Below are positions 1 to 64,000 of a stretch of DNA of 64,000 nt, in pieces. The notes beneath the pieces are model-generated. The model did not search any database. It saw only the letters and a list, made by a program, of their open reading frames with translations, and had not been told where the DNA came from. The stretch's first letter is position 1. Each line of letters starts with the position of its first letter. This stretch comes from Nakamurella alba (GTDB lineage Bacteria; Actinomycetota; Actinomycetes; Mycobacteriales; Nakamurellaceae), in the NCBI RefSeq assembly GCF_009707545.1, contig NZ_WLYK01000006.1, forward strand, positions 310,001 through 374,000, read 5' to 3'. The translations under genes were made by a program, and so were the position numbers.

Positions 1-739
1 AGTGCTCCGGTGCGATCTCCGTCGCGATGGCCCGCACGTCCGGGTGACCGCCCGCCATCGCTACCCCTCGCCCGGCCCAACGCAACATCTCCAGGTCGTT
101 GGGCATGTCGCCGAAGGCGACCACCTCCGCCGGGTCGATCCCCCAGTCCCCGGCCAACCGGTCCAGTGCGGAACCCTTGCTGACCCCGGCCGCCGCGATC
201 TCGAGCAGACCCTCGTCGGTGGACCAGGTGATGCTGACGTCAGGGTTGCCGGTGGCGTGCGCGGCCTCGGCCAGGGTGCGGCTGTCCACGCCTCCACGCA
301 CCAGCATCTTCGCGGCGGGGTCGGCGAGCAGGGCGGCGCGGTCGGCGGTCTGGAACTCGCCGAACTCCCACGGGTGGTCGTAGTGGGCCTCCGCCCAGCA
401 GGACCGGATCGTGGTACCCAGCCGCTCGACCGCCAGCGCCAGCGGGTCGGTGCGCAACTCCAGCGCGGACACGAAGTCCTGCATCACCTGCGGCACCAAC
501 GGGCTGGCCGCCACCAGTTCGCCGGCCTGCACGTCGTAGACCACCGCGCCGTTCATGCAGACAGCGATGCCGGTGAAGCCGGCCTCGATCACCGGGTCCA
601 GCCACCAGATCGGCCGGCCGGTGGCGATGACGACGCGGGCGCCGGCGGACTCGGCCCGGGCCAGCGCGTCGGCGTTCCGCTTGCTCACCCGTGCGCCGGT
701 CTCGTCCAGCAGGGTGCCGTCCATGTCGCAGACCACCAT
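1..739 (-). CDS. HAD-superfamily (Cof-type) phosphatase, partial
   Basis: The gene is cut by the left edge of the window, so the C-terminus is missing. The N-terminus MVVCDMDGTLLDE carries the HAD motif I aspartates (DxDGT), and ATGRP a little later matches motif II. Near the edge GDMPNDLEML matches the GDxxND motif IV of Cof-type HAD hydrolases, which usually dephosphorylate sugar phosphates or flavin-type metabolites in the cytosol. About 246 residues are visible, close to the family's usual 260-280. I chose the ATG at 739; a GTG at 796 in the same frame would add 19 Pro/Ala-rich residues, and neither has a clear ribosome site. It is divergent from the GNAT gene. The substrate is unknown. 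Confidence 0.85.
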   Translation of the reverse strand, partial: MVVCDMDGTLLDETGARVSKRNADALARAESAGARVVIATGRPIWWLDPVIEAGFTGIAVCMNGAVVYDVQAGELVAASPLVPQVMQDFVSALELRTDPLALAVERLGTTIRSCWAEAHYDHPWEFGEFQTADRAALLADPAAKMLVRGGVDSRTLAEAAHATGNPDVSITWSTDEGLLEIAAAGVSKGSALDRLAGDWGIDPAEVVAFGDMPNDLEMLRWAGRGVAMAGGHPDVRAIATEIAPEH

Positions 740-875
740 CCGGGGCGGCGTGGTGGGTCCGGCGTTCGACGGGGCGGCGGGAGGTGCGAAGGTCACCCGA
801 CCATTCTGCGGCAGCCCCGGGCCGGGGCCGTCCATCGCCGGGTGACGGGGAGGTGAACCGCGCTACCCTCCCGGC

Positions 876-1400
876 ATGTTGACCGGGGACAACGTGGTGC
901 TGCGGCCGCCCGCGGCGGCCGACGCCGATGCGCTCTACGAGCTGGCGGCGGACCTGGACTCCTGGGAGGAGCGGGTCGGCCAACCGCCGCGGGCGCTGAC
1001 CCGGGAACTCTTCGACGAGCGGTTCGACACGGCGCAGCGCGACCGCGGGGCGGACCAGGTCTTCGTCATCGAGTCCGAGGGGCTCGTGGCCGGGCAGTGC
1101 GAGCTCTTCGGCGTCGACCACCTGGCCCGGGTCTCCGAGGTCGGCATCGCGCTGCTGGCCCGCGCCCGCGGCCGGGGGCTGGGCACCGACGCCATGCGGG
1201 TGCTCGTCGAGTTCGCCTTCACCCGCCTCAACCTGCACCGCGTCCACCTCTCGGTGCTCGCCGACAACGCCGCCGCCGTCCGCAGCTACCTCCGCGTCGG
1301 CTTCGTCCAGGAGGGCCGCCGCCGGGAGAGCGCCTGGGTCCGCGGGCAGTACGTCGACGAGATCCTGATGGGCCTGCTGCGGTCCGAGTGGGCGGGCTGA
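876..1400 (+). CDS. GNAT-family N-acetyltransferase (RimJ/RimL-like)
   Basis: A 174-residue protein with the order typical of the RimJ/RimL-type GNAT fold. It begins with VVLRPPAAADADALYEL (beta1-alpha1), has a central EVGIALLARARGRGLGTDAM segment whose RGRGLGTDA is the acetyl-CoA pyrophosphate-binding loop, and ends with LNLHRVHLSVLADNAAAVRSYLRVGF, the conserved LH-N-A-Y-GF signature. Such enzymes acetylate amino groups on proteins or small molecules; the acceptor cannot be predicted here. The start ATG has no good Shine-Dalgarno sequence, so the message may be leaderless. It stands alone between a divergent HAD gene and a convergent TetR gene. Confidence 0.88.
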   Translation: MLTGDNVVLRPPAAADADALYELAADLDSWEERVGQPPRALTRELFDERFDTAQRDRGADQVFVIESEGLVAGQCELFGVDHLARVSEVGIALLARARGRGLGTDAMRVLVEFAFTRLNLHRVHLSVLADNAAAVRSYLRVGFVQEGRRRESAWVRGQYVDEILMGLLRSEWAG

Positions 1401-1446
1401 CTCCGGTCGTCCGCCCGCCGGAGTTCCGGCAGTTCCAGCGGGAACG

Positions 1447-2208
1447 TCAGGCACCCAGCTCCGGCACCTGCGCGGTGAGGCCGGCGAGGAGGGTGTCGAG
1501 GCCGAATGTCCAGAAGTGGTCGGGGGCCAGGGCGCTGCCGCGGGCCGCGCCGGCGGCGGCGCCGATCCGGACGGCGCGCGGGTAGGCGTCGGGGTCGAGC
1601 ACCTCGGCCAGCAACGGCCCGGCTGCCGCCCACCACTGCTCGTCGGAGGCGCCGGACTCGGCCTCGGCCGCGCTCGTAGCGACCTCCAGCCGGACCGCGG
1701 AGCGGACAAAGGCGAGCACCTGCTGGAGCACGTCGTCACAGACCACGTCGTCGATACCGAGTCCGTCGAAGGCCGCCAGCTCGTGGTCGTACTTCGCCGT
1801 GGCCCCGGGGCCGAGGGTCGGCCGGCCGGGATGCACCATCGCGAGCCACGGATGGGCGCGGAGCATCTCCCGGTTCGAGTCGGCGACGGCACGCAACCGG
1901 TCCACCCCACGCCGTTGCCCGAGCGGTGGCCGCGGCATCTCCAGCTCGATCAGATCGATCATCAGGTCGAGCAGTTCGGCCCGCCCGGGCACGTAGGTGT
2001 AGACGGTCATCGCCCCGGTGCCCAGCCGCTCGGCGACCTTCCGGATCGTCAGCCCGGGAGTCCCCTGCTCGTCCGCCACCGCGACGCCGGCCCGCACCAC
2101 GTCGTCCACCCCGAGCTTCCGCCGTGGTCCCCGGGCACCCTCCGCCCCGGCGCGCCAGAGCAGCCGGAGGGTCTGCGCCGGATCCCCGGCGCCGCTGCGA
2201 TCGGCCAC
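1447..2208 (-). CDS. TetR-family transcriptional repressor
   Basis: A 253-residue DNA-binding protein. The helix-turn-helix lies at about residues 53-72 (LTIRKVAERLGTGAMTVYTY), followed by the conserved V-P-G-R-AELLD helix. The remainder resembles the TetR_C_1 ligand-binding domain found in tetracycline-repressor-like proteins, so it probably releases DNA on binding a small hydrophobic molecule. I chose GTG at 2208; the frame stays open upstream across the operator, which makes longer starts unlikely. It is divergent from the VOC gene at 2272, and a near-perfect palindrome sits between them, so the expected mode is shared repression of both. The ligand is unknown. Confidence 0.88.
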   Translation of the reverse strand: MADRSGAGDPAQTLRLLWRAGAEGARGPRRKLGVDDVVRAGVAVADEQGTPGLTIRKVAERLGTGAMTVYTYVPGRAELLDLMIDLIELEMPRPPLGQRRGVDRLRAVADSNREMLRAHPWLAMVHPGRPTLGPGATAKYDHELAAFDGLGIDDVVCDDVLQQVLAFVRSAVRLEVATSAAEAESGASDEQWWAAAGPLLAEVLDPDAYPRAVRIGAAAGAARGSALAPDHFWTFGLDTLLAGLTAQVPELGA

Positions 2209-2235
2209 GGGAACATTCTGCCGACCACCGCCGTT

Positions 2236-2264
2236 CCTATCTCCGTACATCGTACGAAGATAGG
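2236..2264. promoter_or_regulatory. Palindromic operator between tetR and VOC genes
   Basis: The left arm CCTATCTCCGTAC (2236-2248) and right arm GTACGAAGATAGG (2252-2264) are reverse complements at 12 of 13 positions around the three-base centre ATC. This is the size and symmetry of a TetR dimer site. It is markedly AT-richer than its surroundings and lies 28 bp from the tetR start and 8 bp from the VOC start, overlapping the VOC ribosome site AGGAG. Confidence 0.8.
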
Positions 2265-2271
2265 AGATCCC

Positions 2272-2649
2272 GTGCAGATCACGTCCACCGCACTCTCGCT
2301 CACCGTCACCGATCCGGAGGCGTCGGGCAGGTTCCTGACCGACCACTTCGGGTTCGGCGTCGCCATGGCGGCACCCGGGTTCGTCTCGCTGACCAGGGAG
2401 GACGCCGGCATCAACGTGATCTTCCTGGCGACAGGCCTGCCGACGATGCCGGCGGACCAGCGCGACGTGCACGCCACCGGCCTCATCCTGGCGTTCGTCG
2501 TCGAGGACCTGGAGGGCGAGCTGGCCCGGTTGCAGGCCGAGGGTGTCGCGATCACCATGCCGCTCACCGTCGAGGAGTGGGGCGAGCGCGCTTTCCAGGT
2601 CCGGGGCCCCAACGGCGTCGTGGTCCAGCTGGTCGACTGGAAGGGCTGA
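2272..2649 (+). CDS. VOC-family (glyoxalase/bleomycin-resistance fold) protein
   Basis: A 125-residue protein with two beta-alpha-beta-beta-beta units of the vicinal-oxygen-chelate fold: LSLTVTDPEASGRFLTDHFGF at the N-terminus and LILAFVVEDLEGELARLQAEGV in the second half, ending in FQVRGPNGVVVQLVDW. Members include glyoxalases, dioxygenases and drug-binding immunity proteins. A typical metal-ligand set is not obvious, so a binding or resistance role is as likely as catalysis. GTG at 2272 follows AGGAG with good spacing. It is divergent from and very probably controlled by the TetR protein at 1447-2208. Confidence 0.85.
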   Translation: MQITSTALSLTVTDPEASGRFLTDHFGFGVAMAAPGFVSLTREDAGINVIFLATGLPTMPADQRDVHATGLILAFVVEDLEGELARLQAEGVAITMPLTVEEWGERAFQVRGPNGVVVQLVDWKG

Positions 2650-2702
2650 GCGGCCATCCCGGGTCCGGCGTTCCAGCGGGAACGCCGGGCTCCGGATTCC
2701 GG

Positions 2703-2996
2703 TCAGGCGACCGGGGCCAGCGGGTGGATTCCCGGCGGAGCCGCGAGGTGCTCACCGAAGACGCCGAGCGCCGTCCGGATGTGCGGGGAGCGCATGTGGG
2801 CGTCGAGGTCGGACTGCGCCCGCCACCGCTCGGTCGTGATGAAGACGGTCGGGTCGGCCAGCGAGGAGAACAGCTTGTAGTCCAGGCAGCCCTCCTCGGC
2901 CAGGGTGGGCTCGACCAGCGCGGCCAGCGCGTCGCGCAGCACCGCCTCCGAGCCGGGCTTGGCGGTCAGCACGGCAACGACCTCGAGATCGGCCAC
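2703..2996 (-). CDS. Antibiotic-biosynthesis-monooxygenase (ABM) domain protein
   Basis: A 97-residue ferredoxin-like ABM domain. ADLEVVAVLTAKPGSEAVLRDALAALVEPTLAEEGCLDY is the usual first half (beta strand, long helix, E-GC-Y), and FITTERWRAQSDLDAHMRSPH the second, with the conserved W/DLDAH/SPH pattern. Such proteins act as small dimers, some as cofactor-free monooxygenases or heme-degrading enzymes and many of unknown role. I chose GTG at 2996 because AAAGGA sits 8 nt upstream; an ATG at 3005 overlaps that ribosome site. It is divergent from the PPOX-type gene at 3070. Confidence 0.85.
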   Translation of the reverse strand: MADLEVVAVLTAKPGSEAVLRDALAALVEPTLAEEGCLDYKLFSSLADPTVFITTERWRAQSDLDAHMRSPHIRTALGVFGEHLAAPPGIHPLAPVA

Positions 2997-3069
2997 AGGG
3001 CACATCCTTTCCGGACCCGGCACCGTTGCCGGATGACCGGAGCGTAACAACGCGGTGCAGGATGAGCGG

Positions 3070-3501
3070 ATGGCCATCCCCTCCGCACCCGACTCCACAC
3101 AGGACACCGCACCGGACCCACGTTTCTCCCCCGCCGCTCTGGAGTTCCTCACCGAACGGCACCTCGCGTCGCTGTCCACACCGCTGCACAGCGGCCGGAT
3201 CCATGCGGTGCCCACGGGTTTCACCGTGACCGGATCGACGGCGTGGGTGATCACCTCCGGGCCGAGCCAGAAGGTGCAGAACGTCCGCCGGGCCGGCACC
3301 GCCTCGATCTGCCAGATCGACGGCGCCCGGTGGCTCACGCTGATCGGGCCGGCAACCGTCCTGGAGGATCCGGACTCCGTGCGCGAAGCGGAACGACGCT
3401 ACGCCGCCCGGTACCGGGTGCCGCGGGTCAACCCGCTGCGGGTGGTGATCGAGGTGCGCATCGAGAAGATCCTCGGTTCGCGCAGCATCAGCCTCCGCTG
3501 A
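3070..3501 (+). CDS. PPOX-class (pyridoxamine 5'-phosphate oxidase-like, F420/FMN split-barrel) protein
   Basis: A 143-residue split-barrel flavin-binding protein. The order FSPAALEFLTERHLASLSTPLHSGRIHAVPTGF, then VITSGPSQKVQNVRRAGTASICQID and LTLIGPATVLEDPDSVREAERRYAARY follows the actinobacterial PPOX/Rv1155-like group, which binds F420 or FMN. Vitamin B6 synthesis is not implied. An in-frame ATG at 3055 lies upstream; I chose ATG at 3070 because AGGA precedes it by 7 nt. Its 3' end overlaps the convergent nickel permease gene by 14 bp. Confidence 0.85.
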   Translation: MAIPSAPDSTQDTAPDPRFSPAALEFLTERHLASLSTPLHSGRIHAVPTGFTVTGSTAWVITSGPSQKVQNVRRAGTASICQIDGARWLTLIGPATVLEDPDSVREAERRYAARYRVPRVNPLRVVIEVRIEKILGSRSISLR

Positions 3502-4567
3502 GCTTCGCCGTCCAGCGCTCCTCCACATTGCCGAACCGCCACCAGGCGAAGGACCCGGCGAACACCAGGACGAACAGGCCGACGATCACGAAACCGACGG
3601 CGTCGAGGGAGATCCCGGAGATCCAGGTGGTGACCGGATCGGTCCAGCCGAGCTTCTCGTTGAGCACCGAGACCACCTCGATGCCACCGATGATCAGCGC
3701 GACGGCGACGGACAGGCCGGTGGTGGTGAGGTTGTAGTAGATCCGCCGCACCGGCCGGACGAACGCCCAGTGGTAGGCGGCGTGCATGAATGCGCCGTCG
3801 AGGGTGTCGGCCAGCGACATGCCGGCCGCGAAGAGCAGCGGCAGCACCATCACCGCGTACCAGGGCAGCCCGGTCGCCGCACCGGCACCGGCCAGCACCA
3901 GCAGCGAGATCTCGGTCGCGGTGTCGAATCCCAGGCCGAACAGCACGCCGACCGGGTACATCTGGCCGGGGCGGGTGATCCGCTTCATCAGCGGGCGGAG
4001 CAGCCGGGCGAACAGCCCGCGGCTGTCCAGCGCCTGCTCCAGCGCCGCCTCGTCCAGTCCCGATCGCTGCGCCTCCCGCCAGACCCGGACGATGCCGAGC
4101 AGCGCCGCCAGGTTGATCAGCCCGATCAGCAGCAGGAACACCCCGGACACCGAGGTGCCGATCACCCCCAGGGTCTGGTGGGCCGTCGAGTCCTCGCTCA
4201 CCAGCGTGGTGGTGATGCTCGCCCCGGCGGCCACCAGGATCGCCATCACGAACACGATCGTCGAGTGCCCCAACGAGAACCAGAGCCCGACGGAGGTAGC
4301 GGGTCTCCCCTCCGCGGCCAGCTTCCGGGTCGTGTTGTCGATCGCCGCGATGTGGTCCGCGTCGAAGGCGTGCCGTACCCCGAGCAGGTACGCGGTCATC
4401 GCCAGCAGGATGCCGAAGACCTGACCGTCGACCAGGTACCCGCCGGGCAGGACCACGGCGAACAGCAGCCCGAAGGCGATCACGTGCAGCACGGCGACCA
4501 GCAGCAGCGGCCGGCGTGCTCGACGCACGATCGCACCAGGGCGGAACTCGGTGGCAGTGCTCGACAC
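3488..4567 (-). CDS. NiCoT-family nickel/cobalt permease
   Basis: A 359-residue polytopic membrane protein. The NiCoT signature HAFDADH (residues 66-72) sits in the second transmembrane helix, followed by LGHSTIVF and LGFDTATE, both diagnostic of HoxN/NixA-type carriers that bring Ni2+ or Co2+ into the cytosol. Hydrophobic segments along the length fit the usual eight helices. GTG at 4567 follows AGGAG by 5 nt; the frame is open further upstream but without support. It is divergent from a metal-sensor-type ArsR gene, and the urease genes at 27989-34160 would be a consumer of its nickel. Ni versus Co preference cannot be decided from sequence. Confidence 0.93.
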   Translation of the reverse strand: MSSTATEFRPGAIVRRARRPLLLVAVLHVIAFGLLFAVVLPGGYLVDGQVFGILLAMTAYLLGVRHAFDADHIAAIDNTTRKLAAEGRPATSVGLWFSLGHSTIVFVMAILVAAGASITTTLVSEDSTAHQTLGVIGTSVSGVFLLLIGLINLAALLGIVRVWREAQRSGLDEAALEQALDSRGLFARLLRPLMKRITRPGQMYPVGVLFGLGFDTATEISLLVLAGAGAATGLPWYAVMVLPLLFAAGMSLADTLDGAFMHAAYHWAFVRPVRRIYYNLTTTGLSVAVALIIGGIEVVSVLNEKLGWTDPVTTWISGISLDAVGFVIVGLFVLVFAGSFAWWRFGNVEERWTAKLSGG

Positions 4568-4626
4568 GGCAGCTCCTGGCGTCGATCCGGGTACGGACCT
4601 CCGCACTCTAGGCCCGGCAGCGGGTC

Positions 4627-4650
4627 ATCGGAACAGATGGGCCGATATCG
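4627..4650. promoter_or_regulatory. Possible ArsR-type operator in nickel permease/regulator gap
   Basis: The divergent gap holds ATCGG (4627-4631) and CCGAT (4642-4646) as a short inverted repeat, the second half overlapping an 8-bp palindrome CGATATCG (4643-4650). This is the only AT-containing dyad in the gap and a reasonable site for the neighbouring ArsR protein, but the arms are short and the call is tentative. Confidence 0.35.
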
Positions 4651-4694
4651 TCACCTGCCGGACACACAGGGCCGGGGACTGGCACGATGCTCCT

Positions 4695-5051
4695 GTGACC
4701 ACACCCGAGCCCGGCACCGCGGAGCACGCACGGGAGGCGGCCGCCGCAGTCCGGGAGGACGCCGACAGTCGGCTCTGGGCGCAGCGTTTCGCCCTGCTCG
4801 GCGACGTGAACCGGCTGCGGATCCTGCTGGCGCTGCACCGCGCCCCGGGGATCAGCGTCGGCGAGCTGGCCGGGGCGGTCGGGATGACGGACAACGCCAC
4901 CTCCCACGCGCTGGCCGCACTGCGGGCGGCCGGCGTCGTCGACGCCGATCGCGACGGACGTTTCCGTCGCTGGTCGGTCGTCGACGACGAGATCCACCAG
5001 ATCCTGCACACCGTGGGCGCCGGCCACTCGGACCTGCACCCGCACCACTGA
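4695..5051 (+). CDS. ArsR/SmtB-family metal sensor, probably nickel/cobalt-responsive (NmtR/KmtR-like)
   Basis: A 118-residue winged-helix repressor. FALLGDVNRLRILLAL is the ArsR dimer/HTH entry helix, and ISVGELAGAVGMTDNATSHALAALRAAGVV is the recognition unit. It lacks the ELCVC arsenic site. Instead the C-terminal helix and tail are rich in Asp and His: D97, D98, H101, H105, H111, H115, H117 and H118. Mycobacterial NmtR senses Ni/Co through C-terminal Asp/His ligands of this kind. It is divergent from the NiCoT permease, so repression of nickel uptake when the cell is nickel-replete is the natural reading. GTG at 4695 is the only sensible start. Confidence 0.88.
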   Translation: MTTPEPGTAEHAREAAAAVREDADSRLWAQRFALLGDVNRLRILLALHRAPGISVGELAGAVGMTDNATSHALAALRAAGVVDADRDGRFRRWSVVDDEIHQILHTVGAGHSDLHPHH

Positions 5052-5064
5052 GGGCGACTGCGCC

Positions 5065-6258
5065 TCAGCCGCCGGCGACCACCCGGCCGGCCTGGATGAC
5101 CGTGCGACGCTCGCCCCAGAGCAACGACGGGTCGTCGACCGGGTTGCCGGGCAGCAGCAGCAGATCGGCGTGTGCGCCCTCGGCGATCCGGCCGATGTCG
5201 GTGCGCTGCAACAGCTCCGCGTTGACGGCGGTCGCCGACTGCAGGGTGCGCACCACGCCGTCCACCTCGGACTGCAGCCGCAGCCCGCTCAACTGCTCGT
5301 CCTCCAGCTCGCCCATCAGGTCGGTGCCGAACCCGATGCGCACGCCGGCCGCGCGCGCCAGTTCGACCGCCCGCTTGCCGGACTCCAGCACCTCGCGGTT
5401 CTTGGCCCGCGGGATCTCGCCCATGCCGATCGCCTCGCCCCGCCGCTCCATGGCGTCGTAGGTGGCCAGGGTCGGCACCAGGAAGGCGTCGTGCTCCGCC
5501 ATCAGCGCGGCGGTCTCCGCGTCGAGCAGGTTGCCGTGTTCGATGCTGCGCACCCCGTTGGTGATCGAGTGCACGATCGCCTCCGGCGAGTACGCATGCG
5601 CCGCCACGTAACTGCCGCGGCGGGAAGCCTCGTCGGTGACCGCCCGCACCTCCTCCGCGGAGTACTGCGGGATCCGGATCGGGTCGGTCAGCGAGACCAC
5701 GCCACCGGAGGTCATGATCTTGATCGCGTGCGCGCCGCGCCGGAACCGGTCCCGGACCGCCTTGCGCAACGGGTCGACCCCGTCCACCACCTCCGTCGAA
5801 TGGTGGTGTCCCGCACAGAGATCCGCGTGCCCGGGCCGGGGGTCGCCGTGCCCACCGGTCTGGCTGAGCGCCGGCCCGGTCCACAGGTAGCGGGGCGAGG
5901 AGATCAGGCCTTCGACGATCGCCCGGTCCAGCCCGGCGTCGCCACCGGCCACGTCCCGGACGGTGGTGAAGCCGCGCCGCAGCGCACCGGCGAGCCGCCG
6001 CGCACCGGTCAGCGCGACGTAGGACAGCGGGCTGGCCTCGAGCGCGATCATGTCCAGCTCGATGCCGTAGGCGTGGAAGTGCGCGTCGATCAGCCCCGGC
6101 ACCACCACCCCGCCACGGGCGTCGACCACCACGTCCGATTCCTGCGTCCCGCCGATGCCGGCGATCCGGCCGTCGACGACATGCACCGGCCCGTCGACGA
6201 TCTCACCCGTCAGGCTGTCGAAGACCCCGACGTTGACCACCGACATCGTGGCTGTCAT
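5065..6258 (-). CDS. Metal-dependent amidohydrolase (imidazolonepropionase/prolidase-like)
   Basis: A 397-residue amidohydrolase-superfamily enzyme. The metal ligands are visible: H60 and H62 in DAHFHAYG, the likely carbamylated lysine in HAIKIMTSGG, His in AAHAYSPEA and in SIEHGNLL, and Asp in GFGTDLMGE. This pattern is that of the binuclear imidazolonepropionase-like/Xaa-Pro dipeptidase group, which hydrolyses cyclic or peptide C-N bonds. ATG at 6258 overlaps the hyuB stop (ATGA), so translation is coupled, and the enzyme probably hydrolyses the product or a related form of the HyuAB substrate. The substrate is unknown. Confidence 0.9.
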   Translation of the reverse strand: MTATMSVVNVGVFDSLTGEIVDGPVHVVDGRIAGIGGTQESDVVVDARGGVVVPGLIDAHFHAYGIELDMIALEASPLSYVALTGARRLAGALRRGFTTVRDVAGGDAGLDRAIVEGLISSPRYLWTGPALSQTGGHGDPRPGHADLCAGHHHSTEVVDGVDPLRKAVRDRFRRGAHAIKIMTSGGVVSLTDPIRIPQYSAEEVRAVTDEASRRGSYVAAHAYSPEAIVHSITNGVRSIEHGNLLDAETAALMAEHDAFLVPTLATYDAMERRGEAIGMGEIPRAKNREVLESGKRAVELARAAGVRIGFGTDLMGELEDEQLSGLRLQSEVDGVVRTLQSATAVNAELLQRTDIGRIAEGAHADLLLLPGNPVDDPSLLWGERRTVIQAGRVVAGG

Positions 6259-7985
6259 GCCGACACCACCTCCCGGCGGGTGCCGCGCAGCGCGGTGGTG
6301 GCGGTCAGGTCGGCGGCGAAGGTCTCGGGGTCCACGACCACACCGTAGTCCGCGGCCGCGGCACCGACGGAGACGAACCCGTTCCGCACGTCGGCGGCCA
6401 CCCGCTCCGGCTCCCGGTCCAGCGGATCGCCGTAGCCGCCGCCACCTCCGGTGTTGTTGACCAGCACGTCGCCGGCGTCCAACAGGTTGTAGCTGCCGCC
6501 CTGCGTCGCCTCGCGGTCGGTGCCGGGATTGAGCACCACGTGGTTGTTGTCGCCCTCCAGCCCGCCGTCGATGGACCAGGGCTTCGTCTTCGTCTTGTAG
6601 ACCAGGCAGATGCCGGTGGACGGGGCGGTGAACCGGTAGGAGCGGCCGACGCCCACGCCGCCGCGGTTGCGCCCGGCACCGCCGGAGTCCGGCCGGTAGC
6701 CGTAGGACTCGATGAACATCGGGGACTTGGTCTCCAGCACCTCGACCGGGTTGTTCCGGCACCCCGGCTCGGACAGGTGCATGATCCCGTCCGCACCGTC
6801 GCCGCCCGCGTGGCCGCCGAAACCGACGGCCTCGTTGGTGGCCTCGAGCCAGTGCTCGCCGTTCCGCGGGTTGACCCCGAGACCCATCATCGAGCAGACG
6901 TCGCCGCCGGAGCAGGCCGGCACCAGGTCCGGCATGCCCTTGGCCAGCGCCTTCAGGATCACCTCGCCGGCCAGCAGGCCGGTCCACAGCGTGAAGGTCG
7001 GCATCGGCGGCACGGCGTGCATCACCGAACCGGCCTCGGTGATCACCCGCAGCGGTCGGAAGTTGCCGGCAACTACCGGGCTGTCGGGGGTGGTCATCGC
7101 CTTGAAGATCAGGCTGCACAGCGCCTCGGTCTGGCCCAGCGGCAGGTTGATCGGGCCGCGGACGTTTTTCGCGCTGCCGGTCCAGTCGACGATCATCTCG
7201 TCGTCGGTGACGGTGACCGTCACGTTCAGGTCGATCAGCCGGTCCAGCTCGACGCCGTCGTTGTCGACGAAGTCCGACGCCGACCAGGTGCCCTTCGGCA
7301 GGCCGGCCAGCGCGATCCGGGCCAGCTTCTCGCCGTGGTCGTTGATCGAGACCATGGCCTGCGCGAGGGCGTCCACCCCGTACTTGTCGGCGATCTCGAT
7401 GGTCCGCCGGACACCGCTGACGCACGCGGACACCTGCGCCTGGATGTCACCGATGGTGCGCTCGGGCAGCCGGCTGTTGTACCGGATGATGTTGAAGATG
7501 TCGTCGTTGATCACACCCTCGCGGTAGAGCCGCACGCCGGGGAAGAACAGGCCCTCCTGGTACATGTCGGTGGAGTCGAGCACGTAACCCGGGTCCTTCT
7601 GCTTCAGGTCCAGCACGTGGATCCGGCAGGAGGTGTAGCCGATCAGTTCGCCGTCGACGTGGATCGGTGCGAAGACCAGCGGGTCCAGGGTGTGCGCCGA
7701 GCTCCAGTAGGGGTAGTTCAGCAGGTAGACGTCGCCGGGCAGCATGGCCTCGATCCCGAGGAACTCCACGGCGCGCTTGATGCCGTGGTCGTTGCCACGG
7801 GTGAAGATGGCGATGCCGGGGGCGTCGGCCACGACATCGCCGTGCACGTCGTGGATCCCGATGCCGTAGTCGTGGATCTCGTAGACGACGGTGTTGTAGG
7901 CGGTGCGGCAGAGGTTGCGGGCCATCTCCTCGGCGGCGGCCAGCAGGCCGTGCCGGATGATCTCGGTGGTGATCGCGTCGTTCAT
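6255..7985 (-). CDS. hyuB: Hydantoinase B/oxoprolinase-family subunit (HyuB)
   Basis: A 576-residue HyuB-family protein. It begins ITTEIIRHGLLAAAEEMARNLCRTAYNTVVYEIHDYGIGI, the standard opening, and carries GDVYLLNYPYWSSAHTLDPLVFAPIHVDGELIGYTSCRIHVLD and the C-terminal SYGYRPDSGGAGRNRGGVGV and GGGGGYGDPLDR. With HyuA it forms enzymes that open cyclic amides at the expense of ATP (N-methylhydantoinase, 5-oxoprolinase) or carboxylate ketones (acetone/acetophenone carboxylase). It lies 46 bp after hyuA and overlaps the amidohydrolase by 4 bp. The adjacent amidohydrolase favours a cyclic amide or ureide substrate over a ketone. Confidence 0.92.
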   Translation of the reverse strand: MNDAITTEIIRHGLLAAAEEMARNLCRTAYNTVVYEIHDYGIGIHDVHGDVVADAPGIAIFTRGNDHGIKRAVEFLGIEAMLPGDVYLLNYPYWSSAHTLDPLVFAPIHVDGELIGYTSCRIHVLDLKQKDPGYVLDSTDMYQEGLFFPGVRLYREGVINDDIFNIIRYNSRLPERTIGDIQAQVSACVSGVRRTIEIADKYGVDALAQAMVSINDHGEKLARIALAGLPKGTWSASDFVDNDGVELDRLIDLNVTVTVTDDEMIVDWTGSAKNVRGPINLPLGQTEALCSLIFKAMTTPDSPVVAGNFRPLRVITEAGSVMHAVPPMPTFTLWTGLLAGEVILKALAKGMPDLVPACSGGDVCSMMGLGVNPRNGEHWLEATNEAVGFGGHAGGDGADGIMHLSEPGCRNNPVEVLETKSPMFIESYGYRPDSGGAGRNRGGVGVGRSYRFTAPSTGICLVYKTKTKPWSIDGGLEGDNNHVVLNPGTDREATQGGSYNLLDAGDVLVNNTGGGGGYGDPLDREPERVAADVRNGFVSVGAAAADYGVVVDPETFAADLTATTALRGTRREVVSA

Positions 7986-8031
7986 GTGCGGTGGGACTCC
8001 TCGGACTCGGGTGCGGTCGGTGGGTCGGGGA

Positions 8032-10077
8032 TCAGAGGCCGGGGCGGTCGCCGACGGTGATGACCAGCTCGCCGTGCGGGCCGACCAGCAGGTGGTCGCC
8101 GGCATGCATGACGGTGGTCGCCGTGTGCTCCGGAATGACTGCGGGACCGTGGATCTCGTCGCCGGCCAACAGGTTCTCCCGGGTGTACAGGGCGTAGTCG
8201 ACCGAGGGCTGCGCGGCGGAGACGTACACGGCGCGGCTGCCCTCGGCGACCGGCTCACCGGACTCCCGGGCGGCCAGCAGCGGCAGCTCGGGCCGGTCCA
8301 CGATGCCCCGGGCACGCAGCCGCAGGGTGGTGACCTCGACCGGATCGGTCATCACGTGGCCGTACTGCCGCTCGTGCAGCTCCGCGAACTCCTTCTCCAC
8401 CTGGGCGATGTCGCCGCCGGTGGACGGGAACCCGATGGTCACCGAGTGCTCCTGGCCCGAGTACCGGACGTCGACCAGCCGGACCATCTCCTGCCGGTCC
8501 GGGCCGAAGCCCTCGGACTCCAGCTGCGCCAGCGCTTCTGACTCCATCCCGGCGAAGGTCTGCTGCATGGCGACCGGGTCGGTGTCGGACAGCAGCATCA
8601 CCGCGGTGCGGGCGTAGTCGTGCTGTACGTCGGCCATCAGCATGCCGAAGGCGCTGAACGCCCCCTGGCCCGGTGGGACGACCACCGTCGGGATGCCCAG
8701 GGCCTCGGCCACGTCGACGGCCACCAGGCCGCCACCCCCGCCGAAGGACAGCAGCGCGAAGTCCTGCGGGTTCCGGCCCACCTCGACGGTGATCGCCCGG
8801 ACCGCGCCCATGATCTTCGTGGTGGAGATCTGCAGCACGCCGCGGGCCAGCTCCGACCAGGTCATCCCCAGCTCGCCCGCGGTGATCTCCAGTGCGGCGA
8901 CGGCCTTCTCGCGGTCCAGCACCAGCTTGCCGCCCAGCGGCGTCTCGGTGCCCAGGTAGCCGACGGCCAGCGCGGCGTCGGTGAAGGTGGCCTGGGTCCC
9001 GCCGCGGCCGTAGGAGGCCGGGCCGGGCATCGCCCCGGCGCTCGCGGGACCGACCTGCAGGGCACCCGCCTTGTCCAGGTGCACCAGGGATCCGCCGCCG
9101 GCGCCGATGGTGTGGATGTAGAGCGACGGGGTGTTGATCGGCATGCCCTCGAACTCGGCGCCCTGGTAGAGCACCGGCTCGCCGTCCAGCACCAGCGAGG
9201 CGTCCAGACTGGTACCGCCCATGTCGATGGTGATCAGGTTCGGCTGGCCGATCAGGCCGGCCAGTGCACCGGCGCCGATGACGCCGCCCGCCGGTCCGGA
9301 CAGGATCAGGCTCACCGGCTGCTCCCGCGCCGTGCTCGCCGTCATCGCGCCGCCTCCTGACCGCGTCATCAGGAAACGACCCTCGAAACCCTCGTCGGTG
9401 AGCCGAGTCTCGAGCTCCGCCAGGTAGCGGCGGACGATCGGCTTGACGTAGGCGTCCAGCACGGCGGTGCTGGTCCGCTCGAACTCCCGGTACTCCCGGG
9501 ACAGCTCGTGCGAGAGCGTCACGACGACGTCCGGCGCGTGCGCGGCGAGCACCTCGCGCATGGCCACCTCGTGCGCCGGGTTGGCGTAGGAGTGCAGGAA
9601 GCAGACCGCGACCGCGTCGTAGCCGCGCTCGGCGACGATCCGGGCCACCCGGGCGGCGTCCTCGAGATCGATGTCCTGGTGCACACTCCCGTCGAACAGG
9701 CTGCGCTCGGCCACCTCGAAGGTGTCGTACCGCTCGAGCAGCGGCGTCGGCGGCGTGAAGGTGATGTCGTAGTTGGTCCGGCGGTCGGTCCGGCCCAGCA
9801 GGTAGACGTCACGGAAACCCTTGGTACCGATGACGGCGATCCTCGCGCCGGTCCGGGTCAGCAGCGCATTGAGACCGAGAGTCGTTCCGTGGGTGAACAT
9901 CACGATCTCGCCGATGCCGGCCTCGGTGACGCCGAACGCGTCCAGCACGCCCTTGGTGGGTTCGGACGGCGTGGTGGGCACCTTGTCGAACCGCAGGGTG
10001 CCGGTGTCCGGCTGCAGTTCGACGACATCGGTGAAGGTGCCGCCGACGTCGATCGCGACCCGGGTGATCCTGCTCAT
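8032..10077 (-). CDS. hyuA: Hydantoinase A/oxoprolinase-family ATPase subunit (HyuA)
   Basis: A 681-residue HyuA-family protein with an ASKHA-type ATPase core. The first phosphate loop VAIDVGGTFTDVV lies at the N-terminus, SGPAGGVIGAG is near residue 270 and the second phosphate loop TIDMGGTSLDASL follows, so both nucleotide loops are intact. The segment EFERTSTAVLDAYVKPIVRRYLAELETRL is the usual inter-domain helix. HyuA hydrolyses ATP to activate the substrate opened by HyuB. ATG at 10077 is preceded by AAAGG at a long spacing. It is the first gene of the hyuA-hyuB-amidohydrolase operon, with a 725-bp control region upstream shared with the plus-strand ABC operon. Confidence 0.93.
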   Translation of the reverse strand: MSRITRVAIDVGGTFTDVVELQPDTGTLRFDKVPTTPSEPTKGVLDAFGVTEAGIGEIVMFTHGTTLGLNALLTRTGARIAVIGTKGFRDVYLLGRTDRRTNYDITFTPPTPLLERYDTFEVAERSLFDGSVHQDIDLEDAARVARIVAERGYDAVAVCFLHSYANPAHEVAMREVLAAHAPDVVVTLSHELSREYREFERTSTAVLDAYVKPIVRRYLAELETRLTDEGFEGRFLMTRSGGGAMTASTAREQPVSLILSGPAGGVIGAGALAGLIGQPNLITIDMGGTSLDASLVLDGEPVLYQGAEFEGMPINTPSLYIHTIGAGGGSLVHLDKAGALQVGPASAGAMPGPASYGRGGTQATFTDAALAVGYLGTETPLGGKLVLDREKAVAALEITAGELGMTWSELARGVLQISTTKIMGAVRAITVEVGRNPQDFALLSFGGGGGLVAVDVAEALGIPTVVVPPGQGAFSAFGMLMADVQHDYARTAVMLLSDTDPVAMQQTFAGMESEALAQLESEGFGPDRQEMVRLVDVRYSGQEHSVTIGFPSTGGDIAQVEKEFAELHERQYGHVMTDPVEVTTLRLRARGIVDRPELPLLAARESGEPVAEGSRAVYVSAAQPSVDYALYTRENLLAGDEIHGPAVIPEHTATTVMHAGDHLLVGPHGELVITVGDRPGL

Positions 10078-10563
10078 CTGTGGTCTGCCTTTCGCGGCTG
10101 CGGGTGGTGTCCGGGCGACCTCGGCCGCCGGCACACCGCGGGTCCGGCGGACGGGCCGCCGGCATCGGGAGAGCCCCGCACCGGTCGACCCGCGGGGAGG
10201 CGCGGGGCAGGTGGGAGCTGGACTGGATCGCCGGGAACCAGGAGGCGGGCCGCCACGACCCGGGCACCTTCGGCGGTGCAGCCACCGTGACACGGGCCCC
10301 CGGGACTGTCAATCACGCCCGGCAGGCATCCGGAACCGGTGCGTGACGGCGTCCGGCCGTCGCCGGGGTCGGCCCGCCGTCCCGGCGCACTGCAGACGTC
10401 CGGCGCGGCATCGGGCCACGTCGTCGCAGGTCACGAGGCCGGCGTGCACAGCGGGCCGCCCGGGGCGGCCGCATGACCGGTCGGGTCCGGATGCCCGGAC
10501 GACGGCAGGGTGGACCGACGTGCACAAAGTTCCCCGAGCCGTCCGCGACCTGCTGTTTCCGCG

Positions 10564-10577
10564 TGCAAGCGTTTCCA
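10564..10577. promoter_or_regulatory. LacI-family-consensus operator
   Basis: TGCAAGCGTTTCCA fits the general LacI/GalR operator form TGnAAnCGnTTnCA at every fixed position. It lies 226 bp upstream of the ABM gene that opens the ABC importer operon. No LacI gene is adjacent; the only one in the window is at 59530, whose own palindrome has a different sequence, so the regulator is unknown. Confidence 0.5.
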
Positions 10578-10620
10578 CCGTGGAACAGATGCGTGACACA
10601 GCACACCGGACGGTTGTCCT

Positions 10621-10639
10621 GTTGTGCTCGGAGCACAAC
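10621..10639. promoter_or_regulatory. Perfect 19-bp palindrome, probable operator of the ABC operon
   Basis: GTTGTGCTCGGAGCACAAC has two 9-bp arms that are exact reverse complements around a single G. A one-base centre cannot form a hairpin loop, so this reads as a dimer-binding DNA site, not a terminator. It lies 164 bp upstream of the operon start. The PucR-type regulator encoded at the end of the operon is one candidate binder. Confidence 0.6.
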
Positions 10640-10802
10640 GCGGCCCGGGTGGCCGGGTCCAGCATTCCCATTCATCCCAGCTTCCACTCGGGTTCGAAGC
10701 CCGACACGAAGCCGGCACCACCACCGCATCACCCCTGCACCACCCGGCAGCACCCGGTCTCCGATGACATCCATCGGCCGGCCCGAGAACTGGGAGGAAA
10801 GC

Positions 10803-11141
10803 ATGATCCGCAGCGTCCTGACCCTGTGCGGCAGGGACGGACGAGTCGAACCGATCGAGGACTACTACCGCGACCACCACATCCTCGACCGTGCACGAGC
10901 ATTCCCCGGCTGCCGGAACGCCACTCTGCTGCGGGCCGTGGACGGAGGTCGCGCGACCCACCTGGTCATGGCCGACTGGGACGACACCGAGGCCTACGGG
11001 CGCTGGGTGTCCGATCCTTTCCGGCAGCAGACCTCGGTCGGCCTGAAGGAACTGCTCGACCTGGAACCGGGCGCGCAGTTCGTCGGCGGCCTCTACGAGA
11101 TCCTCACGCCGGACAGCGATCCCGCACCGTCCGGTCCCTGA
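10803..11141 (+). CDS. ABM/EthD-like small ferredoxin-fold protein
   Basis: A 112-residue protein, MIRSVLTLCGRDGRVEPIEDYYRDHH followed by LDRARAFPGCRNATLLRAVD and HLVMADWDDTEAYGRWVSDPF, with the beta-alpha-beta layout and the W/Y/F pattern of the antibiotic-biosynthesis-monooxygenase/EthD dimeric alpha-beta-barrel superfamily. No cofactor site is visible. ATG at 10803 follows GGGAGGAA with good spacing. It is the first gene of a run through to 19107 and precedes the importer genes by 145 bp, so it probably acts on the imported compound or a derivative. Its exact reaction is unknown. Confidence 0.78.
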   Translation: MIRSVLTLCGRDGRVEPIEDYYRDHHILDRARAFPGCRNATLLRAVDGGRATHLVMADWDDTEAYGRWVSDPFRQQTSVGLKELLDLEPGAQFVGGLYEILTPDSDPAPSGP

Positions 11142-11146
11142 AGCAC

Positions 11147-11182
11147 TCACCGAACCAGTCACTGAACCTGTCCCTGAACCCC
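11147..11182. repeat. Three imperfect 12-bp tandem repeats
   Basis: TCACCGAACCAG, TCACTGAACCTG and TCCCTGAACCCC lie head to tail immediately after the ABM stop codon and 105 bp before the binding-protein gene. They have no dyad symmetry. They could be a slipped duplication or a repeated regulator half-site. Confidence 0.6.
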
Positions 11183-11286
11183 TGCACCGCAGCACATCCC
11201 GACAGCACCGCACCGACACCGGGGTCGGACCAGCACCACCTGCACCGCACGTCGAGTCCCCCGCATCCCGTCCGCAGAGGAGCAGC

Positions 11287-12399
11287 ATGAAGAGCACCAC
11301 CCGTCGGTTGACCGCCACCATGGCGGCCGCCGCGCTCACCCTGTCGATCGCCGCGTGCAGCCGGCCGTCGTCCTCCGGCGGCTCGGAGACGACGACCGCG
11401 GCGGCCACCACCACCGCCGCCGGATCCAGCGGCGGCTCGGCCACCAGCGCCTCCGGGTCCGACACCGGCCCGGCCACCGCCTCCAGCGGCGGTGACACCG
11501 GCGAGGAGCTGTCGGTCGGCTTCTTCGGCTTCGCCAAGGCGAACTCCTTCGCCCAGGCGACCTGGGCCGGCGTGCAGGAGGCGGCTGCGGCGAACAACGC
11601 CACCGCCACCTTCCTCGACTCCAATTTCGACGGCCCGACCCAGGTCAACCAGCTCCAGGACGCGGTGACGTCCAAGCTGTACGACGTCGTGGTCATCCAG
11701 GCCAACGACGGCACCGCGATCGTCCCGGCGGTCAAGCAGGCGCTGGCCGCCGGCATCACCGTGGTCGTCGAGTTCACCCCGATCGGCGGCCGGTACGACA
11801 CCATCGAGCCGCAGGTGGACGGCGTCATCAGCATCGTCGACGCCCCGACCATCAACGGCGAGGGCCTGGCCGAGATGGCGCTCGGCGCCTGCGAGCAGCT
11901 GGCCGTCCAGCCGTGCAACGTCGCCTACCTGCAGGGCTTCGACAACTACCCGCTGGACGCCGCCCGCACGAAGGCCGCCGAGGACGCCATCAAGGCCGGC
12001 GGCGCCGAACTCGTCGCGTCGGTCATCGGTGGCTACACCGCCGACTCCGGCCGCACCGCCTTCCAGAACGTGCTGCAGGCCCACCCCGACGTCAACGTCG
12101 TGGTCGGTTCGTCCCAGGCCATCACCGGGGCGGCCGCGCTGGCCCCGGACCGTGACGACCTGCTGTTCGTCGGCAACGGCGGATCCACCCAGGCCTTCGA
12201 GGGCGTGATGTCCGGGAAGTGGTACGGCACCTACAACATCCCGGAGAAGACCGAGGGCTACCGCGCCACCGAGATGGGCCTGGCCGCGCACCGTGGCGAG
12301 ACCGTCCCGACGGCGACCGACGCCCGTAGCCTCACCACCTACGAGGCGCTGGGCACCAAGGAGAACCTGACCGGCCAGACGGCGGACTACTCCGACTGA
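11287..12399 (+). CDS. CUT2-type ABC importer substrate-binding lipoprotein
   Basis: A 370-residue exported lipoprotein. The N-terminus MKSTTRRLTATMAAAALTL leads to the lipobox LSIAAC with lipidated Cys24, then a Ser/Thr/Gly linker to about residue 75. The mature part has the Peripla_BP_4 pattern: SVGFFGFAKANSFAQATWAGVQEAA, VVVIQANDGTAIVPAVKQALAAGITVV and NVVVGSSQAITGAAAL. Relatives bind ribose, other sugars or autoinducer-2, but here it travels with hydantoinase-like genes, so a non-sugar ligand is possible. ATG at 11287 follows GAGGAG. A strong hairpin follows the stop, which may stabilise or limit the message between this gene and the ATPase. Confidence 0.92.
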   Translation: MKSTTRRLTATMAAAALTLSIAACSRPSSSGGSETTTAAATTTAAGSSGGSATSASGSDTGPATASSGGDTGEELSVGFFGFAKANSFAQATWAGVQEAAAANNATATFLDSNFDGPTQVNQLQDAVTSKLYDVVVIQANDGTAIVPAVKQALAAGITVVVEFTPIGGRYDTIEPQVDGVISIVDAPTINGEGLAEMALGACEQLAVQPCNVAYLQGFDNYPLDAARTKAAEDAIKAGGAELVASVIGGYTADSGRTAFQNVLQAHPDVNVVVGSSQAITGAAALAPDRDDLLFVGNGGSTQAFEGVMSGKWYGTYNIPEKTEGYRATEMGLAAHRGETVPTATDARSLTTYEALGTKENLTGQTADYSD

Positions 12400-12405
12400 G
12401 CCGGT

Positions 12406-12440
12406 GTCCCTCCCCGGCTGGACGACGGCCGGGGAGGGAC
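12406..12440 (+). terminator. Strong hairpin between binding-protein and ATPase genes
   Basis: Arms GTCCCTCCCCGGC (12406-12418) and GCCGGGGAGGGAC (12428-12440) pair perfectly over 13 bp with a 9-nt loop, starting 6 bp after the binding-protein stop. There is no T tract. In importer operons a hairpin here commonly lets the binding protein be made in excess of the membrane components, by partial termination or mRNA protection. Confidence 0.75.
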
Positions 12441-12518
12441 CTGCAGACCGGCGGCGCCGGGCAGGGTCCATGACGGTCCTGCCCGGCGCCGCCACCGCAC
12501 GAGACGACAGGTGGACAC

Positions 12519-14120
12519 GTGAGCACTGCCAGAGCGACGTCGCCGTCCGGACCCGAGAGGCGGCACGCGCCGTCGATCTCGGTCCGGGACATCGGCAAGA
12601 CCTACAGCGGTGTCACCGTCCTGCAGGGCATCGACCTGGACATCCCGGGCGGTGAGATCCACAGCCTGGTCGGCGAGAACGGCGCTGGGAAGAGCACCCT
12701 GCTCAAGATCCTCGGCGGCGTCATCCGGGCCGATGCGGGCACCATCGCGTTCGACGGCACCGTCACCGCGATCGGCACCCCGCGCGACTCGATCCGGCAC
12801 GGCGTCAGCCTGATCTCCCAGGAGGGCGCACTGGTCCCGGCGCGCACCGTGCTGGAGAACGTCTTCCTGGGCCGCTGGGCGCAGCGCGCCGGCTGGGCCC
12901 GGACCCGGGACGACCGCCGCCGCTTCGCCGAACTCCTGGACTACACCGGCTTCTCGATCGACCCCGGCGCCCGCGTCGACCAGATCTCGATCGGCGCCCA
13001 GCAGCAGGTCGAGATCCTCCGCTCGCTGGCCCGCGGCGCGTCGGTGATCGCGATGGACGAGCCGACCGCCGTGCTCACCGAGCACGAGAAGAAGAACCTG
13101 CTCGACCTCATCCGCCGGCTCGCCGCCGCCGGCACCACCGTGCTGCTCGTCTCCCACTTCCTGGACGAGGTGCTGTCCGTCTCCGACCGGATCACCGTGC
13201 TGCGCGACGGCCGGCACGTGATCACCGAGCAGGCCTCCGCGCTGGACCCCGCCTCCCTGGTCGCGCACATGGTCGGCCGGCAGATCGACGTCCTCTACCC
13301 CACGCCCGCACCCGTCCGCGACGACGCGGCGGTCCGCCTGTCCGCCCGCGGGCTCGGTCGCGGCCCGGTGCAGAACGTCGACCTGGAGGTCCGCGCCGGC
13401 GAGATCCTCGGCATCGCCGGCCTTGTCGGCAGTGGTCGGAGCGAGACGCTGCGGCTGCTGTTCGGCGCGGACAAGGCGAGCACCGGCACCGTCACCCTGG
13501 ACGGGGTCACCCTGACCGGACTGAGCCCGCGCAAGGCGATGGCCGCCGGGATCGCACTGGTCCCGGAGTCCCGCAAGGAGGAAGGGCTGGTGCTGGGCCG
13601 GTCGGTCCGGGAGAACGTCGCGCTGGCCTCGCTGGGCACCCGGCGCACCGGCCCGTTCGTCGACCGGGGCACCGAACGCACTGCGGTGCAGACGATCTCC
13701 GGCACGGTGGACATCCGTGCCGCTGCCCCGGACGCCCCGATCCGCACGTTGTCCGGTGGCAACCAGCAGAAGGCACTGTTCGCCAAGTGGCTGCTGCGCC
13801 GCCCGCAGGTGCTGCTGGTCGACGAGCCCACCCGTGGCGTCGACGTCGCGGCGAAGACCCAGATCCACCGACTCATCGTCGATCTCGCCGCCGAGGGGAT
13901 GGCCGTGGTGGTCGTCTCCTCCGAGATCGAGGAGCTGCTGGAACTCTCGCACCGCGCCCTGGTGCTGCGGCACGGCCGCATCGTCGGCGAGTTCCCCCGC
14001 GGGACCCCCCGGGAGCGGGTGATCGCCGCCGCCTTCGGCGACCACCCCGAGGACGCCGGCCCCACCTCGTCCACCACGCCCGGCCCGTTCGCGAAGACCC
14101 CTGAAGGAGAGCACGCATGA
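12519..14120 (+). CDS. CUT2-type ABC importer ATP-binding protein (tandem ATPase, RbsA/MglA-like)
   Basis: A 533-residue fusion of two ABC ATPase domains. The first has Walker A GENGAGKST (52-60), a variant signature ISIGAQQQVEI and Walker B VIAMDEPTAVL. The second has the altered Walker A GLVGSGRSE usual in CUT2 proteins, signature LSGGNQQKALFAKWL and Walker B VLLVDEPTRGVD. It powers import at the membrane with the permease encoded next. GTG at 12519 is the only start that keeps the first domain intact. Its stop overlaps the permease ATG by 4 bp. Confidence 0.94.
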   Translation: MSTARATSPSGPERRHAPSISVRDIGKTYSGVTVLQGIDLDIPGGEIHSLVGENGAGKSTLLKILGGVIRADAGTIAFDGTVTAIGTPRDSIRHGVSLISQEGALVPARTVLENVFLGRWAQRAGWARTRDDRRRFAELLDYTGFSIDPGARVDQISIGAQQQVEILRSLARGASVIAMDEPTAVLTEHEKKNLLDLIRRLAAAGTTVLLVSHFLDEVLSVSDRITVLRDGRHVITEQASALDPASLVAHMVGRQIDVLYPTPAPVRDDAAVRLSARGLGRGPVQNVDLEVRAGEILGIAGLVGSGRSETLRLLFGADKASTGTVTLDGVTLTGLSPRKAMAAGIALVPESRKEEGLVLGRSVRENVALASLGTRRTGPFVDRGTERTAVQTISGTVDIRAAAPDAPIRTLSGGNQQKALFAKWLLRRPQVLLVDEPTRGVDVAAKTQIHRLIVDLAAEGMAVVVVSSEIEELLELSHRALVLRHGRIVGEFPRGTPRERVIAAAFGDHPEDAGPTSSTTPGPFAKTPEGEHA

Positions 14121-15112
14121 ACGCCCCCCTGGCGACCGACGGCGCCGCCGTCGTCACCGGTGCCGTCCCGGCCCGGCGCGCCGTCCGGATCCGCGACTAC
14201 GGCATCGTCATCGCCCTGCTCGCGATCGTGGTCGCGCTGTCGGTCTCCACCGACACCTTCCTCACCACCTCGAACCTGGTGAACCTGCTGGACCAGTGCT
14301 CGGTGGTCGGACTGCTCGCCGTCGGCGCGACGGTCTGCATCATCAGTGGCGTCTTCGACCTGACCGCCAGCGCGAGCCTGGCCGTCAGCGCGATCGTCGG
14401 TGTGCAGATCGTGCAGTTGACCAACGTGCCGGTCGGGTTCGCGGCCGCCGTGGTCACCGGCGCACTGCTCGGCCTGATCACCGGCACCATCGTGGTCAAG
14501 AGCGGCGTGAACTCCTTCATCGCCACACTGGCCACCAGCATCATCTACCGCGGCCTGGCCGTGGTCGTCACCGCCGGCGCCATCGCCTACCCGCTGACCG
14601 AGCAGGCCGAGGACTTCGGGATGCTCACCTGGCCGTCGCTGTTCGGGATGACCTCGGCGACCCTGGTGTTCCTGGTCGTCGTCGCGATCATCTGGACGAT
14701 GATCTCGGCGACCACCTTCGGCCGCCGGATCTACGCCGTCGGCGGCAACGCGGAGGCAGCCCGGCTGTCCGGGATCCGGGTGGGCCAGGTGCAGATCGCG
14801 GCCTATGTGGTCAGCGGCATCTGCTCGGCACTGGCCGGTCTGATCCTGGCCTCCCGCGCCGGATCGGCGCAGTCCAGCATGGCCACCGGCCTGGAACTGT
14901 CCGCCATCGCGGCGGCCGTCATCGGCGGCACGAGCATCCTGGGCGGCGAAGGTGCGGTCTGGCGAGGTGTGGTCGGCGCCCTGCTGCTCACGCTGATCGG
15001 CAACGGCTTCAACCTGCTCGGCTGGGACACCACCTACCAGCAGGTGGTGCAGGGCTGCCTGATCCTGCTGGCCGTCACCGTGGACCAGTACCTGCGCCGC
15101 CGCAACCGGTAG
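14117..15112 (+). CDS. CUT2-type ABC importer permease (RbsC-like)
   Basis: A 331-residue membrane protein of the RbsC/BPD_transp_2 family with about nine to ten hydrophobic segments. Family hallmarks include the early STDTFLTTSNLVNLLDQCSVVGLLAVGATVCIISGVFDLTASASLAV and the later AVGGNAEAARLSGIRVGQVQIAAYVVSGICSALAGL, the EAA-like loop that docks on the ATPase, and GGTSILGGEGAVWRGVVGALLL. It forms the pore as a homodimer. Translation is coupled to the ATPase by an ATGA overlap. Confidence 0.93.
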   Translation: MNAPLATDGAAVVTGAVPARRAVRIRDYGIVIALLAIVVALSVSTDTFLTTSNLVNLLDQCSVVGLLAVGATVCIISGVFDLTASASLAVSAIVGVQIVQLTNVPVGFAAAVVTGALLGLITGTIVVKSGVNSFIATLATSIIYRGLAVVVTAGAIAYPLTEQAEDFGMLTWPSLFGMTSATLVFLVVVAIIWTMISATTFGRRIYAVGGNAEAARLSGIRVGQVQIAAYVVSGICSALAGLILASRAGSAQSSMATGLELSAIAAAVIGGTSILGGEGAVWRGVVGALLLTLIGNGFNLLGWDTTYQQVVQGCLILLAVTVDQYLRRRNR

Positions 15113-15121
15113 CGTGGCCCG

Positions 15122-16480
15122 GTGCGCCTGCCGGACCGCCACCGCGACGTCGTGCTCGGCATCGGGCTCGACGACCGGGCGACGCACGTCGCCGTGGTCC
15201 CGATGGACGCACCGGGCCTCCCCCTCCCGGATTATCACCACCAGCACCCGCACACCGACCCGGACACGGTCCTCGGGCTCACGGCCGCGCGGATCGCGGC
15301 CACTGCCGCCCCCGGGGAACCTGCCCTCCGGGTCGTCGCCGTCACCGTCGACCTGAGCCGCCCGCTGCGGGCCGCGGTGGCCCCCGGTGGCGCGGCCACC
15401 GGCACCGTAGCTGCGATCCGGATCGTGCCGCGGCCGGCCGAGAACCGTTCGCTGCGCGGACACCCGGCCCGGTCGGTCGAGGACCTGGTCCGGCAGAGGT
15501 TCACCGTCACCGGTGGCCACGACCTGTTCGGCCGCGAGCTGCGTCCGCTCGCCGTGGACCGGATCCGTTCCCTCATCGATGATCTCGACCTGTCCGTGCT
15601 CGGCGGCATCGCCGTCGTCGGCACCGGGTCGCAGGCCGAGCCGCGACATGAGCGCGAGCTCGCCGACCTGGTGCAGACGGCGCTGCCGGAGGCCAGGATC
15701 TCGGTGGCCGGCGACTTCGGTGGCCAGGGCCTCGTCGCACGGGAGGCGAGCGTGGTGCTCAACGCCGCGCTGACCGGTGTCGTCGAGCCACTGCTCGTCG
15801 CCTGGGTTCTCGCGGTGTCCCGACACTTCCCTGGCGCCGCGCTGCGGATCGCCCGGAGCGACGGCGGCTGGTCCACCCCGGCCTGGATCGGCGCGATGCC
15901 GGTGCTCGGGCTCGGTGCCCGGGACTCGCTGCGGTTGCTCGGCGCCGCCACCGTTGCCGGCCTGCCGGACTGCCGGATCCTGCTGCCCGCAACGGGTTCG
16001 TCTGCGGACGCGACGGTCGGCGAGGTCCGCCGCCGGCTGGTGACCGCACGCCCGCACGTGAGCACCGAACTGGGTGCCGAACTGGTGGTGCCGCTCCCGG
16101 TCCTCACCCCCTACCGCCGGTCGGCGCAACCCGGCGGCCCGTCCGACGTCACCGAACGGCACCACCGCGACGTGCCCTGGGTGGACGCGAGCGAGTCGGA
16201 CCAGGACCTGCTCGTCTGCATCGGCGCGGCCGTCACCCGGCCGTCGGCGTGGCTCGACGAGATCGCGGTGATCGACTCGGTGCCACGCCTGGAGCAGGTC
16301 AGCCGGGACCTGCAGGCGCGGGCCACCGCGATCGCGACGGCCAACGGCGTCGCCCCGGGATCGGCCGCGGTGGTGGAGATGTCGACCGTCGCCGTGCCCT
16401 ACAGCCCGGCCGGGACGGTGCGGATCCGGGTGCGGGTGTCCGGACCCGACCCCATCACCGTGCAGGGGGTGGACCTGTGA
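15122..16480 (+). CDS. HyuA-like protein with eroded nucleotide-binding loops
   Basis: A 452-residue protein that follows the layout of DUF917-associated HyuA/oxoprolinase proteins but lacks their ATP loops. The N-terminal strand VVLGIGLDDRATHVAVVPMD occupies the place of I-DVGGTxTD. PVLGLGARDSLRLLGAATVAGL aligns with the usual P-SGP-NS-RGAA-LSGL region, and CRILLPATGSSADATVGEV replaces VVDVGGTTTD-G. GDFGGQGLVAREASVVLNAALTGVVEPLL matches the inter-domain helix. These alignments are from memory of the family. It is 9 bp after the permease and overlaps the DUF917-like gene by GTGA, so the two are probably partners. Catalysis by ATP hydrolysis looks unlikely; a structural or ligand-binding role is possible. 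Confidence 0.65.
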   Translation: MRLPDRHRDVVLGIGLDDRATHVAVVPMDAPGLPLPDYHHQHPHTDPDTVLGLTAARIAATAAPGEPALRVVAVTVDLSRPLRAAVAPGGAATGTVAAIRIVPRPAENRSLRGHPARSVEDLVRQRFTVTGGHDLFGRELRPLAVDRIRSLIDDLDLSVLGGIAVVGTGSQAEPRHERELADLVQTALPEARISVAGDFGGQGLVAREASVVLNAALTGVVEPLLVAWVLAVSRHFPGAALRIARSDGGWSTPAWIGAMPVLGLGARDSLRLLGAATVAGLPDCRILLPATGSSADATVGEVRRRLVTARPHVSTELGAELVVPLPVLTPYRRSAQPGGPSDVTERHHRDVPWVDASESDQDLLVCIGAAVTRPSAWLDEIAVIDSVPRLEQVSRDLQARATAIATANGVAPGSAAVVEMSTVAVPYSPAGTVRIRVRVSGPDPITVQGVDL

Positions 16481-17586
16481 CCGGGCAGCAGGTCTCGCCC
16501 TACGTCGGCGCCGCGGCGGTGGTGACGGCCGATGACGTGGCCGCCTACTACGAGGGCGCCACCTTCTACTCCCCCGCCGACGGCAATGCCAGCAAGGCCT
16601 CGCTGATCGACTGGGTCGCCTCGCTGATCGACGACACCGGACCGGTGGTGCTGCACCGACCGGCCGCCCTGCCCGCCGACGCGTTGTCGGCGGCGATCTG
16701 CGTGATCGGCTCCGGGTCGGCGCTGGCCGACCTTCCACCCTCCGGTGACGAGTTTTCCGGTGCGGTCCGGGAACTCGAGCAGCATGTCGGCGGCCGCATG
16801 GGCGCGGTCTACCCGCTCGCCGCCGCCACGGTCAGCGCGATGGCCCCGCTGGCGGCCGCCGCCGACCTCGGCGTCCCGCTGCTGGACTGCGACGGGATGG
16901 GCCGCACCTTCGCCCTGGTCCACCACACCGCGATGCACCTCGGTGGCATCTCCACCGGGCCGCTGGTGATGCGCGGGGCGACCGGCGAGTCGGTCCTGAT
17001 CGAGGCACCGGACCCGGCCCGGGCCGACGCACTGGCCCGGCCGTCGGTCGAGGTACTCGGCGGCTGGGCCGCTTTCGCCGGCTACCCCGGCCCGATCGGC
17101 GCACTCACCCGGGCTGCGCTACCCGGTACGGTCTCCCGGTTGATCAACGTCGGCCGGCTGCTGATGGAACCGGGCGAGGCGGACGTGGTGGTCGGCCGAC
17201 TGTCCGCGATCACCGGTACCCGGCGGATCGGCCGCGGCCGGATCGTCGAGCTGGAACACCTCTCCCGGCCGACCGACTTCACCGTCCCGGCCCACCCGTC
17301 CAGTGTCATCATCGACGAGAGCGGTGGCGCCATCCTGCGTCTCGAGCTTCGGAGCGAGGTCGTCGCGGTGTTCTCCGACGGCGCACTGACCGCCGCCGCC
17401 CCGGATCTGGTGTGCCTCTTCGACGTCGACCGCGGTCGGTTGTCACCGCTGGACAGCCTGCAGCCCGGTGACCTGGTGGACGTGCTGGTGACGCCGGCGG
17501 ACGGAGTCTGGTACTCGCCGGAGGCCCTCGCGATGGTCGGCCCGGCCAGCCACGGGATCCCCCTCGACCACCCCAGGAAGCGCTGA
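16477..17586 (+). CDS. DUF917-like (S-methylthiohydantoin desulfurase-family) protein, divergent
   Basis: A 369-residue protein resembling DUF917. VTADDVAAYYEGATFYSPADGNASKA opens it, MGAVYPLAAATVSAMAPLAAAADLGVPLLDCDGMGRTFA matches the family core (E/N-GA--PL-AA-LG-P--DADGMGRAFP), and the C-terminus RLELRSEVVAVFSDGAL then DLVCLFDVDRGRLSPLDSLQPGDLVDVLVTPA fits the second domain. The Gly-rich AVLGTGGGG stretch normally near the N-terminus is replaced by FYSPADGNASK. DUF917 proteins travel with HyuA-type partners and include an enzyme acting on thiohydantoins. GTG at 16477 overlaps the preceding stop. The reaction is unknown. Confidence 0.7.
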   Translation: MTGQQVSPYVGAAAVVTADDVAAYYEGATFYSPADGNASKASLIDWVASLIDDTGPVVLHRPAALPADALSAAICVIGSGSALADLPPSGDEFSGAVRELEQHVGGRMGAVYPLAAATVSAMAPLAAAADLGVPLLDCDGMGRTFALVHHTAMHLGGISTGPLVMRGATGESVLIEAPDPARADALARPSVEVLGGWAAFAGYPGPIGALTRAALPGTVSRLINVGRLLMEPGEADVVVGRLSAITGTRRIGRGRIVELEHLSRPTDFTVPAHPSSVIIDESGGAILRLELRSEVVAVFSDGALTAAAPDLVCLFDVDRGRLSPLDSLQPGDLVDVLVTPADGVWYSPEALAMVGPASHGIPLDHPRKR

Positions 17587-17589
17587 TCG

Positions 17590-19107
17590 ATGCGACAGAT
17601 CCCCACCCCCGCATTGGATCTGACCGAGCTGCTGCGCGTCGAACCGCTCGCGTCCACCCAGGTCGCACACCGCAGCCAGGTCGGTCGGCAGGTGCTGCAC
17701 GTGGATCTGGCGGAGTCGTTCGACCGGATCCGGGCGCTGCCGCCGCACTCGGTGGTGGTGCTGCACGCCGAGGCCGCCTCGGGCGGCTGGTCGCTGGCCG
17801 CGGCGCTGCAGATCGCCTGGCAGCGCAACGCCGCCGCGGTGGTCGTCCCGCCGTCGGCGATGAGCGGGTCCAGCCGGATCCTGGCCGAGCGGCTCGACAT
17901 CACCCTGCTGGTGCACGATGCCGACCCGGTGGACATCGCCCTCACCGTCGCCGGGCAGCTCAGCCAGCCGCGGGCCACCCGGGCGTTGCGGGTGGCCCAG
18001 TGCGCCGAGCGGCTGGCCGAACAGACCGGCGTCCGTGGGGTGCTCGGGGTGCTGGGCGGCGAACTCGCCCCGGTTCAGGTGGCACTCGTCGCCGGCAGCA
18101 CCGTGCTCGCCGGTCGGTCCGCCGCACTCGACGATCGCCCCGATCACCAGCAGGTGCGGGTGGCGGTGCACGGCGCCGGCGGGCACCTGTGGGGCGAGCT
18201 GGTCGCCTCCGTCCCGCCGGGCTCGCCGACCGGCGTCGACATGGTCGAATCGCTGCTCTCACTCGGCCGTCTGCCGGTGCTGGCGGCCTGGGCACAGAGC
18301 CGGATGCAGCCCGCGCAGCGACTGGAGCAGGAGCAGGCGTCGTTCCAACTGCTGCGGCGGATCGGGGAGGGCGAACCGGGCACGCCCGAACCCGCGGTAC
18401 AGCGGGCGGAGGAGTCGACGCCGGAGTGGGTGGGTGAGCTCGGCTGGCGGATCGACGGGATGAACCGGGCCCTCTGGGTGACCGGGGTCGCCAACACCGG
18501 CGAACCTGCACCGGAGCTGACCCACCTGGTGCGGTCGACCTGGTCCCGGCTGCTGCCGGACTGGCCCATCGCACCCGACGAGGACGGCTGGGTCAGTTGG
18601 TGGAACGGTCCGGCCGACCGGCCCGCGGCCGTGCGCAAGGCGGTACGGACCCTGGAGGACGTGCTGACCCGGCACGGTCTGGTCGCCGGCGTCGGCACCG
18701 CCCGGCGCGGGGTGTCCGGCCTGCTGCGCTCCACCTCGGAGGCACGGCTCGCCGCGCACGTGGCCCGGTCGGCAGGGGCCGGCACCGTGCAGTGGTTCGA
18801 GCAGACCGGGGTACGGTCCGCGCTCGCCTGGCTGCCGGTGGCGCAGATCGCGGAGGTCGCCGACCTCTGCCTGGCCGACCTGGTGTCGGCGAAGGATCGC
18901 ACCGCACTCGTCGAGACCGCCCTCGCGGTGCTGGATTCCGGTGGGTCGCTGAGCCAGGCGGCGCAGCGCCTGGGGGTGCACCGCAACACCGTGCTCGCCC
19001 GGGTGGCCCGGGCGCGCGAGCTCGGCGTCGTCTCCGACGACCCTGCGCAGCGACTGGCGCTGCACGTGCTCTGCTACGCGCTCGACACCCTCTGGCGCAC
19101 AGGCTGA
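17590..19107 (+). CDS. PucR/CdaR-type transcriptional regulator
   Basis: A 505-residue regulator ending in a PucR-type HTH_30 domain: ALAVLDSGGSLSQAAQRLGVHRNTVLARVARARELGVV near residues 440-475, followed by RLALHVLCYALD. The N-terminal 120 residues resemble a PucR ligand domain (VVVLHAEAASGGWSLAAALQIAWQRNAAAVVVP). The middle holds a GGDEF-like/CdaR-type fold without catalytic motifs. PucR proteins control purine and ureide use in bacilli and actinobacteria. It starts 3 bp after the DUF917-like gene and is the last gene of the importer operon, so it probably senses the imported ligand or its product and may bind 10621-10639. It converges on the GH16-like gene with a single base between stops. 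Confidence 0.85.
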   Translation: MRQIPTPALDLTELLRVEPLASTQVAHRSQVGRQVLHVDLAESFDRIRALPPHSVVVLHAEAASGGWSLAAALQIAWQRNAAAVVVPPSAMSGSSRILAERLDITLLVHDADPVDIALTVAGQLSQPRATRALRVAQCAERLAEQTGVRGVLGVLGGELAPVQVALVAGSTVLAGRSAALDDRPDHQQVRVAVHGAGGHLWGELVASVPPGSPTGVDMVESLLSLGRLPVLAAWAQSRMQPAQRLEQEQASFQLLRRIGEGEPGTPEPAVQRAEESTPEWVGELGWRIDGMNRALWVTGVANTGEPAPELTHLVRSTWSRLLPDWPIAPDEDGWVSWWNGPADRPAAVRKAVRTLEDVLTRHGLVAGVGTARRGVSGLLRSTSEARLAAHVARSAGAGTVQWFEQTGVRSALAWLPVAQIAEVADLCLADLVSAKDRTALVETALAVLDSGGSLSQAAQRLGVHRNTVLARVARARELGVVSDDPAQRLALHVLCYALDTLWRTG

Positions 19108-19108
19108 C

Positions 19109-19876
19109 TCAATCAGCGTGGCTGATCCGGTCGACCTGCAGGATCGGCACCAACTCGCCATCGGTGGCCGCGGTGCCGTCGGCCCGGTCGGGAAAGTCGA
19201 AGACCGCGATCATCGACTGCATCGGGTAGACGGGTGGGCCGGGACAGCGTCGGATCTCGGTCCCGTCGACCGAGAACACCACCTCCTGCGCCGTCCACCG
19301 CACCTGGTACTCGTGGAACCTGGCGACGTCGATCGCCAGCCGGGTGGTGGCGAAGTCCTCGGCGATCCGCGGATCACGGAACCGGTGCAGGCCGCTGCCG
19401 ACCATCGCCGACCGCCCGGGATCGACGGCGTCACCGAAGATCTCCCACACGCAGATCTCCGCGCACTCCTGCGGATCCTCCTCGAACCCGACCATCCACC
19501 AGGAGGCCATGGATCGTGGGGACAACTGCATCCGGGCCCGCATCGTCAGCGTGCCGAAGGTCGGCATCCACCCACGGAAGGTCTCCTGCTGCTCGCGGAC
19601 GACCAGTCCGTCCTGCCACGGCTGCTGTCCGCGGGTCCCCCCCACCGGGCCCGACCAGTTCCCCGACTGGACACCCGACACCCGCAGCGGCGGGTGCACC
19701 TCGTGCGCCCAGAGCCCCTGCATCGGCGGGATCCTCAGCTCCAGGCAGGAGTCGGCGACGGTGTACGTCGCAGCGGTGGACTCCAGAGAACTCCAAGCCG
19801 GCAGGTAGTGCGGCAGCCACCGCGTCGGATCCAGGTCCGGCCCGTCGAAATCCTCGATGTTCACGCCTCCCAGCAT
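19109..19876 (-). CDS. GH16-like concanavalin-fold protein with altered catalytic motif
   Basis: A 255-residue protein of the concanavalin A-like lectin/glucanase fold. Features include EDFDGPDLDPTRWLPHYLPAWSS at the N-terminus, a central MRARMQLSPRSMASWWMVGFEE and FHEYQVRWTAQEVVFSVDGTEIRR near the end, a layout typical of glycoside hydrolase family 16. The catalytic stretch normally E-x-D-x-x-E reads EICVWE (residues 140-145), so both glutamates remain but the middle aspartate is Cys. No signal peptide is evident. ATG at 19876 is chosen; GTG at 19864 is an alternative. Activity on beta-glucans cannot be assumed. Confidence 0.72.
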   Translation of the reverse strand: MLGGVNIEDFDGPDLDPTRWLPHYLPAWSSLESTAATYTVADSCLELRIPPMQGLWAHEVHPPLRVSGVQSGNWSGPVGGTRGQQPWQDGLVVREQQETFRGWMPTFGTLTMRARMQLSPRSMASWWMVGFEEDPQECAEICVWEIFGDAVDPGRSAMVGSGLHRFRDPRIAEDFATTRLAIDVARFHEYQVRWTAQEVVFSVDGTEIRRCPGPPVYPMQSMIAVFDFPDRADGTAATDGELVPILQVDRISHAD

Positions 19877-19926
19877 GGCCTGCACCGGGCCGGACCGCCG
19901 GTCGGACAACTCGGCCGTTCGCACCG

Positions 19927-20178
19927 TCAGTGGGTACCGTCGATCCCGCAGTTCGCACACGGTTCGGACGCCGACATCCGGATCGGCTCGGTGAAGTCGT
20001 ACGGGAAGTTCTCCCGCGGCAGTCCGCACACCGTGGTCCGATCGACAGGGTCCGCGACCGCATGGGTCTCCCCGCGCGGGTGCCGCCCGACATCGCCCTT
20101 CCCCGCCACCAGCCGCCCGACCCGCAGCGCCGGGTACTCGTCCCACCGGAACCCCGCCGCCACCAGCGTCCGCGTCAT
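19927..20178 (-). CDS. Small conserved-looking protein with paired cysteines
   Basis: An 83-residue basic protein, MTRTLVAAGFRWDEYPALRVGRLVAGKG at the start, then VDRTTVCGLPRENFPYDF and a C-terminus EPCANCGIDGTH. The CxxC near the end and a third Cys upstream could bind zinc. I recognise the general look of a small actinobacterial protein family without an assigned function. It reads in the same direction as the GH16-like gene, 50 bp upstream of it. The frame is open further upstream, but ATG at 20178 gives the compact protein. Confidence 0.6.
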   Translation of the reverse strand: MTRTLVAAGFRWDEYPALRVGRLVAGKGDVGRHPRGETHAVADPVDRTTVCGLPRENFPYDFTEPIRMSASEPCANCGIDGTH

Positions 20179-20244
20179 GGGCCCGACGATAGACCGAGCC
20201 GTCTGTGTCGGGGAGGTGCCGCCGACGGACCCGGCCGCCACCCA

Positions 20245-20276
20245 CCCCTGCCCGACCGATCTCGGCCGGGCAGGGG
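20245..20276 (-). terminator. Hairpin terminator after second hyuAB operon
   Basis: Arms CCCCTGCCCG (20245-20254) and CGGGCAGGGG (20267-20276) pair perfectly, and the stem extends by a further CCG/CGG after one mismatch. It begins 8 bp past the hyuB stop at 20284 on the minus strand. No T tract is present, as is common in high-GC terminators. Confidence 0.75.
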
Positions 20277-20283
20277 CGATGGA

Positions 20284-21963
20284 TCAGCCCGCGCCCACCC
20301 CGTAGCGGGAGAGGGCTGCAGCGGGGGTGATGTGGCGGTCGAGGAGGTCGGCCTCGACGTCGGCGGTGGAGCGGTCGGTGGGATCGCCGTAGCCGCCGCC
20401 ACCACCGGTGGCGCAGCGGATGACATCTCCTGCGGTGATGGCGGTCCCGTTGACCTTCAGCATCCGGCGCTCGTCCGCCCGGCCGGGGTTGATGACCACG
20501 TCCGGCCCGATCGCGTCCTCGCCGCCGAAGAGGCCCCACGCAGGCTGCCGGGAGCGCTCGAACCAGAGCGACACGGTGCAATCGGTGAGTGCCTCGTACT
20601 CACGCACCACCCCGTTCCCGCCACGCCAGCGTCCGGCGCCGCCGGAGTCCGGCCGCACCTGGTAGGTGGTGATGCGGAAGGGGTACCGGGTCTCCAGCAC
20701 CTCGACCGGCAGGTCCTTCAGCGAGCCGTTGACGTTGTTGATCAGCGCGCTCTCGCCGTCGGAGCCGTCCCAGGCACCCCAGCCGCCGAGAGTGGCCTCC
20801 AGCGAGACGAACTCGCGACCGGTGCGTGGATCGGTGCCGGCCGTGAGCACGATCATCGAGTCGCCGTGCGACGCACCGGCCACCCGGTCCGGCATCGCCG
20901 GGGCGAGCGCCCGGGCCACCATGTCGATCAGCAGTCCGAGGTGGGAGAAGTACCACTGGCAGGCGGCCGGGGCGATCGCGCCCAGCACCGAGCCTTCACG
21001 CACCTGGGTGGTCATCGACCGGAAGGACCCGCCGTTGCCCGGCAGGTCCGGGCTGACCAGCAGCTTGTAGCCCACCCGCAGTGCCGACACCGCCTGCGCC
21101 ACACCGCAGTTGACCGGACCGGTGGCCTGGTCCGCGGACTCGGTGACGTCGAAGTCGATGTCCTCGCCGGTCACCGTCACCCGCAGCTTGATCGGGATCG
21201 GGCTGTCCAGGTCGATGCCGTCGTTGTCCAGCACACCCTCGGCCGCGTACACCCCGTCAGGGATCGCCGCGATCACGGCGCGCTCGAGAAGCTCCGTCTG
21301 GCGGAAGATCTCGTCCCGCGCCGCCTCCAGCGTCTCCAGCCCGAACCGGCGGACCAGGGCCGAGAGCCGGGCGTCGCCCATCTTGATGCAGGCGATCATC
21401 GCGTGCATGTCGCCCATGGTCGGGTACGGGAACCGGACGTTGGTGGCGATGACGTCCATGATCGAGCGGACGTCCTTGCCGCCCTCGACGAGTTTGTGCG
21501 CGCCGAGCCGCAGCCCCTCCTGGAAGATCGAGGTGGAGTCCATCGACCCGCCCGGGTCCTTGGATCCCACGTCGATCCAGTGCGCCCGGGTCGCGGTGAA
21601 CCCGACCAGCAGCTCGTCGACGAACACCGGCCCGAAGATGGTCACGTCGTTGAGATGCGTGCCGCCGAGGTAGCTGTCATTGAGGATCCAGACGTCACCC
21701 GGCTCCCAGACCTCGCGCCCGAAGCGCTGCTCGGTGGCCCGGGTGCAGGTCTCCAGGTTGCCGAGGAAGATCGGCAGGCCGGCCGACTGGCCGAGCACCT
21801 GGTGGTCGCTGTCCAGCAGAGCGACCACGCAGTCACCGCCCTCGTAGATGATCGGGGTGTAGGCGGAGCGGATCAGCGTCGCGTTCATGTCGTCCGCCGC
21901 GGAGTTCAGTGCGTTGCGGATGATCTCGACGGTCACCGGGTCGATGGCGGTGGCGGTGGTCAT
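20284..21963 (-). CDS. hyuB: Hydantoinase B/oxoprolinase-family subunit (second HyuB)
   Basis: A 559-residue HyuB-family protein. The opening IDPVTVEIIRNALNSAADDMNATLIRSAYTPIIYEGGDCVVALLD is standard, followed by GDVWILNDSYLGGTHLNDVTIFGPVFVDELLVGFTATRAHWIDVG and the C-terminal VRPDSGGAGRWRGGNGVVREY and GGGGGYGDPTDRS. It differs clearly from the 6255-7985 copy, so the two pairs probably have different substrates. Typical-length HyuB proteins run 550-600 residues. ATG at 21963 overlaps the hyuA stop by 4 bp, and a hairpin follows the gene. Confidence 0.92.
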   Translation of the reverse strand: MTTATAIDPVTVEIIRNALNSAADDMNATLIRSAYTPIIYEGGDCVVALLDSDHQVLGQSAGLPIFLGNLETCTRATEQRFGREVWEPGDVWILNDSYLGGTHLNDVTIFGPVFVDELLVGFTATRAHWIDVGSKDPGGSMDSTSIFQEGLRLGAHKLVEGGKDVRSIMDVIATNVRFPYPTMGDMHAMIACIKMGDARLSALVRRFGLETLEAARDEIFRQTELLERAVIAAIPDGVYAAEGVLDNDGIDLDSPIPIKLRVTVTGEDIDFDVTESADQATGPVNCGVAQAVSALRVGYKLLVSPDLPGNGGSFRSMTTQVREGSVLGAIAPAACQWYFSHLGLLIDMVARALAPAMPDRVAGASHGDSMIVLTAGTDPRTGREFVSLEATLGGWGAWDGSDGESALINNVNGSLKDLPVEVLETRYPFRITTYQVRPDSGGAGRWRGGNGVVREYEALTDCTVSLWFERSRQPAWGLFGGEDAIGPDVVINPGRADERRMLKVNGTAITAGDVIRCATGGGGGYGDPTDRSTADVEADLLDRHITPAAALSRYGVGAG

Positions 21964-24011
21964 GCGCGTCCCTCCTGGGTGGCCCGGATGATCAGGGATC
22001 CGATGCCGTCGACGGAGATGTCGTAGCCGGGCGGCACGACGGTGGTGGCGGTGTCCTCGGTGATGACCGCCGGGCCGGCCAGTGTGTGACCGGCCAGCAG
22101 GTCGTCGCGGCGCACCAGCACCGCATCGTGCTCGGCGCCGCCGAACACCACCCGACGGCTCTCGTGCGGGAAATCCGCCGAGGTCGCCGCCGGCCAGACC
22201 TGCGGTGCCGGCTTGCCCAGGTCACCGAAGGCCGTCGTCCGCAGCGCCACGAACTCGATGGGGGCGCCGAGGTTGGCGTGCCCGTAACGGCTCTCGTGCA
22301 TCTCGGCGAACCGGGTGGCCACGATCGACAGGAAGTCCGGCCGGGACGGTTCGCCGGCATCGGCCAGCGGCACCGTGAGCGTGTACTCCTGCGCCTCGTA
22401 CCGGATGTCCACCGCATGGGCCACGCTGCGCTGCTCCGGCTTGACGCCCTCGTCGGCCAGGCCACCCAGGCCGGCCTCCTCCATCCCGGTCAAGGTGGCG
22501 GACATGTGCGCGCCGTCCAGGTCGACGTCCAGCCGGAAGTACGGCTCGGTCGCGTCCTTGCGGATCGAGGTCTGCAGCATGCCCCACGCGGAGAACGCGC
22601 CGGGGAAGCGCGGCACGATCGTCTCCGGGATCCCCAGCTCCGCGGCCAGGAACACCGCGTGCATCGGACCGGCGCCGCCGAACGCGACCAGCCCGCTGTC
22701 CCGCGGGTCGATGCCGCGGGAGACAGTAATGGTCTGGATCGCCTGTGCCATCTTGGAGTTCGCCACGTCGCAGATGCCTTCGGCCATGGCCACCGGGTCG
22801 AGGCCGAATGCCTCGCCGAGGGCGGCGACCGCAGTCCTGGCGGCCTCGACGTCCAGCGTCATCTGGCCGCCGGCGAAACCGTTCGGGTCGATGCGGCCGA
22901 GCACCAGGTTCGCGTCGGTCACCGTCGGCTCGGTGCCGCCGCGGCCGTAGCAGGCCGGACCAGGCCGGGCACCGGCGGACCGCGGTCCGACCCGGAGGCC
23001 GCCGGCCTCGGTCCAGGCCACCGAACCGCCACCGGCACCGACGGTGTGGATGTTGACCACGCTCATCAACATCGGCAGACCCTCGAGGTGGGCCTCCGCC
23101 GAGACGTCCGGCTCGCCGTCGACGATCAACGACACGTCGAAGGAGGTGCCGCCCATGTCGACGCCGATCAGGTTCGGCCGGTCCGACACCCGGGAGAGCT
23201 CGGCGCACGCGATCGCGCCGCCGACCGGTCCGGACAGCAAGGTCTGCAGCGGCCGCCGGCGGGCGGACTCGGCGGTGAGCACACCGCCGGAGGACTGCAT
23301 GACGTGCAGCGGCACCTCCAGACCCCGGTCCGCCAACCGCTTCTCCAGGTTGACCAGGTAGCGGCGGACGATCGGGCCGGTGTAGGCCTCGACCACGGCG
23401 GACGATGTCCGCTCGTACTCCCGCCACTCCTTCGCCGCCTCGTGGGAGAGCGAGACGGTGAAGTCCGGCCCCAGCTCCTCCAGCAGGATCTCCCGGGCGC
23501 GCAGCTCGTGCGCGGGGTTGGCGTAGCTGAACAGGAAGGCGACCGCGACCGCGCCCAGCCCACGCTCCTTGGCGGTGCCGGCGGCGGCGCGGACCGCATC
23601 TTCGTCGAGCGGGGTGAGTTCCGCGCCGTCGGCGGCGATCCGGCCACCGATGCCGACCACATCACGCCGCGGGACGAGCGGCTCGGGCTTGCGGTAGTGC
23701 AGGTCGTACAGACGCAGTCGCGGCCCGCGGGCGATGTGGTACGTGTCCTCCAGCCCGGCGGTGCCGAGCAGCAGCACCGGCACGCCGCGCCGCTCCAGGA
23801 ACGCGTTCAGGCCCTGCGTGGTCCCGTGGACCAGGAAGGAGATGTCGGACGGCGCCTCCACCACCGACCCCAGGCCTGCCAGCACCCCCTCGCTGAGGTC
23901 CTCCGGGGTGGTGGACGCCTTGCCCGCCGCGAACACCCCCGCCTCGTCGTCGTAGGTCACGACATCGGTGAAGGTTCCGCCGATGTCCATCGACACCCGG
24001 TACTGCGCCAT
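21960..24011 (-). CDS. hyuA: Hydantoinase A/oxoprolinase-family ATPase subunit (second HyuA)
   Basis: A 683-residue HyuA-family ATPase. Both nucleotide loops are intact: VSMDIGGTFTDVVTYD at the N-terminus and LIGVDMGGTSFDVSLIVDG later, with LSGPVGGAIACAEL between them and EYERTSSAVVEAYTGPIVRRYLVNLEKRL as the inter-domain helix. VNIHTVGAGGGSVAW is the usual Gly-rich loop. ATG at 24011 follows GGGAGA with good spacing. It forms a two-gene operon with hyuB, directly downstream of the xanthine dehydrogenase genes and on the same strand. Substrate class (cyclic amide or ureide) is inferred from family and context only. Confidence 0.93.
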   Translation of the reverse strand: MAQYRVSMDIGGTFTDVVTYDDEAGVFAAGKASTTPEDLSEGVLAGLGSVVEAPSDISFLVHGTTQGLNAFLERRGVPVLLLGTAGLEDTYHIARGPRLRLYDLHYRKPEPLVPRRDVVGIGGRIAADGAELTPLDEDAVRAAAGTAKERGLGAVAVAFLFSYANPAHELRAREILLEELGPDFTVSLSHEAAKEWREYERTSSAVVEAYTGPIVRRYLVNLEKRLADRGLEVPLHVMQSSGGVLTAESARRRPLQTLLSGPVGGAIACAELSRVSDRPNLIGVDMGGTSFDVSLIVDGEPDVSAEAHLEGLPMLMSVVNIHTVGAGGGSVAWTEAGGLRVGPRSAGARPGPACYGRGGTEPTVTDANLVLGRIDPNGFAGGQMTLDVEAARTAVAALGEAFGLDPVAMAEGICDVANSKMAQAIQTITVSRGIDPRDSGLVAFGGAGPMHAVFLAAELGIPETIVPRFPGAFSAWGMLQTSIRKDATEPYFRLDVDLDGAHMSATLTGMEEAGLGGLADEGVKPEQRSVAHAVDIRYEAQEYTLTVPLADAGEPSRPDFLSIVATRFAEMHESRYGHANLGAPIEFVALRTTAFGDLGKPAPQVWPAATSADFPHESRRVVFGGAEHDAVLVRRDDLLAGHTLAGPAVITEDTATTVVPPGYDISVDGIGSLIIRATQEGRA

Positions 24012-24317
24012 ACGGCTCTCCCATCGACTGGACGTGGCGACAGACTAGGGATCGACCGACCGGGCCCGATGTGCGGTGCGCCCACCTCGCGGCGTCGGGT
24101 GCGTGCTCCGCGCACTGTTCGGCGGGATGGTCCACCTGCGGGTCGAGACACAAAGGTGCCCAACGTTTCCGGACACCCCGGATTTCGATACCGCACAGGT
24201 ATCCGGATCGTCGGCCCGGCGAGTGGACGACGCGGTTCCGGCGGTCGGTTTCATCCCGGACACGGCACGATCGACCCGCCCGGCCCGAGCAGGTACTTGC
24301 CGCCGCAACCGGCCCGA
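24012..24317. other. Intergenic region upstream of second hyuAB
   Basis: This 306-bp gap separates the xanthine dehydrogenase stop from the second hyuA. No open frame in it has a recognisable domain or good ribosome site. I see no strong hairpin or long palindrome; it presumably holds the hyuAB promoter. Confidence 0.5.
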
Positions 24318-27059
24318 CTACCCCTGCAGCACCCGCCAGACCCGGTCCCGGGAGACCGGCAGCTCGCGGACACGCCGGCCGATGGCGTCGGCCACGGCGT
24401 TGGCCAGCGCCGGCGCGACCGGGTTGTAGGGGGACTCGCTCATCGACTTCGCACCGAAAGGGCCGATGTCGTCGACGGTGTCGGCGAAGAAGACCTCGGT
24501 GCGGGGGACGTCGGCGAACTGCGGGATGTGGTAGTTGCGCAGGGTCGCGCTGGTCACCGCGCCGCGGTCGTCGAAGTGGTACTCCTCGTACATCGCGGAG
24601 CCGATCGCCTGCGCCACACCGCCTTCGACCTGACCACGGCACTGCGCAGGATTGATCACCACACCCGCGTCGGCGCCGTGCACGGACTGCAGGATGCGGA
24701 TCTCGCCGGTGGCGGTGTCCACCGCCACCCGGAAGCCGTGCACGTTGAACGCCAGCGACCGACGGGCCCCGTCGGCGCTGCCGGTACCACTGAGCGGGGT
24801 GACCGCGGCGGCGAGCACGTCATCGAGGGACACCAGGGTGTCGGACGGGAAGCGCACCCCGCCCGGCTCGAGCACCCCACCGCCGGTCTCTCCCGCCAGA
24901 TCCGCTGCGAGGGAGAGGATTCGGGCAGACAGCTGCTGCGCCGCGGCGGTGAGAGCGGCGCCGGCGATCACCGTGCCGGTGGAACCGTAGGCGCCGGTGT
25001 CGTGCGCCACGACGTCGGTGTCGGACTGCACCAGCCGGATCCGGTCGGCGGTGGTGCCCAGGGCAGTGGAGAGGATCTGGTGGTGCACGGTGGTCGTGCC
25101 GTTGCCGAACTCGGCGGTGCCGACGGCCGCGGTGAAACAGCCGTCGGCGGCGAGAGTGACGGTGGCGTCGGAGAAGTGGCCGCGCGGCGGTGCCGTGGCG
25201 ATCATCGAGAGGGCGATCCCGGTGCCGGTGCGCCAGCGGTCACCGTCCGGCGCGGGCAGCCCCCGGCCGGAGGACAGGGCCTGCTCCACCAGGTCCAGAC
25301 ACGCCTCGATGCCGTAGGACCCGAACCCGAGGTCGTCGTGGCCCTCGTCGATCGACACCAGCGGCTCGCCGGGCCGGACGACGTTGCGGCGGCGCAGCTC
25401 CACCGGGTCGATGCCGAGCTCGGCCGCCAGGTCGGTCATCGCCGACTCGACCGCGAAGATGACCTGACCGAGGCCGTACCCGCGGAAGGCGCCGGCCGGC
25501 AGCGTGTGGGTGTAGACCGCCGCGGCATCGATCCGTTTGTTCGGGCACCGGTAGACCGCCACGGACTCGCTGCAGCCGTGGAACATCACGCCGGGACCGT
25601 GGTTGCCGAACGCTCCGGTGTTGGACAGCACGTCGAGATCCATGGCGGTGAGCAGCCCGTCGGCACCGGCGGCCAGCCGGATCCGCAGCCGCATCGGGTG
25701 CCGGGTAGGGGTGGCGGTGAACTGCTCGGTGCGGCTCATCTCGAACGACACCGGCCGGCCGGTGCGCAGCACGGCGAGCGCCACCAGGTCCTCGGTGAGC
25801 ATCTCCTGCTTGCCGCCGAACCCGCCGCCCACCCGTGCGGTGCGCACCCGGATCCGCTCGACAGGAAGGTCGAGCACCCGGGCCAGCTCCTGCCGCACCA
25901 GGAACGGCACCTGGGTGCTGGTGCGGATCACCAACCTCCCCGCCTCGTCGAGCATGCCGATGGCGCCGTGGGTCTCGAGGTGCACGTGCTGCACCCGGCC
26001 GGTCCGGTACTCCCCCTCGACCACCACCGATCCGGGTGTACTCCGGGCATGGGCGACCGCCGCGTCGACATCGCCGAAGTGCGAGTGCACCTCGGCCACC
26101 ACGTTGCGCGCCGGGTCCGAGATGCGGGACTCCGCGGCGTCCTTGTCGCCGTGCACCAGCGGCGAGCCAGGCTCCCGGGCGAGCTCGGGATCCAACTGTG
26201 CGGGCAGGATCTCGTAGTCGACGACGATCAACCGGCGGGCCGCCTCGGCCTGGGTGACCGACTCCGCCACGACGAGGGCGACCCGCTGGCCGATGTGCCG
26301 CAGTTCCGGCTCCATGATCCGGGTGTCGTCCGGGTCCTCGACCCGGTTCTGGTGCCGCCCGGTGGAGAACAGCACGTCCGGGACGTCGTGGTGGGTCAGC
26401 ACCGCGATCACCCCGGGCGCCGCCAGCGCGGCGGTGGTGTCGATCGACCGGATGCGGGCGTGCGCGTGCGGGCTGCGCAGCAGTACGGCGTGCAGCATGC
26501 CCGGGACGGCGAGATCCATGGTGTAGGGCTCGGTCCCGGTGACGATCCGCGGGCCGGCCGGTGCCCGCAGCGAGGACCCGACGCCGGTGCCGTGCTTGCC
26601 CATGGCGACGTCGTCGGTCGGATCGAGGGTGCCGGCGACGCCGTGCAGCGCATCGTCGATCGCCCGGTAGCCGGTGCAGCGACACAGGTTGCCGCGCAAT
26701 GATCGTGGCAGGTCCACCCGCTGCTCGGCGGTGAGCCCGGACGCGGTGACCACCATCCCGGCGGTGCAGAACCCGCACTGGAAACCGCCGGCTGCCACGA
26801 AGTCCCGCTGCACCGGATGCAGGTGCTCGGGGGTGCCCAGGCCGCTCACCGTGGTCACCTCGCGTCCCGCCACCCGGTGCGCCGGGACGATGCAGGAGTG
26901 CACCGGTCCGCCGTCCAGCAGCACCGAACAGGCACCGCAGTCCCCGGCGTCGCAGCCCTTCTTCACCTCGAAGTGGCCGTTCTCCCGGAGCAGCGTCCGC
27001 AGCACCTGGCCCGGCCGGGCCTCCAGCTCGACCGGCTCGCCGTTCAGGGTCAGCTTCAC
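24318..27059 (-). CDS. Xanthine dehydrogenase, fused [2Fe-2S]-molybdopterin subunit
   Basis: A 913-residue fusion. Residues 1-150 are a CoxS/XdhC-type iron-sulfur protein: plant-type cluster ligands C36, C41, C44 and C56, second-cluster ligands C95, C98, C126 and C128 (CGFC and CRC). The rest is a molybdopterin subunit with GGGFGGKQE, GAFRGYGLGQ and GPFGAKSMSES. Residues matching bovine xanthine oxidase Glu802 (in MSRTEQF), Arg880 (in AFRGYG) and Glu1261 (in SMSESP) are all present, favouring purine over aldehyde substrates. Electrons would pass to FAD on the adjacent subunit. GTG at 27059 overlaps that gene's stop. Context with urate oxidase supports xanthine/hypoxanthine oxidation. No XdhC-type maturation factor is nearby. 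Confidence 0.88.
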   Translation of the reverse strand: MKLTLNGEPVELEARPGQVLRTLLRENGHFEVKKGCDAGDCGACSVLLDGGPVHSCIVPAHRVAGREVTTVSGLGTPEHLHPVQRDFVAAGGFQCGFCTAGMVVTASGLTAEQRVDLPRSLRGNLCRCTGYRAIDDALHGVAGTLDPTDDVAMGKHGTGVGSSLRAPAGPRIVTGTEPYTMDLAVPGMLHAVLLRSPHAHARIRSIDTTAALAAPGVIAVLTHHDVPDVLFSTGRHQNRVEDPDDTRIMEPELRHIGQRVALVVAESVTQAEAARRLIVVDYEILPAQLDPELAREPGSPLVHGDKDAAESRISDPARNVVAEVHSHFGDVDAAVAHARSTPGSVVVEGEYRTGRVQHVHLETHGAIGMLDEAGRLVIRTSTQVPFLVRQELARVLDLPVERIRVRTARVGGGFGGKQEMLTEDLVALAVLRTGRPVSFEMSRTEQFTATPTRHPMRLRIRLAAGADGLLTAMDLDVLSNTGAFGNHGPGVMFHGCSESVAVYRCPNKRIDAAAVYTHTLPAGAFRGYGLGQVIFAVESAMTDLAAELGIDPVELRRRNVVRPGEPLVSIDEGHDDLGFGSYGIEACLDLVEQALSSGRGLPAPDGDRWRTGTGIALSMIATAPPRGHFSDATVTLAADGCFTAAVGTAEFGNGTTTVHHQILSTALGTTADRIRLVQSDTDVVAHDTGAYGSTGTVIAGAALTAAAQQLSARILSLAADLAGETGGGVLEPGGVRFPSDTLVSLDDVLAAAVTPLSGTGSADGARRSLAFNVHGFRVAVDTATGEIRILQSVHGADAGVVINPAQCRGQVEGGVAQAIGSAMYEEYHFDDRGAVTSATLRNYHIPQFADVPRTEVFFADTVDDIGPFGAKSMSESPYNPVAPALANAVADAIGRRVRELPVSRDRVWRVLQG

Positions 27060-27880
27060 GGCGCGGCCTCCGGGAACAGCTCGACCCGGATCTCCTCGGC
27101 CAGCACGGCGCTCACCGCGTGCCGCCAGTCCGGGGTCCCGTGCGCGTCGTGGTGCCAGACCGACGCATCCAGCCCGTCCACCGCCGCCAGCAGCTCGCCG
27201 GGCCCGGGATCGGCGGCGAAGGAGAGCCGGATCGGCCGGACGGTGCCGCCGGTCAGCGTCAGCTCGAACCCGTCGGCGGCGGTGCGGCGGCCGATCACCA
27301 CGCTGCCCGACCGGCCGAGCGGGGACAGCGCGATCTTGCGGAACGCGGTCCGCTCGCGCAGTGCCTGGTCCGGCAGCAGGATGCTGCGCAGCACCTCGCC
27401 GGACCGCAGCGCGGTCGTCGCCGGACCGGTCACGAAATCCATCACCAGCAACGTGCGCAGACCGCCGTCCGGGGTCCAGATGGTGCACACGCCGTCCAGT
27501 GACGCGGTCAGCGAGATCATCGGTCCGGCCGGGAAGCCGAGGCAGAGGTTGCCGCCCACCGTCGCGAACCGCCAGATCTTGAACGAGGCGAGATAGGCCT
27601 CGCAGCACTGGCGGAGCAGGCCGGCCGCGCCGTATCCGTCCGGCAGCCGGTGGTCGTAGAGCTCCTGGACGGTGCAGGTGGCGGCGACCTCGAGCCCGGC
27701 CGCGGAGTGCTCCAGGGGTGTCCAGCCGAGGGTGGTCAGGTCGACCAGTTGCTCGACGGTGTCCTGCGACTCGCTGAACAGCCAGGTGCCACCGGCCAGC
27801 ACAGCGACGGGACCGCCGAGACCGGCGAGATCGGCGCGCGAGCGGGCGGGGACGATCGCGGTGACCGTGTTCAGGTCCAC
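27056..27880 (-). CDS. Xanthine dehydrogenase FAD-binding subunit
   Basis: A 274-residue CoxM/XdhB-type flavoprotein. VAVLAGGTWLF is the first FAD loop and RFATVGGNLCLGFPAG the second (ATVGGNL). The C-terminal part SSSV-like VVIGRRTAADGFELTLTGGTVRPIRL matches the CO-dehydrogenase flavoprotein C-terminal domain. It passes electrons from the iron-sulfur clusters of the fused partner to NAD+ or another acceptor. GTG at 27880 follows GGGAGG; the frame continues upstream without support. It is the first gene of a two-gene operon and ends in a GTGA overlap with the large subunit. Confidence 0.9.
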   Translation of the reverse strand: MDLNTVTAIVPARSRADLAGLGGPVAVLAGGTWLFSESQDTVEQLVDLTTLGWTPLEHSAAGLEVAATCTVQELYDHRLPDGYGAAGLLRQCCEAYLASFKIWRFATVGGNLCLGFPAGPMISLTASLDGVCTIWTPDGGLRTLLVMDFVTGPATTALRSGEVLRSILLPDQALRERTAFRKIALSPLGRSGSVVIGRRTAADGFELTLTGGTVRPIRLSFAADPGPGELLAAVDGLDASVWHHDAHGTPDWRHAVSAVLAEEIRVELFPEAAP

Positions 27881-27988
27881 CCGCCCTCCCTTCGCCTCGG
27901 CGCCGGCGTGCTGCCGATGGTGCACGGAACGGTGCCCTGACGGCGTGTCCGGACGGTAACGCGGCTGTTTCCCGTTCCGCGAGGGCTG

Positions 27989-28750
27989 TCAGCCGTCCGT
28001 GGCGCCGGGGCGGCCCCCGCTCCCCGCCGCCCGCACCGCCGTCCACCACCCTGGTGCCGGGGAGCGGTGCAGGTCGCGGCCGGTCCAGCGCAGGACCGTC
28101 CCGGGGCCGTGCAGGTCGAACCGCTCACCCGCCGCGGCCGACACCGGGCCGGCCACCCGGCCGAGCACCAGCACGCTGTCCACCACCCGGTCCGACCCGA
28201 GCAGTCCGGGCCGGCCGCGGGTGGATCGCTGCAGGTCGAGGTCCTCCAGCAGCAGCGGTTCGCCGGCCAGCGTCACCCGGGTCCGGGCCAGCAGATCGCC
28301 GCCGAGCTCGCCGGTCCGCCCGAGCACGAGGGTCTCCCGGAAGACCGCCTCGGCACCGTCCGCGGCCTCCAGATCGAGGGTGCGGGTCACCCGGGCGCCG
28401 TCGGCCACGACGAACGGTTCGCCGTGCCAGCGCAGCCGGGCCCCGACCCCGAGGCGGATCCGGACGGTCCACCAGGACGGCTCCCCGGCGCCGTCGTAGG
28501 CCACGGTGCCGGCGGTCTCCACGATCTCCAGCCGGCCGCCGTCGGCGACCTCGACGTCCAGCCGGACCGTGTCGCCGGGCAGCAGCAACGCCTCGGTGGC
28601 GACCAGCGCGATCCGGGCGCCGGTCGCGTCCGCCGACAGCACCCGGGGTGCGAGCAGGCCGGGCCGCAGCCGCATCGACGCCCGGCCGACGCCGGTGGCG
28701 TCGGGGGTGATGCCGATCGCCACCGACCCGTCGGCGGGCGCGAGGATCAC
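27989..28750 (-). CDS. ureD: Urease accessory protein UreD
   Basis: A 253-residue UreD/UreH-family protein. Family features include [19 protein letters not shown] near the start, [38 protein letters not shown], then [45 protein letters not shown] and [28 protein letters not shown]. UreD binds the urease apoenzyme and, with UreF and UreG, carries nickel into the active site. GTG at 28750 overlaps the ureG stop by 4 bp. It is the last gene of the ureGD unit, which lies apart from ureABCF. Confidence 0.9.
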
Positions 28751-29565
28751 GAGTGGGCGTGGGTGGGTTCGCCCCCGGCGTGCGCATCGTCGTGAGCGCC
28801 GTCGTGGGCATGGTCGTGAGAGCCGTCGTGGGCATGGTCGTGGGCTTCGTCGTGGGTGTGGGTGAAGCCGCCACCGGGCAGGGACTCGTCGGCGTGGAAG
28901 TGCGGGGCCATCGGGCCCGGGTCGACCGGGACGTGGGTGCCGGTGCGGAACACCGCGAGCATGTCCCGCAGCCACTGCTTGAGGCCCTCGACCGAGACCT
29001 GGTCGGTGCGGGAGAGGCCGAGGACGGGACGGCCGTCGCGGGCGGCGCTGCCGTCGGCCACCATCTGCCCGACATCGACTCCGACGTACGGCGCGAGATC
29101 GGTCTTGTTGACGATCAGCAGGTCGGCGCGGGCGATCCCCGGTCCGCCCTTGCGCGCCACGTCGCCGCCGCCGGCCACGTCCAGGACGAACAGCTGGGCA
29201 TCGACCAGGGCCGGCGAGAAGGTCGCGGTCAGGTTGTCGCCGCCGGACTCCACCAGCACCACGTCCAGCGGCGCGAAGTCCTGCTCCATGTCCTCGACGG
29301 CCAGCAGGTTCGCGGTGACGTCGTCGCGGATGGCGGTGTGCGGGCAGGCGCCGGTCTCGACCGCCCGGATCCGCTCCGGCTCGAGCACCCCGGCGGACCG
29401 CAGGAACCGGGCGTCCTCGTCGGTGTAGATGTCGTTGGTGATCACGCCGAGCCGCAGCTCCGCGGACAGCTCGCGGCAGATCAGCGCGATGATCGAGGAC
29501 TTCCCGGTGCCCACCGGCCCGGCCACCCCCAGCCGGAACGAACGGGTGGTGTTCGGAGTGGTCAT
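28747..29565 (-). CDS. ureG: Urease accessory GTPase UreG with C-terminal His-rich tail
   Basis: A 272-residue SIMIBI-class GTPase. The P-loop GPVGTGKSS is at residues 16-24, [29 protein letters not shown] (the CPH metal site), [15 protein letters not shown] and [14 protein letters not shown] follow in the usual order. UreG supplies nickel to urease with GTP hydrolysis. The C-terminus from about residue 230 is unusual: repeated His-Asp units ([21 protein letters not shown] and on) encoded by a 24-bp DNA repeat. UreG His tracts, when present, are normally N-terminal. No ureE is seen, so this tail may act as the nickel store. It overlaps ureD by 4 bp. Confidence 0.94.
28798..28842. repeat. 24-bp-period repeat encoding the UreG His tail
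   Basis: GCCGTCGTGGGCATGGTCGTG occurs at 28798-28818 and again, identical, at 28822-28842. The 24-bp period is exactly eight codons, so the repeat copies the HDHAHDGS/A unit in frame. Further decayed copies extend on both sides. Confidence 0.85.
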
Positions 29566-29652
29566 CAGGCACCTCGCAGGTCGATCGGCTCAGCGGGCGG
29601 GCAGGATTCCCACCCGCGCACCGACCGTAACCGCCCCGCATGTCCGGAACAT

Positions 29653-29682
29653 GACCGCGCCCGGAACGACCGCGCCCGGAAC
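29653..29682. repeat. 15-bp perfect tandem duplication
   Basis: GACCGCGCCCGGAAC occurs twice head to tail (29653-29667 and 29668-29682) between ureG and the thioredoxin gene. It is 30 bp long with no dyad symmetry, and I see no function for it. Confidence 0.7.
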
Positions 29683-29690
29683 GACAACGA

Positions 29691-29713
29691 CCCCGCCGCG
29701 TGGTGCGACGGGG
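29691..29713 (-). terminator. Hairpin after thioredoxin gene
   Basis: CCCCGCCGC (29691-29699) pairs with GCGACGGGG (29705-29713) with one internal mismatch and a 5-nt loop, 20 bp beyond the thioredoxin stop on the minus strand. It would separate the thioredoxin transcript from ureGD. Confidence 0.55.
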
Positions 29714-29733
29714 CCGTGGTCTTGCCTCGGGGA

Positions 29734-30120
29734 TCAGGCGTCGGCGGTGGTGGCGGCCTTCGCCTGCTGCTCGGCGATCTCCTTGCGGACCTGGTCCATG
29801 TCGACCTTCGACGCCTGCTCGATGAGGTCCTCCAGCGCATCGGCCGGCAGGGCGCCCGGCTGCGAGTACAGGACCACGCCGTCACGCACGACCATCAGGG
29901 TCGGGATCGACCGGATCTGGAAGGCCTGCGCGAGCGCCTGCTGCGCCTCGGTGTCGACCTTGCCGAAGGTCAGCTCAGGATGCTTCTCCGACGACTTCTC
30001 GAAGACCGGGCCGAACTGGCGGCACGGGCCGCACCAGGACGCCCAGAAGTCGACGAGTACGGTGCCCTCGCCACCCACGACGTCGTCGAAGTTCTGCGTG
30101 GTCAGTTCGGTGGTCGCCAT
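29734..30120 (-). CDS. Thioredoxin
   Basis: A 128-residue cytosolic thioredoxin. VLVDFWASWCGPCRQFGPVFEK carries the redox pair C30 and C33 in WCGPC, and IRSIPTLMVVRDG has the cis-proline loop. A C-terminal extension of about 20 residues (KVDMDQVRKEIAEQQAKAATTADA) is charged and probably helical, longer than the usual 105-110 residue family size. ATG at 30120 follows GGAG with good spacing. It lies between the ureF-side and ureG-side urease genes, but nothing suggests a urease role. Confidence 0.95.
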   Translation of the reverse strand: MATTELTTQNFDDVVGGEGTVLVDFWASWCGPCRQFGPVFEKSSEKHPELTFGKVDTEAQQALAQAFQIRSIPTLMVVRDGVVLYSQPGALPADALEDLIEQASKVDMDQVRKEIAEQQAKAATTADA

Positions 30121-30277
30121 CTCTGCTCCAGTTCCTGCCGGGATCACCGGCCGTCTGTGGTGCCGGACCGCTCGTGGCGCCCGGCCGGCCGCCCGCACCG
30201 GTCGTGCGGGGCCTGTCCGTTCCTGCAACGAACGACCGGCACCGACGATTCCCCGCGCCCGGCGATCCACGCGGCCG

Positions 30278-31033
30278 TCAGATCCGGAAGCGCCAGTACT
30301 CGGCCACGTAGGGCAGATCGAACTCCGCCCGGCCGGCCAGGTCGGGATGGGTGGCGGTGAGCTCGCGAACCGCGGCGAGCAGGTCGGCCCGGTCCGCCTC
30401 CGACTGCAGCAGCACGTAGCTGCGGGTGGCGACCAGGTCCACCAGGCGGTCCGCGGTCATGGGCTGCAGCCAGTCGACCCGCCCCGAGTCCAGCGGCTGC
30501 AGCGGCGGCCGCACGTCCGGCAGGAACCGCCCCCGGCCGGGCCCGTCGGCGGAGGCGAGCAGCCGGCCCAGCTCACCGACCCAGTCGACCTGCTCGTCCC
30601 GGGTGTTCCAGACCAGGCCGAGAACCCCGCCCGGACGCAGCGCGCGGACCACCTCGGCGGACCCGGCGACCGGGTCCACCCAGTGCCACGCCTGCGCCGC
30701 GAGCACCGCCGCCACCGAGCCGTCCGGCACCGGGATGCGCTCGCCCGCCCCGTCCAGCACGCCGACCCCGGGCAGTACTGCGGCCAGTTGCGTCCGCATG
30801 CCCTCCGAGGGCTCGACGGCGACGACGTCCGGGCGCCGCGCCGCGAGCAGGGCGGTGAGCTTGCCGGTGCCCGCACCGACGTCGACCACCGTTCCGGTCG
30901 GGACGTCGGCCAGCAGGGCGTCCACCACCGCGTCCGGGTAGCCGGGCCGGGAGGCGTCGTAGAGGCCGGCCGCCGGGCCGAAGGCTCTCGCGTGGTCCCG
31001 CCGGTGTCCAGATGCTGCTCCGGGTGTCGCCAT
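30278..31033 (-). CDS. Class I SAM-dependent methyltransferase
   Basis: A 251-residue Rossmann-type methyltransferase. Motif I is TVVDVGAGTGKLTALLA, an acidic motif VVAVEPSEGMR follows, and VAAVLAAQAWHWVDPVAGSAEVVRALRPGGVLGLVWNTRD gives motifs II-III. The N-terminal ARAFGPAAGLYDASRPGYP is typical of the actinobacterial methyltransferase type 11 group. The acceptor is unknown. ATG at 31033 is chosen within a longer open frame. It sits between ureF and the thioredoxin gene on the same strand, interrupting the usual urease gene order. Confidence 0.88.
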   Translation of the reverse strand: MATPGAASGHRRDHARAFGPAAGLYDASRPGYPDAVVDALLADVPTGTVVDVGAGTGKLTALLAARRPDVVAVEPSEGMRTQLAAVLPGVGVLDGAGERIPVPDGSVAAVLAAQAWHWVDPVAGSAEVVRALRPGGVLGLVWNTRDEQVDWVGELGRLLASADGPGRGRFLPDVRPPLQPLDSGRVDWLQPMTADRLVDLVATRSYVLLQSEADRADLLAAVRELTATHPDLAGRAEFDLPYVAEYWRFRI

Positions 31034-31075
31034 GGCATCAGTCAACACCCCGACGGCGGTCCCCACCTGCACGAC

Positions 31076-31765
31076 TCAGGCCCGGAACAGCCGACGCTCG
31101 GCGACGGCGTGCTGCTCCGCCCACCGTTCGATCATCGGCGCCGCCGCCGCCGGGATCTCTTCTGGCTCCTCGAGATCCTCAACCAGACAAGCCATCTCGT
31201 CGATAGGCTCATCGAGCGCCAGCACCCGCCGGGCCGCCGCGACCGGGTCCGCCGGGGCCAGCTTGAGGGCCGCGGCGCACACCGACTGCACGTCGTCGTA
31301 GCCGATCAGCCGGGCCAGCCGGCCGGCATCCAGCCCACCCGCCGCTGCCGCCACACCGAGAACCACTGCCCGGCACAGGTTCCGGACACCGGAGGCGGCG
31401 ATCACCGCCGGTGCGTCCGGCCAGAGTCCCTGCAACAGCCGCAGGTAACCGCGACCGAGCACGGTGGCGTTCTCCCGCAGGGCCGCCGACGCCGTCCGCG
31501 CCCGCCAGGCCGTGTCGCACCGCCGCAGATCCTCCGTCCCACCGCGGAGCACCATCGACCGCGCCACCACGGCGGTCCCGGCCTCGACCAGGGTGACGGT
31601 GGCCAGCCGGACCCGCAGCAGGTTGTCGATCGCCGACTCCGGCATGCCGTCGAGCAGCGCCGGCTCCAAGCCGCCGGACTGGGTGTGCGCACCGGTGGGC
31701 AGGCGGGAGTCGGCGAGCAGCATCAGCAGCACGTCGGCCCTGTCGGCTGTGTCGGCATGGGTCAC
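31076..31765 (-). CDS. ureF: Urease accessory protein UreF
   Basis: A 229-residue all-helical UreF-family protein. LLMLLADSRLPTGAHTQSGGLEPAL is the family opening (DS-LP-G-F-S-GLE in most members, here A-H-T-Q-S-GGLE). ENATVLGRGYLRLLQ, then ALKLAPADP and CLVEDLEEPEEIPAAAAPMIERWAEQHAVAERRLFRA match the rest. UreF acts with UreD and UreG as the checkpoint for nickel insertion. I chose GTG at 31765 because GAGG lies 9 nt upstream; an in-frame GTG at 31774 directly abuts that site. It follows ureC by a few bases and ends the ureABCF unit. Confidence 0.9.
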   Translation of the reverse strand: MTHADTADRADVLLMLLADSRLPTGAHTQSGGLEPALLDGMPESAIDNLLRVRLATVTLVEAGTAVVARSMVLRGGTEDLRRCDTAWRARTASAALRENATVLGRGYLRLLQGLWPDAPAVIAASGVRNLCRAVVLGVAAAAGGLDAGRLARLIGYDDVQSVCAAALKLAPADPVAAARRVLALDEPIDEMACLVEDLEEPEEIPAAAAPMIERWAEQHAVAERRLFRA

Positions 31766-31776
31766 GACAGGCACCC

Positions 31777-33480
31777 TCAGAACATCGAGTACAGCTGCGC
31801 CAGCGGCAGTTCCGTCGCCGGGGCCGGTTCGATCAGCTCGCCGTCGACGGTGATCCGGAAGGTCTCCGGCTCGATGACGATCTCCGGGGTGGCGTCGTTG
31901 TTGCGCATGTGCGCCTTGCCGACATCTCTCGTGGAGCGCACCGCCACCAGCTCCCGCTGCAGCCCCAGCCGCCCGGCCAGGCCGTCCTCGATGGCGGCCG
32001 GCGCCACGTAGGACTGGGAGAGCGAGGCACCGATCCCGTCGGCCAGGGCCGGCCGCATCAGCACGGGCTGCGGCGTCGGGATGGAGGCGTTCGGGTCACC
32101 GAGAGCGCCCCAGACGATGCCGCCGCCCTTGATCACGATCGACGGCCGGACGCCGAAGAAGGCCGGGTCCCAGAGCACCAGGTCCGCCAGCTTCCCCACC
32201 TCGACCGAGCCGATCTCGTGGTCGACCCCGTGCGAGATCGCCGGGTTGACAGTGTATTTCGCGACATACCGGCGGGCCCGGAAGTTGTCGGCGGGCAGCG
32301 ATCCGCCGATGTCGCCGAGCCGGTGCTTCATCACGTGCGCGACCTGCCAGGTGCGGGTGATCACCTCGCCGATCCGGCCCATCGCCTGGGCATCGGAGGA
32401 GGTGAGGGAGATGGCACCGAGATCGTGCAGCACGTCCTCGGCGGCGATGGTGGTGGCCCGGATCCGGGACTCGGCGAAGGCCAGGTCCTCCGGCACCGCG
32501 GGGTTGAGATGGTGGCAGACCATGAGCATGTCGAGGTGTTCGGCGACGGTGTTCACCGTGTGCGGCAGGGTCGGGTTGGTGGACCCCGGCAGCACGTTCG
32601 GCAGGCCGGCCAACCGCAGGATGTCCGGCGAGTGCCCGCCGCCCGCACCCTCCACGTGGAACGCCGAGATCGACCGCCCAGCAATGGCATCGATCGTCGA
32701 CTGCACGTAACCGGCCTCGTTCAGCGAGTCCGAGTGCAGCGCGACCTGCAGCCCCCACTCACCGGCGGCGCGCAGCGCGGCGTCCACCGCCGCCGGGGTG
32801 GAACCCCAGTCCTCGTGCACCTTGTAGCCGCCGGCCCCGGCCAGCGCCTGCTCCCGCAGCCCCTCCATCGAGACGGTGTTGCCCTTGCCCAGCAGCAGCA
32901 CGTTGACCGGGTACCGGTCCAGCGAGCGGTGGATCGCCGACAGGTGCCAGGCCCCCGGGGTGACCGTGGTGGCCTTGGTGCCCTCGGACGGACCGGTGCC
33001 GCCGCCGCCGATCGTGGTGATGCCGGTGGCGAGCGCCTCCACCACCTGGGACGGCGACAGCATGTGCACGTGCGAGTCGAAAGCGCCTGCGGTGAGGATC
33101 TTCCCCTCGCCGGAGATGATGTCGGTGGACGGCCCGATCCGCAGGTGCGGGTGCACCCCGTCGGCGATGTCCGGGTTGCCCGCCCGGCCGAGCGCGACGA
33201 TCCGGCCGTCCCGGATCCCGACGTCGGCCCGGATGATCCCCCAGTGGTCGAGCACGACGACGTTGGTGACCACCGTGTCCGGCGCGCCGTCGGCGCGGGT
33301 GGTGGAGCCCTGGGCCATCGACTCGCGGATCGACTTGCCGCCGCCGAAGACCGCTTCCTCACCGCCGACGGTGAGGTCCTGCTCCACCTCGATCCACAGA
33401 TCCGTGTCACCGAGCCGGATCTGGTCGCCGACCGTCGGCCCGTAGAGCGCGGCGTACTCCGCGCGGGAGATCTCCACCAT
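31777..33480 (-). CDS. ureC: Urease alpha subunit UreC
   Basis: A 567-residue catalytic subunit of full length. Nickel ligands are visible: the first His pair in [11 protein letters not shown], the carbamylated lysine in [12 protein letters not shown], the His of [14 protein letters not shown], the flap and catalytic His in [10 protein letters not shown], and the Asp of [13 protein letters not shown]. It hydrolyses urea to ammonia and carbamate in the cytosol. It follows ureB by 3 bp and precedes ureF. In this window urea would come from ureide breakdown. Confidence 0.97.
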
Positions 33481-33483
33481 CGG

Positions 33484-33819
33484 TTACAGCACGCCCCCGT
33501 CGTCCTTGATCTGCAGACCGGGCACCCGGCGCGCGCCGCGCAGCGCCACCGCCGCCACCGTCCGGGAGGCGCCCGGTTCGAAGCGCCGGGAGGTCCCGGA
33601 CGGGATGTCCAGCCGGAACCCGTGTGCCGCCGCCCGGTCGAAGTCCAGTGCGGTGTTCGCATCGGGCAGGTGCAGGTGCGAGCCGATCTGCACCGGCCGG
33701 TCACCGGTGTTGACGATGGTCAGCTCGATCCGTTCGTCCGGCCCGCGGTCCGCGTTCAGTTGCACCGTGCCCGGCGCCGTCCTGATCGCCCCCGGGCCGC
33801 TGTCGCGCCCTCCGGCCAT
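33484..33819 (-). CDS. ureB: Urease beta subunit UreB
   Basis: A 111-residue structural subunit. RIELTIVNTGDRPVQIGSHLHLPDANTALDFDRAAAHGFRLDIPSGTSRRFEPG is the family core (N-GDRP-Q-GSH-HF-E-N-AL-FDR--A-G-RL-IP-GT--RFEPG), with LHLPD in place of the common FHF-E. ATG at 33819 follows GAGGAG by 5 nt. It assembles with UreA and UreC into the trimer of heterotrimers. It is a separate gene from ureA, as in mycobacteria and streptomycetes. Confidence 0.96.
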   Translation of the reverse strand: MAGGRDSGPGAIRTAPGTVQLNADRGPDERIELTIVNTGDRPVQIGSHLHLPDANTALDFDRAAAHGFRLDIPSGTSRRFEPGASRTVAAVALRGARRVPGLQIKDDGGVL

Positions 33820-33857
33820 ACGTGCTCCTCGTCCTCATTCCCGGTGCCCGGGCGCCG

Positions 33858-34160
33858 TCAGCTGATGGGGTGGTGCAGGGTGACCAGCTTGCGGCCGTCC
33901 GGGAAGGTGGCCTCCACCTGGACGTCCGCGATCATCTCGGCCACCCCGGGCATCACCTGGTTCCGGCGCAGCACCTCGCGGCCGGCCACCATCAGGTCCT
34001 GCACGGAGCGGCCCTCCCGCGCCCGCTCGATGACCCAGGTGGACAGCAGCGCCACCGATTCCGGGTGGTTGAGCAGTACTCCGCGGTCCAGTCGGTCGCG
34101 CGCCACCATCCCGGCGACGGCGAGCAACAACTTCTCCGTGTCCGACGGGGTCAGGTGCAC
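33858..34160 (-). CDS. ureA: Urease gamma subunit UreA
   Basis: A 100-residue subunit of normal length. [98 protein letters not shown] matches the family end to end, including LN-PE--ALI and [18 protein letters not shown] at 34160 follows GAGGAGG. It is the first urease structural gene and lies 76 bp after malate synthase on the same strand. Confidence 0.97.
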
Positions 34161-34236
34161 CGGTCCTCCTCGTGGTCCCGGCCGGGCGCCCGCCGGGAAG
34201 TGCCAGTGGCAGTATGCGCCGCCGCTCCCGGGCCGT

Positions 34237-35865
34237 TCACGGCAGGAGCTCGTAGGCTTCCCGGGTGAGGAAGTCGGCGAACCGGTCCCCGGTCGTCAGG
34301 TCCACCAGCAGGTTCCGGGCGTCGGCCAGCAGATTGCGGCCACCGGGCTGTTCGGCCCAGACCTCGGCCAACATCTCCAGCACCCCGTCGGCGATCTCCG
34401 CGACCAGCGCCGGCGTGACCTTCCGGCCGGTGTCCAGCACCACCCGGTCCCGGCGGCGCAGCCAGATCCGGGTCCGGCAGATCTCGGCGGCCGCCGCCTC
34501 CTCGCGGACGGCGCCGATCACCACCGATCCGCGACCGGCCAGCCAGTGCACGAGATATTCGAGCGCCACTGCGATGTCGGCGCGCAGCGCGGCCTCGGTG
34601 CAGTCCGGGCGACCGGCCCGGTGCACCGCTGCGAGGTCCAGCAGGGCCGTCGGATCGGCCGGCACCGGCGGCGCCGCACCGCCGCCGCGGGCACCGGGGA
34701 GCCGGGTGTAGATCTCGGCGCAGAGCGGCACCAGGCCGGGGTCGGTGACGACGACACCTGCGTATCCCGAGCGCATCTGGTGCTCCTGCGCCTCCCGGAA
34801 GCCGTCCGGCACCCGCGGGCGCGGCTGCGACCCGCCGGTGGTCGTGCCCGCCACACCACCGGCGATCGCCACCGTGCCCCGACGTCGGCAGGTGGACACC
34901 AAGAGGTCCGAATAGGCCGTGCGGAACGGGTCCACGGTGTCGGTGGCAGCGGTGGTGGTCCCGTCCTCGCCGGCCGGCACGGCCGGCGGGACACGGACCT
35001 CGTCCAGTCGGGCGTGGTCCCGCATCGTCTTGAGCAACGAGAACAGGTAGTCCCCCGGACCGGCGTTGAGGCCGACGACCGCATCCCGGAGCTCCCAGAG
35101 GATCTCGTCCATCTCGAAGGCGGCCCACACGGTCTCGATGGTCACCGACGCGCGGATCGATCCGGCCGGCAGTCCCAGCTCGGACTCGGCGAAGGCGAAC
35201 ACCTCGGCCCAGAGCCGCGCCTCCAGGTGCGACTCGATCTTCGGCAGGTGCAGGGCCGGGCCGCTGCCGGCCGCCAGCAGGGCGGCGGCGTTGTGGAACA
35301 CGAACAGCCCGAAGTCGACCAGCGCGCCGGCCAGCGGGACCTCGTCCACCGTCAGGTGTTTCTCGTCCAGGTGCCAGCCGCGTGGGCGCACCATCAGCGC
35401 CGGCCGGGAGCGGAGCGGCACCGCCGCCACGGCCGCCGTCCCCCCGGTACCGTCGATGGCGCCGCCGACCAGGTCCGCCAGCGCGAGCTGGCCGCCGATC
35501 ACGTTCTCCCACAGCGGGGTGGTCGCGTCCTCGAGATCCGCGATCCAGATGCAGGCGCCGGACAGCAGCGCCGTGGCGGCGGCCCGCGCGTCCACCGGTG
35601 TGCTGAACTCGACGCGCCGGTCCTGCAGGTGCGGCGGCGCCGGGGCGACCGTCCACTCGGCGTCACGCAGCTCGGCCGTGGCCGGCAGCCGGTCCGGGAG
35701 CGCCCCGGCGGCCACTTCCGCCTGTCGCCGCTCCCTGCGCTCCAGCAGTTCCCGTCGCGGCCCGTCGAACCGGCGGTGCAGCGACCCGAGGAAGACCAGT
35801 GCCGGTGTGCTCAGGATCCGGCCCAGTCCGGGCGCGTCGGATCCGGACACCAACGGGCTGCTCAT
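34237..35865 (-). CDS. aceB: Malate synthase A
   Basis: A 542-residue AceB-type malate synthase. The family signature [39 protein letters not shown] is present (the standard reads K-E-T--A-FEMDE-LYELR-H--GLN-GRWDY-FS; GRWDY is GPGDY here). [20 protein letters not shown] and [15 protein letters not shown] also match. It condenses glyoxylate with acetyl-CoA to malate. Its place between ureide permease/urate genes and urease points to use of purine-derived glyoxylate. No isocitrate lyase gene is beside it. ATG at 35865 follows GAGGAG. Confidence 0.93.
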
Positions 35866-36039
35866 CGGGGCTCCTCGGGGCAGGGCCGCACGGCCGATCC
35901 GTGTCGACTCACCTTTCGGCGCACCGCTGTTGGCGCACCTCACCCGGCACGGCGATCGCCGTGCGAGGCGGGCCCCATCATCGCGCCCGGGTGTGTCGCC
36001 CGCGTGACCGCGACGTGAGCAGCCGGGCACATGTGGCGA

Positions 36040-36050
36040 TCACGAACCGG
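36040..36050. promoter_or_regulatory. Candidate shared motif upstream of malate synthase
   Basis: TCACGAACCGG, about 175 bp upstream of aceB, resembles sequences upstream of the GntR gene (minus-strand TCACGAACGG at 40451-40460) and of the NCS1 permease (TCGCGAACGA at 42214-42223). All three precede minus-strand purine genes. It was found by eye and is short, so it is a suggestion only. Confidence 0.3.
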
Positions 36051-36051
36051 A

Positions 36052-36088
36052 CTTCCGCGGCCACCGATGGTCATTCGGGTCGCGGAAG
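36052..36088 (-). terminator. Inverted repeat between NCS2 permease and malate synthase
   Basis: CTTCCGCG (36052-36059) and CGCGGAAG (36081-36088) are exact complements with a 21-nt loop, about 75 bp after the NCS2 permease stop on the minus strand. The long loop makes this a weak terminator candidate; it could also be a regulatory dyad upstream of aceB. Confidence 0.4.
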
Positions 36089-36140
36089 CCCGGTCCGGAC
36101 GGGTGATCCGGGGTGGTGGTTGATCCGAGCGGGTGCTGCG

Positions 36141-36170
36141 TTCAGTGCGGTTCAGTGCGGTTCAGTGCGG
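36141..36170. repeat. Triplicated 10-bp repeat spanning the NCS2 permease stop codon
   Basis: TTCAGTGCGG occurs three times in a row (36141-36150, 36151-36160, 36161-36170). The third copy supplies the last codons and the stop of the minus-strand permease, so the two further copies lie just past the stop. Because the unit is not a multiple of three, copy-number change would leave the protein end unaltered. Confidence 0.85.
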
Positions 36171-37586
36171 GATGACCGCGGACTCACCCTTCGGTTCGAC
36201 CTGGAGGTTCTCCCGGTTGGCGTCGAAGCCGCCGTGCTCGCCCTCGGACTCCGCCTTCGCCTTCTGCTCCGGGGAGTTCAGCAGCAGGTTCAACAGGATC
36301 GCCACGATCGCACCGGCGCTGATACCGGAGTGGAAGATCGTCTTGAACCAGTTCGGGAAGGCGTCGTAGAAGGCCGGCGAGACCACCGGGATCATCGCGA
36401 TGCCGATCGAGATCGCGATCACCAGGATGTTCCGGTTGTTGATCTTCACCGTGGTCAGCGTCCGGATGCCGGAGGCGGTCACCATGCCGAACAGCGCGAT
36501 CCCGGCGCCGCCGAGCACCGGCAACGGGATGCCCTCGACGATCGCACCCATCTTCGGGGTGAGCCCGAGGATGATCAGCACCGCACCGGCGAAGGTGGCG
36601 ACGAAACGGCTGCGCACACCGGTGATCGAGACCAGCCCGACGTTCTGCGCGAACGCCGTGTACGGGAAGGTGTTGAAGACACCGCCGATCACGGTGGACA
36701 GGCCGTCCGCCCGCAGCCCGTTAGCGAGCCGCCGGCCGTCGACCTTGACATCGACGATCTCGCCGATGGCGAGGATGTCGCCGGTGGTCTCGGTCATGAT
36801 GACCAGCGCCACGATGCACATCGAGATGATCGCGCTGACCTCGAAGATCGGGAAGCCGAAGTGGAACGGCGTGGAGACACCGACCCAGTCCGCACTGCCG
36901 ACGGTGGACCAGTGCGCCAGGCCCATCGGGATCGCCACGATCGTGCCGAGCACGATCCCCAGCAGGATCGAGATGCGGGCCAGCACCGGCGGCGCGAACC
37001 GCTCGATCAGCACGATCGCGACGAGCACACCTGCTGCCAGCGCGACGTTCTCGACCGGGGCGGCACCGTCCTCACCGCCCCGGCTGGTCCAGCCGGCCGC
37101 CACGCTCATCAGCGACAGACCGATGATCGTGATGACCGTGCCGGTGACCAGCGGTGGGAAGAACCGCAGCAGTTTCGCGAACACCGGGGCGAGCAGCATC
37201 ATGAAGACACCGCTGGCGATCACCGAGCCGTAGATCGCGGCCACACCGTAGTCCGAGCCGATCACGATCATCGGCGACACCGCGGCGAAGGTGCAGCCCT
37301 GCATCAGCGGCATCCGGATGCCGAAGTACGGGAAGCCGATCGTCTGGATCAGTGTGGCGATGCCGGCGACCAGCAGGTCCGCGGTGACCAGGTAGCCCAG
37401 GTCGCTCGGATCCAGCTTGCCCGCCGCGATGAGCGCTCCGCCGACCACCAGCGGCACGGCGACCGCGCCGGCATACATCGCCAGCACGTGCTGCAGTCCC
37501 AGGGGGATCAGCCGTGACCACGGCGGCAGTTCGTCGACCGACTCGATCGGAGTCCCGTCCTCGGCCAGCTTGCGACGAAATCCCAT
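36162..37586 (-). CDS. NCS2-family xanthine/uric acid (uracil-xanthine) permease
   Basis: A 474-residue membrane protein of the nucleobase-ascorbate transporter family with about 14 hydrophobic segments. LQHVLAMYAGAVAVPLVVGGAL is the family opening, and NTFPYTAFAQNVGLVSITGVRSR carries the QNxG and downstream T-G-R residues that define the transport signature. TETTGDILAIGEI supplies the conserved acidic residue in TM8. Such carriers take up xanthine, urate or uracil with protons. Context with urate oxidase and xanthine dehydrogenase favours xanthine or urate. ATG at 37586 follows GAGG by 6 nt. Confidence 0.92.
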   Translation of the reverse strand: MGFRRKLAEDGTPIESVDELPPWSRLIPLGLQHVLAMYAGAVAVPLVVGGALIAAGKLDPSDLGYLVTADLLVAGIATLIQTIGFPYFGIRMPLMQGCTFAAVSPMIVIGSDYGVAAIYGSVIASGVFMMLLAPVFAKLLRFFPPLVTGTVITIIGLSLMSVAAGWTSRGGEDGAAPVENVALAAGVLVAIVLIERFAPPVLARISILLGIVLGTIVAIPMGLAHWSTVGSADWVGVSTPFHFGFPIFEVSAIISMCIVALVIMTETTGDILAIGEIVDVKVDGRRLANGLRADGLSTVIGGVFNTFPYTAFAQNVGLVSITGVRSRFVATFAGAVLIILGLTPKMGAIVEGIPLPVLGGAGIALFGMVTASGIRTLTTVKINNRNILVIAISIGIAMIPVVSPAFYDAFPNWFKTIFHSGISAGAIVAILLNLLLNSPEQKAKAESEGEHGGFDANRENLQVEPKGESAVIPH

Positions 37587-37743
37587 GGTGAACCTCGTTT
37601 CCCCGTTTGCCGGGTGGCTCCCGAGTGCCCCCGGACCGGGCCATCGTCGGACCGGACCGTTGCACGGCGATATCCGCAGGTGAACCCGAGGTAACGAAGT
37701 GCCGGGCATCCGGGTGACAGCGCCCGGAGCCGGAACCTGCGGC

Positions 37744-38649
37744 TCAGACGAAACCGTTGATGCCTTCCCAGGCGCTGCCGGCCGGTGCCGCGTCGTCGCG
37801 GAGGATCGAGGCCTCGATGAGGCCGTAGGGGCGGTCCGCCGCGTAGAAGACGACGTTCGGGTTGTCGAGTTCCCAGGCCGACAGGTCCACCAGGAAATGG
37901 TGCTTGTTCGGGCAGGACAAACGGATCTCGGCGATCTCCGGGTGCAGTTCCAGGGCCGTCCGGCCCATCGAGAACAACGTCTGCTGCAGGGACAGCGAGT
38001 GCACGGTGGCGAACTGCTCGAGCAGCACGGCCTTCACCGAGGTGTACAGGTGGTCCCACGGCGCGGTGTCGAGGTCCAGTCCGGCGTCGTACCGCCAGCG
38101 GGCGGTGACCGAGGTGGCCATGATCCGGTCGTCGGTCTCCACCAGGGAGGTGTAGGGCACGTCCGGGAAGCCGTGGAACTCGCTGCCGGTGCTCTTGAGC
38201 AGCACGACGTTCTCCATGCCGGAGATGACGCTCTCGGTGTCGCCGTCCTTGCGCACCACCGTCGTGCGCACCTCCGGGGAGCCCTTGACGAACGAGTGGT
38301 CGTGCGGACCGCCGGCCGTGGTGATCCGGTCCCAGAACGTCTGCTCGATCTCCATCCGGGCGCCGGTCACCTGCTCGTAGGTACCGACGTAGTTGCGCGC
38401 CAGCCGGAGTGCGAATTCCTCGATCGTGGTGATGCCACCGGTCCGGGCCAGCGCGTACACCGTGTTCTTCTGCGTGTCGGTGGCGATGACCTTGTCGTTC
38501 GCCCCGGTCAGATGGGTGTCCTCGAAGTGACCGATCAGCTGGCTGGTGACGTTGACGTCGGTCAGCACGTGCTGCGGTGTGCTCCGGTCGACGTGCACCA
38601 TCCGCACCTCGGCCTTGCCGTACTGGTTGTGTCCCAGGACGATCGCCAT
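37744..38649 (-). CDS. pucL: Urate oxidase
   Basis: A 301-residue cofactor-free uricase of standard length. Catalytic elements are present: the lysine in NQYGKAEVRMVHVDR, the threonine in IATDTQKNTVYALA, and His in SCPNKHHFLVDLSAW. FALRLARNYVGTYEQV and HDHSFVKGSPEVRTT are further family blocks. It oxidises urate with O2 to 5-hydroxyisourate and H2O2. It starts 4 bp after uraH and is the last gene of the gntR-uraD-uraH-uricase operon. No catalase gene is nearby for the peroxide. Confidence 0.96.
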   Translation of the reverse strand: MAIVLGHNQYGKAEVRMVHVDRSTPQHVLTDVNVTSQLIGHFEDTHLTGANDKVIATDTQKNTVYALARTGGITTIEEFALRLARNYVGTYEQVTGARMEIEQTFWDRITTAGGPHDHSFVKGSPEVRTTVVRKDGDTESVISGMENVVLLKSTGSEFHGFPDVPYTSLVETDDRIMATSVTARWRYDAGLDLDTAPWDHLYTSVKAVLLEQFATVHSLSLQQTLFSMGRTALELHPEIAEIRLSCPNKHHFLVDLSAWELDNPNVVFYAADRPYGLIEASILRDDAAPAGSAWEGINGFV

Positions 38650-38653
38650 CTCG

Positions 38654-39004
38654 TCAGCTCCCCAGGTAGGTGGAATAGGAGTACGTGCTCGCGAGCACCG
38701 GCACGTGGTAGTGCGCCCGCGCGCCGTCCAGGTACACCTCGACGATGATCCGCGGGTAGAACAGCTTGCGGTGCACGGCGGTGAAGTACCCGACGGTGTC
38801 GTAGACCAGCCGGAAGGTGCCGGGCGCCAGCGCGCCGTCGGCGAGAGTCGCCACCCTGCCGTCGTTGTCGGTCACGCCGCCGCCGACCAGTCGGGTCGAT
38901 CCGTCGTCGGCGACGGTGTGCAGCCCCACCGGCACCTGCGCAGCGGGCCGGCCGATCGAGGTGTCCAGCAGGTGGGTGGAGATGCGCTGGATGATGCCGG
39001 TCAC
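38654..39004 (-). CDS. uraH: 5-hydroxyisourate hydrolase (transthyretin-like)
   Basis: A 116-residue transthyretin-like HIU hydrolase. ISTHLLDTSIGRPAAQVPVGLHTV contains the catalytic His and the family start, DGRVATLADGALAPGTFRLVYDT supplies the middle, and HYHVPVLASTYSYSTYLGS ends the protein. The C-terminal tetrapeptide is YLGS where the family signature is YRGS. It opens 5-hydroxyisourate to OHCU. GTG at 39004 overlaps the uraD stop by 4 bp. Confidence 0.94.
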   Translation of the reverse strand: MTGIIQRISTHLLDTSIGRPAAQVPVGLHTVADDGSTRLVGGGVTDNDGRVATLADGALAPGTFRLVYDTVGYFTAVHRKLFYPRIIVEVYLDGARAHYHVPVLASTYSYSTYLGS

Positions 39005-39525
39005 GCGGCACCCCCGCCGGACTCGTCCGAGACCGCCTTCGCCAGACGGAGTTCGCCGATGCGGCGCAGCTCGTGCACCACCACCGGTCGCTCGTCCTCG
39101 GGACTGTGCCCCAGCCGCTCCCGTAGCGAGGCGAGGATCTCGTCGCCGGACAGGCCGGCGGCGCAGATGAGGAAGATGTGACCGAATCTCGCCTCGTACG
39201 CCGCGTTACCGGCGGCCAGGTCGTCGACCTCGGCGGCGGTGACCCCGGCCTGTTCGCCTCGCGACCACCCCTGCTCGGTCGCGGTCCCGGCGGTGGCGGC
39301 CTTCTTCTCGCCGATCCGCGGGTGCCGGGCCAGCGCCCCGGCCACCTCACCCCAGGTGATCGCGCCGGCCGCTTCCGCACCCGCCTTGCGCAGGGCGGCG
39401 ACATCGGCGTACGGACGGCCGTCACTCACCGTGCCGATCCAGGCGGGGATGTCCAGGCAGGCGCCGAGAACCTCGGCGGCGAGCGCGCTGTCGTCGTTGA
39501 AGCGGGTCAGCGACACCGCGCTCAC
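39001..39525 (-). CDS. uraD: OHCU decarboxylase
   Basis: A 174-residue OHCU decarboxylase-family protein. LTRFNDDSALAAEVLGACLDIPAWI is the helical opening, ALARHPRIGEKKA carries the conserved HPR-G active-site block, and YEARFGHIFLICAAGLSGDEILASLRERLGHSPEDE matches the C-terminal F-FI-CA-G-s--eiL--l--RL motif. It turns OHCU into S-allantoin. GTG at 39525 overlaps the gntR stop; GTGA overlaps on both sides imply strict translational coupling. Confidence 0.94.
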   Translation of the reverse strand: MSAVSLTRFNDDSALAAEVLGACLDIPAWIGTVSDGRPYADVAALRKAGAEAAGAITWGEVAGALARHPRIGEKKAATAGTATEQGWSRGEQAGVTAAEVDDLAAGNAAYEARFGHIFLICAAGLSGDEILASLRERLGHSPEDERPVVVHELRRIGELRLAKAVSDESGGGAA

Positions 39526-40340
39526 CGGGCGCCACCCGGCACGGCGAACTGCGCGGCACCCGGCCCGACGACGGAGCGGCGCGCCGCCTGGGCGGGCAAT
39601 CGGACCGGCGTCGGTGCGGTCTCGGCGAAGAGCCCGGTGTGCCGCGGCAGCGTCGCGATGGAGGCCTCGAGGTGCTCCTGGTGCGCGTCGACGGCGGCGA
39701 GCAGCGCCACTGTGTCCCGGGCGCGGAAGGCGGTCAACATGTCGCCATGATCGTCGTGCAGTCGTTCCCGTGCCACCTCGGAGATGTGCGCCATCGGCCG
39801 GCACGGCTCGGTGAGGTTCCAGGCGGCGTCGATCATGTGCAGCAGCCGCGGCATCCGGGACGGGGCCAGCAGCGAGGAGTGGAAGCGGCGGCTCTCCCGG
39901 TGGTAGGCCTGCAGGTCACCGGCGGCGACCGCGGCACCGAGCGCGTCGTGCGCGGTCTGCTGCTCCAGGTCGTCGGCCGGCCCGGCCGCCACGACGGCGG
40001 CGATGATCGCGGCACGCTCGAGAACGCCGCGCACCACGTAGATCTCCTGGAACTCCTCGATCGTCAGCTGGGCGACGGTGTATCCGGACCGTGCGCGGTG
40101 CGCGACCAGGCCCTCGCCGATCAGCGTCTTCAGTGCCTCCCGGACGGGGATGCGGGAGACCTGGAAGAGCTCGGCCACCTCGTCGACCGGGATGGGCGCG
40201 CCGGGCGGGCTGCCGCCGCCCAGGATGGTGGTGCGCAGCGCGTGCAGGATGTCCTCCTGCGAGCTGCCCGGGCGCCGCTCCTCCGGTGCCAGTGCGCCGA
40301 GCTGACCGACCAGGCCCGACCGCCGTCGTGGAGTCCCCAA
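39522..40340 (-). CDS. GntR-family (FCD/VanR-type) regulator of the uricase operon
   Basis: A 272-residue regulator. The N-terminal winged helix is PIPVDEVAELFQVSRIPVREALKTLIGEGLVAHRARSGYTVA, and the rest is an FCD domain with the metal-binding pattern YHRESRRFHSSLLAPS, then ERLHDDHGDMLTAFRARD and VDAHQEHL. The apparent start is TTG at 40340, preceded by GGAGG at 7 nt; no ATG or GTG fits as well. The C-terminal 35 residues are Pro/Ala-rich. As first gene of the uraD-uraH-uricase operon it probably represses it until a purine or ureide intermediate binds. Confidence 0.9.
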   Translation of the reverse strand: MGTPRRRSGLVGQLGALAPEERRPGSSQEDILHALRTTILGGGSPPGAPIPVDEVAELFQVSRIPVREALKTLIGEGLVAHRARSGYTVAQLTIEEFQEIYVVRGVLERAAIIAAVVAAGPADDLEQQTAHDALGAAVAAGDLQAYHRESRRFHSSLLAPSRMPRLLHMIDAAWNLTEPCRPMAHISEVARERLHDDHGDMLTAFRARDTVALLAAVDAHQEHLEASIATLPRHTGLFAETAPTPVRLPAQAARRSVVGPGAAQFAVPGGAR

Positions 40341-40450
40341 GCCGCCACCTCCGCTTCTCCGCCGCCAGCGCCACCGGTGTTGTTGCTGCTACCGGCCTCG
40401 CTGTGCCCCGACGGCGGGGACGCTAGCTGCGGGATGTTGCGTCCCGATGA

Positions 40451-40464
40451 CCGTTCGTGACGAA
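40451..40464. promoter_or_regulatory. Small palindrome upstream of the GntR gene
   Basis: TTCGTGACGAA (40454-40464) is an 11-bp odd-centred palindrome about 115 bp upstream of the TTG start. Read on the minus strand it contains TCACGAACGG, the sequence also seen upstream of aceB and, with one or two changes, the NCS1 permease. It may be an autoregulatory site. Confidence 0.4.
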
Positions 40465-40532
40465 TACCCGACCGACCCCGCATCCGGGCGGGCCCGGCCG
40501 GTGCCGACGCCCCGTCGTCCGGAGCTGCGGAC

Positions 40533-40576
40533 ACCGGTGTGCCCGGGAGGTCGCCTGTCCTCCCGGGCACACCGGT
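40533..40576 (-). terminator. Very strong hairpin terminator after NCS1 permease
   Basis: The arms ACCGGTGTGCCCGGGAGG (40533-40550) and CCTCCCGGGCACACCGGT (40559-40576) are perfect complements over 18 bp with an 8-nt loop. It lies 17 bp beyond the permease stop on the minus strand. It lacks a T tract but is the strongest stem in the window and would insulate the GntR/uricase promoter from permease transcripts. Confidence 0.85.
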
Positions 40577-40593
40577 CACCGCTGCCGGGCCGT

Positions 40594-42123
40594 TCAGTCG
40601 GTCGGCGCCGGCAGGTCGTCGGTCGGGACGCTGTTGCGTGCCATCGAGGTGCCGACCAGGTAGCCGACGAACCCGATACCGGCACAGATGAACCAGCTGT
40701 AGGCGGCCACCTGCATCGAGCCCCAGAACACGATCGCCACACCGATCAGGGCGCCGAGGGCGGTGGCACCGACCGCGATCGGGTTCACGCCCTTGCGGTA
40801 GTAGTAGCGGCCCTTCGGGCTCAGCGTGTACAGGTCGTCCGCGACGACCTTCTGCTTCTTCACCAGGAAGTAGTCGGCGATCAGCACGCCGTAGAGCGGA
40901 CCGATGAAGCAGCCGAGGACGTCCAGCGTGTAGTGGATGGTGTCCGGGGAGTTGTAGAGGTTCCACGGGGTGATCAGCACGGAACCGACGGCGGCGATCA
41001 TGCCGCCGGTACGCCAGGAGATCTTCTGCGGGTTGACGTTCGAGAAGTCGAAGGCCGGCGAGATGAAGTTGGCGACGATGTTGATGCCGACCGTGGCGAT
41101 CATGAAGGTGAGCGCACCGAGCACCACCGCGGTGACCGAGTCGAGCCGGGCGACGGTCTCCACCGGGTCGGTGATGAAGTCACCGAACACCGGCTTGGTG
41201 GCAGCGGCGGTGACGACGACCAGCAGCGAGAAGACGATGAAGTTGAGCGGCAGGCCGAGCAGGTTGCCCCGCTTCACCGCGGCGAAGGACTTGCCGTAGC
41301 GGGCGAAGTCGCCGTAGTTCAGCATCGGGCCGGAGAAGTAGGACACCACCAGCGCGATCGAGGAGAGGATGACCGGCAGTGCGGCCCAGCCGGTCAGCGA
41401 GATGCCGTCCTCGTTGAGGCTGAAGGTCAGGTTGGACCAGCCGGCCTTCGCAACCAGGTAGATGGCGAGCGCGAACATCACGACATAGACCGCGGGGCCG
41501 CAGAAGTCGATGAACTTGCGGATCGCCTCCATGCCGCGCCAGAACACCAGCGCCTGGGCGATCCACATGACGATGAAGCCGATCCAGCCCAGCATCGACA
41601 GCCCGACGAAGCCGTACAGCGACTTGTCCGCGTAGGGCGCGAGGTTCGGCCAGATCTTGACCACCAGGACGACCAGGGAGTGGGAGGCGAGGAAGGTCTG
41701 GATGCCGTACCAGGCCACGGCGATCAGGCCGCGGATGATGGCCGGCACGTTCGCGCCGAGCACCCCGAAGCTGATCCGGGAGGCGACGGGGTACGGGGTA
41801 CCGGTGCGCTGGCTGGGGCGGGCGACCAGGTTGCAGAGCCAGTAGACGATGGTGATGCCGACCAGCAGGGCGAGCAGCACCTGCCAGCCGGCAAGTCCGA
41901 GTGCGAACAGCGAGCCGGCGGTGACGTACCCACCGACGCTGTGCACGTCGGACATCCAGAACGCGAAGAAGTTGTACGAGCCCCAGGTCTTCTTGCGCAG
42001 CGGCGCGAGATCTTCGTTGGTGAGCCGCGGGTCGTACCCGGGCTTGATCAGCACCGCGCTGTCGGCCTCGGCCGCGACGGGGGCGGCCCCGCCGTCACCG
42101 GCCGGCCTGATGGTGTCGGTCAT
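40594..42123 (-). CDS. NCS1-family nucleobase/hydantoin/allantoin permease
   Basis: A 509-residue twelve-helix cation symporter of the Mhp1/PucI family. The N-terminus DPRLTNEDLAPLRKKTWGSYNFFAFWMSDVHSVGGYVTAGSLFALGL is the family signature (N-DL-P---R-W-W--FA-WM-D-HS). YPVASRISFGVLGANVPAIIRGLIAVAWYGIQTF is the TM3 region that lines the substrate site in Mhp1, and NFISPAFDFSNVNPQKI is typical of the group. Substrates are hydantoins, allantoin or nucleobases; context favours allantoin or a related ureide. ATG at 42123 follows AGGAG. Confidence 0.92.
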   Translation of the reverse strand: MTDTIRPAGDGGAAPVAAEADSAVLIKPGYDPRLTNEDLAPLRKKTWGSYNFFAFWMSDVHSVGGYVTAGSLFALGLAGWQVLLALLVGITIVYWLCNLVARPSQRTGTPYPVASRISFGVLGANVPAIIRGLIAVAWYGIQTFLASHSLVVLVVKIWPNLAPYADKSLYGFVGLSMLGWIGFIVMWIAQALVFWRGMEAIRKFIDFCGPAVYVVMFALAIYLVAKAGWSNLTFSLNEDGISLTGWAALPVILSSIALVVSYFSGPMLNYGDFARYGKSFAAVKRGNLLGLPLNFIVFSLLVVVTAAATKPVFGDFITDPVETVARLDSVTAVVLGALTFMIATVGINIVANFISPAFDFSNVNPQKISWRTGGMIAAVGSVLITPWNLYNSPDTIHYTLDVLGCFIGPLYGVLIADYFLVKKQKVVADDLYTLSPKGRYYYRKGVNPIAVGATALGALIGVAIVFWGSMQVAAYSWFICAGIGFVGYLVGTSMARNSVPTDDLPAPTD

Positions 42124-42213
42124 CTGCGCTCCTGTGAACGGATGGGCGCCCGTGACCGGCGCGCCACACTGGATGTACCGGGAACGGTAGGAGCGGGCTG
42201 TTGCGCCTCGGTG

Positions 42214-42234
42214 TCGCGAACGATATATCCGCGA
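42214..42234. promoter_or_regulatory. AT-rich dyad upstream of NCS1 permease
   Basis: TCGCG (42214-42218) and CGCGA (42230-42234) flank an AT-rich core that includes GATATATC. It lies 91-111 bp upstream of the permease start and stands out from the GC-rich surroundings. The left part, TCGCGAACGA, resembles the motif at 36040 and 40451. It is a candidate operator or promoter element. Confidence 0.4.
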
Positions 42235-42353
42235 TCTGCTCGATCCCGTTCCGACGGCACGGCTCCCGCAGCACATCCGGTGCGAACGCCCACGTCGGAC
42301 GTGGCCGAGCGCAACGGATCGGCCCGGATCCTGTTGGCGCCCGAGCCGGTGGG

Positions 42354-43760
42354 TCAGCCGGGCCGGTGGTCGCCCGGGGCGACGAGCCGCCCGGCGACCA
42401 TGTCCGGTTCGAGAGCCGTGCCGCGCAGCCAGGTCCGGCGCACCCGGCCGGCCAGCTCGGCCCCCAGGTACGGGGTCACCGGGTGGCGGTGCCGGATGAT
42501 CGACGGCTCGACGGTGTACCGCTCGCCGTCGGCCAGCGCCACCAGGTCGGCGTCCGCCCCGACCTCGATGCGGCCCTTGTGGGAGAGCCCGACCAGGTCG
42601 GCCGGACCGCGGGACATCCAGCCCAGGACGGTGGCGAGATCGATGCCCCGGCGCTGCGCCTCGGCCCAGACTGCGCCGAAACCGAACTGCAGCGAGGCGA
42701 TCCCGCCCCAGGCGAGGCCGAGATCACCGACGTCCAGCAACTTCAGCTCGGGCGTCGAGGGCGAATGGTCGGTCACCACGATGTCGATCGTGCCGTCCGC
42801 CAACGCCTCCCACAGCGCGTCGGTGTCCTGCCGGCCACGGATGGGCGGGCAGCACTTGTACTGCGGGGCGCCGTCCGGGATCGTCTCGGCGGAGAAGGTC
42901 AGGTAGTGCGGGCAGGTCTCGGTGGTGATCGGCACGCCGTCCGCCTTCGCCTGCCGGATCAGCTCGGCACCGGCCGCGGACGACAGGTGCACCACGTGCA
43001 CCCGGCATCCGGTCGCCCGGGACGCCTCGATCACCCGGGCGACCGCGGCGGCCTCGGCGGTGTCCGGTCGGGAGTCGACGAACGCGGCGTAGCTGCGGCC
43101 CTGCGGGGTCGGCGAGGTGTGCAGGACATCGTGGTCCTCGGCGTGCACCAGGAACAGCCCGCCGATGCCGGCGATGGTGCGTGCGGCGGTGCGCAGTTCG
43201 ACATCGGACAACGGCGGGAACTCCGGCACGCCGGAGTCCTGCAGGAAGCACTTGACACCGAACACCCCGGCGGCGAACAGGTCCGGCAGCTCGTCGAGGT
43301 TGGTCGGGGTGGCGCCACCCCAGAATCCGACATCCACCCGGCATCGACCCCGTGCGGCGCGCCGCTTCTCGGCGAGCGCGGACCGGGTCAGCGTGGGCGG
43401 CAACGAGTTCAGCGGCATGTCGATGACGGTGGTGACGCCGCCGGCGGCCGCAGCAGCGGTGGCGGTGTCGAAGCCCTCCCACTCCGTCCGGCCCGGCTCG
43501 TTGATGTGCACGTGGCTGTCGACCAGTCCGGGGATCAGGATCTCGTCCGGGGCCAGCACGTACTCGGTGGCCGCCGGGCCGGACCAGCCCGGTTCCTCGA
43601 TCCCGACGACCACACCGTTGCGGACCAGGATCGCGGCCGGCCGTTCGACCCCGTCGATCATCGCCCGGGCCGCCCGGATCACCAGCTGCGGGGCACGGAA
43701 ACGGTTGCGGTGGGCCAGCACCGGGGCCTGGGCGAGTTCCAGGGCGGGGTCGGTCGTCAT
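42354..43760 (-). CDS. allB: Allantoinase
   Basis: A 468-residue cyclic amidohydrolase of full length. Metal ligands are recognisable: HxH in DSHVHINEPGRTEWEGFDTAT (the NEPGR motif is typical of allantoinase), the lysine in VFGVKCFLQDSGVPEFPPL, His in FLVHAEDHDVL and CRVHVVHLSSA, and Asp in IVVTDHSPS. It opens allantoin to allantoate. ATG at 43760 lacks a strong ribosome site. It lies upstream of the NCS1 permease on the same strand with a 230-bp gap that holds an AT-rich dyad. The enzymes for allantoate are not in the window. Confidence 0.95.
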   Translation of the reverse strand: MTTDPALELAQAPVLAHRNRFRAPQLVIRAARAMIDGVERPAAILVRNGVVVGIEEPGWSGPAATEYVLAPDEILIPGLVDSHVHINEPGRTEWEGFDTATAAAAAGGVTTVIDMPLNSLPPTLTRSALAEKRRAARGRCRVDVGFWGGATPTNLDELPDLFAAGVFGVKCFLQDSGVPEFPPLSDVELRTAARTIAGIGGLFLVHAEDHDVLHTSPTPQGRSYAAFVDSRPDTAEAAAVARVIEASRATGCRVHVVHLSSAAGAELIRQAKADGVPITTETCPHYLTFSAETIPDGAPQYKCCPPIRGRQDTDALWEALADGTIDIVVTDHSPSTPELKLLDVGDLGLAWGGIASLQFGFGAVWAEAQRRGIDLATVLGWMSRGPADLVGLSHKGRIEVGADADLVALADGERYTVEPSIIRHRHPVTPYLGAELAGRVRRTWLRGTALEPDMVAGRLVAPGDHRPG

Positions 43761-43812
43761 CGCGGGGGCCGCCTCACTTCGTCGTCGCGGTGGTGCTGTG
43801 GTGTCCCGGTGG

Positions 43813-43869
43813 TCAGAACGAGCGCAGGAACGCGGCGTCGAGGCCCGGGTGCGGGGACAGCGTGGTCAT
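43813..43869 (-). CDS. Possible 18-residue leader ORF upstream of allantoinase
   Basis: ATG at 43869 opens a short frame, MTTLSPHPGLDAAFLRSF, ending 53 bp before the allantoinase start on the same strand. There is no clear ribosome site. It could be a regulatory leader peptide, the relic of a longer gene or chance. I list it because nothing else explains the gap between allantoinase and the lipoprotein terminator. Confidence 0.25.
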   Translation of the reverse strand: MTTLSPHPGLDAAFLRSF

Positions 43870-43932
43870 GGCCGCAGGGTATCCAGGCCATGGTTTCCCC
43901 GGCCGGTCCGTCGCGTCACGCGCACGTTACGA

Positions 43933-43964
43933 CGCCGTCCGCCCCGCACTCGGGACGGACGGCG
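43933..43964 (-). terminator. Hairpin terminator after lipoprotein gene
   Basis: CGCCGTCCG (43933-43941) and CGGACGGCG (43956-43964) pair perfectly over 9 bp with a 14-nt loop that can pair partly itself. It starts 26 bp past the lipoprotein stop on the minus strand and lies upstream of allantoinase. Confidence 0.7.
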
Positions 43965-43989
43965 CCGGGGTGGTGCTGCCGGGCGGGGC

Positions 43990-45033
43990 TCAGCCCACGG
44001 GCAGCAGGAGCATCTTCGGTGCCGCCGGGTCGGTGCCGTACATGAACCCGAAGGCCCGGCCGTTCGCGGCCAGCCCGGTGTCACCGGCGTCCAGGGTGGG
44101 GGCGGCGGCGCACTCGTCACGGACCGGGGTCTGCGCGTCCGGATCGGTGAGGTGCAGACGCAGGTCGCCGCCCGGCTGCAGGAAGTAGGTCAGTCCCTGC
44201 GTCCCGCCGACCAGGTTGTCGGTGTAGGGGTCGTCGTGCAGTTCACCGGTCAGCGGGTCGATGTAGTCCAGGCAGCCGTCGGCGGCCGAGGCGATGTAGC
44301 CGGGCATGTCCCCGTCGGTGCCGGTGTACTGCAGCGCCATCGCGTTGATCATCACCGCGGCGGTGCCGTCGGTCGGCACCGCGATGCTCGGGCCCGACCA
44401 GTTGCCCTCCTGCGGGTCGCTGCCGGCGTCGTCGGCGAACTGCTGCAGGGTCAGGCCGGTGGAGTCGGCGTCGACCGGGCCGGCCAGCAGGGTCAGTTTC
44501 TGGCCGGGCGAGGAGGTGCCGCCGGCCTGCATGAGCATGTCGTCCGTCGCGGTCTTCCCGGCCGGGTAGTACGAGATGGTCCACGAGGTGTTCTTGTCGA
44601 CCTGGCCCTGGCCCTGCGGGTCCGGGATGCGCATCGCGACGAACTCGCTCGCAGTGCCGTAGTCGACGGTCATCAGCTTCGTCCCGCCGTACTCCGGCGA
44701 TCCCACCCAGACGTCGATGGCCTGGCCCCCGGTGGCCCCCGCCGGGAGCCACAGGTTGGCGAGGCGGATCTGCATGTCCAGCTCGGCGGTCGGCACCTGG
44801 TCGGAGGCACCGCCCGAGCCCGCCCCCGGCAGATCGGTGCCGAGATCCGTGCCGGGATCGGTGGGCAGGTCGGTCCCGAGGTCGGATCCGGCACCGATCG
44901 CCGCGCCCGGCATGCTCGGGGTGCCGGCGGTGGTGCTGGTCCCGCACCCGGTCAGCGCGAGCACGATCGCGCCGGCCAGCACGGTGGACCGGGTGAGGGA
45001 TCCGAGGACGGTACGGACTGCGGAGCGGGGCAT
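43990..45033 (-). CDS. Secreted lipoprotein of unknown function
   Basis: A 347-residue exported lipoprotein. The signal peptide TRSTVLAGAIVLALTGC ends in a clear lipobox (LTGC). A low-complexity linker with repeated G-TDL-TD-GTDL units follows to about residue 75. The mature domain has alternating strands (LDMQIRLANLWLPAG, IDVWVGSPEYGGTKLMTVDYGTASEFVAMRIPD) and an ending GRAFGFMYGTDPAAPKMLLLPVG, possibly a beta-sandwich. Two Cys in the C-terminal half may form a disulfide outside the cell. ATG at 45033 follows AGGAG. I do not recognise a family. Confidence 0.82.
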   Translation of the reverse strand: MPRSAVRTVLGSLTRSTVLAGAIVLALTGCGTSTTAGTPSMPGAAIGAGSDLGTDLPTDPGTDLGTDLPGAGSGGASDQVPTAELDMQIRLANLWLPAGATGGQAIDVWVGSPEYGGTKLMTVDYGTASEFVAMRIPDPQGQGQVDKNTSWTISYYPAGKTATDDMLMQAGGTSSPGQKLTLLAGPVDADSTGLTLQQFADDAGSDPQEGNWSGPSIAVPTDGTAAVMINAMALQYTGTDGDMPGYIASAADGCLDYIDPLTGELHDDPYTDNLVGGTQGLTYFLQPGGDLRLHLTDPDAQTPVRDECAAAPTLDAGDTGLAANGRAFGFMYGTDPAAPKMLLLPVG

Positions 45034-45240
45034 CTGGACTCCTGGCATCGGGACTGGTGGGCCTGGCCGGTATGCACTGCGGTGCAACGGATGTCGATGG
45101 TCCTGCAAAGGCGTAGGGCCGGAGTCGCACGGCCGGGGCGGCGGTACTCCGCCGGTCCTGCGGCCGGTGCTTCACCGGAACTGCACAGGGGACGTGCGGC
45201 CCGGCATCAGGTTGTGCGCGGAGACGGGTACGTTCTGCGG

Positions 45241-45729
45241 ATGTCCACATCCCCCGTCCGCGAGGTCCTCAGCTACGAGATGTTCGGCACCGCCGTCCGG
45301 AAACTGGCCGCCACCATCGCCGACGACGGGTTCCGGCCGGACGTCGTGATCGCGGTGGCGCGCGGCGGGCTGATCCCGGCCGGGGCGCTGTCCTACGCGC
45401 TCGGGACCAAGGCCGCCGGCACGCTCAACGTCGAGTTCTACACCGACATCGAGACCACCCTGCCGGACCCGGTGGTGCTGGAGCCGCTGCTCGACACCGC
45501 CGCCCTGGAGGGCAAGAACCTGCTGGTGGTCGACGACGTCGCCGACTCCGGTCGCACCCTGGCACTGGTCATGGACCTGATGCGCCAGCACGGCGCCGAC
45601 GCCCGCTCCGCCGTCCTCTACACCAAGCCCCGCACCATCGTGGTGCCCGACTACTCCTGGCGGGACACCGATCTCTGGATCACCTTCCCCTGGTCCGCCC
45701 AGCCGCCGGTGACCGTGCGGGAGTCCTGA
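45241..45729 (+). CDS. Purine-type phosphoribosyltransferase
   Basis: A 162-residue type I phosphoribosyltransferase. The PRPP-binding motif is LLVVDDVADSGRTLALV, preceded by VVIAVARGGLIPAGALSYALG and followed by VVPDYSWRDTDLWITFPW, the C-terminal W-hood region of the Gpt/xanthine-guanine type. It would salvage xanthine, guanine or hypoxanthine to the nucleotide. Next to a purine-catabolic region it offers the opposite fate for imported xanthine. ATG at 45241 is the natural start; no strong ribosome site is seen. It converges on serS. Confidence 0.88.
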   Translation: MSTSPVREVLSYEMFGTAVRKLAATIADDGFRPDVVIAVARGGLIPAGALSYALGTKAAGTLNVEFYTDIETTLPDPVVLEPLLDTAALEGKNLLVVDDVADSGRTLALVMDLMRQHGADARSAVLYTKPRTIVVPDYSWRDTDLWITFPWSAQPPVTVRES

Positions 45730-45781
45730 GGCCGGCCGCCTGCCGTGGGGCGAGAGCTGTTCCTGGGCAGAAGTTTCGGGC

Positions 45782-47044
45782 TCAGGCGGGTTCCAGGACC
45801 TCGAGCCCGCCCAGGCCCGGCCGCAGCGCCTCCGGCACGCGGACGGAGCCGTCCGGGAGCTGGTGGTTCTCCAGGATGGCGACGAGCCATCGGGTGGTGG
45901 CCAGGGTGCCGTTGAGGGTGGCCGCCACCTGCGGCTTGCCGTCCGCATCCCGGTAGCGCACGGACAGTCGGCGCGCCTGGAAGGTCGTGCAGTTCGACGT
46001 CGAGGTCAGCTCGCGGTAGGTCTGCTGGCTGGGCACCCAGGCCTCGCAGTCGTACTTACGGGCGGCCGACGTCCCGAGGTCGCCGGCCGCGACATCGATG
46101 ATGCGGTAGGGCACCTCGATCGCATCCAGCATCTCCCGCTCGAACCCGAGCAGCGCCAGGTGCTCGTCGTGCGCGCGCTCGGGGGTGGTGTAGGAGAACA
46201 TCTCCACCTTGTCGAACTGGTGCACCCGCAGGATCCCGCGGGTGTCCTTGCCGTACGACCCCGCCTCGCGCCGGAAACAGGAGGACCAGCCCGCGTACCG
46301 GACCGGGCCGTCGGACAGGTCGAGGATCTCGTCCGAGTGGTAGGCCGCGAGCGGCACCTCGGAGGTGCCGACCAGGTAGAGGTCGTCGGCCTCCAGCCGG
46401 TACACCTCGTCGTTGTGCTCGCCGAGGAACCCGGTGCCGTCCATCGACTCGGGCTTGACCAGCACCGGCGGGATCATCGGCACGAACCCGTTGGCCACCG
46501 CCTTGCTGATCGCCAGGTTGAGCATCGCGAACTGGAGCCGGGCGCCGACGCCGCGCAGGAAGTAGAAGCGGGCGCCGGAGACCTTGGCACCGCGGTCGGT
46601 GTCGATTGCTTTGAGGCCCTCGCCCAGTTCGAGGTGGTCCTTCGGGGTGAAGTCGAACTCGCGGGGGGTGCCGACCAGCTCGCGCACCACGAAGTCCTGC
46701 TCGCCGCCGGCCGGGGCACCGTCCTCGACCAGGTTCGGGATCGACTTGTGCGCGGCGGTCAGCGCGGCGTTCGCCTCCGACTCGACGGCCTCCGCGGCCT
46801 TCACCTCGGCGGCGAGCTCCTTGCCGCGCTCCAGCAGCGCAGGCCGTTCCTCCTTGGAGGCCTTGCCCACGGTCCGGCCGAACGCCTTCTGCTCGGTCCG
46901 CAGCTCGTCCGCCCGGACGACGGCGGCACGGCGGTCGGAGTCCGCCGAGAGCAACACGTCCACCACCGCGGGATCGGCCCCTCTGGCCTGCTGGGAGGCA
47001 CGGAAGGCATCGGGGTCGTCACGGAGTTGGCGCAGGTCGATCAC
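45782..47044 (-). CDS. serS: Seryl-tRNA synthetase
   Basis: A 420-residue class II synthetase of normal length. The N-terminal coiled-coil arm is residues 1-100 ([22 protein letters not shown] through the [14 protein letters not shown] helix). Motif 2 is [44 protein letters not shown] carries the serine-binding block, and [19 protein letters not shown] is motif 3. It charges tRNA-Ser (and tRNA-Sec where present). GTG at 47044 gives the usual N-terminus. No tRNA gene is adjacent. Confidence 0.97.
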
Positions 47045-47184
47045 TCCCCGAGCGTATCCGGTGCGCCGGGCCCGTCCGGCCCACCCCCGGAAGCGTCCGT
47101 CCTGGTCGGTCCACATGCCGACGGCTGTCCACATCCCGCCCGGGTCGACCCCCGCGGCCGCCGCCGGCGGGCAACGCTGCCCTG

Positions 47185-47475
47185 GTGTCCCCCACCTCAC
47201 CCGCCGACGGCTCGCTGACCGTCGACACCGATGTCCTGCAACGGCTCTCCTCCGATCTCGGCGCACTCGCCGGACGACTGGACGGGCCGGCGATCACCGC
47301 CCCGTCCGCGGCGGCCGCACCGCCGGAGGTGACGGTGGTGGCCGGCCAGATCGTCACCGCGGCCATGAACCACGCCGCCGCCCGACAGGGCGATGTGCAG
47401 GAGCTGGCCGACGGCATCCGGACGGCAGCCCTGTGGTGGGCGGACCAGGAGCGGCTGCTCGGCGGGTCCCGGTGA
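47185..47475 (+). CDS. Small helical WXG100-like protein
   Basis: A 96-residue, Ala-rich, probably helix-turn-helix protein: [24 protein letters not shown] for the first helix and [35 protein letters not shown] for the second. Its size and partner resemble the WXG100/ESX-like helpers that precede DUF1023 hydrolases in actinobacteria; there is a WW but no classical WXG turn. GTG at 47185 is the start and the stop overlaps the next gene by GTGA. The function is unknown; export or toxin-partner roles are inference. Confidence 0.75.
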
Positions 47476-49376
47476 GCGACTGGTCGTTGTTGGGTCTGGC
47501 TGCGGATCCGGTTCCCGGATCGCCGTCGGAACTGCGGGTGCTGGCCGCCGGGTTCGCCGCGCGGGCCGAGGTGGACCGGGCCGCGGTGGGAGATCTCCGG
47601 GCGGCATCGGCCCTGCTCGCCACCGGTTGGGATTCCGGCGGCGGCTCGTCCGTCGCGGTCGCGCTCGCCGCGCCGGTGACCGCGTTCGACCGGGGCTCAC
47701 TCGCACTGACATCCGGCGCGGAGGTGCTCGTCGCCTACGCCGGGCGGATGGAGGAGAGACAGTCCCGGTGCGCGGTCCTGCTGGAGGCCGCACAACGCAA
47801 CGCCGCCACCATCACGATGCTCGAGTCGCCCTGGCCGGTCGCCGGCCTGACGCCGGTGTTCGAGCGGACCCGGCAGATCCGCGAACTGGCCGGGCTGACC
47901 GCAGGGCTCGGTACCGAGGCGGCACTGCTGCAGTTCGAGGCGACCCTGGACGCCACCGCGACCGCGGAGCTGCTGGGCGAGTCATTGGTGGCGCTGGTCC
48001 TGCTGGCCGTCCGCACCGTGACGGCCGGCGGCGCGGGACCGGTCGGTTCCGGTGTGCCCGGGAGCGCCACCGCCACCGGGCATCCCGGGAGCGCATCCGT
48101 TGCCGTCGACCCGGCCCTGCTCGCCGGTGCCCCGGCGGTCCCCGCCGATCCGGCGGCCGCCGCGCGCTGGTGGTCCGGGCTGTCCGAGCCGGTGCGGGAG
48201 CAGCTGATCGCGACCTACCCGGGGCTGCTGGGGTCGGCGGCCGGACTGCCCGCGGACGTCCGGGACCGCGCCTCCCGGGCATCGCTGGCCGAGGACCTTG
48301 CCACGGCGGAGGCGGTCGCCGCGGCGACCGGCAGCGGACTGCCACCGCCGGGGACCGATCCGGAACTGGTGCGGGCGCAGTTGGCTGCGGCGGGATGGAG
48401 CGAGCAGGACATCACCTCGCTGCTCGGGTCGCGGGCGGTGGACGAGGCACTCGCCCGGGCGGAGGCGGCCGCCGGAGGTGATCCGGTGCAGCTGCTGATC
48501 TACGACCCGGACGCCTTCGACGGCCACGGGCGGGCGGCCATCTCGGTCGGCGACATGGCGACGGCCGACAACGTCGCGGTGCTGGTGCCCGGGATGGGAT
48601 CGGACGTGCCGGGCTACCTGGACAACCAGCTCGGCAACGCCCTGGACCTCAAGGCCGAGGCCGACCGCACTGCCGGGACCACCGCGGTCGTGGCCTGGGT
48701 CGGCTACCGCGCACCGGGTGTCGACGTCGCGGTGTCGGACCCGGCGCTCGCCGCGGCCGGCGCCGCGCTGCTCACCCAGGACCTCGCCGGATTCGCCGGG
48801 ACCCGCACGGGCGACCCCGGCCGCACCACGGTCGTCGCCCATTCCTACGGATCCACCACGGCGTCGTTCGCCTTCGCCGGCGGGGCGGACGCGGACGCCC
48901 TGGTGCTGATCGGGTCGCCCGGTGCCGGGCCGGCGGATTCGGTCGGCGACTACCCCGGGCTCGGCCCGGGCTCGGTCTTCGTCGGCGCGGCCTCCGGCGA
49001 TCCGGTGACCACCCACGCCCAGCTCGCCGGGGACGGGTTCCTCGAGGGATGGGAAGGGATCGCCGGTGCGAGCGCCGTGCTGTTCCCGGGGGTGGTGGGG
49101 ATGGTCGGGTCGATGCGGTCCCGGCTGGGCAACGACCCGGCCGGCGCCGGCTTCGGGGCCACCCGCTTCCACGCGGAGACCGGCAGCACCAACACCCTGG
49201 ACCCCGCCAACCACTCCCAGTACTACCGGCCCGGATCGGAGTCGCTGGCGAACATCGCGGCGGTGGTGAAGGGCCGCCTGCACGAGGTCACGGTCGCGCC
49301 GCCCCGGCCACCCGGCACCGGACACTGGGACGGCCGGGACCCGGAGGCGACCCACGTCCCGCGACCACCGCGCTGA
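47472..49376 (+). CDS. DUF1023-type alpha/beta hydrolase with helical N-terminal domain
   Basis: A 634-residue two-part protein. Residues 1-170 are helical and Ala-rich, like WXG/LXG-type pairing domains (WDSGGGSSVAVALAAPVTAFD). A linker follows, and from about residue 330 there is a DUF1023 hydrolase: DNVAVLVPGMGSDVPGYLDN, VVAWVGYRAPGVDVA and the nucleophile elbow AHSYGS with Ser458, then LVLIGSPGAGP. A C-terminal His in NHSQYYRPGS may complete the triad. There is no signal peptide. It is translationally coupled to the small helical protein. Substrate and target are unknown. Confidence 0.85.
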   Translation: MSDWSLLGLAADPVPGSPSELRVLAAGFAARAEVDRAAVGDLRAASALLATGWDSGGGSSVAVALAAPVTAFDRGSLALTSGAEVLVAYAGRMEERQSRCAVLLEAAQRNAATITMLESPWPVAGLTPVFERTRQIRELAGLTAGLGTEAALLQFEATLDATATAELLGESLVALVLLAVRTVTAGGAGPVGSGVPGSATATGHPGSASVAVDPALLAGAPAVPADPAAAARWWSGLSEPVREQLIATYPGLLGSAAGLPADVRDRASRASLAEDLATAEAVAAATGSGLPPPGTDPELVRAQLAAAGWSEQDITSLLGSRAVDEALARAEAAAGGDPVQLLIYDPDAFDGHGRAAISVGDMATADNVAVLVPGMGSDVPGYLDNQLGNALDLKAEADRTAGTTAVVAWVGYRAPGVDVAVSDPALAAAGAALLTQDLAGFAGTRTGDPGRTTVVAHSYGSTTASFAFAGGADADALVLIGSPGAGPADSVGDYPGLGPGSVFVGAASGDPVTTHAQLAGDGFLEGWEGIAGASAVLFPGVVGMVGSMRSRLGNDPAGAGFGATRFHAETGSTNTLDPANHSQYYRPGSESLANIAAVVKGRLHEVTVAPPRPPGTGHWDGRDPEATHVPRPPR

Positions 49377-49423
49377 TCCCGGCCTTCATCGGTTCCGGCA
49401 CGTCCGTGGTGCCGCACGTCCAT

Positions 49424-49442
49424 TGGTTGCCGCAAGCAACCA
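49424..49442. promoter_or_regulatory. Palindromic MarR-type operator
   Basis: TGGTTGC (49424-49430) and GCAACCA (49436-49442) are perfect complements around CGCAA. Read on the minus strand it includes TTGCTTGCGGCAA, the TTGC-spacer-GCAA form typical of MarR sites. It lies 58 bp upstream of the marR start. An AT-rich stretch with TTGTT and AACAA follows and may be the promoter or a second site. Confidence 0.6.
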
Positions 49443-49499
49443 TCTGTGGCACACTTGTTTAGTACCGCTAGAGAACAAACCAGAAGAAGCCGACGAAAC

Positions 49500-50105
49500 G
49501 TGCACGACCGAACGAACGACGAGGCCCAGCGGAGCGGACCGTCACCGGCGCTCTGCAGTGAACTGCTGCAGGCACTCTCGCAGCTGAACCGCACACGCAA
49601 GCACATCGTGGGCGACAGCCCGCGGGTGCACTTCACCTCCCTGATCACCCTGTACACCGTGCAGGAGCTGCGCCGCACCCGGATCTCCGGACTGGCCGAA
49701 CGACTGATGATCGACCTGTCCGCGGCCAGCCGCCAGGTCAGCGTGCTGGAGAACGACGGGCTGCTGCGCCGCATCCGCGACGAGTCCGACCACCGGGCCT
49801 GCCTGGTGGAACTGACCGCCGACGGCGAGCAGCTGCTCGCCGAGTACCAGCGTGACTCCGGCCGCGCCGTGGCGGGCCGGCTCACCGACTGGACGGACGA
49901 CCAGGTCGAACGGATGACCGCCGAACTGCAGCGACTCACCACCTCACTGTGCTCCGACCCCGCCGCGGGCCCGGGACACGGTCCGGGATCCCGCCGGTCC
50001 CCGGACCAGCATCAGGAACCACCGCACCAGGAACAAGCACAGGAACCACCCGCACCGACATCGACGCCAGTGCACCACCCCGAGCTCGAAAGCGTGATCG
50101 CGTGA
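49500..50105 (+). CDS. MarR-family regulator of the adjacent efflux pump
   Basis: A 201-residue MarR-type winged-helix protein. RISGLAERLMIDLSAASRQVSVLENDGLLRRIRDESDHRACLVELTADGEQLL is the DNA-binding core with the wing residues D-D-R. The C-terminal 40 residues are Pro/Gln/His-rich and probably disordered, longer than usual for the family. I chose GTG at 49500; a GTG at 49446 in the same frame would run through the promoter-like AT-rich stretch. Its stop overlaps the MFS gene start by GTGA, so regulator and pump are co-transcribed and probably self-regulated. Confidence 0.87.
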   Translation: MHDRTNDEAQRSGPSPALCSELLQALSQLNRTRKHIVGDSPRVHFTSLITLYTVQELRRTRISGLAERLMIDLSAASRQVSVLENDGLLRRIRDESDHRACLVELTADGEQLLAEYQRDSGRAVAGRLTDWTDDQVERMTAELQRLTTSLCSDPAAGPGHGPGSRRSPDQHQEPPHQEQAQEPPAPTSTPVHHPELESVIA

Positions 50106-51907
50106 CCACCACCTCCACCCCGTCTGCCGCATCGCCGGCCGCACCGCCACGGGACCTCCATCCGGGCGAGGTGCCGACGATGACGCACCGCCAGATCCTG
50201 GAGTCGATGTCCGGCCTGCTGCTGGGCATGTTCGTGGCGATGCTGTCGTCGACCATCGTCACCAATGCCCTGCCGACCATCATCGGCGACCTGCACGGCA
50301 CCGAGTCCGGCTACACCTGGGTGGTGGTCGCCACGCTGCTGGCGCTGACCGCGACCACCCCGATCTGGGGCAAGCTCTCCGATCTGTTCGACCCGAAGCT
50401 GCTGGTCCAGCTGTCCCTGGTGATCTACGTGGCCGGATCGGTCATCGCCGGGTTGAGCCAGAGCATCGCCATGCTGATCGTCGCCCGGGCCATCCAGGGC
50501 ATCGGCGCCGGCGGTCTGATGGCCCTGGTCCAGGTGATCCTGGCCCGGATGATCCCGCCGCGTGAGCGCGGCCGGTACTCCGGCTACCTGGGCGCCGTCT
50601 TCGCGGTCGCCACCGTCCTCGGGCCGCTGGTCGGCGGTCTGATCGTGGACGCCGACTGGCTCGGCTGGCGCTGGTGCTTCTACGTCGGCGTGCCGTTCGC
50701 GGCCGCGGCGCTGATCGTGCTGCAGCGCACGCTGAAGCTGCCGTCGCTGAAGCGTGAGGCGAAGATCGACTACCTGGGCGCCACCCTGATCGTCGGCGGC
50801 ATCTCGCTGCTGCTGATCTGGGTGTCCCTGGCCGGTACCAACTTCGCCTGGCTGTCCGTGGCGAGCGCGGTCATGGTGCTGGGCGGCCTGGTGCTGCTGG
50901 GTCTCGCGGTCGTGGTCGAGTCCCGCGCCGCGGAGCCGATCATCCCGCTGTCCCTGTTCAGGTCCCGGACCGTCACCCTCGCCAGCATCGCCGGCATCTT
51001 CGTCGGTTCCTCGCTGTTCGGCGTCACCGTGTTCCTCAGCCAGTACTTCCAGACCTCGCGCGGCGACAGCCCGACGGTGTCCGGGCTGGCCACCATCCCG
51101 ATGGTGCTCGGCATGTTCCTGTCCTCGCTGATCACCGGCCGGATCATCACCGCGACCGGGCGCTGGAAGCGGTTCCTCGTCGGCGGCGGCATCACGCTGG
51201 TGCTGGGTCTGGCCGTGCTGTCCACCCTGCGCGCGGACACCGCGTACTGGGTGCTCGCGGTCGGCATGGCGCTGGCCGGCGCCGGCATGGGCGCCACCAT
51301 GCAGAACCTGGTGCTGGCAGTGCAGAACAGCGTCTCCATGCGCGACATGGGCAGCGCGTCCTCGACCGTCGCCTTCCTGCGGTCCCTCGGCGGCGCGATC
51401 GGTGTCAGCGCCCTCGGCGCCGTGCTCGGCACCCAGGTCAGCCGGCACGTCACCGGCGGGCTGGCCGACCTCGGGATCCCGGCCGGCAGCGGCAGCGCCG
51501 ACCTGGCCGACATCGGCTCGCTGCCGGAGCCCGTCGCCGGCCTGGTGCGCGACGGTTACGGCATCGGGACCGCCTGGACCTTCGGCATCGCCGCGGCCAC
51601 CGCCCTGATCGGCGCCGTGCTGATGATGTTCATCAAGGAGGTGCCGCTGCGCACCAGCAACAGCGAGCCCGGTGATCCCACGACGGTCGACCAGGCCGCT
51701 GCGACGGTCGTCCTCGAGAGGCCGGCCACGCCGGACGTCAGCGACGGCTCCTCGGATGTCACCGACGGGGCCACGGACCGGAACCCGGTCGGCGTGACGG
51801 TGCCGGCGCAGGGCTCCCGCGCCCGACGGCACCCGGCCCGCCACCTGGCCGCCCGCGGCGCGCGTCGGGCGAGCCTCCGCAAGGACGGCGTGTCCACCCG
51901 CAGCTGA
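50102..51907 (+). CDS. MFS drug efflux transporter, DHA2 (EmrB/QacA) family
   Basis: A 601-residue, 14-helix major facilitator. SSTIVTNALPTIIGDLHGTESGYTWVVVATLLALTATTPIWGKLSDLFDPK is the TM1-loop region with the A-loop G-lsD--G motif, and GAVFAVATVLGPLVGGLIVDADWLGWRWCFYVGVP is the drug-proton antiporter motif C (G---GP--GG). The C-terminal 90 residues are a hydrophilic tail rich in Asp/Ser then Arg, longer than usual. It exports hydrophobic toxins or metabolites. GTG at 50102 overlaps the marR stop, and a hairpin terminator follows. Confidence 0.94.
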   Translation: MTTTSTPSAASPAAPPRDLHPGEVPTMTHRQILESMSGLLLGMFVAMLSSTIVTNALPTIIGDLHGTESGYTWVVVATLLALTATTPIWGKLSDLFDPKLLVQLSLVIYVAGSVIAGLSQSIAMLIVARAIQGIGAGGLMALVQVILARMIPPRERGRYSGYLGAVFAVATVLGPLVGGLIVDADWLGWRWCFYVGVPFAAAALIVLQRTLKLPSLKREAKIDYLGATLIVGGISLLLIWVSLAGTNFAWLSVASAVMVLGGLVLLGLAVVVESRAAEPIIPLSLFRSRTVTLASIAGIFVGSSLFGVTVFLSQYFQTSRGDSPTVSGLATIPMVLGMFLSSLITGRIITATGRWKRFLVGGGITLVLGLAVLSTLRADTAYWVLAVGMALAGAGMGATMQNLVLAVQNSVSMRDMGSASSTVAFLRSLGGAIGVSALGAVLGTQVSRHVTGGLADLGIPAGSGSADLADIGSLPEPVAGLVRDGYGIGTAWTFGIAAATALIGAVLMMFIKEVPLRTSNSEPGDPTTVDQAAATVVLERPATPDVSDGSSDVTDGATDRNPVGVTVPAQGSRARRHPARHLAARGARRASLRKDGVSTRS

Positions 51908-51964
51908 ACCGGCCGTCGCCGATCAACAGCAGGACGAGCTGCGCCACACCACCCACCTGCACGA

Positions 51965-51998
51965 ACGCCGGCGCCACCCATCCAGGTGGCGCCGGCGT
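51965..51998 (+). terminator. Strong hairpin terminator after MFS gene
   Basis: ACGCCGGCGCCACC (51965-51978) and GGTGGCGCCGGCGT (51985-51998) pair perfectly over 14 bp with a 6-nt loop, 57 bp past the MFS stop. There is no T tract. Confidence 0.8.
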
Positions 51999-52102
51999 CG
52001 TCGTTCCGGGCGGCGGGCCCGATCTCGCCGGGAGGGCCGGTGAGACGGCCGGAGACCTCCGGGGAGCCGGTCGCCCGCGGTGGGCTCCCGCAGAATGGGG
52101 AC

Positions 52103-52450
52103 ATGGCAGTCACGATGTCCGACGCACAGTTCGAGGAGCTGGTCTCCGAGGCGCTCGACCTCATCCCGGAGCAGTTCCTGAAGGCGATGGACAACGTCGT
52201 GGTGCTGGTCGAGGGCCGGCACCCGACCCGTCATCTCTACGGGCTGTACCACGGGGTCGCGCTGACCTCGCGGAACTCGCACTACAGCTGGAACCTGCCG
52301 GACACCATCACCATCTACCGGGAGCCGATCCTGGCACACGCCGCGGATGCCGACGCGGCGCGGGAGCAGGTGGTGACGACGGTGATCCACGAGGTCGCCC
52401 ACCACTTCGGGATCGACGACGACCGGCTGGACGAGCTCGGCTGGGCCTGA
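52103..52450 (+). CDS. Minimal zinc metallopeptidase-family protein
   Basis: A 115-residue protein of the small actinobacterial zincin-like family. HEVAHHFGIDDDRLDELGW carries the HExxH motif (H96, E97, H100) plus the downstream glutamate of the third ligand region. FEELVSEALDLIPEQFLKAMDNVVVLVE and LYGLYHGVALTSRNSHYSWNLPDTITIYREPI are the family's first half. The domain is soluble and cytosolic. Peptidase activity is inferred from the zinc site; substrates are unknown. ATG at 52103 follows a GGGG; an internal ATG at 52115 is an alternative start. Confidence 0.92.
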   Translation: MAVTMSDAQFEELVSEALDLIPEQFLKAMDNVVVLVEGRHPTRHLYGLYHGVALTSRNSHYSWNLPDTITIYREPILAHAADADAAREQVVTTVIHEVAHHFGIDDDRLDELGWA

Positions 52451-52546
52451 GCCGATCCGGCCGGCTCGACCACGACGGTCCGAGCCCGATCTGCGGAGCC
52501 CGATCTCTTGCCGGTTCTGCGCTGCCGCAGCCATGCCCGGGCAGAG

Positions 52547-52981
52547 TCAGGCGTCTGCCAGTTGTTCCAACACCTTTCGGAACGTGGCGTAGCGGCGATC
52601 GCCGACCCGCTCCCGCCAGGCCTGTTCCACCATGTCCATCCGTGCGGTCACGGCCACCACGTTCTCCTCGCCGAGCGGCGTCCGCCGGACGATGCGCACC
52701 CGGGCGTCGACCGGTCCGGGTTCGCTGGTCAGGTGCCCGGAGGCGACGAGTTGAGCGACGAACTGACCGCACCCCTGTTTCGTCATGCCGACCCGCTCCG
52801 CCAGCTCGGTCACACTGATCCCGCCGGCGGGCACCGAGGAGATGACGCGGAAGTGCGACTGGCGCAGACCGCCCCACTCGACCGGGTCGAAGGCATCCCG
52901 CACGCCCTGCAGCAGTCCGCCCAGCAGGACGGCCACATGTCGTTCACCCTCGGGGATGTCGCTGCTCTTGACGGGAACCAT
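52547..52981 (-). CDS. MarR-family transcriptional regulator
   Basis: A 144-residue MarR-type protein. HFRVISSVPAGGISVTELAERVGMTKQGCGQFVAQLVASGHLTSEPGPVDARVRIVRRTPLGEE contains the winged helix and wing (VDAR-R). It is divergent from the phosphotransferase-like gene at 53037, with two similar palindromic sites in the 55-bp gap, so shared negative control of both genes is likely. ATG at 52981 directly abuts the first site. Confidence 0.9.
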   Translation of the reverse strand: MVPVKSSDIPEGERHVAVLLGGLLQGVRDAFDPVEWGGLRQSHFRVISSVPAGGISVTELAERVGMTKQGCGQFVAQLVASGHLTSEPGPVDARVRIVRRTPLGEENVVAVTARMDMVEQAWRERVGDRRYATFRKVLEQLADA

Positions 52982-53020
52982 AAAGTCACTTTACCGTCGA
53001 CGGAACAGTAAAGCGACTTT
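52982..53020. promoter_or_regulatory. Twin operator sites between marR and phosphotransferase-like genes
   Basis: AAAGTCACTTT (52982-52992) and AAAGCGACTTT (53010-53020) are near-identical 11-bp palindromes with centres 28 bp apart. Flanking bases extend the relationship, so AAAGTCACTTTAC and GTAAAGCGACTTT are also inverted copies at 12 of 13 positions. The spacing places two MarR dimers almost three helical turns apart. Confidence 0.8.
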
Positions 53021-53036
53021 CAGATCGGAGTCCGCG

Positions 53037-54155
53037 ATGCACGACCGACAGGCACTCGGCCCGGCCGATGTCGACGACGTCACCCTGACCGGGATGGTCG
53101 CCGACCTGCTCGGTCACGACCCGGCTGCGGTGCGCCTGATCTGTTCCACGGCCACCCCCGTCGACTACGACATCCCGGCCATCAGCACGGTGAGCCGGCA
53201 CTGGGTGCACGGGGAGGCGGAGACGCCCGGCGGTCGGCAGCCGTACCGATTGTTCGTCAAGCACATCCAGGCCTGGCACCACTCGCCGTTCTTCGCCTTC
53301 GTCCCGGAGGAGGCCAGGGAGTTCGCCAAGGCGAAGTTCCCGTGGCGGATCGAGCCCGCCGTCTACCGGTCGGACCTTCCGTCGGTGCTGCCGCCCGGCC
53401 TCGGGGCACCTCGCGCACTGGGTGTGTTCGACCTGGAACCGGACGCCGCGGCGGTGTGGTTGGAGGCGGTGCAGCACCCGCCCGTGGACTGGACCCTGGA
53501 GCGCTACGAGCGGGCGGCGTACCTGCTCGGCCGGTTCGCCGCCCGGCCGGAGATCGTCGCGCGCACCGGGCTCGCCGGGTTCGAGTGGACCGTCTTCGAC
53601 TACCTGTACGGGCGGGTCGCCGCGCAGGTGGTGCCCGAGGTGCTCGGCGAAGAGGCCTGGCAGCGGGACGAGGTGCGGGAGCACTTCGACCCCGAGCTGC
53701 GAGAGCGACTGCAGCAGGCGGCGGGTCGGCTGGAAGCGATCACCGGCGAACTGGTCCGGGTGCCGAAGTTCGCCTCGCACGGCGACGCCTGCCCCAACAA
53801 CCTGCTGCCCGGAACGGACCCCGACTCGTTCACCCTGATCGACTTCGGGTTCTTCCTGGACCAGCCGGTGGGGTTCGACCTCGGTCAGCTGATCGCCGGC
53901 AACACCCAGCTCGGGCTCGGCCCGTGGGACCGATTGGGCGAGCTCGACGAGCGTTGTCTGACCGCCTATCTCGCCGGCACGGCCGAGGAGGGCGTCACGC
54001 TGGACCCCGCACTCGTCCGCCGTGCACACGCGCTGCAGCTGCTGCTCTTCGCCGGGATCTCCAGCCTGCCAGAGCCGGGAATGACGCCGGCGCAGTCGGC
54101 CGCCCGCGCGGCACTTGCCCGGCACAGCCTGGACCTGCTGGACGCCACCTCCTGA
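53037..54155 (+). CDS. Aminoglycoside phosphotransferase/choline kinase-like protein
   Basis: A 372-residue APH-fold protein. The catalytic loop is ASHGDACPNNLLPG (HGD-xxxxN) and the metal-binding DFG-like motif is LIDFGFFLDQPVGFDLG. The N-terminal lobe has YRLFVKHIQ with the ATP-contacting lysine. Such kinases modify antibiotics or metabolites such as choline or methylthioribose; many are of unknown use. ATG at 53037 follows CGGAG. Its divergence from a MarR regulator with twin operators suggests control by a toxic or aromatic compound. The resistance substrate cannot be stated. Confidence 0.82.
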   Translation: MHDRQALGPADVDDVTLTGMVADLLGHDPAAVRLICSTATPVDYDIPAISTVSRHWVHGEAETPGGRQPYRLFVKHIQAWHHSPFFAFVPEEAREFAKAKFPWRIEPAVYRSDLPSVLPPGLGAPRALGVFDLEPDAAAVWLEAVQHPPVDWTLERYERAAYLLGRFAARPEIVARTGLAGFEWTVFDYLYGRVAAQVVPEVLGEEAWQRDEVREHFDPELRERLQQAAGRLEAITGELVRVPKFASHGDACPNNLLPGTDPDSFTLIDFGFFLDQPVGFDLGQLIAGNTQLGLGPWDRLGELDERCLTAYLAGTAEEGVTLDPALVRRAHALQLLLFAGISSLPEPGMTPAQSAARAALARHSLDLLDATS

Positions 54156-54163
54156 GACGCCGG

Positions 54164-54811
54164 TCAGGCCACGCCGGCAGGCCGGAACTGGATGCTCACC
54201 CGCGGTCCGACAGGCTTGGCCGTCTTCGGTATTGCGTGGTCCCAGGTGCGTTGGCAACTGCCGCCCATCACGACCAGATCGCCGTGGCCCACCGGCAGTC
54301 GCAGCCCCGGCCGGCCCGGCGCGCGCCCGGTCTCCGGCCGCTCCCGCAGTGCCAGCACCCGGTCGGAGCCGACCGACAGGATCGCCACCATCGTGTCGGC
54401 GGAGTTGCCGCGGCCGATCCGGTCGCCGTGCCAGGCGACGCTGTCCCGACCGTCCCGGTACAGGCACAGCCCGGCGGTGACGAACGGCTCGCCGAGCTCG
54501 GCGGCGTAGTGCTCGTTGAGCAGATCGAGGGCCTGCTGCAGCACCGGGTGCGGCAGGGCGGAGCGCTCCGAGTACCAGCACAGCAACCGGGGCACGTCGA
54601 CGTCCCGGTCGTACATCTGCCGCCGTTCGGCCCGCCACGGGACGTCGCGCAGCAAGGTGTCGAGGACCTCGTCCGACCCGGCCAGCCAGCCGCGGCACTC
54701 GTCCACCCAGGCCCCAAGACTCAGCTCGTGCCGGACCACCCGGCCGGTGAGCGGGGCCAGCGAGAGCTCGTCGTCGAGGTCGAACATCGACGGCTGGTAC
54801 GCAGCGGTCAT
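54164..54811 (-). CDS. AlkB-like 2-oxoglutarate/Fe(II) dioxygenase
   Basis: A 215-residue protein with the AlkB fold. The iron ligands are HxD in AWHGDR and the distal His in RTWDHAIPKT, and the 2-oxoglutarate arginines are in RVSIQFR. LCWYSERSALPHPVL and GLCLYRDGRDSVAWHGDRIGRGN are typical of the group that repairs alkylated nucleic-acid bases. ATG at 54811 is the start. It converges on the phosphotransferase-like gene with an 8-bp gap. Confidence 0.92.
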   Translation of the reverse strand: MTAAYQPSMFDLDDELSLAPLTGRVVRHELSLGAWVDECRGWLAGSDEVLDTLLRDVPWRAERRQMYDRDVDVPRLLCWYSERSALPHPVLQQALDLLNEHYAAELGEPFVTAGLCLYRDGRDSVAWHGDRIGRGNSADTMVAILSVGSDRVLALRERPETGRAPGRPGLRLPVGHGDLVVMGGSCQRTWDHAIPKTAKPVGPRVSIQFRPAGVA

Positions 54812-54848
54812 GCTGCGACCCTACGCCGATTCGAACGCCTGTGCGAAT

Positions 54849-55256
54849 CTACTCGGCGGCGCGCATCCGGTTGTTCCGCGGCTGGTGCGTGAGCTCGGCC
54901 AGCCCGAGTTCCTCCAGCAGCGGCGGCAGGTACATGCCGAAACGGCCGCGGTAGCCGTTGCGCAGCCCGTACCACCCGCCCACCGGGTTGTCGGCCGATC
55001 GCCCCCACGCCTCGACGGTGCCGTCCGCGGCCGGCTTCTTCTCGTCCGCCGCGCCCAGGTCCACCCAGTCCCCCTGGGCGATCAGCCAGGCGTGCAGGTC
55101 CTCCACCGCGGAGAGCCGGTACCGCAGGGTGGTGGTGCCGACCGTGCAGACCAGGGCCGGCGGATCCGCTGCCGGATCCCGGTACATCGCGTACGCCGAA
55201 CTGCCCGGGGCCGTGGTCAGCTGCCACGGGTCCTCGGCGGTACCGCTGCCGCTCAT
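54849..55256 (-). CDS. Conserved-looking actinobacterial protein of unknown function
   Basis: A 135-residue soluble protein, GTAEDPWQLTTAPGSSAYAMYRDP at the start, TLRYRLSAVEDLHAWLIAQGDWVDLGAADEKKP in the middle and NPVGGWYGLRNGYRGRFGMYLPPLLEELGLAELTHQPRNNRMRA at the end. The many Trp, Gly and Arg residues spaced along a compact chain suggest a conserved fold. I recall similar actinobacterial proteins without known function. It reads in the same direction as alkB and begins 38 bp upstream of it, so the two may share a promoter. Confidence 0.78.
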   Translation of the reverse strand: MSGSGTAEDPWQLTTAPGSSAYAMYRDPAADPPALVCTVGTTTLRYRLSAVEDLHAWLIAQGDWVDLGAADEKKPAADGTVEAWGRSADNPVGGWYGLRNGYRGRFGMYLPPLLEELGLAELTHQPRNNRMRAAE

Positions 55257-55373
55257 CCGCGTCCCTCGATCCCTTGTCGTCTCGCTGCTCCCGCGGCCTG
55301 CTCGGCCACTCCCTGCACCGGACCCGGCCGACACCGCACACAGCCGGCACGGCCTGTCCGACGACCAGTGTGG

Positions 55374-55391
55374 GCGTCGGCACCCCGACGC
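55374..55391. promoter_or_regulatory. Short dyad upstream of PfkB kinase
   Basis: GCGTCGG (55374-55380) and CCGACGC (55385-55391) are exact complements around CACC, 111 bp upstream of the kinase start. It may be a small hairpin or an operator. The remainder of the 245-bp gap shows nothing clear. Confidence 0.35.
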
Positions 55392-55501
55392 GCGCGACAC
55401 GGGCCCCGGAGCGCACCGAGGGGTCCACTGCGCACCCATCGGGCCCCCACTACGCTGGCGGGGCCCGCCCGGGCGGCAGTGCACGAGACGCCAGGAGAGA
55501 C

Positions 55502-56452
55502 ATGCCCACCATCGCCGTCGTCGGAGAGGTGGTGGCCGATGCCGTGCTGCCCGCGAACGGGATCGTCGACGGCGCCGCCCATCTCACGGTCCACCCGGGC
55601 GGCGGCCCGGCCAACACGGCGGTCGCGCTGTCCCGGCTCGGCACCACCGCCCGCTTCGCCGGGCGGCTGTCGGTGGGCGCGCTGGGCGCCCTCTGCCGGG
55701 CGAAGCTCGAGGAGTCCGGGGTCGACCTGTCCGCCTCCGAGGCGGCCACCGAGCCGGCCACCCTGGCGATCGCCCGGCTCGACGACGGCGGCGCGGCGAG
55801 CTACGAGTTCTACACCGCCGGCACCGCCGACTGGGCCTGGACCGATGCCTCGCTGGCCCCACTGATCGACGGGCCGTTCGGCGACGGACCGGCCCCGGTC
55901 GCCATCCACACCGGCACGCTGGCACTGGCCCTGCAGCCCTCCGGGATGGTCATCGAGCGGCTGCTGCAGCGGGCCCGGGAGAGGATGACGGTCTCCGTCG
56001 ACCCGAACCTGCGCACTCTCCTGGTACCGGTCGAGACCTACCGCGCCGTCATCGACCGCTGGGCATCGCTCGCCGACATCGTCCGGCTCTCCGAGGACGA
56101 CCTGGAGCAACTGTGGCCGGGCTGGACCCCGGAGCAGGCGGCCGTGCACCTGCACCAGCAGGGGGTGCCGCTCGCGGTGATCAGCCTCGGCGCGGCCGGC
56201 GCCTTCGCCTCGTTGCGTGGCGAGACGGTCCGGGTGCCGATCGCCCCGACGACGCTGGTCGACACCGTCGGCGCCGGCGACTCCTTCCACGGCGGCCTGC
56301 TGCACCACCTCGCCGGGGCCGGGCTGCTCGGCGGCCGGCTGGGCGAGCTGACCATCGAGAGCCTGCACGAGGCACTGACCTTCGCCTCCCGTGTCTCGGC
56401 GATCACCTGTTCCCGGGCCGGCGCGAACCCGCCCTGGGCGAACGAGCTCTGA
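55502..56452 (+). CDS. PfkB-family carbohydrate kinase
   Basis: A 316-residue ribokinase-fold enzyme. The first PfkB signature region is HPGGGPANTAVALSRLGTTARFAGRLS, and the second, VDTVGAGDSFHGGLLHHL, carries the catalytic Asp in GAGD. SVDPNLRTLL and IVRLSEDDLEQL are the usual middle motifs. It phosphorylates a sugar or nucleoside; fructokinase-like length and motifs do not fix the substrate. ATG at 55502 follows AGGAG by 4 nt. It converges with the DUF1707 gene by 7 bp. Confidence 0.92.
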   Translation: MPTIAVVGEVVADAVLPANGIVDGAAHLTVHPGGGPANTAVALSRLGTTARFAGRLSVGALGALCRAKLEESGVDLSASEAATEPATLAIARLDDGGAASYEFYTAGTADWAWTDASLAPLIDGPFGDGPAPVAIHTGTLALALQPSGMVIERLLQRARERMTVSVDPNLRTLLVPVETYRAVIDRWASLADIVRLSEDDLEQLWPGWTPEQAAVHLHQQGVPLAVISLGAAGAFASLRGETVRVPIAPTTLVDTVGAGDSFHGGLLHHLAGAGLLGGRLGELTIESLHEALTFASRVSAITCSRAGANPPWANEL

Positions 56453-56459
56453 CTGCGGC

Positions 56460-57119
56460 TCAGCGGCGGCCGAACATGCCGCCGCGCGGGTAGCGGACGG
56501 AGATCCAGCCGCCCTTCTTGGTGCCGGTGAGCCGCAGGTCGAGCACCCCGCCGTCATCGGGCGTGAGCTTGTTCGTCAGGTGACCGCCGCGCATCGACAG
56601 CCCGTGCACGGCGAGCGAGGTGCCGTGCGGCACCACGAGTTCGGTCGATCCCCCGCTGTTGGAGCGGAACTCGACGACGACCGTGCGGGTGGACAGGTCG
56701 GCCTCGGTGAAGTCCAACTTGGTCGAGGCGCCGAGGCCGCCGATCACGATCCGGGCCGGCACCGTCCACCGGCCCTTGAACGTGCGGGACCCCCACCCCA
56801 GCAGCTCGAGCACCGAGTCCCGGTCACCGCCGCGCGCCGCCGCCGGGGCACCGGACCAGCCGGGCACCTGCCGCGGGGGTGGCGCGGTCGCCGTCCGGGC
56901 CTGCTGCACCGTGCGCCCGGCCACCTGCAGTCCTGGCAGGTCGAGCAGCAGCGCGTTGAGGTCGCCGCGGGTGCGGGCAGCCACCGCGGCGGCGCTGCGT
57001 TCGTTGAACTCCGGCAGGTCCAGCAGCCCCTGGCCGGTGGCCCGCTGCAGCAGGGAGATGACGTGCGCCCGCTCGTCGTCGGAGACCCGCAGGTCACGCG
57101 GGTCGATCGGGCCGGTCAT
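56460..57119 (-). CDS. DUF1707 protein with LiaF-like C-terminal domain
   Basis: A 219-residue protein. The N-terminal DUF1707 module is DPRDLRVSDDERAHVISLLQRATGQGLLDLPEFNERSAAAVAARTRGDLNALLLDLP. A Pro-rich linker follows, then a beta-rich domain (LELLGWGSRTFKGRWTVPARIVIGGLGASTKLDFTEADL, then VVPHGTSLAVHGLSM) resembling the C-terminal part of LiaF/cell-wall-active-antibiotic response proteins. No transmembrane segment is seen, unlike many relatives. Role unknown, possibly envelope-stress related. The ATG at 57119 is standard. Confidence 0.87.
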   Translation of the reverse strand: MTGPIDPRDLRVSDDERAHVISLLQRATGQGLLDLPEFNERSAAAVAARTRGDLNALLLDLPGLQVAGRTVQQARTATAPPPRQVPGWSGAPAAARGGDRDSVLELLGWGSRTFKGRWTVPARIVIGGLGASTKLDFTEADLSTRTVVVEFRSNSGGSTELVVPHGTSLAVHGLSMRGGHLTNKLTPDDGGVLDLRLTGTKKGGWISVRYPRGGMFGRR

Positions 57120-57144
57120 GCGGCCCACGGTACCCGCCGGCCGG

Positions 57145-57822
57145 TCAGTCCCGGCGGGCCCCGGGCACCACCTCGGCGGTCGGGTCACCGGTGCCGTCGG
57201 CCTGCAGCTCGGGCATGCCGATCTCCTGGCCGTCCCAGTCGACACACACCCAGCCCCCCGCCGGATCCGGCTCCAGCCGGACGATCCCGGTGTTGGGCAG
57301 CGGGTGGTCGCCGCCGAACCGCGGGTCGATGTTGGTGGACCGGACCCCGGCCCAGACGCGGATGATCGCGCCATGGGCGACGACGGCCACATCGTCGCCG
57401 AGTTCCAACGCCGCCGCGAGGCCCGCGTCGAACCGCTCGAACATCGCGTGCCCGGTCTCGCCCGTCGGCCCGGGGGTGGCGGCGTCGAGGTCGCCCTCCA
57501 TCCAGCTGCCCAGGGTGCGCAGGTACTCGCGGACCAGGTCGTGATCGCCCGTCATCTCCCAGTCACCGGCCGCGACCTCCTGCAGACCGTCGACCACCTG
57601 CACCGGCAGTCCGCGTCCGGCCGCGAGCGGCGCGGCGGTCTGCTGCGCCCGGCGCGCCGGGGAGGAGACCACCGCGGCGAGCGGGACACCGGCCAGCCGT
57701 CCCGGCACGGCGTCCGCCTGTTCCAGGCCCAGGTCGGTGAGACCCGGTCCCGGCAGGGCGGTGTCGAGCAGGCCGAGCACGTTCGACGGGGTCTGGCCGT
57801 GCCGGATCAGGATGAGGGTCAT
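57145..57822 (-). CDS. Histidine phosphatase (phosphoglycerate mutase-like)
   Basis: A 225-residue protein of the histidine phosphatase superfamily. The catalytic LIRHGQTPSN is at the N-terminus, VVSSPARRAQQTAAPLA supplies the second arginine, the acid region is LQEVAAGDWE, and VAVVAHGAIIRVW has the second His. It hydrolyses a phosphate monoester; whether mutase or phosphatase is not decidable, though the length and absence of the mutase insertion favour phosphatase. ATG at 57822 overlaps the pheA stop by 4 bp. Confidence 0.93.
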   Translation of the reverse strand: MTLILIRHGQTPSNVLGLLDTALPGPGLTDLGLEQADAVPGRLAGVPLAAVVSSPARRAQQTAAPLAAGRGLPVQVVDGLQEVAAGDWEMTGDHDLVREYLRTLGSWMEGDLDAATPGPTGETGHAMFERFDAGLAAALELGDDVAVVAHGAIIRVWAGVRSTNIDPRFGGDHPLPNTGIVRLEPDPAGGWVCVDWDGQEIGMPELQADGTGDPTAEVVPGARRD

Positions 57823-58757
57823 GCCGGATACTCTCCCAGTAGGTCGGAGACCTGTTGCGCCGCCGCCTCGTACGAGGCGGACGACGCGAAATCGGGCACC
57901 GGGACGTTGGTCCCGAGCGCGCGCGGATAGGAACCGAGCCAGCGCAGCAGCGCGGACCGGCGGATCAGGGCGGCCACCATCTCCCGCACCGACGGCACCG
58001 CGAGATGACTGTCGACGTCCACCAGGAAGACGTACTCGCCCATCCGGTACCGGGTCGGCCTGGACTCCAGCCGCACCATGTTGACGCCCCGGCCCGTGAT
58101 CTCGGTGAGCACGTCGAGCAGCGCCCCCGGGCGGTTCTCGACGGACAGCACGAAGGACGACCGGTCGTTGCCCGTCGGTGGCGGCGGTGGCCCGGGACGT
58201 TGCAGCGCAACGAATCTGGTCACGGCATCGCGCTCCAGACCGATGTCCCGGGCGAGCGCGACCAACCCGTACCGGGCGCCGGCCACCGGGGCCGCGGCCG
58301 CGGCGTCCAGCCGGCCCGCGGCCACCTCGGCCGCCGCCTCGGCGGTGGACAGCGTGGTGACGATCTCGGCATGCGGCAGGCCGGTGGCCAGCCAGTCCCG
58401 GACCTGGGCGTGCCCGTGCGGGTGCGACCCGACGGTGCGCACCTGCGACAGTTCCGTCCCCGGCCGTACGAGCAGGTCGAAGGTCACCGGGACGAACGCC
58501 TCGCCGACGATGACCAGCGGCTCGCCGTGGATCAGCTCGTCGTGGGTGAGCGGGACGCTGCCCTCCACTGAGTTCTCCAGCGGCACGATCGCGGCGTCCA
58601 CCCGCCCCTCCCGCAGGGCGGTGAGAGCGGCCGACACCCCGGCGCAGGGAACGAGTTCCGCAGGGCCGGCGTCCCGCGAGAGCAGATCCCGGGCGGCCTG
58701 TTCGGTGAACGTCCCCTCGGGTCCGAGGTAGGCCCAGTGCGCGGTCACACCGGTCAC
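57819..58757 (-). CDS. pheA: Prephenate dehydratase
   Basis: A 312-residue monofunctional enzyme. AYLGPEGTFTEQAARDLL opens the catalytic domain, VPLENSVEGSVPLTHDEL is a signature block, and VTRFVALQRPG ends it (the T-R-F motif). The ACT domain follows: SSFVLSVENRPGALLDVLTEITGRGVNMVRLESRPTRYRMGEYVFLVDVDSH, including ESRPTR for phenylalanine binding. It converts prephenate to phenylpyruvate with feedback control by phenylalanine. Start GTG at 58757 or 58748. It is coupled to the histidine phosphatase gene. Confidence 0.96.
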   Translation of the reverse strand: MTGVTAHWAYLGPEGTFTEQAARDLLSRDAGPAELVPCAGVSAALTALREGRVDAAIVPLENSVEGSVPLTHDELIHGEPLVIVGEAFVPVTFDLLVRPGTELSQVRTVGSHPHGHAQVRDWLATGLPHAEIVTTLSTAEAAAEVAAGRLDAAAAAPVAGARYGLVALARDIGLERDAVTRFVALQRPGPPPPPTGNDRSSFVLSVENRPGALLDVLTEITGRGVNMVRLESRPTRYRMGEYVFLVDVDSHLAVPSVREMVAALIRRSALLRWLGSYPRALGTNVPVPDFASSASYEAAAQQVSDLLGEYPA

Positions 58758-58788
58758 CCTAGCCGGGCACCGGCCGCCGCCCGACGGG

Positions 58789-59343
58789 TCAGCCCCGGAT
58801 CAGGGCGGCCACCCGCGCCGCCTCGACCATGCCGTCGAGGGCGCCGTCGGCGGCCACGAAGGCCACGGCCGGCTCGGGCAGCGGCGGGGGCGGCGACGTG
58901 GCCGCACGGTCCCGGGCCAGGTTGCGCCGCTGCCGGCGCTCCCACGCGACCTCGGGCGGCACGGTGACCCAGACCAGCACCACCCGGGCCGGTGCGAGCT
59001 GGGCCGCCAGCGCGAGCCACCGCGCCGGGTCGGTCACCTCACCGGTGAACGGTGCGACGAGCACCACGGAGCGGCCCAGCCGCCGGTTGTCCACCGCGAC
59101 GTCGATGATGCACTGGTACCGGGCCTGCCGGACCGGGCCGCGCAGGGCCGGGTGGTCGAGGTCGTCGCCCGCGCCGACCAGCCGGGCGATCTGGTCCATC
59201 AGCGGGTTGGTGGCGATGTCCTGGTCCACCAGCACCGCCCCGGTCACCTTCGCCAGCGAGCGACCCAGCGTGCTCTTCCCGCTGCCGGCCGGGCCGGCGA
59301 CGACGTAGACGACGGGTGTGGCGGCTTCACGGTCCTCGGGCAC
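58789..59343 (-). CDS. P-loop kinase/ATPase (AAA_33-like)
   Basis: A 184-residue P-loop protein. Walker A is VVAGPAGSGKSTLGRSLA, the DQD in VLVDQDIATN may be the acceptor-binding or Walker B-like acid, and VVLVWVTVPPEVAWERRQRRNLARDRAAT gives the lid arginines. It resembles gluconokinase/zeta-toxin-type small kinases. The acceptor is unknown. GTG at 59343 lacks a strong ribosome site. It reads toward pheA on the same strand with a 31-bp gap. Confidence 0.85.
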   Translation of the reverse strand: MPEDREAATPVVYVVAGPAGSGKSTLGRSLAKVTGAVLVDQDIATNPLMDQIARLVGAGDDLDHPALRGPVRQARYQCIIDVAVDNRRLGRSVVLVAPFTGEVTDPARWLALAAQLAPARVVLVWVTVPPEVAWERRQRRNLARDRAATSPPPPLPEPAVAFVAADGALDGMVEAARVAALIRG

Positions 59344-59442
59344 CCGGTCATTCTGCCGGGCGCGTCGGCACCCGCCGATCGCGGACCCGGCTGACGGAGC
59401 ACCCGGGATCGCCTTGACACCGGGGGCCGATCCGGACATAGT

Positions 59443-59466
59443 TGCTGAGACAACGTTGTCTCAGCA
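59443..59466. promoter_or_regulatory. Perfect 24-bp palindromic LacI-type operator
   Basis: The half TGCTGAGACAAC (59443-59454) is followed at once by its exact reverse complement (59455-59466), centred on a CpG as in LacI/GalR sites. It lies 64 bp upstream of the lacI-type start and is the longest perfect gapless palindrome I see here, so autoregulation of the operon is very probable. Confidence 0.88.
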
Positions 59467-59529
59467 TGACGGTCCGGTCGGCGGGAACACCCGTGGCAGC
59501 CGGACCGCACGCCGAGCACCCGGCACGAG

Positions 59530-60582
59530 ATGACCCACGAGGCGGTGACCCGAACCGTGCCCCGCTCCACCCCGCACAAGCGGGCCACCATGGCCGATGT
59601 CGCCGCCCTCGCCGGCGTCGGCCTGAAGACGGTCAGCCGCTACGTCAACGGCGAGACCAACATCGCGCCGGACATCTCCGCCCGGATCGGCGAGGCGATC
59701 TCGGCGCTGAACTTCCGGCGCAACTTCGCCGCCGCCAGCATCCGCCCCGGCCGGCACAGCGAGCTCATCGCGCTGATCATCGAGGACATCGCCAACCCGT
59801 TCTACTCCGCACTCACCGGTGCGATCGAGAACGCCCTGCGCGACGAGGGTTTCGTGCTGATCGTGGCCAGCTCGGAGGAGGACACCGCACGACACACCCA
59901 GTTGGTCGAGCAGTTCCTGGAGCGACGGGTGGACGGCCTGATCATCGTGCCGCCGCGCGACCCGGGCCCGCAGTGGGTCCGGCTCGCCGACGAGATCCCG
60001 GCCCTGGTCCTGCTGGACCGGCCGGATCCGCAGGTCACCGCCGACACCATCGTCGCCGACGACCGGGCCGGCGGCCGGCTGGCCACCGAACTGCTGCTGG
60101 AGGGCGGCAGCCGGCGGATCGCCTTCGTCGGTGAGTCCCTCGACCTGGTGTCGGTCGCCGCACGGCACCGCGGCTACCAGGACGCCCTGCGCGCCGCCGG
60201 ACTCACCCCGGACCCGGCACTGCGACTGGCCGGTGACCGCAGCGCCGACGCGGTCAGCCGGACCGTGCACCGCCTGCTCGCCGCAGACCCGACGATCGAC
60301 GGCCTGTTCGGCTCCAACAACCGGTCCGCCGTCGGCATCCTCGGCGCCCTCCGCGAACTCGGCGAACAGCGCGCCGTGGTCGGCTTCGACGACTTCGAGG
60401 CGGCCACCCTGGTGTCCCCGCAGCTGACGGTCGTCACCCATGATCTTGCCGAGATGGGCCGCCGGGCGGCCGATCTCGTCCTGCGCCGCATCCGCGGCGA
60501 CGACACCGAACCCCAGCACGTCACCCTCCCGGTCACCGCGATCAGGCGCGGCTCCGACCGGATCCGACCACAGGAGAAATGA
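59530..60582 (+). CDS. LacI-family transcriptional repressor
   Basis: A 350-residue LacI/GalR-type regulator. The HTH and hinge are TMADVAALAGVGLKTVSRYVNGETNIAPDISARIGEAISALNFRRN, and the effector domain follows (LIALIIEDIANPFYSALTGAIENAL, LLLDRPD-like LVLLDRPDPQ, GSRRIAFVGESLDLVSVAARHRGYQDAL, DGLFGSNNRSAVGILGAL, VVGFDDFEAA). A 17-residue N-terminal extension precedes the HTH. ATG at 59530 is chosen. It overlaps the aldolase gene by ATGA and is the first gene of the operon, behind its own palindrome. The inducer is probably the sugar-like substrate of the pathway. Confidence 0.93.
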   Translation: MTHEAVTRTVPRSTPHKRATMADVAALAGVGLKTVSRYVNGETNIAPDISARIGEAISALNFRRNFAAASIRPGRHSELIALIIEDIANPFYSALTGAIENALRDEGFVLIVASSEEDTARHTQLVEQFLERRVDGLIIVPPRDPGPQWVRLADEIPALVLLDRPDPQVTADTIVADDRAGGRLATELLLEGGSRRIAFVGESLDLVSVAARHRGYQDALRAAGLTPDPALRLAGDRSADAVSRTVHRLLAADPTIDGLFGSNNRSAVGILGALRELGEQRAVVGFDDFEAATLVSPQLTVVTHDLAEMGRRAADLVLRRIRGDDTEPQHVTLPVTAIRRGSDRIRPQEK

Positions 60583-61430
60583 CCCACCCGATGATCCAGT
60601 ACCGCATCAACCGCCTGTTCCACCCGACCTCCGGCCGACTCCTCGACGTGGCCGTCGACCACGGCTTCTTCGGGGAACCCGCCTTCCTGCAGGGCATCTC
60701 GGACATGCAGGCGGCGATCGACACGCTCGTCGACGCCGCTCCGGACGCCATCCAGCTCACCGTCGGTCAGGCCCGCCTGCTGCAGCAGCGGCCCGGCCGG
60801 TTCAAGCCGAGCCTGGTACTGCGGTCGGACGTGGCGAACGTGTACGGCCCGGAGCTGCCGGACCGGCTCTACTCGCTGCCCATCCAGCACGCCGCCGAGA
60901 CCGCGGCGCAGTTGGACGCCACCTGTCTGGTGGTCAACATCTTCGACATGCCCGGCCAGCCGGAGCTGCGGGAGCAGTGTGTCCGCAACGTGCTCGCCCT
61001 GCGCGCCGAGTGCACCGCGCTGCACATCCCGCTGATGGTCGAGCCGCTGGTCATGCGGGCCAACAACGCCGGCGGTGCCTACCTGGTGGACGGCGACATC
61101 TCCCGGGTGACCTCGCTGGTGCGGCAGGCCGTCGAGCTGGGCGCCGACCTGATCAAGGCCGATCCGACCGACGACATCACCGAGTACCACAAGGTCATCG
61201 AGGTGGCCTCCGGCATTCCGGTGCTGGTGCGCGGCGGCGGCCGGGTCGGCGACGCCGAGCTGCTGCAGCGGACCACCGATGTGCTCGCCCAGGGCGCGGC
61301 CGGGATCGTCTACGGGCGCAACATCATCCAGCATGCCGACCCGGCCGGCATCACCAGGGCACTGATGGCCGTGCTGCACGAGAACGCCTCGGTGGAGTCC
61401 GCTCTCGCCCTCATCGGCGGTGCCGCGTGA
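60579..61430 (+). CDS. Class I aldolase (DeoC/LacD-type TIM barrel)
   Basis: A 283-residue TIM-barrel protein. LDVAVDHGFFGEP is the first-strand motif of the DhnA/DeoC/LacD group, VNIFDMPGQPE and PLMVEPLVMR lie in the middle, GADLIKADPTDD carries the probable Schiff-base lysine, and VLVRGGGRVGDAELLQRT then GAAGIVYGRNIIQ form the phosphate site. It would cleave a phosphorylated sugar or sugar-acid derivative. Related corynebacterial proteins are linked, as I recall, to inositol-type catabolism. It overlaps the dehydrogenase gene by GTGA. Confidence 0.87.
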   Translation: MTHPMIQYRINRLFHPTSGRLLDVAVDHGFFGEPAFLQGISDMQAAIDTLVDAAPDAIQLTVGQARLLQQRPGRFKPSLVLRSDVANVYGPELPDRLYSLPIQHAAETAAQLDATCLVVNIFDMPGQPELREQCVRNVLALRAECTALHIPLMVEPLVMRANNAGGAYLVDGDISRVTSLVRQAVELGADLIKADPTDDITEYHKVIEVASGIPVLVRGGGRVGDAELLQRTTDVLAQGAAGIVYGRNIIQHADPAGITRALMAVLHENASVESALALIGGAA

Positions 61431-62617
61431 CCGCCCGGCAGCAGGTACGGATCGGCGTCATCGGCGCCGGCCTGATGGGCAAGGAGCTGGCCGGTGTCGT
61501 CGGCCGCTGGTCGGCGCTGCAGCAGAGTCCGGTCGACCCGGTGCTCACCGCCGTGTGCGACGTCAACGCCCCCGCCCTGGACTGGTTCCGCCGGGTCGGC
61601 TCGGTGCAGACCTTCACCACCGAGTACCGCGAGTTGCTCGACGGCTCCGTCGACGTGCTGTACGTCGCCGTTCCGCACCACCTGCACGAGAAACTCTACG
61701 TGGACATCGCGGAGTCCGGAGTCGACTTCCTCGGCGAGAAGCCTTTCGGCATCGACCCGTTCGCCTCGGCGACCATCGGCGACGCCATCGCCGGCTCGTC
61801 GGCGTTCGTCCGCTGCTCCAGCGAGATGCCGTTCTACCCGGGCGCCCAGCAGGCGATCCGCTACCTGCAGCAGGGCAGTGCCGGCCGGATCATCGAGGCC
61901 GAGTTCGCCTTCCTGCACAGCTCCGACCTCAACCCGGACAAGCCGATCAACTGGAAGCGGCAGACCCAGTTCTGCGGCCAGATCGGGGTGATGGGCGACC
62001 TCGGGATGCACGTGACCCACGTGCCGCTGCGCCTGGGCTGGCGGCCGGAGACGGTCTTCGCCCAGCTGCAGGAGCTGGTCTCGGTGCGGCCGGACGGCAA
62101 GGGCGGCACGGTGCCCTGCGACACCATCGAGAACGCCACCCTGACCGGGCGGGTCGGCACCGGTACCGGCACCTTCCCGATCTCGCTGCAGACCAAGCGG
62201 GTCGCCCCCGGCGAGATGAACACCTGGCGGATGCGGGTGGTCGGGATGGACGGCGGGGTCGAGTTCTCCACCCGGTACCCGCAGTCGCTGCGGGTGATGA
62301 CCGTCCGCGACGGCGCCCAGGTGTGGGAGGAGCGGATGGCCGGCAGCCAGTCGGCGCAGCCGACCATCACCGGCCCGATCTTCGAGTTCGGCTTCCCGGA
62401 CGCGCTGCTGCAGATGTGGGCCGCCTATCTGGCCGAGCGCGCCGGCGAACTGGGCGACGCCTTCGGCTGCGCCACCCCGCAGGAGGCGCTGGCCAGTCAC
62501 GAGCTGTTCGACGCCGCGCTGGTGTCCTCCGCCTCCGCCGCCGCGGCCCCGGTGGCCGCCGGCGTGCGGCGCCGGCACACCGCGGCGGACGTGAGCGGTG
62601 TGCTCGGGAGAGACTGA
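61427..62617 (+). CDS. Gfo/Idh/MocA-family NAD(P)-dependent oxidoreductase
   Basis: A 396-residue sugar or inositol-type dehydrogenase. The N-terminal Rossmann motif is IGVIGAGLMGKELAGVV, and VDFLGEKPFGIDPFA carries the conserved EKP lysine. The middle domain has MGDLGMHVTHVPLRLGWRPETVFAQLQ with the catalytic Asp/His. It oxidises a hydroxyl of a sugar, cyclitol or derivative with NAD(P). GTG at 61427 overlaps the aldolase stop. The oxidised product may be the aldolase substrate. Confidence 0.92.
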   Translation: MTARQQVRIGVIGAGLMGKELAGVVGRWSALQQSPVDPVLTAVCDVNAPALDWFRRVGSVQTFTTEYRELLDGSVDVLYVAVPHHLHEKLYVDIAESGVDFLGEKPFGIDPFASATIGDAIAGSSAFVRCSSEMPFYPGAQQAIRYLQQGSAGRIIEAEFAFLHSSDLNPDKPINWKRQTQFCGQIGVMGDLGMHVTHVPLRLGWRPETVFAQLQELVSVRPDGKGGTVPCDTIENATLTGRVGTGTGTFPISLQTKRVAPGEMNTWRMRVVGMDGGVEFSTRYPQSLRVMTVRDGAQVWEERMAGSQSAQPTITGPIFEFGFPDALLQMWAAYLAERAGELGDAFGCATPQEALASHELFDAALVSSASAAAAPVAAGVRRRHTAADVSGVLGRD

Positions 62618-62621
62618 TCCC

Positions 62622-64000
62622 ATGAGCACCGCGACACTGCCGTCCCCGTCCCCCCGGTTGCTGGCGTCCCTGCACGCCGCCGGGGGGACGGTGCGGGACC
62701 GCCCGCTCGACCGGCTGGCGATGGCGCACGACGCCTCGCACTTCCTGCTGGTCCCGCAGGCGGTCGCCACCCCGGCCGACCCTGCCGAGGTGGGCCGGCT
62801 GTTCGCCGCCTCCGCCGCGGCCGGGGTGCCGCTGACCTTCCGGTCCGGTGGCACCTCGCTGTCCGGCCAGGCGGTCACCGACGGGGTGCTGGTCGACACC
62901 CGGCGGAACTTCCGCGGCATCGAGGTGCTGGACGGCGGCCGGCGGGTGCGGGTGCAGCCGGGCGCGACGATCCGACAGGTCAACACCCGGCTGGCCCGGC
63001 TCGGCTTCAAGCTCGGCCCCGACCCGGCGAGCGAGAACTCCTGCACGCTGGGTGGTGTGCTGGCGAACAACTCGTCCGGCATGGCCTGCGGTACGGTGGA
63101 CAACGCCTACCGCACGCTGGAGTCGATGGTCGTGGTGCTGCCCTCCGGCACGGTGGTCGACACCGCGGCCGCCGACGCCGACGACCGGCTGCGCGCGCTG
63201 GAACCCGATCTCTGGCAGGGGCTGTCGCTGCTGCGCAACCGGATCCGCGGCAATCCGGCATCGGTCCGCCGGATCACCGAGCAGTTCGCCATGAAGAACA
63301 CCATGGGGTACGGGCTGAACTCGTTCCTGGACCACAGCTCGCCCGCGGACATCCTGGCCCACCTGATGATCGGCAGCGAGGGCACACTCGGTTTCGTGGC
63401 CTCCGCCGTGCTGCGCACCGTCCCGATCCGCCCGCACACCGCGAGCGGGCTGCTCTACTTCGACGACCTGGCCGCCGCGACAGCCGCACTGCCGGCGCTG
63501 GTCTCGACCTCCCCCGCCACCATCGAGCTGCTCGACGCCACCTCGCTGCGGGTCGGCAAGCGGGACCCGGATGCCCCCGAGGTGCTCAAGGCCATGCAGG
63601 TCGACCGGCACGCCGCGCTGCTGGTGGAGTACCAGGGCCTGGTGCCGGAGGAGCTGGCGGAGCTCACCGCGTCGGCGGCCCCGGTGCTGGGAGACCTGCC
63701 GCTGAGCCTGCCCGCCGACCTCACCGCCGACCCGGTGATCCGTGGGCAGCTCTGGCACGTCCGGAAGGGTCTGTACGCCACCGTCTCCGGCGCGCGACCG
63801 TCCGGGTCGACGGCGCTGCTGGAGGACATCGTGGTCCCGGTGCCGGCGCTGCTGCCGACCTGCACCGAGCTCATCGGGCTCTTCGACAAGCACGCCTACA
63901 CCGACAGTGTCATCTTCGGCCACGCCAAGGACGGCAACATCCACTTCATGATCACCGAGAAGCTCGGTGACACCACCTCGGAGGACCGGCTCACCGCCTT
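62622..64000 (+). CDS. FAD-dependent 2-hydroxyacid (D-lactate/2-hydroxyglutarate-type) dehydrogenase, partial
   Basis: The gene runs off the right edge after about 459 residues. The FAD-binding PCMH domain is clear: VPLTFRSGGTSLSGQAVTDGVLVDTRR, RVQPGATIRQVNTRLARLGFKLGPDPASENSCTLGGVLANNSSGMACG and MIGSEGTLGFVASAVLRTVP. This is the DLD/YdiJ-like type, which often carries C-terminal iron-sulfur domains; that part would lie beyond the window. It oxidises a D-2-hydroxyacid, probably the aldolase product. ATG at 62622 lies 4 bp after the Gfo/Idh gene. Confidence 0.9.
   Translation, partial: MSTATLPSPSPRLLASLHAAGGTVRDRPLDRLAMAHDASHFLLVPQAVATPADPAEVGRLFAASAAAGVPLTFRSGGTSLSGQAVTDGVLVDTRRNFRGIEVLDGGRRVRVQPGATIRQVNTRLARLGFKLGPDPASENSCTLGGVLANNSSGMACGTVDNAYRTLESMVVVLPSGTVVDTAAADADDRLRALEPDLWQGLSLLRNRIRGNPASVRRITEQFAMKNTMGYGLNSFLDHSSPADILAHLMIGSEGTLGFVASAVLRTVPIRPHTASGLLYFDDLAAATAALPALVSTSPATIELLDATSLRVGKRDPDAPEVLKAMQVDRHAALLVEYQGLVPEELAELTASAAPVLGDLPLSLPADLTADPVIRGQLWHVRKGLYATVSGARPSGSTALLEDIVVPVPALLPTCTELIGLFDKHAYTDSVIFGHAKDGNIHFMITEKLGDTTSEDRLTA

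What the first reader, a model, noticed from the sequence alone, without database searches (positions are those of the whole stretch)
10803..19107. Candidate undescribed uptake-and-processing operon: ABM protein, CUT2 importer, degenerate HyuA-like and DUF917-like pair, PucR regulator
Seen: seven plus-strand genes with short gaps or overlaps after the first. A ribose-type ABC importer is joined to a HyuA/DUF917-like pair and a PucR-type regulator, beside a normal hyuAB operon. Known: CUT2 importers usually bring sugars, while HyuA/DUF917 and PucR are tied to hydantoins and purine-derived ureides. Inference: the importer takes up a cyclic amide/ureide or its riboside, and the pair binds or processes it. 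I do not know this gene set as a described pathway.
Basis: partly seen in the sequence, partly recalled or inferred. Interest (0 to 1): 0.7.

Follow-up and report, generated by a model that had tools for sequence, protein, structure and literature searches.

The report
Cyclic-amide uptake and catabolism island
Soil bacteria carry a conserved, jointly controlled gene island that probably imports a small cyclic compound, most likely a cyclic dipeptide, opens its ring with ATP and cuts the product, and that keeps a pair of apparently dead enzymes beside its regulator, perhaps as a sensor.

Summary
The seven genes are real and correctly placed. They form the middle of a larger conserved island: prolidase-hyuB1-hyuA1 (minus) | ABM-SBP-ATPase-permease-HYUx-DUF917-PucR (plus) | hyuB2-hyuA2 (minus). 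HYUx, DUF917 and PucR occur together in all 28 named loci fetched, 22 with the complete importer. A palindrome, TGTGC-N5-GCACA, lies between hyuA1 and the importer operon in 23 of 23 islands examined, and related site pairs precede hyuA2 in 16 of 23, so the flanking hyuAB genes probably share the regulon. A leucyl aminopeptidase lies beside hyuA2 in at least 11 of 28 genomes. Two ATP-dependent ring-openers with peptidase partners point to cyclic dipeptides more than to purine ureides; this evidence is only genomic, and one distant relative sits in a pyrimidine cluster. HYUx lacks recognisable ATP-site motifs in 31 of 31 sequences, and DUF917 lost conserved motifs, yet both are under purifying selection. 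I read them as a pseudoenzyme pair, probably a sensor for PucR. New variant of a known kind; substrate and sensor role untested.

The parts
5065..6258 (-). Prolidase-type amidohydrolase (cog1228-like), ATGA overlap with hyuB1 stop
   Evidence: PF01979 143.8 bits; NCBIfam Xaa-Pro dipeptidase NF051886 219.5 bits, below its cut-off of 500; PDB 3mkv E 3e-85 and 3feq/3n2c E 8e-82; 63% to the L034 homologue
6255..8060 (-). hyuB1, hydrolase subunit of an ATP-dependent cyclic-amide hydrolase (start set by homology)
   Evidence: PF02538 497 bits; CapB family NF050157 216.9 bits, cut-off 1000; metal-ligand motif H..D...H visible
8032..10077 (-). hyuA1, ATPase subunit (start set by homology)
   Evidence: PF01968/PF05378/PF19278; CapA NF050156 480 bits, cut-off 1000; phosphate and adenosine motifs present
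10601..10605 (.). second half-site GCACA, 32 bases upstream of the right half of the main operator
   Evidence: similar half-site at the same distance in most of the 24 regions printed
10623..10637 (.). operator TGTGC-N5-GCACA between hyuA1 and ABM
   Evidence: 23 of 23 such regions, absent from one block shuffle of each; single copy in 64 kb, 0.05 expected
10803..11141 (+). ABM / dimeric alpha-beta barrel-like protein, role unknown
   Evidence: PF03992 E 0.003, below cut-off; in 18 of 28 loci
11287..12399 (+). CUT2-type lipoprotein substrate-binding protein
   Evidence: PF13407 121 bits; no NCBIfam sugar equivalog cut-off reached
12519..14120 (+). CUT2-type ATPase (two ABC domains)
   Evidence: PF00005, two stretches; best NCBIfam AraG 479 bits, cut-off 689
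14117..15112 (+). CUT2-type permease
   Evidence: PF02653 141 bits
15122..16480 (+). HYUx: HyuA-fold protein without recognisable nucleotide site
16477..17586 (+). DUF917 / S-Me-THD-like protein without the conserved GTGGGG and E-x-GG-x-N motifs
17590..19107 (+). PucR-type regulator, the proposed reader of the operator
   Evidence: HTH_30 and GGDEF_2; in 28 of 28 loci
20284..21963 (-). hyuB2
   Evidence: PF02538 549 bits; CapB NF050157 270 bits, cut-off 1000
21960..24011 (-). hyuA2
   Evidence: PF01968 326 bits; CapA NF050156 494 bits, cut-off 1000; close homologue (E<1e-200) in 3 of 296 class genomes, the same 3 with the strongest HYUx matches
24070..24084 (.). operator-like site upstream of hyuA2, 1 mismatch
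24102..24116 (.). second operator-like site, 32 bases further upstream, 2 mismatches

Best explanation
The island is one regulon for uptake and breakdown of a small cyclic amide, most likely cyclic dipeptides (2,5-diketopiperazines), perhaps proline-containing ones. The CUT2-type importer brings the compound in. Two intact caprolactamase/hydantoinase-type enzymes (HyuAB1, HyuAB2) activate and open the ring with ATP. A prolidase-type amidohydrolase, and in many genomes a leucyl aminopeptidase, cut the linear dipeptide. PucR binds the tandem TGTGC-N5-GCACA sites and switches on both the central operon and hyuA2B2. HYUx and DUF917 descend from an ATPase/DUF917 enzyme pair but have lost conserved, probably catalytic, motifs; they most likely bind the substrate or an intermediate and inform PucR. 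Shown here: gene content, conserved order, operator conservation, lost motifs, purifying selection. Inferred: substrate, PucR as operator reader, sensor role.
For: Trio in 28 of 28 named loci, complete importer and hyuA1B1 in 22. Prolidase beside hyuB1 in 20 of 28 held loci and elsewhere in two more genomes, so in all 22 genomes that carry hyuA1B1 and the full importer; of the 6 named genomes without hyuA1, none has a match at E 1e-60 except a 44% homologue in L061. Its best solved relatives are prolidases, reported to cut Xaa-Pro dipeptides (PMC11511702, passage). Leucyl aminopeptidase beside hyuA2 in 8 held loci and in 3 further genomes; in L047 and L055 it is at the locus edge. L034 (31% HYUx) has another order but still has importer, trio, HyuAB2 and prolidase on one strand. 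Operator in 23 of 23 regions; perfect sites before hyuA2 in the importer-less Streptomyces L065 and L068 and near the broken hyuA2 of L066; site pairs 32-33 bases apart before hyuA2 in 16 of 23 rows; two perfect sites 32 bases apart upstream of HYUx in G285. HYUx motifs absent in 31 of 31, median pN/pS 0.24.
Against: No substrate was tested. Nearest solved relative of both HyuA proteins is an N-methylhydantoinase (7hk5, E 4e-117 and 1e-119), ahead of caprolactamase (3e-105 and 2e-115). L067 carries binding protein, permease and trio inside a dihydropyrimidinase cluster, and its assembly has no close hyuA2. [quoted passage not shown] L061, L065, L066, L068 and G285 have the trio and hyuA2 but no close prolidase, and at least 15 of 28 named genomes showed no aminopeptidase beside hyuA2. 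In the window genome the nearest such aminopeptidase is on another contig. The exact palindrome is not rarer genome-wide than its reversed control. CUT2 importers are known mostly for sugars (recalled). That PucR binds the operator rests on co-occurrence only. L035 keeps a GGGG stretch in DUF917 and 5 of 11 aligned members keep the N of E-x-GG-x-N.
Confidence: 0.45

Rival explanations
1. The substrate is a hydantoin, dihydropyrimidine or other cyclic ureide. HyuAB opens it to an N-carbamoyl amino acid and the prolidase-type amidohydrolase removes the carbamoyl or acyl group.
For: Nearest solved HyuA relative is N-methylhydantoinase; L067 puts the trio in a pyrimidine cluster; xanthine dehydrogenase, urease and purine permeases lie downstream in this window; 5 of 24 ordinary DUF917 loci have a permease that looks NCS1-type by its sequence (type recalled).
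Against: The window's xanthine dehydrogenase, urease alpha and purine permeases have no match in 30 held relatives' loci (the held flank beyond hyuA2 is a few kb at most). The recurrent partners are a prolidase-like amidohydrolase and an M17 aminopeptidase, neither known to me as a carbamoylase (recalled).
Confidence: 0.27
2. HYUx-DUF917 is still an enzyme, working without ATP, for example a racemase, desulfurase or hydrolase that prepares the ligand for HyuAB. (This concerns the pair and is compatible with either substrate.)
For: Both are conserved under purifying selection (median pN/pS 0.24 and 0.15); DUF917 relatives are named thiohydantoin desulfurases in NCBIfam; invariant charged and polar residues remain; one distant DUF917 (L035) keeps a GGGG stretch.
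Against: ATP-site motifs of HYUx are gone in 31 of 31 sequences and the segment after the second phosphate motif is shortened in the nine aligned. In 11 aligned island DUF917 proteins the glycine-rich motif is gone in 10 and the E of E-x-GG-x-N in 11; that these are catalytic is inferred.
Confidence: 0.28
3. The island handles a plain lactam or another cyclic amide outside both classes, such as a valerolactam-like or pyroglutamyl compound.
For: Best NCBIfam match of HyuA1 and HyuA2 is caprolactamase CapA.
Against: Scores are half the caprolactamase cut-off (480 and 494 against 1000 bits); the peptidases would have no clear role.
Confidence: 0.13
4. Importer and hyu genes are neighbours without a shared pathway; the importer carries a common sugar.
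For: CUT2 families are mostly sugar importers (recalled); solved relatives of the binding protein are mostly sugar binders at weak E-values.
Against: Importer and trio together in 22 of 28 loci over many genera, short gaps or overlaps from ATPase to PucR, shared operators.
Confidence: 0.05

Closest known systems
Caprolactamase CapAB (Pseudomonas jessenii; PDB 6yra)
   Same: HyuA1/HyuA2 and HyuB1/HyuB2 share its families, ATP motifs and metal-ligand motif
   Different: Bit scores about half (A) or a quarter (B) of the curated cut-offs; here two pairs, with importer, peptidases and regulator around
N-methylhydantoinase (PDB 7hk5, 9h03)
   Same: Nearest solved sequence relative of HyuA1 and HyuA2
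   Different: One chain of 1288 residues; here two separate two-gene pairs
S-methyl thiohydantoin desulfurase / DUF917 (PF06032, NF058532; PDB 2o3i)
   Different: 34 bits against cut-off 450; conserved motifs lost; partner is not an intact ATPase
cog1228 prolidases Sgx9260b/c (PDB 3mkv, 3feq/3n2c)
   Same: Strong similarity of the 5065-6258 product over most of its length
   Different: Coupled by overlap to an ATP-dependent cyclic-amide hydrolase
ROK repressors such as Mlc (ASKHA fold turned regulator)
   Same: Idea of a kinase-like fold turned sensor; the HYUx model also aligns to some of these

Membership tests
ATP-dependent cyclic-amide hydrolase (HyuAB/OplAB/CapAB), for HyuAB1 and HyuAB2 | Both subunits with their Pfam domains | tested here: met
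ATP-dependent cyclic-amide hydrolase (HyuAB/OplAB/CapAB), for HyuAB1 and HyuAB2 | ATP-site motifs in A, metal-ligand motif in B | tested here: met
   DxGGTFTD, DMGGTSxD and GAGGGS in the window's HyuA1 and HyuA2; H..D...H in HyuB1 and HyuB2 of the window and three relatives; ligand residues as given in PMC8453981 passages
Caprolactamase equivalog | NCBIfam cut-off of 1000 bits | tested here: not met
   480/494 (A) and 217/270 (B) bits
ATP-dependent HyuA ATPase, for HYUx | Phosphate and adenosine motifs | tested here: not met
   absent in 31 of 31; the one string match, in L068, lies in a low-complexity insert; the second-phosphate pattern also missed the real motif of HyuA1, so that point rests on the alignment of nine HYUx proteins
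HyuA fold, for HYUx | Overall fold | tested here: met
S-methyl thiohydantoin desulfurase | NCBIfam cut-off 450 bits | tested here: not met
   34 bits
PF06032/PF20906 (DUF917) family | Pfam gathering score | tested here: met
   86 and 101 bits, cut-off 27 each
Xaa-Pro dipeptidase NF051886 | NCBIfam cut-off 500 bits | tested here: not met
   219.5 bits; characterised cog1228 prolidases are close solved relatives
CUT2 importer | Peripla_BP_4 protein, double ABC ATPase, BPD_transp_2 permease | tested here: met
CUT2 importer | Sugar as substrate | not testable with these tools
   no sugar equivalog cut-off reached
Cyclic dipeptide catabolic system | Ring opening of a diketopiperazine by the enzymes | not testable with these tools
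   genomic inference only

The most novel reading that the evidence does not exclude
HYUx-DUF917 is a former cyclic-amide enzyme pair turned into a catalytically dead sensor complex that reports the ligand to PucR at tandem TGTGC-N5-GCACA operators, in a cyclic-dipeptide regulon with two ATP-dependent ring-openers, each with its own peptidase partner, fed by a CUT2 importer that carries no sugar.
Probability: 0.25. Interest if true: 0.72.

Novelty: new variant of a known kind. Interest (0 to 1): 0.55.

Why it matters
How bacteria import and degrade the very common cyclic dipeptides is poorly known; [quoted passage not shown] This island offers named candidates for importer, ring-openers, peptidases and operator that can be tested at once. 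It would also give a clear case of a two-subunit pseudoenzyme kept under selection beside a regulator, and a lead on what the widespread DUF917/HyuA pairs do.

Tried and rejected
Purine link through the downstream xanthine dehydrogenase and urease: no match in 30 held loci, which hold only a few kb beyond hyuA2. Ergothioneine-type thiohydantoin desulfurase: score far below cut-off; the paper searches for that term gave nothing on it. Sequence search of the single DUF917 protein against solved structures: nothing; the profile found 2o3i. ORF 4625-5884 as the amidohydrolase: no match; the true gene is 5065-6258. Canonical DUF917/HyuA neighbourhoods (24 loci; 20 of them picked by hand for spread from the list) as a guide to substrate: mixed, with PucR-type regulators in 12, an OppB-like permease in 8, an NCS1-like permease in 5 and an M19 dipeptidase in 3, so they do not decide it. 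The names of the OppB-like and NCS1-like clusters are my reading of sequence, not a library result. A perfect second palindrome beside the 10623 operator: only a half-site. Importer homologues without the pair: not tested. Papers: PMC11055893, PMC6061476, PMC3852281, PMC8453981 and PMC11511702 were seen as found passages only; all others as search listings. From memory and not verified: reports of bacterial cyclic dipeptide hydrolases in the oxoprolinase superfamily may exist outside the held library; the library holds no paper with both 'diketopiperazine' and 'oxoprolinase'.
Full report
OBSERVATION. The seven genes exist at the stated coordinates. Gaps are 145, 119, -4, 9, -4 and 3 bases. DUF917 starts at 16477 and overlaps HYUx by four bases. 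The ABM call is weak by Pfam (18 bits, cut-off 23.1), but a homologue sits in the same place in 18 of 28 relatives.

THE ISLAND IS LARGER. A scan of the genome-contig collection with a HYUx alignment gave 28 loci (records of the window's own or near genomes may be left out there). A tblastn survey found HYUx, DUF917 and PucR in 28 of 28, binding protein in 23, ATPase in 22, permease in 24 and the complete importer in 22. L041 is a 3.8 kb contig, so its importer cannot be judged. hyuA1 and hyuB1 are present at 60% identity or more in 22 and lie divergently upstream. hyuB2 is found in 21 and hyuA2 in 20 held loci; a search of eight genomes found hyuA2 in six more, including L056, where the locus ends early. 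So 26 of 28 carry it; it was not found in the assemblies of L041 and L067. Presence in L066 counts genes that are broken there. In an even sample of 296 genomes of the class, close hyuA2 homologues (E<1e-200) occur in three genomes, the same three that have the strongest HYUx matches (1e-289, 5e-38, 5e-25; the next is 1e-16 and looks like an ordinary HyuA). One search scored at most three candidates a genome and five. In G285 the trio and hyuA2B2 lie near the ends of two contigs, so their adjacency is only compatible.

A MISSED GENE. Clustering of flanking frames showed an amidohydrolase next to hyuB1. tblastn places it in 20 of 28 loci, in L034 and in the window, at 5065-6258 on the minus strand; three of the 20 are cut by the locus edge (L042, L048, L062). 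Its start ATG overlaps the hyuB1 stop as ATGA. Its nearest solved relatives are 3mkv and 3feq/3n2c, prolidases that hydrolyse Xaa-Pro dipeptides and also N-acyl-prolines (PMC11511702, passages). Genome searches found an orthologue in L050 and L064 at about 70% identity, not shown to be adjacent, a 44% homologue in L061, and none at E 1e-60 in L041, L065, L066, L067, L068 or G285. It thus accompanies hyuA1B1 and the importer in 22 of 22 named genomes. L064, whose locus has 1.8 kb beyond hyuB1, lacks it there.

A SECOND PEPTIDASE. A leucyl aminopeptidase (PF00883; NCBIfam leucyl aminopeptidase below cut-off) matches in 10 of 28 held loci. In 8 of these (L042, L049, L050, L054, L057, L058, L060, L061) it lies divergently beside hyuA2; in L047 and L055 it is at the locus edge. 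In the genomes of L051, L052 and L053 it lies beside hyuA2 on the same contig. So adjacency is shown in 11 of 28. One search examined 21 genomes (18 of the 28 named, the window's, G281 and G285) and found a match at E 1e-90 in 7; in L048, L062 and L063 its place relative to the island was not established, and in the window genome it is on another contig.

REGULATION. Comparison of 23 regions between hyuA1 and the importer operon (19 with ABM, 4 Amycolatopsis without; each drawn with 60 bases of hyuA1) gave one gapped word above the rest: TGTGC-N5-GCACA in 23 of 23, absent from one block shuffle of each region, whose commonest word reached 4. In the window it is 10623-10637, the only copy in 64 kb (0.05 expected) and one of three in the 6.05 Mb genome, where the reversed control pattern occurs five times; in eight other genomes counts are mostly like the control. 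So the pattern is not rare genome-wide; its force lies in its constant place. Its centre is 72-76 bases before ABM in 16 of the 19 with ABM; the window (173), L063 (114) and L062 (64) differ. A half-site recurs 32 bases upstream in most. Upstream of hyuA2, 16 of 23 rows have two sites with up to 2 mismatches, 32-33 bases apart, the window included (24070, 24102); L034 and L062 have one; L080, L043, L046, L059 and L066 none, of which L043, L046 and L059 end at hyuA2 and L066 is broken. A random 270-base stretch has a 2-mismatch site in 14% of cases, so single weak sites mean little; the fixed spacing is what counts. Streptomyces L065 and L068, without importer, carry a perfect site about 67 bases before hyuA2, and L066 one upstream of its broken hyuA2. 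PucR is the only regulator that I saw in all of them, so I infer that it reads the site.

MECHANISM. The window's HyuA1 and HyuA2 keep ATP motifs and HyuB1 and HyuB2 the metal-ligand motif. By family knowledge they activate a cyclic amide with ATP and hydrolyse it. Pairing with a prolidase and an aminopeptidase makes a cyclic dipeptide the most economical substrate. Authors of the caprolactam work thought it possible that many genes annotated as 5-oxoprolinase are lactamase or cyclic dipeptide hydrolase genes (PMC6061476, passage). A study of cyclodipeptide oxidases found DUF917 genes enriched near oxidase-like genes together with peptide transporters and peptidases, while itself favouring hydantoin- or allantoin-like substrates (PMC11055893, passages). 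In this genome (L039) and in L061 an ordinary DUF917 locus carries an M19 dipeptidase and a PucR-type regulator. Against this stand L067 (pyrimidine cluster) and the nearer N-methylhydantoinase match. I give cyclic dipeptides 0.45 and cyclic ureides 0.27. For the pair, retention beside PucR in all 28 loci, even where the importer is gone, with loss of conserved motifs, suggests a sensor; a remaining enzyme activity is not excluded.

NOVELTY. The parts are known kinds; the combination, the operator and the pseudoenzyme pair were not found described in the held papers, a limited library. I rate it a new variant of a known kind.

Noticed in passing
window 19109-20581 (-): A GH16-like frame (PF00722, 28 bits) lies between PucR and hyuB2 in the window; no match in 30 held relatives' loci, many of which have the two genes abutting or nearly so.
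   Followed up: partly
window 24318-42276 (-): Purine and urea cluster downstream: xanthine dehydrogenase, urease alpha, malate synthase, xanthine/uracil and NCS1-type permeases; the dehydrogenase, urease alpha and permeases have no match in the held loci of relatives.
   Followed up: partly
L039 (own genome C1:658000-676000) 8310-14087; L061 1478-7406; L088: Ordinary DUF917 loci with an M19 dipeptidase and a PucR-type regulator, a lead that DUF917 pairs may act on peptide-derived rings.
   Followed up: partly
L067 57-15840: A distant binding protein, permease and trio, with no ATPase match in the held stretch, sit inside a dihydropyrimidinase cluster of Wenjunlia tyrosinilytica.
   Followed up: partly
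L066: In Streptomyces philanthi the island's DUF917, PucR and hyuA2 match only in several pieces, as if decaying.
   Followed up: no
G000:C1:248581 and C1:1923295: Two further exact TGTGC-N5-GCACA sites in the genome; neighbouring genes not examined.
   Followed up: no
L084, L085, L086: Two or three DUF917-cluster genes in tandem beside one HyuA-like gene.
   Followed up: no
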